Assembly: GCA_016871495.1 (NCBI GenBank)
Contig: VHDF01000047.1
Coordinates: forward strand, 1-33,408
Length of the DNA: 33,408 nt
DNA from: Verrucomicrobiota bacterium
GTDB lineage: Bacteria > Verrucomicrobiota > Verrucomicrobiia > Limisphaerales > VHDF01
Direction of reading: 5' to 3'
Part shown: positions 1 to 33,408 of the stretch, in pieces
How the letters are laid out: each line of letters starts with the position of its first letter
Position numbering within the stretch: position 1 is the first letter of the stretch
Translations under genes and position numbers: made by a program
Notes under the pieces: model-generated
The model's database searches: none
Seen by the model: only the letters and a program-made list of their open reading frames with translations
What the model was told of the DNA's origin: nothing

Positions 1-275
1 GATTGCAGCGTCGCCACCAAGGCGAGGGTGTTTCCGGAGAGTTTGTTGGTGAGCCCAAAGGTCACCGTGATGGTTTCTCCGTTTTCGACGATGGCATTGG
101 CGGCTCCGCAGCCGCTTTGGGCGGATATGTGAGCCACGTCGAAAGGTCTTGGGTTGAATGAAGTTGCGCTGGCGGAGCTGGTGGAGCCCACAGCAAATAC
201 GGCCATCATTAAGGCCGCGAGCCATTGCCAGGCACGACTCCTTTGCCTAGGCACGGTATAGGTATCGCGTTTCAT
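1..275 (-). CDS. Secreted protein, N-terminal part only (cut by window edge)
   Basis: An open frame runs leftwards from an ATG at 275 off the window edge without a stop. It starts with a basic stretch (MKRDTYTVPRQRSRAW), then a hydrophobic core (LAALMMAVFAVG) and small residues ending SASA, which reads as a Sec signal peptide cleaved near residue 38. The mature start has a single Cys and a strand-rich stretch (ENGETITVTFGLTNKLSG) of the kind seen in beta-sandwich domains of large secreted Verrucomicrobial proteins. A second in-frame ATG at 299 would add eight residues. No Shine-Dalgarno is visible for either start. The function cannot be assigned from this fragment. Confidence 0.6.
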   Translation of the reverse strand, partial: MKRDTYTVPRQRSRAWQWLAALMMAVFAVGSTSSASATSFNPRPFDVAHISAQSGCGAANAIVENGETITVTFGLTNKLSGNTLALVATLQ

Positions 276-299
276 GGGGTCTATTGTGTGTCTGTTCAT

Positions 300-981
300 G
301 GTTTTGTCGTATTGGCTATGGGTAAATTCATTTAAGCGCGGCGCCGGTTTTTTGCAACAAAAAGTATTTTGGTTCATGCAGTTCTGTTCGTGACACGTGC
401 CCGATTCCCACCCTCATGGCCCAACCCTTTCGGCCGTCCAAAACGCTTTGCCGACGGCTATAACGACCTTTCGGAGCTGATCCAATCCGCTCCAAACCGT
501 GCTCTTACTGCTGTCGTTTTCTGGGTCGATATCGCGGGCATTCCGTCATCCCGCGACGTTTTTCTACGAGGGTAGAAAAGAGCTAGTCCCGAACAATTGC
601 TGTCAGAGTTACGCATTTTCAATGCTTTGCGCAAGGAAAAAGTGTGCTGCGCCCCAAGGGTCTTTCGGGTGGAGCACCGAAAGAACCGGCCCGCACGATA
701 ACGATTAGCATAAGAGATGCCAGGAGCAGGCTTTGGCGCCTGGGTTATCGCCGTGTTCAAATGGACTCGAAGGCCGAGGTTTCCGAGCGAGTCATTCTTC
801 ATGGATTTCCGCGCGGCTCGCGAGCTCAGCAGCTTTCATTTTGAATGATCAAGGTAGGGCGCGCACTCCGCTGCGCGCCGAAACCGGGTGTTTCCAAAGG
901 CGGCGCGCACGGAGTGACGCGCCCTACCCACCAAAATGAGAACGACTGTCGCGAGCTTCCTTCATCTTGTCGTTCTTAGTC
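300..981. other. Non-coding stretch between the secreted-protein gene and yajQ
   Basis: About 680 bases with only short overlapping open frames on both strands. None has a recognisable domain, a plausible start or a convincing translation. The left end (300-370) is AT-richer than its surroundings and probably carries the promoter of the leftward secreted-protein gene, although I could not pick out a clear -35/-10 pair. The right part holds the palindromic repeat at 853-929. I see no tRNA, riboswitch or clear intrinsic terminator. Confidence 0.55.
853..929. repeat. Palindromic repeat (GGTAGGGCGCG family)
   Basis: An imperfect inverted repeat: a left arm beginning GGTAGGGCGCG (853-880), a spacer of about 20 bases, and a right arm ending CGCGCCCTACC (901-929). 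The two arms match over about 28 bases with only an indel or two. A related element with the same GGTAGGGCG outer arms lies at 12863-12947, so this is a dispersed family and not a gene-specific terminator. Elements like this resemble REP/MITE-type palindromes. It is intergenic, about 50 bases beyond the 3' end of yajQ, where it could also stop transcription. Confidence 0.8.
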
Positions 982-1467
982 TCAATCGCGAAAATTCTGA
1001 AAGTTGAGAGCAAGCGGAAAGTCCTTTCCTTTCACGGCGGCGATGACGGATTGCAAGTCATCCCTGCTTTTGCCGCTGACTCGAACGGTATCCCCTTGAA
1101 TCTGTGCGGTGACTTTGAGGCCGAGTTGTCTCACGAAGGTGGCGATTTCCTTGGCAACGGTCGAGTCGAGGCCCTGTTTGATTTTGATGGTTTGGCGCGC
1201 GTGACCCAAGGGCGACAGGTCAGGATCCCCTTTGTCCACGTTTTTTGGACTGACGCCTCGTTTGGAGAGTTTGGTCGTGACCATTTCGACGAGCGTTTTC
1301 ATTTTGTAGGCATCGAGAGCGGTCAAGTGGATCTCATTTTTCTCCAGATTGATCTCGGCCGGGCTGTCTTTGAAATCGAAGCGCGTGGCGAGTTCTTTGC
1401 GCGCCTGGTTGACGGCGTTCTCGATTTCCATGGAGTTGACTTCTGAAACAATGTCGAAGGTGGGCAT
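982..1467 (-). CDS. yajQ: YajQ/UPF0234 family nucleotide-binding protein
   Basis: 161 residues, the usual full length of the family. It begins MPTFDIVSEVNSMEIENAVNQ and carries the conserved stretches RFDFKDSPAEI, EVMTTKL-like (EMVTTKLSKRGV) and RQTIKIKQGLDSTVAKEI, ending in the typical PLALNFQNFRD tail. YajQ proteins are small cytosolic proteins with two RRM-like folds; some members bind cyclic di-GMP or nucleotides and affect transcription. The ATG at 1467 lies six bases after the stop of the upstream hpnA gene, so the two are probably co-transcribed. No clear Shine-Dalgarno is visible. The family assignment is secure; the molecular role in this organism is not known. Confidence 0.95.
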   Translation of the reverse strand: MPTFDIVSEVNSMEIENAVNQARKELATRFDFKDSPAEINLEKNEIHLTALDAYKMKTLVEMVTTKLSKRGVSPKNVDKGDPDLSPLGHARQTIKIKQGLDSTVAKEIATFVRQLGLKVTAQIQGDTVRVSGKSRDDLQSVIAAVKGKDFPLALNFQNFRD

Positions 1468-1473
1468 AGGCGT

Positions 1474-2493
1474 TTAGCGGCGTTGAGGTTTGGAGAGATA
1501 GCCGTTGGTGGAAAACCAAGCAATCGCATCTTCGAAAGCTTGGCGCGGGGAGGTTTGGGGCATGCCTAATTCCTGGATGGCTTTGGCGGGGTTGAAGTAC
1601 ATCTTGTATCGAGCCATCTTCACACCCGCCAGGGGTGCTCGTGGCGGGGTGCCGGTAAGCCAGGAAAGGCTCTCGTTGCAGAGGGCGGCGGCGTAGGCAA
1701 GGGCGTATGGAATGCGAAATAGTGGCGCTTTCGACCCCCCAATCTCAGCGATGAGCTTCAGCGTCTCGCCCATGCTCCAGTTGCCTTGTGCGTTCCCGAG
1801 GATATAGCGTTCTCCAATACGTCCTTTCGACGCGGCGAGGATATGGCCGCAGGCCACGTCGCGCACGTGAACCCAGTTTAATCCGGTGTCGAGAAAGGCC
1901 GGCATGCGTCCGGAGAGGAGATCCACGATAACCTGGCCTGTCGGCGTGGGTTTGGCGTCACGCGGACCGATCGGGGCGCTGGGATTGACGATCACCACGG
2001 GAACTCCTTGTTGCGCCATGTTCAGCGCCACACCCTCGGCTTTCCATTTCGATCTTTTGTAGTGATTGGACATTTGCGATTCGCTCACCGGAGCTGTTTC
2101 GTCGGTCGGTTGGACGGGATTTTTACCGTCTTGCGGAAGACCGATGCAGCCCACGGTGCTGGTATAAACGACACGCGAGCATCCGGCCATCCGGGCGGCA
2201 TTCAAAACATTTCGCGTTCCTTCGACGTTGTCTTCATACATCGGGGCGTAGTCGCGCAGCCACAAGTGGTAACTGGCGGCGGTGTGAAAACACCACTCGC
2301 TTCCCCGCAACGCGCGCTCCAGGCCGGGACGATTGCGGATGTCTCCCTCCACGATTTCGCAGTCCAAGCCGTCCAGCCCGAGGCGAAGGCTGTTCTTGCG
2401 GCAGAGCGCCTTGACTTCATGTCCGGCGCGGAGGAGCTCGGCCACGAGATTGGATCCGACGAAGCCTGAAGCTCCTGTCACGAAACACTTCAT
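1474..2493 (-). CDS. hpnA: HpnA-like NAD(P)-dependent sugar epimerase/reductase (extended SDR)
   Basis: 339 residues from the ATG at 2493, chosen because the Rossmann motif TGASGFVG then sits at residues 6-13; a longer frame upstream adds only non-conserved residues. The active-site YxxxK is Y145-K149 (HYKRSK), with a Ser/Thr near residue 112 (VVYTSTVG). The stretches NVEGTRNVL, VVIVNPSAPIGPRDAKPTPTG, GRMPAFLDTGLNWVHVRDVA and ARYKMYF match the hopanoid-associated epimerase HpnA over nearly its whole length. No other hopanoid gene is in the window, so a hopanoid role is inference; a general dihydroflavonol-reductase-like enzyme is the alternative. It leads a two-gene unit with yajQ and diverges from the gene at 2671. 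Confidence 0.88.
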   Translation of the reverse strand: MKCFVTGASGFVGSNLVAELLRAGHEVKALCRKNSLRLGLDGLDCEIVEGDIRNRPGLERALRGSEWCFHTAASYHLWLRDYAPMYEDNVEGTRNVLNAARMAGCSRVVYTSTVGCIGLPQDGKNPVQPTDETAPVSESQMSNHYKRSKWKAEGVALNMAQQGVPVVIVNPSAPIGPRDAKPTPTGQVIVDLLSGRMPAFLDTGLNWVHVRDVACGHILAASKGRIGERYILGNAQGNWSMGETLKLIAEIGGSKAPLFRIPYALAYAAALCNESLSWLTGTPPRAPLAGVKMARYKMYFNPAKAIQELGMPQTSPRQAFEDAIAWFSTNGYLSKPQRR

Positions 2494-2670
2494 GCGTCGA
2501 TTCTGAAGGGTCGGACAGGTGAAGGAAAGCGCGCGGTGCATCGGTATTGCCAGGTCCGCCGGGAGCGATCACATTCCTTCCGATCCGGACAAGCTCATCG
2601 ATTTTCATTTGAAGACGCTGTTGCGCTCGTGTGGGATTAACCCGGCCGGCATCATTAACTCGCAAAGCCC

Positions 2671-5600
2671 ATGAAAAGTTCGTTCCTACTCATCGTTCGT
2701 CACGTCACTGTGATGCTGGCCGTCATGGCGGGGGTTCTGAGTGCCCTGGCCGCCGAACCGCTCCGCGTTTTCATCCGCGGGGGGCAGTCGAACCGGGGCC
2801 AGGAGGTTCACGCTCATCCGCGATTCCTTGGAGAGTGGACTCAACTCTTGACCGGGCGCGGCATGAAGGTGGAAGGCGCCATGGAGCTGCCCACCGCCGA
2901 GCAGTTGGAGCGAACGGACGTGTTGGTGATGTATGCGCAGGAGGGGGGCGATGTTCCGGAGGAGAAACGGCCGGGATTGGAGGCGTTCCTAAAGCGGGGT
3001 GGAGGCTTGGTCGTGCTGCACACAGCCACAGTGCCGCTCAACAAACCGGGGCATTCCGCTTACTTGAAATCGGTGATCGGGGGGTCTTGGGTCTGGAACC
3101 AGACCAAGTGGCTGGAGGGACCGATGTCGTTTTACTACACCGACCAGACGCATCCGATCACTCGTGGAGCCGCGAACTTTGATCTGAACGACGAAATCTA
3201 TTACGACATGGATCTGGATCCTTCGATCCGGATTCTCGGAGCGGCCTACACGCCCAACACCAGGAACGCCCGCCGGAACGATCCGCGGGGCCAGCCCACG
3301 GGCGGGAAGGTCACGGTTTACGATATTCAGCCCCAGATGTGGACGTTCGAAAGGACGCTGGAAGGGGGGAAGCCGTACCGGGCGTTCGTCTCGATTCCCG
3401 GTCATCAGTTCCGCACCTTTCATCTTCCGCATTATCGCGCGGTGCTGCTCCGGGGCATTGCTTGGGCGGGGAAGCGGGAGGCCTTGGATGCTTTCGCCAA
3501 GCCGGAGGAGCTGGCGTCCTTGAGATATCCCGAGGGGGGGCCCTCGTTGCCCGCCAAATCCAAGGCGCAGCTTGATTTGCATCCGGAATTCGAAATGTCC
3601 CTTGTGGCGGCGGAACCCTTGATCAACAAGCCCATGAACATCGATTGGGATGAGAAGGGCCGTCTTTGGGTGGCGGAGACTCCGGAATATCCGGACGGGC
3701 GCTATGCGAACGGTCCGGCGGATCTGGTCCAGCAGTGGACGGAAGGCCGTTTGAACGAGGAGACCCGGCGGTATGAACGTCCGGCCTACGATAAGATTTC
3801 GATTTTGACGGACTCCGACGGTGACGGGCTCATGGATCGCAAGCAGATCTTCCATGAGGGCCTTGAATTGGTGACCAGCTTGGTCCTGCACAAGGACGGG
3901 GTGATTGTGTCCCAGGCGCCTGACGTTTTATTTTTGCGCGACACGAACGGTGACGGGCGGGCGGATGTGGTTGAAAAGCTTTATACGGGATTGGGCGTTC
4001 AGGACACCCACGCTGTTCTCAATAATTTGCGGTGGGGGTTTGACGGCTGGATTTACGGCACGCATGGCTACAGCGCGGGCAAGGTGAAGTCCGGTGATGG
4101 CAGCAAGGAATATGGAACCATCGGTTCCGGCGTGGTGAGGTTCAAACCGGATGGTTCCGCGTTCGAGCAGTTTTCCTCCAAAGGGGGTAATACCTGGGGT
4201 TTGCAGATGGCGTGGGACCATGAGGTCTTTTGGACGCAGCCCACGAGCGGGGATCTGTTGATGCACGTCGTCATGAGTGAGGCCCAGGTGGCGGGGAGCA
4301 AGACACCGGGCCTGACTTCGTTCAAAGTCGTGAGCAAGAGTATTCAGACTTTCCCGCTCATTCCCTACGAACAACTGCCTTACGTACAGATCGATTTAGT
4401 GGGTCGTTTCACCGCGGCGGCGGGCACGGTGATTTATGGAGGGGGTGCCTGGCCGACCCGTTGGAATCAGGCTTATCTGACGACGGAGCCCACGATCAAC
4501 ATCGTGCATCACCAGCACGTGCGACCCGAGGGTGTGAGCTATGCGGCAAGCCGCGAAACGGGCAGGGAATCGGTGGAGTTCATCGGAGGCAAGGATATGT
4601 GGTTCCGGCCGATCGAAGTCCGCACCGGTCCGGATGGTGCGGTCTACGTGGTCGATTTTTACAATCAGGCGGTGATTCACAACGACACGCGCGGACCTAA
4701 ACATGGTCCGAAGAACGCTGCGGTGCGTCCCGACCGGGACCACTATTACGGCCGGATCTGGAGGGTGCATCACAAGGAATCCAGGAAACTGGAGGCGGCC
4801 AAGCTGGAAGGGGTAGGGGGCCGCGAGCTGGCGCGGGCTTTGGAACACCCCAATGACCATACGCGCATGAACGCCGTGCGGCTCCTGGTTGAGAAGGGAT
4901 TGGAGGATGGGGGAGAGCTGGCCCGGATCGTGGCTGGGGAAAAACCCGCGCACGCCAAGGTGGGGGCGCTTTGGGCCCTGGCCCGGCTCGGCAGGCTTGG
5001 CCCTTCCACCGTTTCCCAAGCCGCACGAGACGGTTCTGCCGCGGTAAGGAGGAACGCGCTCATGGCGGCGGCGGGAAGCGCATCGGGTGCTCTCGTGCGG
5101 TCCGCCCTCAAGTCGGAAAGCCTGCGATTGGCCGGGGAGTCGGACCGGTCGGTCGCGTTGCAAGCGCTGCTGGCGCTGGCTGAGTTCGATCTGAGTGCCG
5201 AAGAAGCAGTTTCGCTGGTCCGGATGTATCCCGGGATCGCGGATGCCCATGTGAGAGCCGCATTCATGAGAGCGGCGCATCGTTCGCCCGCAGCGTTCCT
5301 GGACGCGGCGTTCGCATCGAGCGATGCGGGAAAACTGGGTCCGATGGTCAATGCCCTGACCTCGACGCTGGTGGGAGCGAAGCCCGAGGAAGCGGCGAAG
5401 CTTGCGATTCTGGTGTCGAAGAAGGGTGAGGATCGAAATGCGAGCAAGAAGACCATTCTGGACAGTTTGGCGGCGTCCTCCTCGGCCCCTCCGGCTTGGA
5501 CATCCGAACTGAAGGACGCCTTGCGGGCGCTGTTGCGTTCCGCGGATCTCCAAGTCGCGGCCGCGGCCTTGCCGGTGGCGGTTCGATGGGATGAAGGCAA

Positions 5601-7815
5601 CACCTTGAGCAAGGAAACGAGGCAGGTGGGCGGCAAACTGATGGATCGACTCTCGGCGTCGGGCGCAAGTGTGGAGTCCCGCGTCGAGAGCGCGCGCATT
5701 CTGCTGTCCACGCGCAAGATCAACGAGGGCATCCTTGGAAGGTTAGGATCCGTTTTGTCAGAGGGCACGGGCCCGTTACAAATGCAGTTGATCGAGGTTT
5801 TGGGGGGCTTGCAGGACGCTGAAGCGGGCTCCTTGTTGGTGAGTGTGCTGCCGAAGCTGGGCGGGGAGGGGCAAGCGGCGGCCGTGAGCCAGATTTTAAA
5901 GCGCGCTCCTTGGTCCCTGGCCTTGGTGCAGGCTTTGGACTCGGGTGCGGTCCGCTACGAAATTCTCGGGCCCGCCAACGCTTATCGGCTTCGCCAGCAT
6001 CCGGACAATCAGGTGGCCGAGAGGGCGGCCGCCGTGATCGCCAGGCTGCGCGGGCCTGAGATGAAGGAAAAGGATGCGTTGATCGCCCGATTCGTGAAGG
6101 AAGTTGAGAAACCGGGCAATACCGCCAAAGGGAAGGAACTGTTCAACGTCAACTGCGGGGTTTGCCATCAGTTCGGGGGGGGAGGCAAGTACGTGGGGCC
6201 TCCTTTGGACGGCATTGGAGCGCATGGACCGTCGGAATTGCTGGTCCACATTCTGGATCCCAATCGAGAAGTTGATTTGAGTTTCACAGCGTGGAGCATC
6301 GAGACGAAGGACGGGGAATCTTTGCAGGGGGTGATCGCGCGGGAAAACAACGCGATGATCGCACTGCGAGACGCGTCCGGGGAGAGGGAAGTGCCCAAGA
6401 CCACGGTCGCTTCGAGGAGGAATACGGGTCGTTCTTTGATGCCGGAAGGTTTTGAGGCACTCGGCGAGGAAGGACTGCGCGACCTGTTAGCCTACATGTC
6501 GGCGGGAGAGAACCGCTATCGTTTCGTGGACCTGTTGGGCGCTTACACTGCGGACAGCCGCAGGGGCATGTATCGCACCGTGCAATCCGACGTGGAACGG
6601 CTGCACCTTACGAAACGGGGCGCCGTGGTCGCGCACGGTATTCCCTTCCGGATCTCGGAGCCGGGCCGGCATCGACAAGGATACGACGTGGTCGTGTTGA
6701 AGGGAGGGGCGGGAAGAGAGATGTTTTCGAGAACGCTGCCGCAAAAAGTGGAGGCGAAGGTGGTATTGCCGGCGCGCCAACTGCACTTTCTGGGGGGCAT
6801 TGCCGGCTGGGGATATCCGGCGATCGCAGAGAAACTTCCGGCCCTGAAAGCCAGCGTGCGGTATGCGAGCGGCAGCACGGAATCGTTCACCCTGCACAAT
6901 GCGGTGGAGTTTGCGGACTACAACAAGGTTGTGGAGGTGCCGGGATCCAAGCTGGTGCGGGGATTGACGGAAGGGGATCAACTGCGGCTGCATTCGTTGA
7001 AGCTGGGACGGAACGAGGTCGTGGATTCCCTCACGCTCGAGAGTTTCAACAACGACGTGGCAGCGACGCTGGTGGCGATCACGGCGGATCTGAGCGACCA
7101 GGCTGTGCCCGGCCTTGAGGCGGTGACCCGGGGGGCGGCGGCGGCCCCTCCAGAGGCATTGAAGTGGGAAGCGGGAACCCGGGCGCTGCTGGTGGGAGGG
7201 GGCAGTTCCCATGATTTCCATCGCTTTTTCAACCTTGCGGATGTGCAGACTTTGAAGGAGGCCGGTCTGAGCGTGAATTACACGGAGCGCGCGGAGGTTA
7301 CCGCCGCGGAGCTTGGGAAGGTGGAGGTGGTGGTCTTAAGCGTGAACAGCGCGGGCTGGGATTCGCCGGACGTGCGACGGGAGCTCTTCGCGTTCGCGGG
7401 CAGGGGTAAAGGGATTGTGCTGCTGCATGCGGGGGTTTGGTTGAATTATCCCCGATGGCCGGAGTACAATCGGTCGATCGTCGGAGGCGCTTCACGCGGA
7501 CACGACCGGCTGGGGGAGTTCGGGGTGAAGATCCTGAACGAGGCGCATCCCATCACCCGCGGCGTCTCCAAGGAATTCAGACTGGTCGACGAACTTTATT
7601 ACTTCGAACCGGATCCTCAGGGATCTCCGATCGAGATTCTGGCGGAGACCACTCCCAGCGAAAAATTCAAGAAACCACATCCGAGTGTCTGGATCGTGAA
7701 ACATGATCAGGCTCGCATCGCGGGCATTGCCCTGGGACACGATGGACGGGCTCACAGCCACGAGGACTTTAAGAAACTGCTGATCAACGCGGTCCGCTGG
7801 GCGGCCAAGCGCTAG
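2671..7815 (+). CDS. Giant secreted ThuA / PVC-type haem c dehydrogenase / HEAT / ThuA protein
   Basis: 1714 residues. An N-terminal signal peptide ends around residue 28 (LSALAAEP). Residues about 31-270 form a ThuA-like domain (HTATVPLNKPG, THPITRG). Residues about 300-700 are a beta-propeller of the membrane-bound dehydrogenase / sorbosone-dehydrogenase type found in Planctomycetes and Verrucomicrobia (MNIDWDEKGRLWVAETPEYP, DSDGDGLMDR). Residues about 705-1130 are HEAT-like alpha repeats. A PVC-type cytochrome c domain follows, with haem-binding C1162-x-x-C1165-H1166 and a likely axial Met in SLMPEGFE. The last 200 residues (from about 1503) are a second ThuA domain (SSHDFHRFF, LLHAGVWLNYP, LGHDGRAHSHEDF). 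It probably acts in the periplasm in sugar or polysaccharide oxidation; the substrate is unknown. Transcription diverges from hpnA, with no obvious Shine-Dalgarno. Confidence 0.93.
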   Translation: MKSSFLLIVRHVTVMLAVMAGVLSALAAEPLRVFIRGGQSNRGQEVHAHPRFLGEWTQLLTGRGMKVEGAMELPTAEQLERTDVLVMYAQEGGDVPEEKRPGLEAFLKRGGGLVVLHTATVPLNKPGHSAYLKSVIGGSWVWNQTKWLEGPMSFYYTDQTHPITRGAANFDLNDEIYYDMDLDPSIRILGAAYTPNTRNARRNDPRGQPTGGKVTVYDIQPQMWTFERTLEGGKPYRAFVSIPGHQFRTFHLPHYRAVLLRGIAWAGKREALDAFAKPEELASLRYPEGGPSLPAKSKAQLDLHPEFEMSLVAAEPLINKPMNIDWDEKGRLWVAETPEYPDGRYANGPADLVQQWTEGRLNEETRRYERPAYDKISILTDSDGDGLMDRKQIFHEGLELVTSLVLHKDGVIVSQAPDVLFLRDTNGDGRADVVEKLYTGLGVQDTHAVLNNLRWGFDGWIYGTHGYSAGKVKSGDGSKEYGTIGSGVVRFKPDGSAFEQFSSKGGNTWGLQMAWDHEVFWTQPTSGDLLMHVVMSEAQVAGSKTPGLTSFKVVSKSIQTFPLIPYEQLPYVQIDLVGRFTAAAGTVIYGGGAWPTRWNQAYLTTEPTINIVHHQHVRPEGVSYAASRETGRESVEFIGGKDMWFRPIEVRTGPDGAVYVVDFYNQAVIHNDTRGPKHGPKNAAVRPDRDHYYGRIWRVHHKESRKLEAAKLEGVGGRELARALEHPNDHTRMNAVRLLVEKGLEDGGELARIVAGEKPAHAKVGALWALARLGRLGPSTVSQAARDGSAAVRRNALMAAAGSASGALVRSALKSESLRLAGESDRSVALQALLALAEFDLSAEEAVSLVRMYPGIADAHVRAAFMRAAHRSPAAFLDAAFASSDAGKLGPMVNALTSTLVGAKPEEAAKLAILVSKKGEDRNASKKTILDSLAASSSAPPAWTSELKDALRALLRSADLQVAAAALPVAVRWDEGNTLSKETRQVGGKLMDRLSASGASVESRVESARILLSTRKINEGILGRLGSVLSEGTGPLQMQLIEVLGGLQDAEAGSLLVSVLPKLGGEGQAAAVSQILKRAPWSLALVQALDSGAVRYEILGPANAYRLRQHPDNQVAERAAAVIARLRGPEMKEKDALIARFVKEVEKPGNTAKGKELFNVNCGVCHQFGGGGKYVGPPLDGIGAHGPSELLVHILDPNREVDLSFTAWSIETKDGESLQGVIARENNAMIALRDASGEREVPKTTVASRRNTGRSLMPEGFEALGEEGLRDLLAYMSAGENRYRFVDLLGAYTADSRRGMYRTVQSDVERLHLTKRGAVVAHGIPFRISEPGRHRQGYDVVVLKGGAGREMFSRTLPQKVEAKVVLPARQLHFLGGIAGWGYPAIAEKLPALKASVRYASGSTESFTLHNAVEFADYNKVVEVPGSKLVRGLTEGDQLRLHSLKLGRNEVVDSLTLESFNNDVAATLVAITADLSDQAVPGLEAVTRGAAAAPPEALKWEAGTRALLVGGGSSHDFHRFFNLADVQTLKEAGLSVNYTERAEVTAAELGKVEVVVLSVNSAGWDSPDVRRELFAFAGRGKGIVLLHAGVWLNYPRWPEYNRSIVGGASRGHDRLGEFGVKILNEAHPITRGVSKEFRLVDELYYFEPDPQGSPIEILAETTPSEKFKKPHPSVWIVKHDQARIAGIALGHDGRAHSHEDFKKLLINAVRWAAKR

Positions 7816-7951
7816 CCCGGATAATCCATACTGAGCTTGAATCCGCGACAGTACGCCGCGTGAGGGCACGCGGCCTACCATCGCGACTGCCTCCGTGTTT
7901 GTAGGCCCGGTGTCCTCACCGGGCGTCCCGTGCATGAAATTTCCGGGCTAG
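7812..7951. repeat. Composite palindromic element between convergent genes
   Basis: A 10-base inverted repeat (CTAGCCCGGA at 7812-7821, its complement at 7942-7951) brackets two further hairpins: GCCGCGTG/CACGCGGC within 7851-7878, and GCCCGGTG/CACCGGGC at 7905-7912 and 7917-7924. The TAG stop of the rightward gene is 7813-7815, and the TAG stop of the leftward HD gene is 7950-7948, so both genes end inside the outer arms. The hairpins could serve as a bidirectional terminator, though there is no T-tract. The layered symmetry looks more like a mobile palindromic element than a single terminator. Confidence 0.65.
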
Positions 7952-8565
7952 GCATCCCGTTGGAAAGTCCAGGGCTTGCCGAAAACGGTTTCGGCGAGCC
8001 CGCATTTGCGTTGAGCTCCGGCGATCTCCTCCTCGAGCGGGTCTCCGGTCCGGTCGGGAGTTAAAGAGACCACGATGACATCGGGGCGGGCCATGCCCCG
8101 CAGGGCGGCAACCCGAGCCAAATGCCGGCGGTCCAGTCCGTCGGCGACCCGAAGGAGGGCCGCGAGGGTGCGGACGTGGTCTTGTTGGACCGGATCGAGG
8201 CGCGCGAACGGTTCATGGTCGCGGCTCGGCTCGGCTTTGCGGTGGTAGCGGGCGATAAGGGAAAACACTTCGATTTCGAAAACGGTCCAGTGTTGCCAGG
8301 CAAATTCACGGATGAGGCGGGCGGAGGCTTTGTGATGTCCGCCGCCGTCGGGGCATTCGGACCAGCCGATGTCGTGGAGGAGTGCAGCGGCCTCGAGCCA
8401 TTCGGGCGCCGCAGGTGTCAGGCGGGGGAGCGGAGGTTCGGCACGCAGGGACTGCCAGAGTTGACAGCACAAGCGAGCCACCTGCTCGACGTGGGCGGGT
8501 TCGGCTTCGCGGGCCGCCAGCAACGCGGCGACTTCCGCACGGCGGCGAGTGTCCTGGATCATCAT
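7948..8565 (-). CDS. HD-domain protein, detached Ppx/GppA C-terminal-like module
   Basis: 205 residues from the ATG at 8565, which overlaps the stop of the upstream phosphatase gene by four bases (ATGA). The longer open frame upstream is the antisense or shifted reading of that gene. Candidate metal ligands are H25, H64-D65 (ALLHDIGW), H77/H78 (GGHHKAS), H108 (ARYHRK) and D142 (RVADGLDRRH). This layout matches the HD-type domain found at the C-terminus of long exopolyphosphatase/guanosine pentaphosphatases. Because it is translationally coupled to the short Ppx/GppA protein, the two probably work together on polyphosphate or (p)ppGpp turnover. An independent HD phosphohydrolase role is the alternative. 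Confidence 0.85.
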   Translation of the reverse strand: MMIQDTRRRAEVAALLAAREAEPAHVEQVARLCCQLWQSLRAEPPLPRLTPAAPEWLEAAALLHDIGWSECPDGGGHHKASARLIREFAWQHWTVFEIEVFSLIARYHRKAEPSRDHEPFARLDPVQQDHVRTLAALLRVADGLDRRHLARVAALRGMARPDVIVVSLTPDRTGDPLEEEIAGAQRKCGLAETVFGKPWTFQRDA

Positions 8566-9491
8566 CGGAGAAGAGCGCCGAAGCGAAGTCCGCGCGTGCT
8601 CGGACGGAGTTCCGTCACCTCGAAGGCGTCGAGAACGGCGAGCATGATGGCGGCCCCGAAGAGGATGACGTCGGCGCGATTCGGCGGGAGTCCAGGCAGG
8701 AGGCGCCGTTCGGCGAGCGAGAGCTGCCAGAGCGACGCGCAACGGGAGCGAAGGGCGGAACGCGTCAGAACACATTGCTCGATCCGATCGCGATCGAAGG
8801 ACTCCAGGGAAAGCTCGAGGCACGCGAGCAGCGCCGCGGTGCCACCCGTGGCGATCCAAGGGCAGGGGCCGGAGATCGAGTCGAGTTGCGGGCGCAGCGA
8901 GGGGGCGACCTGCTTTTGCAGAAAGTGATGGAGTTGCTCCTGGCAGGCATGGAGTTCGCCGTGCGCGGGGGGATCCGAGACCACGGCGGATTCCATGGTG
9001 CGAACCGTTCCAAGCGGGAAGCTTTGCCGGTATGGGATCGATTCGGGGATGCCGAGAATGAATTCAGTGCTTCCGCCGCCGACATCGAGGATCAATCGCC
9101 GGTCAGGCAGGATGGCCGGGGAAGTGCCCACGCCCAGGAACGCCAGATCCGCCTCTTCTTCTCCGGAAAGAATTTGAACGGGGCGGCCGGTCGCCTGAAG
9201 GACCGCTTCGAGCAGGAGCTCGGGATTAAGAGCCTCCCGCACGGCGCTGGTGGCGACAAGAATGACCTCTTCGGCGTGGTGTTCGCGGGCGAGTCGGAAG
9301 AAGTCGCGGCAAGTCTGGGCGGTTGCGGCCACCGGCTCCGTTTGGAGCAGGCGATGGGTGTAGAATCCGCGGCCGAGACGCGTTTGGATTCCGCGTTCGA
9401 GGACGGGGGTGAGGCGGGAGTGAGCGCGGTCCAAGTCCGCGACGAGGAGTTTGACGGAATTGGTTCCGATGTCGATGACGGCGCGGCGCAT
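8562..9491 (-). CDS. ppx: Exopolyphosphatase/guanosine pentaphosphatase, short form
   Basis: 309 residues from the ATG at 9491 (MRRAVIDIGTNS); the frame is open further upstream but without homologous sequence. The actin-like ATPase-fold signatures are present: phosphate 1 motif DIGTNS (residues 7-12), LVATSAVREA, the catalytic-glutamate stretch SGEEEADLAF, phosphate 2 motif LDVGGGSTEF, and a C-terminal RADVILFGA. The length equals the two-domain core of the family and lacks the HD domain of long Ppx/GppA proteins, which is encoded as a separate gene immediately downstream. It probably hydrolyses polyphosphate and/or pppGpp in the cytosol; sequence alone cannot separate these. It lies 49 bases after the ROK gene. 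Confidence 0.93.
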   Translation of the reverse strand: MRRAVIDIGTNSVKLLVADLDRAHSRLTPVLERGIQTRLGRGFYTHRLLQTEPVAATAQTCRDFFRLAREHHAEEVILVATSAVREALNPELLLEAVLQATGRPVQILSGEEEADLAFLGVGTSPAILPDRRLILDVGGGSTEFILGIPESIPYRQSFPLGTVRTMESAVVSDPPAHGELHACQEQLHHFLQKQVAPSLRPQLDSISGPCPWIATGGTAALLACLELSLESFDRDRIEQCVLTRSALRSRCASLWQLSLAERRLLPGLPPNRADVILFGAAIMLAVLDAFEVTELRPSTRGLRFGALLR

Positions 9492-9540
9492 GAGCCAGTC
9501 GAGGGGGTCGGGAAAGAGGAAGCGACCTTGAGGCGGCTGA

Positions 9541-10524
9541 TTAGCGCGTGCGTTGCCGGGCCAGGACGGCACCGCCGGTGATTCCGGCGCCGTCGCCCAG
9601 GCTGGAGGCTTCGATGGCGATGCCCTTGCAGGTGCCAGGCATGGCATAGTCTTTGGCCGTTTCGACGATGATGGCCATCATTTCGTCCGCGAGTTGTTCG
9701 ATGACGCCTCCGCCGAGGACCACGACTTCGGGATTGAGCAGGTTGATGATATTGGCGACGGCGATGCCGATGTATTCAGCCGCCTCTTCGATGACTTTCT
9801 GGACGAAGGTGTCGCCGCGTTTGAGGGCTTTGCGAAGATCGCCGCTGCGGAGGTCTTCGAGGTCGGCGCCGAGCAATTCCGTGAGCACGGTTTTCTGCCC
9901 GCCTTTGACGGCGGCTTGGATGCGACGGAAGATGGCGGACCGGCTGGCCAGGGCCTCGAAACATCCTTTGCTGCCGCAACCACATTTGGGTCCGCCCACC
10001 TCCAGCACCATGTGGCCGATTTCGCCGGCGGTGCGGTTGAACCCCGAGTAGAGTTTGCCGTCGAGAATCCAGCCTGCGCCGATGCCGGTTCCGATGAAGA
10101 TGCCGAAAAGGTTCTTGGCCTTGCCTCCGTATTCGGCCTCGCTGACGCCGAGAGTGCAGATATTGCAATCGTTCTCGAGGAAAACGGGGATTTGCAGGCG
10201 CTTTTCGAGCAGCTTGGCCAAGGGGAGCTTTTCCCAGCCGAGATTGGGGGCGAAAAGGACTTCGCCTTCCTCGGGATCGACCGCACCCGGAGCTCCCAGG
10301 CCGATGCCGCGAATGTTCTTCTTTTGAAGATCGCACTCGTCGATGACGTCTTCCACGCACTTGGCGATTCGACTGATGACTTCTTCAGGGCCGCGTTCGG
10401 CCTTGGTGCTGAGCTTGGAGCGCCCCAGGCACTTGAGCTGAGGTTGGAACACGCCCGCCAGGATTTTGGTCCCGCCCAGATCGACACCGACGAAATAGTC
10501 TCCTTTGGGATTAGGGTCGGCCAT
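9541..10524 (-). CDS. ROK-family glucokinase
   Basis: 327 residues. The ATP-binding DLGGTK is at residues 15-20, the catalytic ENDCN has Asp119, and GTGIGAGWI follows. The ROK zinc site is complete: H171 in GEIGHMVLEVGG plus C181, C183 and C188 (KCGCGSKGCFEA). A second phosphate motif is near the C-terminus (NPEVVVLGGGV). ROK kinases phosphorylate glucose or related hexoses in the cytosol. There is no N-terminal helix-turn-helix, so it is a kinase and not a ROK repressor. Glucose is the default substrate by family resemblance; N-acetylmannosamine or fructose cannot be excluded. It starts 12 bases after the first thymidylate-kinase-like gene. Confidence 0.93.
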   Translation of the reverse strand: MADPNPKGDYFVGVDLGGTKILAGVFQPQLKCLGRSKLSTKAERGPEEVISRIAKCVEDVIDECDLQKKNIRGIGLGAPGAVDPEEGEVLFAPNLGWEKLPLAKLLEKRLQIPVFLENDCNICTLGVSEAEYGGKAKNLFGIFIGTGIGAGWILDGKLYSGFNRTAGEIGHMVLEVGGPKCGCGSKGCFEALASRSAIFRRIQAAVKGGQKTVLTELLGADLEDLRSGDLRKALKRGDTFVQKVIEEAAEYIGIAVANIINLLNPEVVVLGGGVIEQLADEMMAIIVETAKDYAMPGTCKGIAIEASSLGDGAGITGGAVLARQRTR

Positions 10525-10536
10525 GGAGGTGGGAGT

Positions 10537-11304
10537 TCAGGCGGCAAGGACGTCCTGGATACGAGAGCGCAATTCAACACTGATCTCTTCCGAACCTCGA
10601 TGACCATCGATCATGGTAAATCCGTAGAGCGCCTGGAGTCGCTTGAACTGGTCGCGCATCAAGCCCTGGTATTTCAAGAAACTATCGAACATGTCGGTCG
10701 CCAGCCCGAGGTCCATGCCGCTTTCCCAATAAGTGAGGGCGTGATTCTTGGCGAAATTGCGCTGGACGAGTTCCTCGGGAGAGACGTTCAGGTAAAAGAT
10801 TGCGTCAGGCGCGAGGGCCATGCCGTAGAGGTTCTTGAGCCAGGCTTCATCCATGCCCCGGACGAGGTCCCGCGCCATCAGGGTATAGATGTATCGGTCG
10901 GCCAGGACAACAAAGCCCGCCCGGAGGGAAGGGAGGATGACGTTCTCGAGCTGGTCTGCAAAATCGGTCGCGTAGAACAAGCTCATGGTGGTATGGCTGA
11001 GGATGTTCCCGTTCTGAGCTTGTTGCAGTTCCTCACTGACCAACGTGGATCGTTTGAGGCCGACCTGGACGGTGGCATGGCCGCAGCCTTCGAGCCAATC
11101 CACGAGGCGGGAGATCTGGGTGGATCGTCCGGATCCGTCGGCGCCTTCCACGACCACCAATTTCCCGACGAGTTCCTCCAAGTTGACCCCGGGGATGCCC
11201 TGGCCGAAAAACCGTTTGCGACTGGGGCGGGGAATGAGCACCTCGGCGGCCGGGCGCGAGGCCTTGCTCGAGACTTTGCGCGGGGCGGGGTTGGGGCGGG
11301 GCAT
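10537..11304 (-). CDS. Thymidylate kinase-like P-loop protein, divergent paralogue
   Basis: 255 residues. The first ~45 residues are basic, Pro-rich and unlike the family. Then comes a dTMP-kinase fold: P-loop GADGSGRST (residues 54-62), a DRYIYT motif matching the DR[YF] of the family, and a long lid/C-terminal region. The P-loop Lys of GxxGxGKST is replaced by Arg, which is unusual for an active nucleoside monophosphate kinase. It is clearly related to its neighbour at 11323-12015: both share the ATDFAD, VLADRYI/VLCDRYI, ARDVVRG-like and YFESGMDL/YWESGMDL stretches, which points to an old tandem duplication. It may have altered activity or act together with the neighbour. An internal start would remove the N-terminal extension. 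Confidence 0.88.
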   Translation of the reverse strand: MPRPNPAPRKVSSKASRPAAEVLIPRPSRKRFFGQGIPGVNLEELVGKLVVVEGADGSGRSTQISRLVDWLEGCGHATVQVGLKRSTLVSEELQQAQNGNILSHTTMSLFYATDFADQLENVILPSLRAGFVVLADRYIYTLMARDLVRGMDEAWLKNLYGMALAPDAIFYLNVSPEELVQRNFAKNHALTYWESGMDLGLATDMFDSFLKYQGLMRDQFKRLQALYGFTMIDGHRGSEEISVELRSRIQDVLAA

Positions 11305-11322
11305 AGGCGAGCGGGCGATCGA

Positions 11323-12015
11323 TTATCGGCGGAAAGAGTCGAGGTCCAGGCGGTCGGAGACGAGCTTGCGCGCCAAGGCCTGCTGGGGTTCGACGGCTTG
11401 GTTGGCATCGATGATGTGAAAGCCGAATTCGGTGCTCATGGCGAGGTACTGTTCGAGCAGGCGCCCCTGAAAAATCCGAAAACTTTCGTAGGGATCCTGG
11501 GACAGGCGCAAGTCCATGCCCGCCTCGAAATATTTGAGTTCGGGGCGACCGTCCAAGATACGGCGGAGGGAGACGTTCAAATTGGCTTTGAAGAGAAAGA
11601 CGATGTCGGGCAACGCGGCGAAGCTATAGAGCTCACGCACCCAACCGGGCTCGCAGCCGCGGACGACATCGCGGGCGAACGCCGTAAAAATGTAGCGGTC
11701 GCACAGAACCAAGTAACCGGCCCGGAGGAGCGGAACGACTTGCCGGTCGTAACGGTCGGCAAAGTCGGTGGCATGGATGAGGCTGAACGTGGTCGGGGTC
11801 AGCAGCTCTCGCTTCTTGCCTTTGCTCGTCGCGCTCTTGACCAAGATCGACGAGTTCCACGCCGTGAAGAATACTTTGAGGCCGCGCTGTTCAAACCAGC
11901 GTTTGAGCAGGTGGATTTGGGTGGACTTGCCGGAACCGTCGATGCCCTCGACGGCGATCAACCGGCCAGGAAAACCCAACTGGGCAAACGTCTTCATCCG
12001 ATCCGATGGAGGCAT
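11323..12015 (-). CDS. tmk: Thymidylate kinase
   Basis: 230 residues from the ATG at 12015. The frame is open to a TTG at 12114 that overlaps the upstream stop as TTGA, which would add 33 unconserved residues. The P-loop is an intact GIDGSGKST (residues 24-32), followed by DRYIFTAFARD and a C-terminal helix set. Thymidylate kinase phosphorylates dTMP to dTDP in the cytosol. Compared with its tandem neighbour at 10537-11304 this copy keeps the catalytic P-loop Lys, so it is the better candidate for the housekeeping enzyme. Family members are usually 205-215 residues, so the length fits. The gene lies 95 bases (or, with the TTG start, minus 4) after the M50 protease gene. Confidence 0.87.
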   Translation of the reverse strand: MPPSDRMKTFAQLGFPGRLIAVEGIDGSGKSTQIHLLKRWFEQRGLKVFFTAWNSSILVKSATSKGKKRELLTPTTFSLIHATDFADRYDRQVVPLLRAGYLVLCDRYIFTAFARDVVRGCEPGWVRELYSFAALPDIVFLFKANLNVSLRRILDGRPELKYFEAGMDLRLSQDPYESFRIFQGRLLEQYLAMSTEFGFHIIDANQAVEPQQALARKLVSDRLDLDSFRR

Positions 12016-12110
12016 GTTCAGAGCGTCCACCACCGCCACACGAGACGGAGTCGGCGGACGCGTCCAAGGTTCGAGGAGCGGTGTGGGAAAGACAATGCTT
12101 TTGTCGCGAT

Positions 12111-12767
12111 TCAACCTCCGCGGAGACCGGCGAGAGCGGCCATCAGCGCCATGGAGACATGCACGACGAAGGCAATGAAGTTTCGGATCCAGGGAATTTG
12201 CATGACGACAATGATGATGAAGAATCCGTATTGGCTGAAGCGCAGGAAGGTTTCATCACTCATGCGAATCGCATTGCGAAGCAAGTGGGATCCATCGAGC
12301 GGAGGGACGGGAAGCAGGTTAAAAAAGCAGAGGAGGGTGCTCAGGTAGGCCATGTCCATCAGAACACTGAAGGCTTTGGGGGAACCGGCGATTTGGCTGC
12401 CTTTGGCCAGCAGCACGAGCAGGAAGGCGAGCACAAGATTCATGGCGGGCCCCGCGGCCGTGACCAGCGAGTCATGCCAGCGGGGGTTGGAAAAGGCGCT
12501 TCGATCGACGGGCACGGGCTTCGCCCATCCAAAAAAGAAGCCGACTCCGCCAGCCGAAGCGCTCAGTGCGATGGCGATCAAGGGTATGATCACGGTTCCC
12601 AGCGGATCGATATGAACCACGGGGTTGAGGGAAATACGCCCGAGATCGCGGGCCGTTCGATCACCCAGTTTCCAGGCTGTCCACGCATGCGCGAATTCAT
12701 GAAAGGTCAGCAGGATGACAAAGTAGATGTAGTGGAGTAATCCGTTGACCAGTGTGTGGGTTTCCAT
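12111..12767 (-). CDS. Site-2-type M50 membrane metalloprotease
   Basis: 218 residues and strongly hydrophobic, with about five or six membrane segments. The zinc motif HEFAH is near residue 23 (LTFHEFAHAWTAWKLGD) and the third-ligand motif is LLPVPPLDGSHLL near residue 155. GDRTARDLGRISLNP is typical of the short M50 (SpoIVFB/S2P-like, Rip-type) proteins common in bacteria. These cleave substrates within the membrane. There is no PDZ domain. The substrate is unknown; the next genes are two thymidylate kinase homologues, which gives no clue. It appears to be the first gene of the leftward run down to the HD gene. Confidence 0.93.
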   Translation of the reverse strand: METHTLVNGLLHYIYFVILLTFHEFAHAWTAWKLGDRTARDLGRISLNPVVHIDPLGTVIIPLIAIALSASAGGVGFFFGWAKPVPVDRSAFSNPRWHDSLVTAAGPAMNLVLAFLLVLLAKGSQIAGSPKAFSVLMDMAYLSTLLCFFNLLPVPPLDGSHLLRNAIRMSDETFLRFSQYGFFIIIVVMQIPWIRNFIAFVVHVSMALMAALAGLRGG

Positions 12768-12862
12768 GGGCGCGGACGGTACCCCGCACGACCCGCGGAC
12801 GGTAAAGCCAAAAGTGGCGAATGCTTAGGGGGCCGGTGCCTCCCGATGTTGCCGGTGATGCA

Positions 12863-12947
12863 GGTAGGGCGCGTCCGTCCCGGCGCGCCGCCGGAGCATG
12901 ATGTTTTGCATCCCGTGGGCGGCGGGCTGGGACAGGCCCGCCCTACC
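12863..12947. repeat. Palindromic repeat, second copy of the GGTAGGGCG family
   Basis: Left arm GGTAGGGCGCGTCCGTCC continuing to 12890, right arm 12920-12947 ending GGCCCGCCCTACC; the arms pair over about 28 bases with a few mismatches around a loop of about 30. The outer nine bases equal those of the element at 853-929 while the inner arms differ. It lies in the 315-base gap (12768-13082) between the M50 protease gene and the 3' end of the HUMPS gene. I see no other feature in that gap; the M50 promoter must lie in its left part. Confidence 0.75.
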
Positions 12948-13082
12948 AACAACCTCTGGATGCACCCCCTATGGAGGCGGATCCGCCAGGGGATTGCGAA
13001 TGCGAGGGTCGGGAAAGTGATGGAGACTTGCCCGCCGCCAGCGCCGGGGTGCGAGGCTTCGGGGCAACTGCCGTGTCCCAGG

Positions 13083-13760
13083 TTAACGAGAGGGGCGTGG
13101 GCGATAGGCGGATTTGACCTGAACCACATAGTCCCGCAGGGCGGCTTCAAAATCAGGCAAGTCGAAGAGCGGATGCCCAATCGCCACGAGCTGGGCACCC
13201 ATGGAAGCGGCCTTGCATGCATCGGCGGGGCCAAAAGTCCCGATTCCCACGGGGACAGGAACCACTTCCAAGACTCCTTCGAGCCATTGGGTGCCGTCTC
13301 GTGAAGGATCTCGCCGCCATTGATCGGCGGCATAGTGCAGATAAATCCAATCGACACCCCAGCTGGCGCAGGCCAGGGACCTGGCGATGGGATCCTTCAC
13401 GCCGATGGTATCCACGACCACCTTGATGCCCGTCGCGCGCCCTTCCTTCACCGCCGCGCGCACGGTTTCGTCCGCCGCATTGGCGCAGACGGTCATGTAG
13501 TGTCCCTTTTGTTTCTGGGTCAGGAGCACGTTCTTCCCCCCTGAATCCATCGTCTTGTAGTCCGCAAGAATCGGAAAACTTGGAAAGGCCTCGGCCAGAC
13601 CAAGGATCGCGCGGGCGCCTTCGGCCACGATCAAGGGAGTTCCGGCTTCGAGGATGTCCACACCGACGCGAGCGCCGATTTCGGCCATGCGAAGGGCTTG
13701 GTCGAGGGTGGGAAAATCAAGAGCCAACTGGACCAGAGGATAGGTGGGATCGGAGGGCAT
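13083..13760 (-). CDS. HUMPS / OMP-decarboxylase superfamily protein (hexulose-phosphate synthase-like)
   Basis: 225 residues forming a single TIM barrel. The superfamily signature DxKxxD is D67-K69-D72 (ILADYKTMDSGG), preceded by a strand with D15 (QLALDFPT) and by VDILEAGTPLI, the hallmark of 3-hexulose-6-phosphate synthase and 3-keto-gulonate-6-phosphate decarboxylase. The C-terminal phosphate-binding part is VPVGIGTFGPADACKAASMGAQLVAIGHPLF. The reaction is probably an aldol condensation or decarboxylation on a sugar phosphate; the exact substrate is not readable, and no isomerase (PHI) partner is adjacent. It follows the anti-sigma gene at a distance of about 136 bases. Confidence 0.85.
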   Translation of the reverse strand: MPSDPTYPLVQLALDFPTLDQALRMAEIGARVGVDILEAGTPLIVAEGARAILGLAEAFPSFPILADYKTMDSGGKNVLLTQKQKGHYMTVCANAADETVRAAVKEGRATGIKVVVDTIGVKDPIARSLACASWGVDWIYLHYAADQWRRDPSRDGTQWLEGVLEVVPVPVGIGTFGPADACKAASMGAQLVAIGHPLFDLPDFEAALRDYVVQVKSAYRPRPSR

Positions 13761-13775
13761 AGGGTTGTCGGGACC

Positions 13776-13946
13776 CTATAAAGAGGCTCCCAACTTCGCC
13801 AGACTTTCCTCCATGGTCTTATCCATGGCGGCGCCGCCGCCGGTCGACGGTCGCTGCGCGGAAGCGTGCCGGATCAGACGCTCGTGGATGCTCGCTTCAG
13901 AGGCATTTTGCGAGCGCGTCGCCGCTGGCGGTGGTGAGGGCCACAT
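13776..13946 (-). CDS. Possible small protein overlapping the anti-sigma gene
   Basis: A 56-residue frame from an ATG at 13946, overlapping the last 50 bases of the anti-sigma gene in another frame and ending TAG at 13776. Its second half (EASIHERLIRHASAQRPS, then MDKTMEESLAKLGASL) looks more like protein than random sequence, with an amphipathic end. A shorter version from the internal ATG would be 16 residues. I recognise no family. It could be a small regulator of the sigma/anti-sigma pair, the remnant of a longer C-terminus of the anti-sigma factor in a shifted frame, or chance. Confidence 0.25.
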   Translation of the reverse strand: MWPSPPPAATRSQNASEASIHERLIRHASAQRPSTGGGAAMDKTMEESLAKLGASL

Positions 13947-14646
13947 AAACCTTGCCGTCGCGGGACCAGGTGGAGGTGTTCCATTCGCCCACCCGGGCGG
14001 ACAAGGGGGCGGAGCCGGGATCGTCGAGGATCACGCTTCGATCGACGGCGAGCACATGGACGACCTGGCCGGTCGTGTCCGGGACGAAGCAAACCAGTGT
14101 GGCGGTGGCTCCATGCCAGGCGAAGCTCTTGCAACCATAGGTGCGGCTCGCCTCGAGGATGCTCGAGACTTGGAGTTTCAAGGCGGGTGACTTGGCCTCG
14201 AGCCAGGATTGAAGCTTGGAAAAATCCCGGTCGGCCAAGTCGAAGGTGCGATCCCACTTTTCATCCATGAAGCGGACCATGTCCTGGCGAAAGGCGGCGA
14301 AAGTTTGGGGACTGCGCGATGGGCGCGAGAGGAAGAACAGCCCGGCGCCCACAGCCAGAACGAGGAACGCGGCAGCCCACGCGAGAGCGAACCGCCGATG
14401 CCATGGCACCGGGATGCGGGACACGGCGTGCCCGGCGCGAATCCGCTCCACCAAGCCTTCGGGCATGGGAATGGATTGCAATTTGGAAGCGATGTCACGA
14501 TCGAACTGCTGCAGGGAATCGAACCAGCGGGCAAGTTCGGGGTTGGTTTCGAGTTCACGACGCGCCTCGGCCAGTTTAGGGTCGGACTCGGTCGACTCGT
14601 TGGAGCGGGAGGCGTTGAGGATAAATTTGGCTTCGTCGATGTTCAT
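13897..14646 (-). CDS. Anti-sigma factor-like single-pass membrane protein
   Basis: 249 residues. A cytosolic N-terminal part (MNIDEAKFILNASR, then acidic helices) is followed by one membrane segment at about residues 85-106 (FALAWAAAFLVLAVGAGLFFL) and an extracytoplasmic domain of about 140 residues containing two Cys (TYGCKSF, LVCFVPD). This is the architecture of membrane anti-sigma factors paired with ECF sigma factors. The zinc motif HxxxCxxC is absent. The start is two bases after the sigma factor stop, as expected for a co-translated pair. The function rests on position and topology rather than on a specific motif. Confidence 0.78.
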   Translation of the reverse strand: MNIDEAKFILNASRSNESTESDPKLAEARRELETNPELARWFDSLQQFDRDIASKLQSIPMPEGLVERIRAGHAVSRIPVPWHRRFALAWAAAFLVLAVGAGLFFLSRPSRSPQTFAAFRQDMVRFMDEKWDRTFDLADRDFSKLQSWLEAKSPALKLQVSSILEASRTYGCKSFAWHGATATLVCFVPDTTGQVVHVLAVDRSVILDDPGSAPLSARVGEWNTSTWSRDGKVYVALTTASGDALAKCL

Positions 14647-14648
14647 GG

Positions 14649-15192
14649 TCAGCCCTGCGCCCGGCGGGCGGATTGAGGCAATGGGACGATTTTGCAGTGG
14701 GCTGGGGATTCGACCAGCAATTGCCGGAGTTGGTCCTTTCCCCGTGAGAGACGGGACATCACGGTGCCGGTCGGCACGTCGAGGGCTTCCGCGATTTCGC
14801 GGTAGGAAAAATCCTCGAGGTAAAACATGGCCAAAGGAACGCGGTAATGTTCATCCACGCGTTGCAGGGCGGACATCACAGTTTGGGCATCCACGTGGTT
14901 GAACATGGAGGGTTCCCATCGGGGCAAGTTCGGCCTCGATCTGCTGGTTTTCGTGATAGCTGATTCGGGAACCCTGGCGCTCACGCCGAAGGAACTCGCG
15001 GTGAAGCGTGGTGAAAAGCCAGGACTTGACGCGCGAAAGATCGCGCAATTGATGTCCTTTTGAAGCCCAGAGGTAGCACGTCTCCTGCGTCAGATCCGCC
15101 GCCACAGACTCGTTGCGGGACAAACTCAAGGCGAAACGATAGAGCGAGGGGTAAAACCGCTCGATCGAAGTGACGTCCGCCGGAGTGTCCAT
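14649..15192 (-). CDS. ECF RNA polymerase sigma factor, interrupted by a one-base frameshift
   Basis: Region 2 is encoded from the ATG at 15192 (MDTPADVTSIERFYPSLYRF, DLTQETCYLW, KSWLFTTLHREFLRRER). Region 4 is encoded in the next frame down to the TGA at 14649-14651 (ALQRVDEHYRVPLAMFYLED, FSYREIAEALDVPTGTVMSR). The two halves join at a run of four G (four C on the coding strand) at 14921-14924: removing one base gives a continuous 180-residue ECF sigma factor, and the span is 544 = 3n+1 bases. Without correction, the N-terminal half runs on into unrelated residues. It may be a sequencing error, a recent inactivation or, less likely, programmed frameshifting. It pairs with the anti-sigma gene two bases downstream. 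Confidence 0.85.
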
Positions 15193-15250
15193 GCCTGGGT
15201 CAGAGGTCCCGGAGGCAGGCCTTATTCCAAAAAAACTGACGGAAAAGGCT

Positions 15251-15856
15251 TCAATCCGAGCCGAACGAAGTTGCCGACAAAGACTCTTTCGGAGCGTGGT
15301 GGGCGGCGTAATTCCAGAACGAACGGTCCATGGCGGCCACTTTGGGCCGAATCCAAGGGGCATGCCCGAACCAGATCGAGAGCGCTTGACTGGCCCGGTC
15401 AGGAGGAGTTTGGAGCACCGCGAATTGGTAGAGGGCGGAGACCAGACCGGAACGATCCGCGCCACCATCACAATGGATGAGGACAGGCTTGGGAACGTCC
15501 TGGAGCAGTTTCACCAGTTCGTCCATGCGCTCCCGCGACAGCTCATCACCGGACCCCATGCGCCAGTCGAAATGAGCCAGGCCGAGGCGGGACGCGGTTT
15601 GGATTTGATCTTGATACCATCGCTCGCCGGGGTTTCCGCCTCGCAGGTTGACGATGCTCCGGAACCCCCACCGCGATGAGGCGCGCTCGAGCTGGCCGGG
15701 ATCGAGCTGGCCTGACCGATACGCCAAGCCTTCCCGGATCACGTGGAGATTTCCGGTTTGGACGGCGTAAGCGGCATAGCCTCCCACAGCGGCAAGAAAG
15801 GCCAGGAGTAACGCCAAGGCCGCCTGTTTGCGGAAAAACCGGCGGATCAAGGCCAC
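15251..15856 (-). CDS. Membrane-anchored dual-specificity/tyrosine phosphatase
   Basis: 201 residues from a GTG at 15856. An N-terminal anchor (RRFFRKQAALALLLAFLAAVGGYAAYAV) precedes the typical lead-in REGLAYRSGQLDPGQLERA. The signature HCxxGxxRSG is H128-C129 to R135-S136, and D97 (FDWRMGSGDE) is a candidate general acid. Such enzymes hydrolyse phosphotyrosine, phosphoserine/threonine or small phosphates; with the anchor the catalytic domain is probably periplasmic. The frame stays open upstream, with ATGs at 16015 and 16099 that would add a Pro-rich N-terminus, so the start is uncertain. It is transcribed away from the proteasome operon and towards the sigma factor gene 58 bases downstream. 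Confidence 0.8.
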   Translation of the reverse strand: MALIRRFFRKQAALALLLAFLAAVGGYAAYAVQTGNLHVIREGLAYRSGQLDPGQLERASSRWGFRSIVNLRGGNPGERWYQDQIQTASRLGLAHFDWRMGSGDELSRERMDELVKLLQDVPKPVLIHCDGGADRSGLVSALYQFAVLQTPPDRASQALSIWFGHAPWIRPKVAAMDRSFWNYAAHHAPKESLSATSFGSD

Positions 15857-16228
15857 GCCCAGGAACCGAGATGGGCCGGAAGTCACGGGAGAGTCCGGCC
15901 GGGAAAGTCCCCGCCAGCCCGGGATCGGATCACGACGCGAGGACGCGGTGCCCGGAAGGGGGGAGTGGCCGCAAGGCAAAACCTCGGGATGACATTCTGG
16001 ATCCACGTTCTTCATCACGCGCAGGAAGGATAGCTGCGTCACGAGCTGAATGCCACGCGGAAGTTTGTGAAAAACGCTTGAAAACGAGGAAACACCCATG
16101 GGTTCACCGCCAAAGTGCCGCGGGAACAAACCGTGGCCGCCGTGATGAAAGATTGGGATCGCAATCCTTTCGATTCGAAATCCCGCGGGAGGTTTGCACT
16201 CTGTCCGCTTCGGCGTTAGGTTGGGGTC
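15857..16228. other. Divergent intergenic region, phosphatase / proteasome operon
   Basis: About 370 bases if the phosphatase starts at 15856 (about 210 if at 16015). Just before the ATPase gene it contains a 13-base palindrome TTTCGATTCGAAA (16168-16180) and the small inverted repeat GATTG...CAATC (16151-16166). It also contains TTGCAC (16194-16199) spaced 17 bases from TAGGTT (16217-16222), a weak sigma-70-like pair. If real, transcription would begin almost at the ATG. I see no small RNA or gene here. Confidence 0.35.
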
Positions 16229-17893
16229 ATGGCGGAGCCCAAGAAAAAGCAAGGCGCCCCCTCCGGTTCGGCGTCGCCGACCCTCGAGGAATTGGAGAAG
16301 CTCTCCACGTTGCAACTCCTGGATTGGCTGGCAATGCGGGGCGGAGGCCGCGCCTGGTCCCCTTCCGAGTATGCCTTCGTCCGGGACCGCATCGCGGGTT
16401 TGGAGGAAATGAACGATCAAGCCAGGCAGGCGATCGAGAAACTGGACGCGGCGGTCGATCAGCTCAGAGCCCCCGCTCTCCGCGCGGGCACATTCCTCGA
16501 GAGTTTGGGACCGAAAGAAGCCCTGGTCTGCGTCGGAGGATCTGATTACCTCTGCCAAGTGGATCCAGACATCGCCGCCCAGGGACTGCAAATCGGGGAG
16601 CGCGTGCTCTGCAATCAAGCTTTTGCGGTGGTGCGAGCCCTGGGATTTGACCGTTCGGGCCCGATCGTTCGCGTGGAGGACGTGCTCTCGGACGGACGCC
16701 TCCGCATTGGCCAGGACGCGACCGGCCCGCAGACCGTGGTGGTGAGATCCGCGCTGTTATCCAAGGACAAGATCAAGCCGGGCGTGGAGATCCGGCTGGA
16801 TCCGTTTCAACGGGTGGCGTTGGAGGTGGTGGGCGTCTCGAAGCGGATTCATCGCGTGCTGGAGTCTGTTCCGGAAATTCCCTGGAGCGCGATCGGCGGG
16901 CAGGAGGAAGCGGTTTCGGCCATTCGGGACGCGATGGAAATGCCGTTCCTGCACCGCGATTTGTTCAAGGCGTTCGACCACGCGGTTCCGAAGGGCTTTC
17001 TCCTCTATGGACCTCCCGGCTGCGGCAAGACGCTTTTGGGGAAGGCGGCGGCCTACAATCTGCGCCGCCAGCATCAAGCGAGAACGGGGCAGGATCGACC
17101 CGAATTTTTTCTGCATATCAAGGGCCCGGAGATCCTGAACATGTGGGTGGGGGAGTCCGAACGGCAAGTGAGGGATCTCTTCGCTCAGTGCCGGGAGAAA
17201 GCGCGGGAGGGTGCGCTCGCGTTCTTGTTCATCGACGAAGCCGAGTCGCTGCTGGGCACGCGGCACGGCGGCCGTTTTCATCACATGTCCAGCACCATGG
17301 TCCCGATGTTCTGCGCGGAAATGGACGGCCTGGAACCGTTGCAGAATGTGGTCGTGATGCTGGCTTCGAACCGGGCGGATCTCATCGACCCGGCCATTCT
17401 GCGACCGGGCCGGGTCGACCGGAAGATTCGCGTGCGGCGGCCGGACGAGGCCGGCGCTCGGGCTATTTATGCGCTCTACCTCAAGGAGGGCTTGCCGCTG
17501 GCCGAGCCGAGGGAGGTCCTGGCCGCGGCGGCGGCGGAGTGCCAGTTCGCGCGGACGGAAAGCCGTGAATTCCTTGAGGTGACTTATCGCAGCGGACGGC
17601 GTGACGTGTTGTATCAGGGAGACCTGGCCAGCGGCGCCATCATTGCGGCCATCGTCGAGCGAGCCAAAGGCGCGGCCATCAAGCGCTCCGTGGAACTCGG
17701 TGTCGTGTCTCCTTTGACCCGGGAAGATCTGCTGCAAAGCCTCGACCGCGAGTATGGTGAGAACGATTTGTTCCCCGCGAACGATCTGACGGAGGACTGG
17801 CTGAAATTGACTGATTTCGACCCTCACAACGTGGTGAGGCTGGGTCCGGTGCGCCCACGCGGAGCAACCGAGCTTACGGTCAGCGTGGTGTGA
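16229..17893 (+). CDS. mpa: Proteasomal AAA+ ATPase (ARC/Mpa family)
   Basis: 554 residues (M. tuberculosis Mpa is 609). The N-terminal part includes a predicted coiled coil at about residues 50-80 (RDRIAGLEEMNDQARQAIEK), which in Mpa binds the Pup modifier. Residues about 85-200 fit the OB-fold interdomain. The AAA+ module has Walker A GPPGCGKT (261-268), a pore loop in NMWVGESE, Walker B FLFIDEAES with D336-E337, and RPGRVDR. It would form a hexameric ring that unfolds tagged proteins into the 20S core. The C-terminus ends ELTVSVV, without the QYL/HbYX-type docking motif of Mpa. It leads the operon; dop follows after 10 bases. The symbol arc is equally used. Confidence 0.95.
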   Translation: MAEPKKKQGAPSGSASPTLEELEKLSTLQLLDWLAMRGGGRAWSPSEYAFVRDRIAGLEEMNDQARQAIEKLDAAVDQLRAPALRAGTFLESLGPKEALVCVGGSDYLCQVDPDIAAQGLQIGERVLCNQAFAVVRALGFDRSGPIVRVEDVLSDGRLRIGQDATGPQTVVVRSALLSKDKIKPGVEIRLDPFQRVALEVVGVSKRIHRVLESVPEIPWSAIGGQEEAVSAIRDAMEMPFLHRDLFKAFDHAVPKGFLLYGPPGCGKTLLGKAAAYNLRRQHQARTGQDRPEFFLHIKGPEILNMWVGESERQVRDLFAQCREKAREGALAFLFIDEAESLLGTRHGGRFHHMSSTMVPMFCAEMDGLEPLQNVVVMLASNRADLIDPAILRPGRVDRKIRVRRPDEAGARAIYALYLKEGLPLAEPREVLAAAAAECQFARTESREFLEVTYRSGRRDVLYQGDLASGAIIAAIVERAKGAAIKRSVELGVVSPLTREDLLQSLDREYGENDLFPANDLTEDWLKLTDFDPHNVVRLGPVRPRGATELTVSVV

Positions 17894-17898
17894 GGGAG
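17892..17898 (+). promoter_or_regulatory. Shine-Dalgarno of dop
   Basis: GAGGGAG five bases before the ATG at 17904; it overlaps the TGA stop of the ATPase gene. It is one of the few strong ribosome-binding sites in the window and fixes the dop start. Confidence 0.75.
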
Positions 17899-17903
17899 TC
17901 TTC

Positions 17904-19430
17904 ATGGAGTCGCCCATCCCGATCCTGATCGGAGTGGAAACGGAGTACGGGATCCATGTCGAGCGCTCCGAAGGAGAGGGCGAGCCCGATGTGGTGGCGG
18001 ATTCGATCGCGCTGGTGCGCTGCGCGTCCGAACCCGGGGTCTGGATGGTGTGGGATTATTCGGCGGAGGATCCGCACCGGGATGCGCGAGGGTTTCACGT
18101 CGATCAACTGCGGCAGGACACCGACGAAGCCGCTTATGTCGATCAAGACGCGCGACGCGAGCTTTCCTACGTGGAGGTGAAAAGCGATCTCGCGCTGAGC
18201 AACGGCGGGCGTTTCTACAACGATCACGCGCATCCCGAATTCTGCACCCCGGAATGCGCAACTCCTGGAGAATTGGCCCAACAGGACCGGGCCGGCGAAT
18301 GGCTGGTCCGAAATTGTGCGCGCACTCTCGGCGGCAAGCTCGGAAGGCCGGTGCGGATTTACAAGAACAACACGGACTTTCAGGGACACAGTTACGGCTG
18401 CCACGAGAACTATTTGCTGCCCCGCGCCCTGCCCTGGGAAAAACTGGCGCGAGCGATGCAGGCTTTCCTGGTCACGCGGCAGATTTACGCCGGGGCCGGA
18501 AAATTCGGCTGGGAGGCGGAGGATCGCTTTCTCGAGTCCCATTTTCAGATCAGCCAAAGAGCGGATTTTTTCTCCGAGCTCCAGAGTGTGGACACCATGC
18601 AGCGGCGGCCCTTGATCAACACCCGGGACGAGCCGCACGCGAACCCGAGTCTTTACCGCCGGTTCCATGTCATCCTGGGCGATGCCAACATGTCTCCCTT
18701 CGCGACGCGGCTGAAGGTCGGCGCCACCGCCCTGGTTCTGGAAGCGGCGGCGCGCGCGCCGGATCTTGATTGGCCGGTCCTCGAACACCCGCTGGAAGCA
18801 GTGCGGTCCATTTCCCGGGATCCGGATTTCGCCTGGAAGGTGCGTTGCGAGCGGAACCGCTTCGCTTCAGCCCTGGAGGTGCAGTCCTGGTATCTGGAGA
18901 TGGCGGGCCGCTGGTGCAACACCGCGGAATCGTGGAAGACGGCGCTGATGTCGGATTGGGCCCAGGTGATGAAGGACCTGGCCGAGGATCCTTTTCGTTG
19001 CCGCCACCGGCTGGATTGGCCGGCGAAATTGCATTGGATCCGACGGTTTCAGAGGGACGAAGGCTTGTCTGATTCCGACCCCTGGCTGCGCAGTCTCGAT
19101 TTGCAATATCACCTGCTGGATCCGGCGGAAGGGTTGTTTGCCGCGCTGGAGAGCTCGGGCGAGATGGAAGCCGGGGAGCCGGACGAAGCTTCTGCCCGAG
19201 CGCTCCGATCTCCGCCCGCCATCACCCGCGCCGCCGTGCGTGGAAAGTTGATCGAGAAATTCCCCGCGCGGGTTCTGGCCGCGCAGTGGGACCACGTGCT
19301 GCTGGAAGGCAAGGCAGGCGTGGTCCGGGTGGATCTGACGGATTTGTTCGCCCCGGACGACATTTCGCGCTATCTTCAGCGCATTGAAGCGGCCCGCGCA
19401 GTGGACGACTTGCGGGGGTTGGACGATTGA
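17904..19430 (+). CDS. dop: Dop-type UBact/Pup depupylase (deamidase homologue)
   Basis: 508 residues of the Pup-ligase/Dop (glutamine-synthetase-like) fold. It opens ILIGVETEYGIHVE with the metal-binding E12/E14, and the nucleophile is D107 in FYNDHAHPEFCTPEC. The segment between about 50 and 90 (SAEDPHRDARGFHVDQLRQD) is the extra Dop loop that PafA enzymes lack. RIYKNNTDFQGHSYGCHENY, FQISQRADFF, INTRDEPHANP and GDANMSPFAT are conserved. Dop cleaves the isopeptide bond between modifier and substrate. In actinobacteria it also deamidates a terminal Gln of Pup, which is not needed here because the adjacent modifier already ends in Glu. The stop is 29 bases before the UBact ATG. Confidence 0.94.
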   Translation: MESPIPILIGVETEYGIHVERSEGEGEPDVVADSIALVRCASEPGVWMVWDYSAEDPHRDARGFHVDQLRQDTDEAAYVDQDARRELSYVEVKSDLALSNGGRFYNDHAHPEFCTPECATPGELAQQDRAGEWLVRNCARTLGGKLGRPVRIYKNNTDFQGHSYGCHENYLLPRALPWEKLARAMQAFLVTRQIYAGAGKFGWEAEDRFLESHFQISQRADFFSELQSVDTMQRRPLINTRDEPHANPSLYRRFHVILGDANMSPFATRLKVGATALVLEAAARAPDLDWPVLEHPLEAVRSISRDPDFAWKVRCERNRFASALEVQSWYLEMAGRWCNTAESWKTALMSDWAQVMKDLAEDPFRCRHRLDWPAKLHWIRRFQRDEGLSDSDPWLRSLDLQYHLLDPAEGLFAALESSGEMEAGEPDEASARALRSPPAITRAAVRGKLIEKFPARVLAAQWDHVLLEGKAGVVRVDLTDLFAPDDISRYLQRIEAARAVDDLRGLDD

Positions 19431-19447
19431 CGCAAACCGGAGCGGAT

Positions 19448-19453
19448 GGAGAA
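19448..19453 (+). promoter_or_regulatory. Shine-Dalgarno of the UBact gene
   Basis: GGAGAA six bases before the ATG at 19460. It decides between that ATG and a TTG at 19427 overlapping the dop stop, which has no such site; the ATG gives the 58-residue protein. Confidence 0.75.
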
Positions 19454-19459
19454 TACGTT

Positions 19460-19636
19460 ATGCCCGATTCAGCTCAAAAGCAGCGGCCCGCCGGACCCGG
19501 CGGGGGAGGGGAGGGGGGCGGTTCCGAGCCCTCCGCGCCCAAGGTGGACAAGCCCAATGTGGACGACCTGCTCAAGAAAATGAAGAAGGTTGATCCCGAT
19601 CAGGCGCGCCGTTATCGGCAAAGGACCGGCGAATGA
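19460..19636 (+). CDS. ubact: UBact: Pup-like ubiquitin-like protein modifier
   Basis: 58 residues, disordered-looking N-terminus rich in Gly, Pro and Ser (GPGGGGEGGGSEPSAP), then a charged helix (VDDLLKKMKKVDPDQARRY) and the C-terminal RQRTGE. The DLLKKMKKVDP block and the RRYRQR[ST]GE end are the hallmarks of UBact, the Pup-like modifier described in Nitrospirae, Verrucomicrobia and other Gram-negative phyla. The terminal Glu is the residue whose side-chain carboxylate is joined to substrate lysines; it is encoded directly, so no Gln deamidation is required. The gene sits between dop and prcB exactly where pup lies in actinobacteria. The stop overlaps the prcB start by four bases (ATGA). 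The start is supported by a good Shine-Dalgarno. Confidence 0.93.
   Translation: MPDSAQKQRPAGPGGGGEGGGSEPSAPKVDKPNVDDLLKKMKKVDPDQARRYRQRTGE
19621..19625 (+). promoter_or_regulatory. Shine-Dalgarno of prcB inside the UBact gene
   Basis: AAGGA, seven bases before the prcB ATG at 19633, embedded in the codons for the last UBact residues (QRTGE). The modifier's C-terminal coding sequence thus also acts as the ribosome-binding site of the protease subunit. Confidence 0.6.
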
Positions 19637-20433
19637 GCGCCGACACCGTGGCGGGCGACTTTTTGTCGCTGCTCGCGGCCCGGCGCATCGAACCTCTGCG
19701 AGCCGAGTCGGGGACGCACGCGCCGCCCTACACGGAGGGCACCACCGTCTTTGCTTTTCATTGCGCCGAAGGCGTCCTGGTGGCGGGTGATCGCCGGGCC
19801 ACGGCGGGCAACTGGATCGTGACGGACCGGATCGAGAAGATCATCGAAGTGGACGATGCTTCTTTGCTGGCGATCGCCGGAGCGCCCGCGATCGCGTTCG
19901 AGATGGCCAGGGTGTTGCAAACCTCCTTCGAGTATTACCGACGCAGCCAGTTGCAACCGCTCAGCTTGGCCGCCAAGGTCCGTGCCTTGGCGCGTTTGTT
20001 GCGTGAGAATCTGCCCATGACCCTTCAAGGGGTGGGCGTGGTCATGCCGCTGTTCGCGGCCTGCGATCCGAAAGATCCGCAAGGGCCGCCGCGCATTTTC
20101 TTCTACGATCCGCTGGGGGCTCAATTCCAGGCCGTGGACTTCGCGGCCTCTGGTTCAGGTTCGGGCACCATCCGCAGCATCCTGGATTACCAGTCCCGAT
20201 TTGGAGTGCCCAAACCTTCCGCGCTGGGTCGTGTCGAGGCGACGGTGCTGGCTTTACGGCTCCTGGCGGTCGCGGCGGCGCATGACTCCGCGACGGGAGG
20301 CGTGCAGCCGGGCATCAGCCACTTCGCGACCTTGCGCCTGCTGGCCCGCGGGCGGATCGAAACCATTACCGAGGCGGAACAGCGCGCCGCCTGGGAGCGC
20401 GCCGGGATAGACAAAGATCCTCAATTTCCATGA
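19633..20433 (+). CDS. prcB: Proteasome beta subunit (catalytic)
   Basis: 266 residues. A propeptide of 36 residues ends in Gly before T37 (YTEGTTVFAF), the N-terminal nucleophile exposed by autocleavage. Counting T37 as Thr1, Asp17 (D53 in AGDRRATAG) and Lys33 (K69 in TDRIEKI) fall at the canonical catalytic positions, and the GSGSGT loop near residue 175 matches the active-site Ser/Gly segment. It therefore looks catalytically competent. It would form the inner two heptameric rings of a 20S core with the product of the next gene, whose start overlaps its stop by four bases. The resemblance to actinobacterial PrcB is strong in the first 100 residues. Confidence 0.95.
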   Translation: MSADTVAGDFLSLLAARRIEPLRAESGTHAPPYTEGTTVFAFHCAEGVLVAGDRRATAGNWIVTDRIEKIIEVDDASLLAIAGAPAIAFEMARVLQTSFEYYRRSQLQPLSLAAKVRALARLLRENLPMTLQGVGVVMPLFAACDPKDPQGPPRIFFYDPLGAQFQAVDFAASGSGSGTIRSILDYQSRFGVPKPSALGRVEATVLALRLLAVAAAHDSATGGVQPGISHFATLRLLARGRIETITEAEQRAAWERAGIDKDPQFP

Positions 20434-21173
20434 TCGAAGAACCCTACCGATGGCTCGAGGCCATCGCCCATCGCCGCGAGTACGTGCGGGACCAAATCCG
20501 CACCGCCACTCCGGTGCTGGCGATGAGCCTTCCCGAAGGCGTGCTGATGGTGGCGGCGGGCACAGGACAATCGAAAGTCTTCGAAATCTTCGACCGCCAT
20601 ATCGGTGGCGCCTTCGGCCATCCCGCCGACGTGGAGCGATTGCGGCAGGCGGCGATCGACGCCGCGCATGTGGAGGGATTCACGCGCGCCGCGGAAGATG
20701 TCACCTTGCGGCGTTTGGTGGGCTTCGGGTTGGGACCGCTCGTGAAGTCACAGTTCGAACACGTCTATGGAGCCCCTATCCTGGCGGAATGGCTTTTCGC
20801 CGAAGCGGGAACATCTCCGGCCGAAGACGTGCTCATGCGGCTTCATTTCCATGGCGCCTTTCGCATGTGCGACGGAGGTGTGGGCGTGGCTGCTCCTGAC
20901 CCGGACAAGGAACGTCTGGCCGAACAATGGATCCGTGAAGAGGCGCCGGGGCGGCGTGGACTCGAAGCGGCGTCCCGCCTTCTGCTCCAAGCCTGGTGGC
21001 TGCTCGAGGCTGGAAAACCCCTGGGGACGGGCCGTCCCGATGAAGGGGCGCGGGAAGAGGGCTGGCGTCAGGCGACCCGTGACAAAGTCTTGGAGTTAGC
21101 GCTCCTGGAGCGAGCTTCGACGAGGCGGTCCAAGGTTCGTTGGCTGACGCCCGGCGAAGCGGGTTTGGCATGA
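20430..21173 (+). CDS. prcA: Proteasome alpha subunit
   Basis: 247 residues, the usual length. It keeps the alpha-type N-terminal segment (AIAHRREYVRDQIRTATPVLAM) that gates the pore, then GVLMVAAGTGQSKVFEIFDRHIGGAFGHPADVERL, typical of alpha subunits. There is no catalytic Thr or propeptide. It would form the outer rings of the 20S core and contact the ATPase. The C-terminus (TRRSKVRWLTPGEAGLA) is not conserved. It overlaps prcB and pafA by four bases on each side (ATGA), which implies translational coupling and matched dosage with PrcB. Sequence conservation with actinobacterial PrcA is moderate; position makes the assignment firm. Confidence 0.92.
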   Translation: MIEEPYRWLEAIAHRREYVRDQIRTATPVLAMSLPEGVLMVAAGTGQSKVFEIFDRHIGGAFGHPADVERLRQAAIDAAHVEGFTRAAEDVTLRRLVGFGLGPLVKSQFEHVYGAPILAEWLFAEAGTSPAEDVLMRLHFHGAFRMCDGGVGVAAPDPDKERLAEQWIREEAPGRRGLEAASRLLLQAWWLLEAGKPLGTGRPDEGAREEGWRQATRDKVLELALLERASTRRSKVRWLTPGEAGLA

Positions 21174-22621
21174 ACCGGATCGTCGGATTGGAGACGGAGT
21201 ATGGCTGCCTGACGACAGATCCCGCCGGGTCGCCGCCGGTGGTGGCGAGAACCCGCAATTGGATCTTCGAGAATCACCGCCTCGGATTGGCGGACGTGCA
21301 TCAGCGCGATTGGGATGAACCGGCCGGCAACGGCGGATTCCTTTTCAACGGAGGGCGAGCCTACGTCGATATGGGGCATATGGAGTATTGCACCCCCGAA
21401 TGCCAATCGCTGCGCGATTTGATTGCATTCGACCGGGCCGGAGACCGCATGCTTCATCACGCGATTCAGGGGCTGGGCTTGTCGAGCCTGGCGGGTTTCA
21501 TTCGCAACAACGTGGATCACTACTCCGGGGCGACGTTCGGCTGTCATGAGAATTATCTGGTCCGGCGCGGGGCGCCTCTGAATGACCGCACCATCTATGC
21601 TTTGCTGGGCTTCTTGACGCTGCGGGTGCTCTATACCGGGGCGGGGCGGGTGGGCGGGATGTCGCATGGCGATGTCTCGCTGAGGACGGAAGCTCCGGGT
21701 GCGTCAGAAATCCCCACCCCGGTGTTCCAAATCAGCCAGCGGGCGGATTACATTAACAACGACCTGTTCGAATGGGTGCAGTTCAACCGGGCGATCATCA
21801 ACACCCGCGATGAACCCCTGGCAGATCCCAGCCGATTCCGCAGACTGCACCTGATCCATGGGGACAGCAATGTGCTGCCCTTCGCCCTCTTCCTCAAAGC
21901 GGGGACGACTTCTTTGGTGCTGGATCTGCTCGAAATCGATCAGATCCCCACCCTCAGCCTTGCCGACGCCGTGGCGTCGTTCCGGGAAATCTCCGTCAGG
22001 CCACACGGGCCCTGGAATGTGCGAACGGAAGAAACCGGTGAAACACCGGCGCTCGATCTGCTCCGAAAGTATTGGGAGGCAGCGCATCGATTCTTCGCGC
22101 GCCGGGATCGCGAGACGGACGACGTGCTCGAAGCCTGGGGGCAGACTCTGGACGCTCTCCAGCGCAATCCCGAAGAACTCGTGGGACGCGTTGATTGGAT
22201 CACCAAACAGTGGTTGTTGCGTCAGTTTGTGGAACACGAAGGCGTGCCATGGAACGATCCGGTCCTGCGCTCCCTGGATCTCGAGTACCATCATCTGGAT
22301 CCGAAACGGGGACTGGGATTGGCGTCGGAAACACCCGATCCGCGCTGGACGCCGCAGGAGACTGAAATTGAACAGGCGCTGAACCATCCACCCGCGAATA
22401 CGCGTGCCTCCATTCGGTCCCGCGTCATGGACTCGCTCCGGAGGGCCGATCGATCGTACTGCGTCGATTGGGAGGTGATCGATGCGGACGGCCTCCCATC
22501 GCTGCACATGATCAATCCGTTCGACTCGGACTCTTCGGCGGCGCAACGCTGGCTGCAGAGTTGGACGGTTTCGCCGGCTCCGGCGCGGCCGGCGCGGCCG
22601 GGGCCGGAACCCCTTGTGTAA
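21170..22621 (+). CDS. pafA: PafA-type UBact/Pup ligase
   Basis: 483 residues from the ATG at 21170, which overlaps the prcA stop (ATGA); M. tuberculosis PafA is about 450. It starts MNRIVGLETEYGCL, with the ATP/Mg-binding Glu at 8/10, and the essential Asp is D67 in AYVDMGHMEYCTPEC. FIRNNVDHYSGATFGCHENY, FQISQRADYI, INTRDEPLADP and GDSNVLPFA follow. It lacks the Dop loop between the first Glu motif and D67, which separates it from the enzyme at 17904. It would activate the C-terminal Glu of UBact as a phosphate ester and attach it to substrate lysines. The last ~20 residues are Ala/Pro-rich (SPAPARPARPGPEP) and overlap an antisense gene. Confidence 0.94.
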   Translation: MNRIVGLETEYGCLTTDPAGSPPVVARTRNWIFENHRLGLADVHQRDWDEPAGNGGFLFNGGRAYVDMGHMEYCTPECQSLRDLIAFDRAGDRMLHHAIQGLGLSSLAGFIRNNVDHYSGATFGCHENYLVRRGAPLNDRTIYALLGFLTLRVLYTGAGRVGGMSHGDVSLRTEAPGASEIPTPVFQISQRADYINNDLFEWVQFNRAIINTRDEPLADPSRFRRLHLIHGDSNVLPFALFLKAGTTSLVLDLLEIDQIPTLSLADAVASFREISVRPHGPWNVRTEETGETPALDLLRKYWEAAHRFFARRDRETDDVLEAWGQTLDALQRNPEELVGRVDWITKQWLLRQFVEHEGVPWNDPVLRSLDLEYHHLDPKRGLGLASETPDPRWTPQETEIEQALNHPPANTRASIRSRVMDSLRRADRSYCVDWEVIDADGLPSLHMINPFDSDSSAAQRWLQSWTVSPAPARPARPGPEPLV

Positions 22622-23588
22622 GCTGCGCCAGTTGGAGCAATAGAATTTCGAGTTCGCCGAGGTACTCGGCCTCGGTCGGGAAGCTCGCCTTGCGCTCCCG
22701 CAAGGATTCCACCGCTTCCTCGAGCTCCTGCACCCGGCGCTTGGTTTCGGCAGGCAGGGCGTCGATTTCCGAAGAAGGAAAAAAGAACAATCGATGAGCG
22801 AGCGCGCCGTCGAGGACCGCGTCCTTTTCCTTCGTTTGGGGACGGACTCCCTTGAACTTCGAGCCGGGTGTGCCCACACCGTCGCCGTTATCATCGAACA
22901 AGGCGTGTTCCGTGGCCAAACGCCCGGCGGCACGATATTCCTCCTCAACCGCGGCGGTCGCGGCCAGGAATGCTTCCAACGCTGAGATGCGGCGATCCTT
23001 GTCGCGATCGCTCCGCACATCCGCCAGCAGGAGTGGAAAATGGGTTCCAAACCGGGTGGCGTTGCGTTCCTGAGCGCTGCGAGTCGCGGTGATCACCACG
23101 CGGTTCGTGCCCGAGAGGGCGCGCACAAAGGGCGCGCTCGCGGGCGCGGAATTCACGATGCACAGGGGACGCGTGAAGGGCTTGAGCCAGAGCGCAAGCT
23201 CGTCCGAACTGAAGTCCGGTCCGTCCAAATTGAACCTCGCGGTGCGTCCGTCATGGGTTCCATGCCCCAGCAACACCAGCCACAAAGGCGAATTTTCCGC
23301 GTCGTTTCGCGGCAGGTTCTCCAGGATTCCCTGCAACGCAGATTTAGGCGAAGCAGAACCGGGAGAGGGCTCGAGGCCCACAGAAGCAACGCGAAATCCC
23401 GCCGCGCGGCCGTGCTCCAAAAGGCGCCGTCCGGATTCGGCGAAGGCCTCGCCAAACTCCGCGTCGCCGGCCGCACCCACCACCACGATCAGATCACCGT
23501 TCGGGGTCTTGGGCGGGACCGCGCTGAACGCCCCGAGTTCGGTCAAGGCGGCCCACATCAGAACGAGCCTGAGAGCAAGACGCATCAT
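22512..23588 (-). CDS. Caspase/C13-fold-like secreted protein without catalytic Cys
   Basis: 358 residues from the ATG at 23588, which overlaps the upstream stop (ATGA). A signal peptide (MMRLALRLVLMWAALTELGAFS) is followed by a caspase-hemoglobinase-like core: a first strand DLIVVVGAAG, the His motif WLVLLGHGTHDG (H109), an extended RFNLDGPDFSSDELALWLKP, and the strand LCIVNSAPASAPF. In active peptidases the Cys follows the Asn/Asp-Ser pair; here position 148 is Ala, so activity is doubtful. The C-terminal half is a helical segment (EIDALPAETKRRVQELEEAV) and an Ala/Pro-rich tail. It is the last gene of the VWA operon. The fold is inferred from motif order only. Confidence 0.7.
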   Translation of the reverse strand: MMRLALRLVLMWAALTELGAFSAVPPKTPNGDLIVVVGAAGDAEFGEAFAESGRRLLEHGRAAGFRVASVGLEPSPGSASPKSALQGILENLPRNDAENSPLWLVLLGHGTHDGRTARFNLDGPDFSSDELALWLKPFTRPLCIVNSAPASAPFVRALSGTNRVVITATRSAQERNATRFGTHFPLLLADVRSDRDKDRRISALEAFLAATAAVEEEYRAAGRLATEHALFDDNGDGVGTPGSKFKGVRPQTKEKDAVLDGALAHRLFFFPSSEIDALPAETKRRVQELEEAVESLRERKASFPTEAEYLGELEILLLQLAQLTQGVPAPAAPAAPEPAKPSNSAASVAPPKSPSRTD

Positions 23589-26017
23589 GCCATGCCACTC
23601 CTTCGTCGCAGGCCCCATTCAATGACCCACAAAGCCAAGGCCAAACCAAAAACCCAGCCGCGGTGCCAGAGCGGTTCGATCCAAGGCTCGCTGATCGGAG
23701 CCTTGCGGTTCGGCATCGATTGAGCCCAGGACTCCAAATCGCCAGCCTCCACCATCGCCCCGCCGGTGGCCTGAGCGAGCGCCTCGAGCAAGGGCTTGTT
23801 CGGCTGCAAGGACCGGAATTCGTCCGCCGCCGGGTCCGACGTCCAGCCCCCTTCGGCTTGTCCGATCTCAGCGCCGGCGTCATTGGTGGCCACCACCTGG
23901 ACTCGGTAACCGCCCGGCCAGCGCGGAAGAAAGGTGGATTCGTAGACGCCAGGCTCACGCGCCGACGGGTCCAGAGATAATCGGAAAGACTCAACACGAT
24001 TGGTTCCCGAACCCTCTTGAGGAAGCGGCTGCACGGTGGCGAGGACCGAGGCGTTGTCCAATGGCTGGAATGCCTTGTCCTTGATCTGAGCCCGCACTTT
24101 CACCGCCGGTTCGCTGTCCTCGAGCTGCGGTTGCAATTCGACGGAGACCTGGGTGGCGGAGTCGGTCACGAGCCAGCGCGCGAGCTGTCGCCAGGTTTTG
24201 GCCATCTCTTTCTGAGCGTCAGGGTGACGCATGCCCCAGCGCCAGTAGTCGCCCACCGTCATGGCAGCGGTCCGTCCGTGGCCGTAACGTTGCACGACCA
24301 AGGCGGGGAGGGGAGTGCCACTCGCGGCCTTCAAGACGGCCATCACGCTGGCGCCGGGCTTCACCCCCTCCAGGCGATTCACCACTTGGAACGGAGGCAT
24401 GGCGGCGACGCGCTCCTGCTCGGCGTTCTCCGTCGCGTGCGTGCGCATCCACGGCTGCAACACGCCCTCACGGGTCAATTCCCACCGGTAGCCCGGCTCC
24501 AACGGCGTGCGTGACACCCGATCGAGATAAAGCGGCAGCATTTCCGAGACGGGAGTTCGTTGATACTTCCCGTCCTGGAGCGAGTCCGCCCCGCCGAGCA
24601 TCAGAAATCCCCCGCCGCGTTCGGAGACGAACTTTTGCAGCAGCGTCAATTGTTCGCGGGTGAAGAAACCCGACTCCAAATCGTCCACGATGACCGCTTC
24701 ATACTCGTAAAGCTCCTCGGCGGTTTTCGGGAACCCGCCTTTCAACTCCTGTTTGTCGCGGGTATTGAGCCGGATGAGGACGGGTTGATCATAACGTTCG
24801 GTCTCCTCCTGGTCTTGGTTCCCGAAGCCACGATAAAGTGGATTGCTCGTTTCGCCAGGCCGTCCCAGAAAATCGAATTTCGGTTCCCGGCGAGCGATGC
24901 GGATGATCGCCACCAAATCGAGCTCGTGATCGTCATCCAGAGCTCGGTTCAGAAATTTGTATTCCCAATTGGGGCGGCCCGAGACGTAGAGAATGCGGTG
25001 CATGCCCCGTCCGCGGTCGATGGCGACGGTGCGGCGATTGTTCAACAGCGTGGCCTCGCTCCCGGCCCCACCGCTCTCCGCCGACGCCTCCAGCTTGAAG
25101 AAACTCACGCCGGACTTCACCGGTCGAAAACGAAAGGTGACCGGAACGACAGGTTGTCCGCTGGGAACCGTGATCGTTTGAGTCTGGTCGGGGGTTGGCA
25201 GCCTCGCCAGCTCGTTGGTGGAGGGAGACCGGCCGGGCCGGGCGGGCGGCGCGGCGCGGGCCACGGTTGCAGGTTCCGCGATTTCCACCAGTGTGACCTT
25301 GATTTTCTCGCCCGCGAATCCCTGCACTCGGATTTCGGCCTCCACGGACGAGGGCGCGTCCTCGAACACGCTCTGCGTGGTCTTGACGCGGTCTATCGAC
25401 ATGTCCCGCAGCGCCGAGCCCGATCCGACTGCCAGCGGAAAAATCGGCGGAAGCGACTTGAGCTCCTCGGGGGTGAGCGCCGCGTCGGTGGCGTTGCCGT
25501 CGCTGAGGAGCAACACGCCCGCCAGCGGTTGGGATTTGAAGCGCGCGGCCAGGCCCTTCAACGCCTGGTGCAAGGCGGAAGACGGACCTTGAAAATCGAG
25601 CTCGCCGAAATCGCGCGAGGCCTGCAGGCGTTCGTCGAAGTAATAACGCCGGACTTCAAACGAAGAGGAAAGGGTATCCCGCCAAGCCCGCTTCTCTCCG
25701 CGCAAAAACTCCATCACATGCTGCCCGCGGCTGCGCGCGTCCCCTCGATCGTGAATCTGCAGTCCCTGGCTGTTGTCCGCCAGCACCACGAAATAATTCT
25801 GGCCGGTTTTGGCTCGCTGCCGCACCGCCTGGGGCTCGAGCACGCAGATCGCGAGCAGCGCGTAGGCCGCCATGCGGAGAAAGAAACAAACGAGCCGTTT
25901 GCCAGGAGCCGCCAGAGATTTCCAGTGCGCCCAGAGCGAGAGCAAAAACACCACCAAGCCCAGTCCCAGAACTGGCTGGAGCCATTCCCGCCCCGCGAAC
26001 GTAACCTCCGGGATCAT
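23585..26017 (-). CDS. VWA / glutamine-amidotransferase-like membrane protein
   Basis: 810 residues. Two N-terminal membrane segments (about 12-30 and 43-62) precede a VWA-like domain whose metal site is degenerate (VVLADNSQGLQ instead of DxSxS) and which continues SQPLAGVLLLSDGNATD. A beta-sandwich region follows, then a class I GATase-like Rossmann domain (RILYVSGRPNWEYKFLNRAL, AVIVDDLESGFFTREQL, GGGFLMLGGADSL) without an obvious catalytic Cys triad. It ends with a final membrane helix (GWVFGLALALWVIEWGL). This arrangement is typical of large membrane proteins encoded with BatA-like and DUF58 proteins in Planctomycetes and Verrucomicrobia; their function is not established. It starts five bases after the DUF4175-like gene. 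Confidence 0.82.
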   Translation of the reverse strand: MIPEVTFAGREWLQPVLGLGLVVFLLSLWAHWKSLAAPGKRLVCFFLRMAAYALLAICVLEPQAVRQRAKTGQNYFVVLADNSQGLQIHDRGDARSRGQHVMEFLRGEKRAWRDTLSSSFEVRRYYFDERLQASRDFGELDFQGPSSALHQALKGLAARFKSQPLAGVLLLSDGNATDAALTPEELKSLPPIFPLAVGSGSALRDMSIDRVKTTQSVFEDAPSSVEAEIRVQGFAGEKIKVTLVEIAEPATVARAAPPARPGRSPSTNELARLPTPDQTQTITVPSGQPVVPVTFRFRPVKSGVSFFKLEASAESGGAGSEATLLNNRRTVAIDRGRGMHRILYVSGRPNWEYKFLNRALDDDHELDLVAIIRIARREPKFDFLGRPGETSNPLYRGFGNQDQEETERYDQPVLIRLNTRDKQELKGGFPKTAEELYEYEAVIVDDLESGFFTREQLTLLQKFVSERGGGFLMLGGADSLQDGKYQRTPVSEMLPLYLDRVSRTPLEPGYRWELTREGVLQPWMRTHATENAEQERVAAMPPFQVVNRLEGVKPGASVMAVLKAASGTPLPALVVQRYGHGRTAAMTVGDYWRWGMRHPDAQKEMAKTWRQLARWLVTDSATQVSVELQPQLEDSEPAVKVRAQIKDKAFQPLDNASVLATVQPLPQEGSGTNRVESFRLSLDPSAREPGVYESTFLPRWPGGYRVQVVATNDAGAEIGQAEGGWTSDPAADEFRSLQPNKPLLEALAQATGGAMVEAGDLESWAQSMPNRKAPISEPWIEPLWHRGWVFGLALALWVIEWGLRRRSGMA

Positions 26018-26022
26018 GCCGT

Positions 26023-29000
26023 TTACTGGCCCTGGCCCAGACGTTCGTAATAGCGTCGAACCAGCTCGGAATAACGAGCCGGCACCGGATCGCGGTCCAG
26101 CGGCACCAGCGCGTCCTTCGACTCGCGGCGCGCCAGTTCCTCCATGATGCGCGAGCGCACCTCGATCAACGGGGTCAGCAATTCGTTTCGAAACAGATCA
26201 GCCTGGGGCGGACGGCTGTGGCGACGCGAATCGATGCGCATCTCGCGAGCCCGCTCGCGCACGCCGGAGATGCGCTCCCGCAACCCCGGCAGTTCGACGG
26301 CATCCTCGACGTCGCGCAGACGGTCCGACCATTCCGCATATTGTTCGCCTAAAACAGGCCCCTCTTCAGCGCCTCCGAAGCGGCCGTCCCACACGCCGCC
26401 TCCACCTCCGCCCGCCCGGCGGCCGCCGTCGTTCGCGCCACCACGTTGAGCGGGAGACCCGGGAGTGCCGGATCGATTGGCCAGGCCGCGACGGCCTCCC
26501 TGACCCGGATTGGGACCACGCCCTTCTCCAGCCTGGGCCTGAGATTGAGCTTGAGCTTGAGCCTGGCTTCGACCTTCCCCCTGGCCTCGTTCCCCTTGCC
26601 CTTGCCCTTGCCCTTGCGCGGACCCCGGTGAATCGGATGAAGTTTGCGGCCGATTGGAGTCGCTTCCGGAGGGATTCTCGGCGGAAGGGGCCGGGCTGTC
26701 TCCTCCCGCGTTCGATCCCGGCTGGGCCGCGTTTTGTTCGCCCTCGCCTCGATTGCTCTGGGAAGCCAGTTGCCGGGGTCCACGGGTGGGAGCGTTGGTT
26801 CCCCCTCTGCCGGCGCCGCCCGCAAGATTCGTCGAAGCGGCGTTGGTGGATACGCCACCCGCGGCGGCCAGGCGATTGGTGGACTCCCCGGCCAGAGCGT
26901 CCGCTTCTTTGGCCAGCGATTCCGTGAGAGCGTCCAACTCACGCCGGGCGCGCCGAAGCGCTTCGGTATCGTCACCCAACAGCCGGCTGGCCGCCGAATC
27001 CACGCCCCGCTGCAAGGTCATGATATTGGTCAGGATTCTTTGCTCGAGAGCCGCGGTTTCGCGCAGGCTGCCACCGCGCAACATTTGTTGAGCCACCTCG
27101 ATCGGTTTGCGGTTTTGTTGGCGGGCTTCCTCGAGGAGATCGTAGCCGTCCCGGGTCAAGGCTCCTTCGCGCATCAACTGGTCGCGCGTCTCCGGAAAGC
27201 TTCGCGCGTTCTGTTGCGCCGCCTGCCGGAGGGCATCGTAAAGCTGCCGCGAGAAGGCGGGCTCGCTAGCTTCCGCGGATTCGTTGATGCGCGAGGCGTC
27301 GTTCCAAACTCGGTTCATGCGCTCGGCCTGCTCGTTCATCGCCCGGGCCAGTTCTTCCCGTTCCGAAGGCGCCCCGAGGGAGCGGGGCCGGTTCTCCCCG
27401 GCGGAGCGCAGCCGCTGATTGATTTCAACTTCCTTCTGCGCCAGTTCTCGCGTGTCCTGTCGCAACTGCCTGACTTGTTCGTCGAGTTGATTGGACGCGG
27501 TCTTGCGCGCTTCCTCCCGCATTTCTTGAAACTGGCGCGCCGCGCGATTCCCGGCCGCCAACGCATCGTTGACATCACGAGAATCGAGCGCGTCCGCCGC
27601 CTGGCGCACTTGATCACGCGCTTCGCGGGCTTGCTGCCGCAGATCCGCGCTCTCCTCGCCGGGGGGTCGGCGTTCCAGCCGCTGGGCCAGATCATCCACG
27701 TCCTCGAGCATCTGCCGCTCTTCCTCGCGCAGCCGCTTGAGCCGGCGGTCCATTTCCTCGCGTTCCTCCTCGGTGCGGGCGCGGTTGCGTTCCGACGCGA
27801 GCTCGTTGATGCGCTCGTTCAAGTCCTGCTGCCGTTGGGCAAGTTCCTTGAGGCGGTTCAAAATCTGTTGGTCCTCATTGCGTCCGGCCGCCTGCCGCTC
27901 CGAGGCTTGCCGCTGGGTTTCGTAACGCTGGTCGGCCGACTTGAGATCGAGCTGATCGAGCTCGCCGCCGTCCTGGCGTTCGCCGCCACCTCCGCCGCCT
28001 TCATTGCGCTGGCGGGATTGGGTCACCTCGAATTCACGGGGAGCCAGACGCAACAACGCCTGATAGGCGGCTTGTTCGGCCTGGATCGCCACGGCCAAAG
28101 AACCGGGCGATTGGGCGGATTTTTGCAAAGCCTCCACCGCTTGTTCCATCGACTCTTTCGCGGTTTTCCTGGCCGCCTCGCTTCGGCCTCCCCCGCCGCC
28201 GCCGTCGCCTTCCCCCATGGAAGACAGTTGCTCCAGCGCTTTCCTCTGAGATTCTTCGACCACTCCGACGTCCTTTTCATAGTTCTTCGGGAGCCGTCCA
28301 CCGCGGGTTTGGGATTGCAGCTTCCAGGTGGCGTTGAGGATCTGTTTCTGCAATTCAGCGAGACGCACGGCCTGTCCACCCTGCCCGCCTTGATTTCCGC
28401 CCGGGTTCTCCTGTTGATCCAGGTCGCCCTGTCGGAACACTTGCAGGAAGGGGCGGACTTCGCTGAAGTAAAGATCGCTGGTGACCCGGCGCGGTTTGCC
28501 ATCGGGTCCCGTGTCCTCGGCCCAGACATGCCAGGCGATCAACGCTCCGGGGGACAGTTGTTCTCGCTCCAGGGCCAGCAGATGGTGGAGCGATTGTTTC
28601 CCGGTCAAGCCTCTGGCCGCCCAGTCGGCGTTGGTGGAAGCGCGCGCGTCGAGCAAGGTCAAGTCGTTGGTCGATTTCCCGGGAATGGTGTAATTCAAAC
28701 CGGCGGCCAGCACTCCGAAATCATCCTTCACCTCCGCCAGAAACTCGATTTCCTGGAGCGGCGAAACCTTCGAATCGCCGCGCGGGGCAATCAGTTTCAA
28801 CTCCGGAGGCCGGTTCGAAATCGTCTCGAAATGGAACAGCGCCGGGAGCAGGTTGGTGCGATTGCTTTCATCGACCAGCTCGAGTCCGTAGAGGGCGTTG
28901 GTCTGAAAAACGTACTCGGGCAACAGCGCGGCGGCGTTGGTGGTGGAGATCGACAGTTCCACCGGAGCGCGCTGAGTCGCCACCAGCCGGGCCGAGCGGA

Positions 29001-29949
29001 TGATCTTGTTCAACTTCAAATCCAACCTCATCCGCGTGCCTTCCACCGCGGCCACCCGCTTGGTGTCCTCCATCTTGCGCTCGCCCAAGCCCGTGTAAGC
29101 CGGATGCGCCAACGTGGCATCCGCTCGTTCCAGTTTCGGCTGCTCGAACACCGTGAGGCGGTAATTGCGCGTTTTCGAGCTCCCATACTCAACGCGATAG
29201 ACCGCATCCCGCGTTAAGGAGGGCAAAGTCCCCCCAAACACCGGATCACTAAGGTTCCTGGCCAGCTCAAGGGTCTTCTCCAAACCGTCCGCACCGGTCC
29301 AAACCAAGCGAGCCCGCGCGGGAATGGCGCCCGGAAACCGGACCAACACCGCGACGGATTGCCCTTTCTCAACCTCCGCATCGCCGGGCGTCACTTCGAT
29401 GGTATTCTTGGCGACGGCAAGCGCCCGGTCTTTGGCGGGGCCATGATTGGGCAGGAACCACAACACCGGCATCAAGCACGCCAGCCAAAAAAGGGACGAC
29501 GCTTTCGAAAGAAAGGCCCGTTCGATGAACGGCTGGTCCCACGGGCGAGTCCGGAAGGCCGCGGCTGCTTCCGAGAAGAGCCGCTCCTGCAAATATCCCC
29601 AGCTCCCGTCCGTCTCGGAAGGACGCTGTTCGATCGAAGTCAAGAGCAGCGCCCTGAGTTTGGGATCCCGCTCCTCGATCTCGCGCACGATCTGAACCGC
29701 CTCGTCCGGCCTCCGTCCCGCGCGCCGCCACCACACCACACTGCCCGCGATGAACAGCAGCAGGAAAATCCAGCGGAAATAGGGAATCGAAGCAAAAGCT
29801 CCCCCGGACCGGCTGGCCCACACCACCAGCAGGGCGGCCACGAGGGCGGCCAGCCATCCCCACGTGAACCCGCGCCAAGCATGCAGCGCGCGCCGGGCTC
29901 GAATCACGCGGTTCAGCGCGATTTGTAAGATGGGATGTAAATCCGTCAT
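26023..29949 (-). CDS. DUF4175-like coiled-coil membrane protein
   Basis: 1308 residues from the ATG at 29949, which overlaps the upstream stop (ATGA). There are three membrane segments near the N-terminus (about 29-45, 58-74 and 150-167). An extracytoplasmic beta-rich region follows (EKGQSVAVLVRFPG, RPPELKLIAPRGDSKV), then a very long charged coiled coil (RLKELAQRQQDLNERINELA, RLRSAGENRPRSL) and a Gly/Gln/Ser-rich low-complexity segment (QGQGQGERGQGEGRSQAQAQ). The C-terminal ~110 residues (SDRLRDVEDAVELPGL) are again ordered-looking. It matches the DUF4175-type proteins encoded beside BatA/VWA genes in related phyla. The role is unknown, perhaps a large envelope scaffold. Confidence 0.82.
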   Translation of the reverse strand: MTDLHPILQIALNRVIRARRALHAWRGFTWGWLAALVAALLVVWASRSGGAFASIPYFRWIFLLLFIAGSVVWWRRAGRRPDEAVQIVREIEERDPKLRALLLTSIEQRPSETDGSWGYLQERLFSEAAAAFRTRPWDQPFIERAFLSKASSLFWLACLMPVLWFLPNHGPAKDRALAVAKNTIEVTPGDAEVEKGQSVAVLVRFPGAIPARARLVWTGADGLEKTLELARNLSDPVFGGTLPSLTRDAVYRVEYGSSKTRNYRLTVFEQPKLERADATLAHPAYTGLGERKMEDTKRVAAVEGTRMRLDLKLNKIIRSARLVATQRAPVELSISTTNAAALLPEYVFQTNALYGLELVDESNRTNLLPALFHFETISNRPPELKLIAPRGDSKVSPLQEIEFLAEVKDDFGVLAAGLNYTIPGKSTNDLTLLDARASTNADWAARGLTGKQSLHHLLALEREQLSPGALIAWHVWAEDTGPDGKPRRVTSDLYFSEVRPFLQVFRQGDLDQQENPGGNQGGQGGQAVRLAELQKQILNATWKLQSQTRGGRLPKNYEKDVGVVEESQRKALEQLSSMGEGDGGGGGGRSEAARKTAKESMEQAVEALQKSAQSPGSLAVAIQAEQAAYQALLRLAPREFEVTQSRQRNEGGGGGGERQDGGELDQLDLKSADQRYETQRQASERQAAGRNEDQQILNRLKELAQRQQDLNERINELASERNRARTEEEREEMDRRLKRLREEERQMLEDVDDLAQRLERRPPGEESADLRQQAREARDQVRQAADALDSRDVNDALAAGNRAARQFQEMREEARKTASNQLDEQVRQLRQDTRELAQKEVEINQRLRSAGENRPRSLGAPSEREELARAMNEQAERMNRVWNDASRINESAEASEPAFSRQLYDALRQAAQQNARSFPETRDQLMREGALTRDGYDLLEEARQQNRKPIEVAQQMLRGGSLRETAALEQRILTNIMTLQRGVDSAASRLLGDDTEALRRARRELDALTESLAKEADALAGESTNRLAAAGGVSTNAASTNLAGGAGRGGTNAPTRGPRQLASQSNRGEGEQNAAQPGSNAGGDSPAPSAENPSGSDSNRPQTSSDSPGSAQGQGQGQGERGQGEGRSQAQAQAQSQAQAGEGRGPNPGQGGRRGLANRSGTPGSPAQRGGANDGGRRAGGGGGGVWDGRFGGAEEGPVLGEQYAEWSDRLRDVEDAVELPGLRERISGVRERAREMRIDSRRHSRPPQADLFRNELLTPLIEVRSRIMEELARRESKDALVPLDRDPVPARYSELVRRYYERLGQGQ
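26535..26618 (-). repeat. Coding low-complexity hexamer repeats
   Basis: Inside the DUF4175-like gene, tandem six-base units appear on the plus strand: TTGAGC-like units at about 26543-26563 and CTTGCC-like units at about 26595-26617. They encode the (Gln-Gly)n and (Ala-Gln)n stretches. The units are in frame, so slippage in whole units would only change linker length. Confidence 0.7.
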
Positions 29950-32060
29950 GCTGCCACCGCCGTTCTCGTTCCAAACCAACCCGCCAAAAGCGTCTCCACA
30001 ACCAGCACCATGATGGCCGCAGCCAGAAACCAACGCCAGCCCTTTTGGCGCCCCTCAAACTCGGCCACCGCTTCCTGCATGGCTCTCTTCTCTGAAGACC
30101 CGGCTTCCGCTGTTTTGGTTTCGAGCGGAACCGCCTTGACCGGAACGCCCAGGCGTTCCAGCTCATCCGAGGGCATGGGCTCGATGCGGCTTTCCGCCGG
30201 CGCGAGATTCACGGCAAATCGCCGGGGTTTGCCGGCACCTGACAATTGGTAGATCCCGGGGGCATCCACCCGCTGGCGCGACACCTCGGAAGCCAACACC
30301 GTCTCCACACCTCCCGGAGCCGACCAGCGCCGCGTCTCTCCTTCCTTTCCGGGTCCGATGGAAACTTCCGCCCCCACCCGATACTGAGTCGGCTGATCCA
30401 CGATCACACCCGACCATTCCAACACCCGATACAACAACGGCACGAATTTGGACGACAGCGCCAACTGGCTGTCTTCCACGTGCCAGCCTGACGTCAGCAA
30501 CAGCATTCGTCCCTTGTTTACGGGAATCTCCACCATGGCCGGATCGCCCTGATCAAACCACGCCATCGCGCGAGCCCCCGGGATCGCGCTCACATCGATC
30601 TTGCGATGCTTCCAAAACCGGATGCGGGTAAAATCCCCGTACCTCGCCTCGGCAAAGGGAGCCAGCACCGGGTGGTCCCAATCCAGCCGGCTCAAAATCG
30701 AATCGCCTCCGGTGGACTCGGAGATCGGGAGTTGATCCACTCCAGCCAGTTTGGCCAAAGCCGGCGCCGCACCCGTCCCGCGCAAGGCCGCCATCACCGT
30801 TTTGCCCGCCGCCAAGAACTCGCCCGCCGCCCGCCAGGCTTCCTCCGAAACCGGTTCCATCAACACCATCGATCTCGCCGCGGCCAACTCCCCCGGCAGC
30901 AACGCTTCCCCGCCGCGCTTGTGAATCAACTGAAACTTATGACGACCCGTCTCCACCAAAGCACGCTTGAGAAAATAAAGCATCGAACTGCCACCGGCTG
31001 CGGTCTCGTCGCTCAACGCCAGCACGTTGAGGCTTTCTTCCTCGTTCACAACACGGTAAAGCTTGTTGTCGAAGGCCGTCTCGTCTCCGTCGAGCCACAG
31101 GGCCTCCACCTCTTCGCCTCCCTCCTTGGCGGGAGCCACCAAAGTTCGCGATTGTCCCGGAGGCACCTGGATCGTCACCGGCTTGCCCACCAGCGTGGTC
31201 GAGCCGGGTTTCACCCAGCCCAACCGAAGTTCTTGCGATTTCGATTTGGCGTGATTTTGGACGCGTACGCGCTGGCCCGTGGCCGCCGCACCAGGGCTCG
31301 ACAATCCCTCCGCGTCTCCGATCCATTGGAGCGACGCGTTGCCCAACGCTCCCCGCGAAACCGGCTCCAGCTTCACTTCCAATCCCTTGGGCCAATTGTG
31401 ACCCGCGAGACCGTCCAAATGCGACCCGGCTTGAAAATCGCTGATCAACACCACTTCCAATTTGTCGATGCCGGCACCGCCCGTGGTGCGCAATGCTTCA
31501 AGCTGCTCCACGGAGGAAACCAGTGCCCTGCCGATCCAGGTGGATTTCCATCCAGGCTTCTCTTTGCGCAACGCGTCCAGCGCCCGGGTTGCGCGTTCAG
31601 CCACGGGGCCTTGCCGCCACGATTCCGCGCCGAACACCTGTCGCATCGACTCGTCGAAGACCCACACTTCGGCCAGATCAGGGGCCGTCAGTTCGCGCAG
31701 CGCGGCTTCCGCCCGCTCGAGGGCGGCATCCCAAAGTCCCGGACGCTGCAAGCTCGCGCTGACATCGACCAGAACAAGCCGCTTCCGCGTTTCCTCGCCG
31801 GAGGAAGCGGTCACGGTCGGTTTCCCGAAATAAGGACGCGCAAACGCCAGGGCCACCAAGGCCAGCATCAACAACCGCAAAGCCAGCAGCAGCAAGTCCT
31901 CCAACCGGCTGCGCTTGGTCATGCGCGGAGGCGTGGGTTCCAGGAACATCAACGTCGGGAATGGCGCGGTCTCCTGGGGCCGCCGCCGGATCAAATGCCA
32001 CAAGACCGGCGCCACCATCGCGGCCAGACCGGCGAGGAACAAAGGCGCAAGCAAGCTCAT
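29946..32060 (-). CDS. BatA-like VWA-domain membrane protein
   Basis: 704 residues. The N-terminus is the BatA-type double membrane segment (LAPLFLAGLAAMVAPVLWHLIRRR, then RLEDLLLLALRLLMLALVALAFARPYF). The VWA domain follows with a MIDAS-like DVSAS (LVLVDVSASLQRPG), and a GATase-like segment (SMVLMEPVSEEAWRAAGEFL, GRMLLLTSGW) lies further on. A C-terminal membrane helix is present near residues 680-698 (WFLAAAIMVLVVETLLAGWF). It is probably an inner-membrane protein with a large extracytoplasmic part that works with the neighbouring DUF58 and coiled-coil proteins. BatA-type operons have been linked to envelope stress or aerotolerance, but the function is not settled. The ATG is nine bases after the DUF58 stop. 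Confidence 0.87.
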   Translation of the reverse strand: MSLLAPLFLAGLAAMVAPVLWHLIRRRPQETAPFPTLMFLEPTPPRMTKRSRLEDLLLLALRLLMLALVALAFARPYFGKPTVTASSGEETRKRLVLVDVSASLQRPGLWDAALERAEAALRELTAPDLAEVWVFDESMRQVFGAESWRQGPVAERATRALDALRKEKPGWKSTWIGRALVSSVEQLEALRTTGGAGIDKLEVVLISDFQAGSHLDGLAGHNWPKGLEVKLEPVSRGALGNASLQWIGDAEGLSSPGAAATGQRVRVQNHAKSKSQELRLGWVKPGSTTLVGKPVTIQVPPGQSRTLVAPAKEGGEEVEALWLDGDETAFDNKLYRVVNEEESLNVLALSDETAAGGSSMLYFLKRALVETGRHKFQLIHKRGGEALLPGELAAARSMVLMEPVSEEAWRAAGEFLAAGKTVMAALRGTGAAPALAKLAGVDQLPISESTGGDSILSRLDWDHPVLAPFAEARYGDFTRIRFWKHRKIDVSAIPGARAMAWFDQGDPAMVEIPVNKGRMLLLTSGWHVEDSQLALSSKFVPLLYRVLEWSGVIVDQPTQYRVGAEVSIGPGKEGETRRWSAPGGVETVLASEVSRQRVDAPGIYQLSGAGKPRRFAVNLAPAESRIEPMPSDELERLGVPVKAVPLETKTAEAGSSEKRAMQEAVAEFEGRQKGWRWFLAAAIMVLVVETLLAGWFGTRTAVAA

Positions 32061-32069
32061 ATGGAAGGA

Positions 32070-33071
32070 CTACATCCGCGCCGCGTTTCCACGCCCCCGC
32101 TGGCGGCGCGCCTTGAGAAAGTCGAGCAACGCCCATTCCAAGGGCGTGTCCGTGCGCAAGACCCGGACGGCCGTCCCGTGCCGGGCGCAAATGGCCTCCA
32201 ACGCCTGCCGATGAGCCGCGCGTTTGGCGCGATAGCGTTCGCGGAAGGTGGGCGCGTCGAGGTCGATTTCGCGGCCCGTTTCCAAATCCTTCAACCGCAC
32301 CGTGTCGCCAAAATCCAAATCCTCCTCCATCGGGTCCGCGATCTGAAAAACGACGACCTCATGCCCGCCGGCGCGCAAGGTTCCCAGCGGCAACTCGAAT
32401 CCATCCAGGGGCGACATGAAATCGGAGATGAACACCGCCAGACTGCGCCGCTTCAGGATTTCCAGAAGCCGCTTCAAAGGAGTCGCCAAGTCCGTGCCTA
32501 CCCCTCCGCACTCCTTCTCCAGCGCCAGCATCAGCCTCCGCAAATGCCCGGGACGATTCCGCGCCGGCACCGCCTCCCGAATGCGCTCGTCGAAGGACAA
32601 CAAGCCCACCGCGTCGCCCTGCAAATGGAGAAACCGCGCCAGCGTCGCGGCCAGGGTCCGCGCGTAATCCGCTTTCAAAACCCCGCGTGACGCGTAATCC
32701 ATCGACTTGCTCAGGTCCAGCAGGAGAAAACAGCGCAGGTTGGTCTCATCCTCGAACTTCCGGACAAAATGCCGGTCCGTCCGCCCGTACAATCTCCAGT
32801 CGAGAAAGCGCGGATCATCACCCGGGGCGTACTGGCGGTACTCGGAGAACTCGACGGAGAAACCGTGGTAAGGGCTGCGATGAAGGCCGCTCCAAAACCC
32901 CTCGACCACGACGCGAGCGCGCCATTCCAGATTCTGGATGGCCATCAAGGCTCGGGGATCAATGAACGAGGACTTCCGCTCCCCTGACGGCGCGGCGCTG
33001 GGCTCGTTTTGGCGGATCGCTTGCACGGTGGATGGCTGGATGACCTTACGGCTCTCCCTCCCTCGGAGCAA
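32070..33071 (-). CDS. DUF58 family VWA-like protein
   Basis: 333 residues if read from a TTG at 33071; a GTG at 33026 (318 residues) is an equal candidate, and the conserved part begins near FIDPRALMAIQNLEWRAR. The hallmarks are VVVEGFWSGLHRSPYHGFSVEF, YRQYAPGDDPRFLDWRLYGR, FEDETNLRCFLLLDLSKSMDY (a DxSxS MIDAS site) and AVFISDFMSPLDGF. DUF58 proteins are cytosolic partners of MoxR AAA+ ATPases; the moxR gene usually lies directly upstream, which here is past a group II intron end and outside the window. It is the first visible gene of the leftward operon. No good Shine-Dalgarno was found for either start. Confidence 0.9.
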   Translation of the reverse strand: MLRGRESRKVIQPSTVQAIRQNEPSAAPSGERKSSFIDPRALMAIQNLEWRARVVVEGFWSGLHRSPYHGFSVEFSEYRQYAPGDDPRFLDWRLYGRTDRHFVRKFEDETNLRCFLLLDLSKSMDYASRGVLKADYARTLAATLARFLHLQGDAVGLLSFDERIREAVPARNRPGHLRRLMLALEKECGGVGTDLATPLKRLLEILKRRSLAVFISDFMSPLDGFELPLGTLRAGGHEVVVFQIADPMEEDLDFGDTVRLKDLETGREIDLDAPTFRERYRAKRAAHRQALEAICARHGTAVRVLRTDTPLEWALLDFLKARRQRGRGNAARM

Positions 33072-33219
33072 TCACGACCTGCGGACATTCTGAGGCACAG
33101 CCCGCCGCAAGAATCTTCCAAGGCTGCGGCAGGAGCGGACCAGACTCCATCTTGAACCTGTCATTCGCAACGAGGCCGGTGCATCCAGAGGTCGTCGGTG
33201 ACCGGGTTGTCTTGGTAAC

Positions 33220-33237
33220 GCAGACAGCCCTGTCTGC
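33220..33237. repeat. 18-base palindrome beside the intron end
   Basis: GCAGACAGCCCTGTCTGC, with 8-base arms around a 2-base centre. It lies in the 170-base gap between the DUF58 start and the group II intron domains, 10 bases from the end of domain VI. There is no T-tract, so it is not a clear terminator. Group II introns of some classes insert next to hairpins, which may explain the position. Confidence 0.6.
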
Positions 33238-33281
33238 TGATCGGGTCGGGTGCCGGGGATTGCGCCCCGGCACCCTCCCAC

Positions 33282-33315
33282 ACCACCGGACGTGCGGTTT
33301 TCCGCATCCGGCGGT
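33282..33315 (-). ncRNA. Group II intron domain V
   Basis: 34 bases on the minus strand: a lower stem ACCGCCGGA/TCCGGTGGT of nine pairs including one G-U wobble at the middle base of a CGC-type catalytic triad, a five-pair upper stem TGCGG/CCGCA closed by an AAAA loop, and a two-base bulge (CG) on the 3' strand. Length, bulge and wobble all agree with domain V, the catalytic core of these ribozymes. Confidence 0.82.
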
Positions 33316-33331
33316 TGAACGCAGCGGCCCT

Positions 33332-33408
33332 TCACACGGTGGCCGCAAGGTCGGATGGCATCCAAAACCCGTGACGTCGCAACGCCGCGTTGCTTAACGC
33401 CGTCTGCA
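33332..33408 (-). CDS. C-terminal tail of a group II intron-encoded protein (partial)
   Basis: An open frame entering from the right edge ends TGA at 33334-33332 and encodes ...QTALSNAALRRHGFWMPSDL and a few more residues. The pattern ALSNAxLRxxG resembles the extreme C-terminus of group II intron reverse transcriptase/maturases, and the stop is 16 bases before domain V, as expected. Only about 24 residues are visible, so this rests mainly on the adjacent RNA domains. Confidence 0.45.
   Translation of the reverse strand, partial: QTALSNAALRRHGFWMPSDLAATV

Follow-up and report, generated by a model that had tools for sequence, protein, structure and literature searches.

The six genes at positions 16229–22621, on the plus strand of the window (the whole 33 408-nucleotide stretch of DNA from a Verrucomicrobiota bacterium that was analyzed here), very probably encode a complete pathway for tagging proteins with the modifier UBact and degrading them in a proteasome; we put the probability of this reading at roughly 85%. 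The genes are open, co-directional and tightly packed, and they fill the interval in the order ATPase, Dop, UBact, beta, alpha and PafA, as the original prediction had proposed from the sequence alone. This order is, as was also claimed, that of the actinobacterial Pup-proteasome genes, and the same six genes in the same order form one stretch in 50 of the loci examined. The last three gene junctions (UBact/beta, beta/alpha and alpha/PafA) are ATGA overlaps and the spacing between Dop and UBact is 29 bases, as expected for a single transcription unit; scans for promoters and terminators in this region gave signals no higher than chance. Two gene boundaries were refined. The start of UBact was set at the ATG at 19460, which has GGAG ahead of it and in favor of which an upstream TTG was dropped, and that of PafA at the ATG at 21170. 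The source genome has 5.06 Mb and is 97% complete.

Of 196 genomes sampled from the order, 69 (about a third) carry UBact; in a draw of 388 genomes from the whole phylum, 10 have a match over the cut-off. When named genomes were scanned, 200 stretches were confirmed, the best 80 of which are mostly from Verrucomicrobiota (Pedosphaera, Limisphaerales, Methylacidimicrobium and strain LP2A) and also take in Armatimonadota, Gemmatimonadota and Latescibacteria. The name UBact dates from 2017, the year in which Lehmann et al. reportedly described UBact-proteasome systems (doi 10.1016/j.bbrc.2017.01.037). Verrucomicrobial Pup homologs had been reported in 2008 by Iyer et al. (PMC2588565); this type of system is thus already known, and it is common in its order, not rare. 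Dop and PafA have been regarded as very sporadic in Verrucomicrobia (PMC7947786), which is at odds with the presence of the system across the order. Older accounts describe such loci as sporadic and horizontally acquired (PMC3511204, PMC7947786), which would suit an actinobacterial locus that has decayed or was imported recently, but the frequency of UBact in the order speaks against this reading, as do the absence of any stop or frameshift in all six genes, a G+C content of 63% compared with 62% in the window, and trees of Dop and PafA that largely agree and in which the window falls within a wide clade of verrucomicrobial sequences. We regard such an origin as barely credible.

In one family (f27) the operon is split, with Dop, UBact and beta kept together and alpha, PafA and often the ATPase located at other places in the genome (genomes G076, G160, G125, G195 and G174; loci L035, L042, L047, L055 and L059). 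Loss of alpha or PafA in this family was considered and ruled out, because the genes sit elsewhere in those genomes: alpha and both PF03136 genes are present in five of the five genomes tested. That alpha and both ligase-family genes are kept despite their unlinking is good evidence that the parts work together, and speaks for one working system.

Profile searches of the six proteins, as originally proposed, gave Pfam matches for UBact, Dop, PafA, beta and the ATPase, and alpha, which scored 47.3 bits on TIGR03691, was recognized by its fold. The scores for PF03136 (475 and 386 bits), PF20513 (73 bits, cut-off 27.8) and PF00227 (86 bits) place the identification of the six genes far beyond chance. 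Equivalog cut-offs of the TIGR models were missed for Mpa, Dop, PafA, PrcA and PrcB, and the finer functions could therefore differ. All the residues that had been listed as key are present: Walker A and B in the ATPase, Asp107 in Dop, Asp67 in PafA, Thr37, Asp53 and Lys69 in beta, and the terminal Glu in UBact. Profile, tree and fold evidence together support the assignment of a UBact, Dop, PafA and proteasome set to a member of the Verrucomicrobiota.

The UBact gene (19460..19636) encodes 58 amino acids ending in VDPDQARRYRQRTGE (RQRTGE), with a terminal Glu that would be ready for ligation. The protein scores 73.4 bits on PF20513 (cut-off 27.8) and 77.2 bits on NF033388 (cut-off 35), passing both curated cut-offs, and has the conserved end VDPDQA[RK]RYRQRTG[EQ]. 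It is present in a single copy in the whole genome, and a profile search for Pup (PF05639) over the same genome gave no match, with a positive C. glutamicum control. Among 89 distinct UBact sequences the terminal residue is Gln in 60 and Glu in 29, so that the window shows the minority state; at least eight changes between the two are required on the Dop tree. Dop is nevertheless kept in genomes with a Glu-ending UBact, which suggests that its lasting role there would be tag removal instead of deamidation. Actinobacterial Dop has both activities (PMC7947786). Genomes of the Glu-ending kind offer a natural case where tag removal is all that Dop can do.

Several weaker or misleading UBact matches were also seen. 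Forty-three matches to UBact patterns came from viral contigs (L172–L214); the 13 examined are one widespread phage protein of about 220 amino acids whose LLEKMKKVDP resembles the UBact core motif by chance, and they were rejected. Genome G017 has a second, weak UBact match below the cut-off. In locus L047 (G125:C74, UBact at about 96987) the frame terminates at KKVDPAAARIT-stop, with RYRQRTG[EQ] missing, although Dop, PafA, alpha and beta are present; either the modifier is broken or the assembly contains an error.

Gene 2 (17904..19430, 508 amino acids) encodes a homolog of the Dop-type depupylase/deamidase and gene 6 (21170..22621, 483 amino acids) a PafA-type ligase. They are the only two PF03136 genes in the genome, and at 475.5 and 386 bits they lie clearly inside the Pup-ligase family, where the original prediction had placed them. 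Dop has its catalytic Asp107 at 18222–18224 and a Dop-specific insert, the Dop-loop (WDYSAEDPHRDARGF...; 18051..18179), that aligns with the corresponding loop in Dop of Acidothermus and of M. tuberculosis; PafA has its catalytic Asp67 at 21368–21370 and no Dop-loop. The TIGR Dop and PafA models are reported to be poor at discriminating these paralogs (PMC7947786). Gene 2 scored 403.8 bits on TIGR03688 (cut-off 492.3) compared with 312.9 on the PafA model, and gene 6 scored almost equally on TIGR03686 (281.1 bits, cut-off 551.3) and the Dop model (281 versus 275 bits). Because of both facts, a tree was used to separate the two. In this tree of 57 sequences, including solved actinobacterial Dop and PafA, UBact-linked gene 2 clusters with actinobacterial Dop (support 96/87), and gene 6 falls on the non-Dop side with PafA of C. 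glutamicum, which is the only actinobacterial PafA included and has a long branch. The UBact Dop and UBact PafA groups each form one side of a branch, with support of 99/95 and 100/99.

Both enzymes retain the catalytic Asp (26 of 26 in UBact PafA) and the E-x-E motif. Residues that separate PafA from Dop have been listed (PMC7947786), and at those columns, in the alpha-loop and beside the catalytic Asp, UBact PafA mostly lacks the PafA-specific residues of actinobacteria; most of its positions are unlike both PafA and Dop. The alpha-loop region of the window's PafA (ADYINNDLFEWVQFN; 21743..21787) has its own motif, unlike that of actinobacterial PafA or Dop, and in column counts at the positions of PMC7947786 the UBact PafA pattern is N/T, D/E, F/Y, E, W, F/H, N, with mostly Pro in place of an Ala of actinobacterial PafA. 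The PafA/Dop specificity positions of UBact Dop also show a distinct pattern. As both UBact enzymes have patterns of their own at the listed positions, it is likely, judging from these alignments, that other residues tell the ligase and depupylase reactions apart in the UBact lineage.

The 3' end of pafA overlaps by 110 bases a convergent open reading frame of 368 amino acids (22512–23618, minus strand) that has no Pfam match, and Ala/Pro-rich stretches are encoded by both overlapping ends. On the same minus strand, a cluster of BatA, DUF58/VWA and GATase1-like genes (22512–33071) adjoins the operon, and a match to the group II intron RF00029 (33240–33316, minus strand, 45.3 bits) is located at the end of the window.

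The beta subunit (19633..20433, 266 amino acids) scored 85.8 bits on PF00227 and 136.7 bits on TIGR03690 (cut-off 191.9). Its mature relatives in the PDB begin at its residue 37 in the alignment, giving a propeptide of 36 residues and a mature Thr1 at position 19741. Thr37, Asp53 and Lys69 correspond to Thr1, Asp17 and Lys33, and are kept in 96 of 97 sequences. Scores on HslV models were far below the cut-offs. A search of the genome found neither HslV nor any PF00227 protein besides beta, so that the UBact proteasome is the sole protease of this type found in the assembly.

The alpha subunit (20430..21173, 247 amino acids) is highly diverged, with no Pfam match and a TIGR03691 score (47.3 bits) below the cut-off. 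Its AlphaFold model has a pLDDT of 94.3, and the best Foldseek matches to the model are proteasome chains of M. tuberculosis and Rhodococcus (best E-value 4.5e-13, about 1e-12); the prediction thus confirms that the modeled product folds as a proteasome alpha subunit, with an Ntn fold and an N-terminal H0-like helix (residues 3–23). Lys49 (20574–20576) aligns with the actinobacterial alpha lysine and is invariant (78 of 78); from this alignment and from established knowledge of the family we take it to be the pocket lysine. Two residues close to the end of the N-terminal helix, Arg15 and Tyr18, are also invariant in UBact alpha (78 of 78), and E-Y at residues 15–18 of the window's alpha is presumably nearer to archaeal alpha than to mycobacterial PrcA.

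Tagging does not in every case lead to degradation: some actinobacteria that carry out pupylation have no proteasome (PMC3511204). By analogy, conjugation and removal of UBact could have mainly a regulatory or recycling function, and the proteasome would then degrade little of the tagged protein. The divergence of alpha and the lack in the ATPase of the GQYL tail needed for mycobacterial gate opening (PMC12288473, PMC8142254) fit such a role, but the conserved active site of beta, the invariant pocket lysine and the retention of alpha with the tagging genes even in split operons all argue against it, and we consider it improbable compared with the degradation pathway.

The first gene of the operon (16229..17893) encodes a proteasomal, Mpa/ARC-like AAA ATPase with 554 amino acids. 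It consists of a long N-terminal helix, a proteasomal double OB region, an AAA domain with Walker A (GPPGCGKT at 261) and Walker B (FIDE at 334), and a beta-grasp-like C-terminal domain, and scored 106.7 bits on PF00004, 57.9 on PF17758, 41.5 on PF16450 and 426.7 on TIGR03689 (equivalog cut-off 504.75). The closest solved chain is 5kwa, Mpa (304.7 bits). In the AlphaFold model, which is of moderate confidence (pLDDT 71.7), residues 45–89 (16361..16495) are predicted to form a single long helix where Mpa has its modifier-binding coiled coil. The predicted beta-grasp-like domain (residues 447–540; 17567..17848) has strands at 447–453, 458–462 and 535–540 and helices at 469–490 and 498–511, mostly with pLDDT 78–92.

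In mycobacterial Mpa, the C-terminal GQYL is required for opening the gate of the core, and C-terminal motifs of this kind are thought to form a salt bridge with a conserved alpha lysine (PMC12288473; PMC8142254). In contrast, the window's ATPase ends in the aliphatic Ser-Val-Val-stop (17882..17893) in place of GQYL/HbYX. The same holds for 66 of 66 distinct complete tails of UBact-linked ATPases, sampled from phyla other than Nitrospirota: the last residue is always Val (34) or Ile (32), and the penultimate one is I, V, T, M, S or A and in no case Tyr. The distance from the conserved DW to the C-terminus is 30–36 residues, and in alignment coordinates the Mpa tail exceeds the window tail by about nine residues. 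The last residue stays Val or Ile although positions −5 to −9 are highly variable, so the end of the tail is itself constrained. A cause at the nucleotide level, through overlap with the start of Dop, was ruled out: the V/I tail is encoded by seven different codons and all three stops, and is kept where the ATPase lies 1.5–1.8 kb from Dop. The constraint is thus at the level of the protein.

Read from the sequences, the simplest interpretation would keep the contact between the terminal carboxylate and the lysine of alpha, with aliphatic residues replacing tyrosine. A conserved tail alone is no proof of docking, and it might serve another binding partner. Alternatively, the ATPase may not dock by its C-terminus, and the gate may be opened by the beta-grasp-like domain or by a distinct activator that carries an HbYX tail, an idea that competes with the docking step only. 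It is in keeping with the lack of a penultimate Tyr in any tail and with a report that the beta-grasp domain of Mpa contacts the core in M. tuberculosis (PMC9599533). On the other hand, selection on the tail end, seen in an invariable V/I next to variable positions −5 to −9, counts against it, as does the failure of a genome search, run without a positive control, to find a Bpa-type activator; we judge this alternative less likely than docking by the tail. Docking of the ATPase by its C-terminal tail is a matter of about even odds.

In the pathway that we propose, PafA would use ATP to join the gamma-carboxylate of the terminal Glu of UBact to lysines of target proteins, and Dop would remove the tag and so edit or recycle; deamidation of Gln by Dop would be unneeded here, because the gene already encodes Glu. 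Tagged proteins would bind through UBact to the N-terminal coiled-coil helix of the ATPase hexamer, which would unfold them via its pore loop (MWVG). The substrates would then enter an alpha7-beta7-beta7-alpha7 core and be cut by Thr1 of beta. The ATPase would dock on the alpha ring by its short aliphatic tail (-S-V-V), which lacks the HbYX/GQYL tyrosine; the contact would most likely be a salt bridge between the terminal carboxylate of the tail and Lys49 of alpha. The operon is presumably expressed, with conjugation and degradation as the presumed outcome.

Like other UBact-proteasome systems, the locus combines a modifier of the same family with a G[EQ] end, two PafA-family enzymes and proteasome subunits in the same gene neighborhood, UBact adjoining the genes for Dop, PafA, the ATPase, alpha and beta; no difference was found that sets the window apart, its terminal Glu being a minority state among its relatives. 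The actinobacterial Pup-proteasome system (Mpa/ARC, Dop, Pup, PrcB, PrcA and PafA) shares with it the gene order, enzyme families, active sites and core-particle folds. It differs in that the window's modifier belongs to the UBact family and not to Pup, the ATPase lacks GQYL, the alpha-loop specificity positions of PafA and Dop are different, alpha is highly diverged, and no PAC2 chaperone homolog was found in the window's genome. HslUV also pairs an Ntn protease with an AAA unfoldase, and the C-terminus of HslU is likewise aliphatic, whereas the window has separate alpha and beta subunits plus tagging enzymes.

The literature searched, outside which lay the 2017 UBact paper and most subscription papers, holds almost nothing on UBact systems, and neither a mention of the V/I tail nor a report of the PafA/Dop loop motifs was found in it. 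Together, the tail and loop features may lift this system above a routine annotation. UBact proteasomes may constitute a separate bacterial class, in which a Tyr-less aliphatic ATPase end (usually -[IV]-[IV]-COOH) engages the alpha ring and the specificity residues of ligase and depupylase are unlike those of Actinomycetota; we offer this tentatively, at slightly less than even odds. Archaea/eukaryotes and Actinomycetota are two sources of proteasome biology, and UBact systems add a third; if such a class exists, gate opening of the HbYX type would not be universal among the ATPases of 20S proteasomes.

What the first reader, a model, noticed from the sequence alone, without database searches (positions are those of the whole stretch)
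33248..33408. Group II intron end immediately upstream of the DUF58 operon
A textbook 34-base domain V with a CGC triad and G-U wobble, plus a domain VI hairpin, sits 175 bases before the DUF58 start. The intron may separate this operon from its usual moxR gene, or supply its promoter. The domain VI stem seems to lack a bulged A, which would imply hydrolytic splicing.
Basis: partly seen in the sequence, partly recalled or inferred. Interest (0 to 1): 0.6.

Follow-up and report, generated by a model that had tools for sequence, protein, structure and literature searches.

The report
Group IIC intron in palindromic repeats
The end of this stretch of a verrucomicrobial genome holds the tail of a self-splicing, self-copying RNA element (a group IIC intron) that inserts itself just behind the DNA hairpin of short repeats scattered through the genome by the hundred, a kind of landing site the reviews I could read do not list for these introns.

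Summary
Observation confirmed. 33240-33408 (minus strand) is the 3' end of a group II intron (RF00029 above the gathering score, strong DV/DVI covariation), plus the last 24 codons of its reverse transcriptase. DV is exactly 34 nt with a CGC triad: class IIC. The window ends there because the intron is multicopy: five contigs break at the same intron base. Two details fail. The DVI branch A is present at -7 in all 27 distinct copies. The moxR orthologue lies elsewhere, with no sign that this intron split it from DUF58.

The unforeseen part is the target. The 3' exon (33177-33239) is the right end of a ~219-bp palindromic repeat with terminal inverted repeats; at least 133 vacant copies of its insertion site remain. 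The intron sits right after the repeat's hairpin, between hairpin+IBS1 and IBS3. Two contig ends rejoin to the vacant site of a second subfamily. Relatives in two other families show the same precise insertion into their own high-copy hairpins (285 and 120 copies). Twelve of 13 5' junctions follow a strong stem, without a T-tract in those examined. I read it as a standard IIC retroelement homing to REP/MITE-like repeats instead of terminators or attC sites: a new variant of a known kind.

The parts
33332..33406 (-). Last 24 codons and stop of the intron-encoded reverse transcriptase (QTALSNAALRRHGFWMPSDLAATV*)
   Evidence: Aligns with the C-terminus of the intact 427-aa open frame of a verrucomicrobial relative (L148 ...NSLLRRWKFLMPSDLGASV)
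33282..33315 (-). Intron domain V, 34 nt, CGC catalytic triad
   Evidence: RF00029 hit; fold; covariation; coordinates
33243..33280 (-). Intron domain VI; branch-point A at 33246
   Evidence: Changes on both sides in 8 of 15 pairs of the helix; A at -7 in 27/27 distinct 3' ends
33240..33408 (-). 3' part of a group IIC intron (cut by the contig end at an intron base shared by five contigs)
   Evidence: Same contig-terminal sequence in C47, C160, C28, C77, C62
33177..33239 (-). 3' exon = right end of a ~219-bp dispersed palindromic repeat; begins exactly at the 3' splice site
   Evidence: Homologous repeat in tens of other places in the genome starting at the same base
33220..33237 (-). Second hairpin of the repeat, GCAGACAGGGCTGTCTGC
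   Evidence: Sequence and coordinates
32070..33071 (-). DUF58/VWA gene downstream, same strand as the intron
   Evidence: Pfam PF01882 1.6e-51

Best explanation
This is the 3' end of a recently active, multicopy group IIC intron retroelement (ribozyme plus an RT/maturase with no endonuclease domain). Shown from sequence: it is inserted at one exact position of a dispersed ~219-bp palindromic (REPIN/MITE-like) element, directly after a hairpin plus about 4 nt (IBS1), with C as the first 3'-exon base (IBS3); vacant copies of the same site exist by the hundred; related introns in other families of the order insert equally precisely into their own high-copy hairpin repeats. Inferred: the intron RNP recognises the repeat's hairpin extruded in single-stranded DNA (as at a replication fork) in place of the terminator or attC hairpin used by described IIC introns, pairs EBS1 with the short IBS1, reverse-splices in, and is copied by its RT using nascent DNA as primer. 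The repeats thus act as a large set of landing sites. The intron is in the DUF58 leader by accident of where a repeat lay and would splice out of, or lie upstream of, that transcript.
For: Intron identity. Class IIC: CGC triad; 5' end GTGTGCCCGG; RT of a relative closest to GsI-IIC RT (E 5.7e-141), with RVT_1 and GIIM and no HNH. Multicopy and recent: five contigs with about 170 intron bases at 99-100% identity, all ending at one base. Target: 3' exons of all five copies are parts of the same repeat family; the 5' exon on C81 is the repeat's left part ending in hairpin CGCAGGCTGGGCAGCCTGCG + CCC; 133 vacant hairpin1-hairpin2 sites, backwards control 0. The C8 5' exon (..GCGGCGTGAACGCCGCGCCC) plus the C77 3' exon (CGGCGCTGCCGCGC..ATCACCGACAACC) gives the vacant subfamily-2 site. 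G036: complete 685-nt intron precisely inside a repeat whose vacant copy L186 reads ..GCCGCGCTC|CTTGCGCCCTCACTGAATGGTTACGG; hairpin 285 copies, control 0. G138: intron at GGCGGCTA|CGGA of a ~103-bp tandem hairpin unit, 120 hairpins, control 0. 12 of 13 5' junctions have a stem score of at least 6 ending 1-4 nt upstream, against 3.8% of random sites. EBS1 candidate at intron nt ~180 pairs 4/4 with differing IBS1s in 6 of 8 introns, 3/4 in the other two.
Against: No single contig in the window's own genome spans a whole copy, so the 5' and 3' flanks of the window's copy are not linked; the middle of the RT is missing from the assembly. The window family's EBS1 (UGGC) pairs only 3 of 4 with the IBS1 seen at C81 and C8 (GCCC). 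One of 13 junctions (G110) has only a 4-bp stem. Copy number of the target hairpin was measured in only a few lineages. Recognition of the hairpin as DNA, splicing and mobility are untested.
Confidence: 0.87

Rival explanations
1. Ordinary IIC intron targeting intrinsic terminators; the repeats are just terminators of neighbouring genes.
For: IIC introns are known to insert after terminator hairpins (PMC4424553); the repeats are hairpins, and many may lie near gene ends.
Against: No T-tract follows the hairpins: 0 T in the 8 nt after the hairpin at the vacant sites of both subfamilies, and the vacant sites of the two other lineages read GCTCCT.. and GCTACGG... The targets are two-armed repeats with terminal inverted repeats or tandem arrays, not gene-specific terminators.
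Confidence: 0.08
2. The intron was carried passively: an intron-bearing repeat transposed or recombined as a unit, so the association reflects spread of the repeat and not intron targeting.
For: Intron and repeat are both multicopy in this genome; C75 and C81 carry the same 111 nt of 5' exon.
Against: Insertions are in two different repeat subfamilies in this genome, in divergent or deleted copies of the right end (C28, C62, C77), and in unrelated repeats of other families. EBS1/IBS1 co-vary.
Confidence: 0.05
3. Dead fossil intron left beside DUF58.
For: Decayed and truncated relatives exist: C24 stub, C139 5'-truncated copy.
Against: Five copies nearly identical over about 170 nt; intact DV/DVI; RT N-terminal frame open on C81.
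Confidence: 0.07

Closest known systems
Bacterial class C / group IIC introns at transcription terminators (e.g. those of Bacillus halodurans and Oceanobacillus iheyensis; GsI-IIC RT)
   Same: CGC triad, 34-nt DV, GUGUG 5' end, RT/maturase without endonuclease, hairpin upstream of a short IBS1, IBS3
   Different: Hairpin belongs to a dispersed palindromic repeat, has no T-tract, and is present in more than 100 copies per genome
Group IIC-attC introns
   Same: Use a non-terminator DNA hairpin as target
   Different: Target is not an integron attC; IBS1/IBS3 here GCCC, GCTC or GCTA / C, not TTGT/T
REP sequences as mobile-element targets (Tobes and Pareja 2006, PMC1525189: insertion sequences; 2 of 9 group II intron copies in P. 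putida KT2440 at REPs)
   Same: Precedent for palindromic repeats hosting mobile elements, including some group II introns
   Different: There a minority of the intron copies and mainly IS; here all five 3' exons seen in this genome, with exact-site insertion in three lineages

Membership tests
Group II intron | DV (34 nt) and DVI secondary structure at the 3' end | tested here: met
   RF00029 45.3 bits; covariation 0/500 shuffles as high
Group II intron | 5' end GUGYG and intron-encoded RT/maturase | tested here: met
   GTGTGCCCGG on C81 and C8; RT N-terminus on C81 and C139, C-terminus in the window; interior missing from the assembly
Group II intron | Bulged branch A in DVI | tested here: met
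   A at -7 in 27/27
Group IIC intron | CGC triad in DV | tested here: met
   Sequence of DV
Group IIC intron | Class C RT, no endonuclease domain | tested here: met
   Relative L148: best PDB match GsI-IIC RT; Pfam RVT_1 and GIIM only. Inferred for the window's own copy, whose RT is incomplete
Group IIC intron | Hairpin just upstream of a 3-4 nt IBS1 | tested here: met
   12/13 junctions; IBS1/EBS1 candidate
Group IIC intron, terminator-targeting | Target hairpin is an intrinsic terminator with a T-tract | tested here: not met
   No T-tract at vacant sites
Group IIC-attC intron | Insertion at attC, IBS1/IBS3 TTGT/T | tested here: not met
   IBS1/IBS3 are GCCC, GCTC or GCTA / C; target is a dispersed or tandem repeat
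Group II intron | Self-splicing and retrohoming activity | not testable with these tools
   Needs experiment

The most novel reading that the evidence does not exclude
A whole lineage of verrucomicrobial IIC introns has specialised on genome-wide palindromic repeats as homing sites, with EBS1 changing to follow whichever hairpin repeat is abundant in each host: a third IIC target class besides terminators and attC.
Probability: 0.6. Interest if true: 0.6.

Novelty: new variant of a known kind. Interest (0 to 1): 0.48.

Why it matters
A 2015 review counts three target specificities for bacterial group II introns: homing sites, terminators, attC (PMC4424553). Here hairpins of high-copy palindromic repeats serve as the site, with hundreds of vacant copies per genome. 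That gives a natural test of whether IIC introns recognise the hairpin itself or the terminator function, shows how a retroelement can multiply in repeat-borne landing sites, and adds to the ways REP/MITE-like repeats shape genomes and break assemblies.

Tried and rejected
Terminator target: no T-tract. EBS1 by unsupervised column scan was ambiguous; it was resolved only by looking for complements of each exon at one homologous position, so it remains a candidate. A first covariation count used a misregistered structure string and was discarded; the corrected one is. Two key IIC papers were not in the library. Literature searches found no report of IIC introns in dispersed repeats other than the P. 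putida table entry, whose intron class is not stated there.

Full report
What is there. Rfam RF00029 matches the minus strand at 33316-33240 over its whole length and above the gathering score. Domain V is exactly 34 nt (33282-33315) with a CGC triad; domain VI is 33243-33280; the intron ends at 33240. On twelve divergent homologues the DV/DVI pairs hold in 97.4% of cells, with 24 cells changed on both sides against 5.9 in shuffles, none of 500 as high, and all slid registers far lower. Upstream, 33332-33406 encodes the last 24 residues of the intron's reverse transcriptase, matching the C-terminus of an intact 427-aa open frame in a named verrucomicrobial genome.

Why the window stops here. 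The window is contig C47 of a 201-contig assembly. Contigs C47, C160, C28, C77 and C62 all begin or end at the same intron base, so a multicopy element was collapsed by the assembler. 5' ends are on C81 and C8 (GTGTGCCCGGCAGG...) and a 5'-truncated copy is on C139. The RT interior was not found in the assembly. The intron is class IIC: CGC triad, the 5' end sequence, and a relative's RT whose best solved match is the GsI-IIC RT, with RVT_1 and GIIM domains and no endonuclease. The same order holds named Verrucomicrobia genomes: G084 contig C8 and record CAINDV010000008.1 have the same length, 4223 bases, and both carry the same intron.

The branch point. Branching therefore remains possible; which route is used is untested.

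The target. The 3' exon starts a 63-base stretch that recurs in tens of other places in the genome from exactly the same base. Aligning 28 copies shows a repeat of about 219 bp with imperfect terminal inverted repeats (CCGTGCATCCCGAAGTTGTC.../...GACAACCTCTGGATGCACCG), two inverted copies of one hairpin, and a further hairpin; as single-stranded DNA it folds with z -8.5. The site between hairpin CGCAGGCTGGGCAGCCTGCG + 3 nt and CAGCAGACAGGGCTGTCTGC occurs vacant 133 times with up to 3 mismatches, with no match for the reversed control. All five 3' exons are parts of this repeat family, three of them altered copies. The C81 5' exon is the left part of the repeat ending in that hairpin.

Exactness. 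The 5' exon of C8 (hairpin GCGGCGTGAACGCCGC + GCCC) and the 3' exon of C77 (CGGCGCTGCCGCGC...) together give a second subfamily of the repeat, which occurs vacant as GCGCCCCGGCGCTGCCGCGCGCATCACCGACAACC (the two flanks come from different contigs and need not be the same copy). In G036, of another family, a complete 685-nt ORF-less intron interrupts a two-armed repeat at GCGCTC|CTTGCGCCCTCACTGAATGG, which is uninterrupted in L186; the hairpin occurs 285 times. In G138, of a third family, two introns follow GGCGGCTA, vacant as GGCTA|CGGA in ~103-bp tandem units; the hairpin occurs 120 times. Over 13 5' junctions, 12 have a stem score of at least 6 ending 1-4 nt before the intron, against 3.8% of random positions. 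A candidate EBS1 near intron nt 180 is complementary to each intron's own IBS1: 4 of 4 in six introns with several different IBS1s (one with a G-U pair), 3 of 4 in the window's family and G036.

Mechanism. Shown: precise, duplication-free insertion after a hairpin + IBS1 in high-copy repeats, in three lineages. Inferred from established IIC biology (reviewed in PMC4424553 and PMC7923331): reverse splicing into single-stranded DNA with the hairpin replacing IBS2, then reverse transcription from nascent DNA. The hairpins are not terminators by sequence: no T-tract.

DUF58. moxR adjoins DUF58 in 7 of the 12 closest relatives examined. Here the orthologue is on C10 with an SRPBCC-like gene after it; the intron is not shown to have caused this. 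The SRPBCC assignment is my reading of the sequence. No sigma-70-like promoter was found in the region.

Novelty. The literature held lists homing sites, terminators and attC as targets and, for REPs, a table entry of 2 of 9 P. putida group II introns. The present case is a new variant of a known kind. Absence of a prior report is limited to the open-licence library searched.

Noticed in passing
G000 C85:1-1360 (L034) and C161:4833-4933 (L039): A second, different group II intron family in the same genome; the C85 RT has an internal TAG and its match is split over two frames.
   Followed up: partly
G000 C139:1-127 (L033) and C24:32235-32359 (L040): A 5'-truncated copy (flank joins mid-RT) and a decayed ~125-nt intron stub next to another repeat.
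   Followed up: partly
G036:C17, 685-nt intron in L115; also G110:C823 (L119), G231:C89 (L126), G233:C560 (L118): ORF-less derivatives of the same intron family, presumably mobilised in trans.
   Followed up: partly
G138, e.g. C9:6466-6690 (L204), C287, C98: Tandem arrays of ~103-bp units with a perfect hairpin, 120 hairpin copies in the genome; nature unknown.
   Followed up: partly
window 16229-17893 + and 17904-19430 +: Pup-proteasome-type ATPase (ARC/Mpa) and Dop/PafA homologues side by side.
   Followed up: no
G000 C75 (L044), C24 (L040), C8 (L043): Another palindromic repeat sharing GTGCATCCCGATGTTG-like terminal repeats but a different core; the repeats look modular.
   Followed up: no
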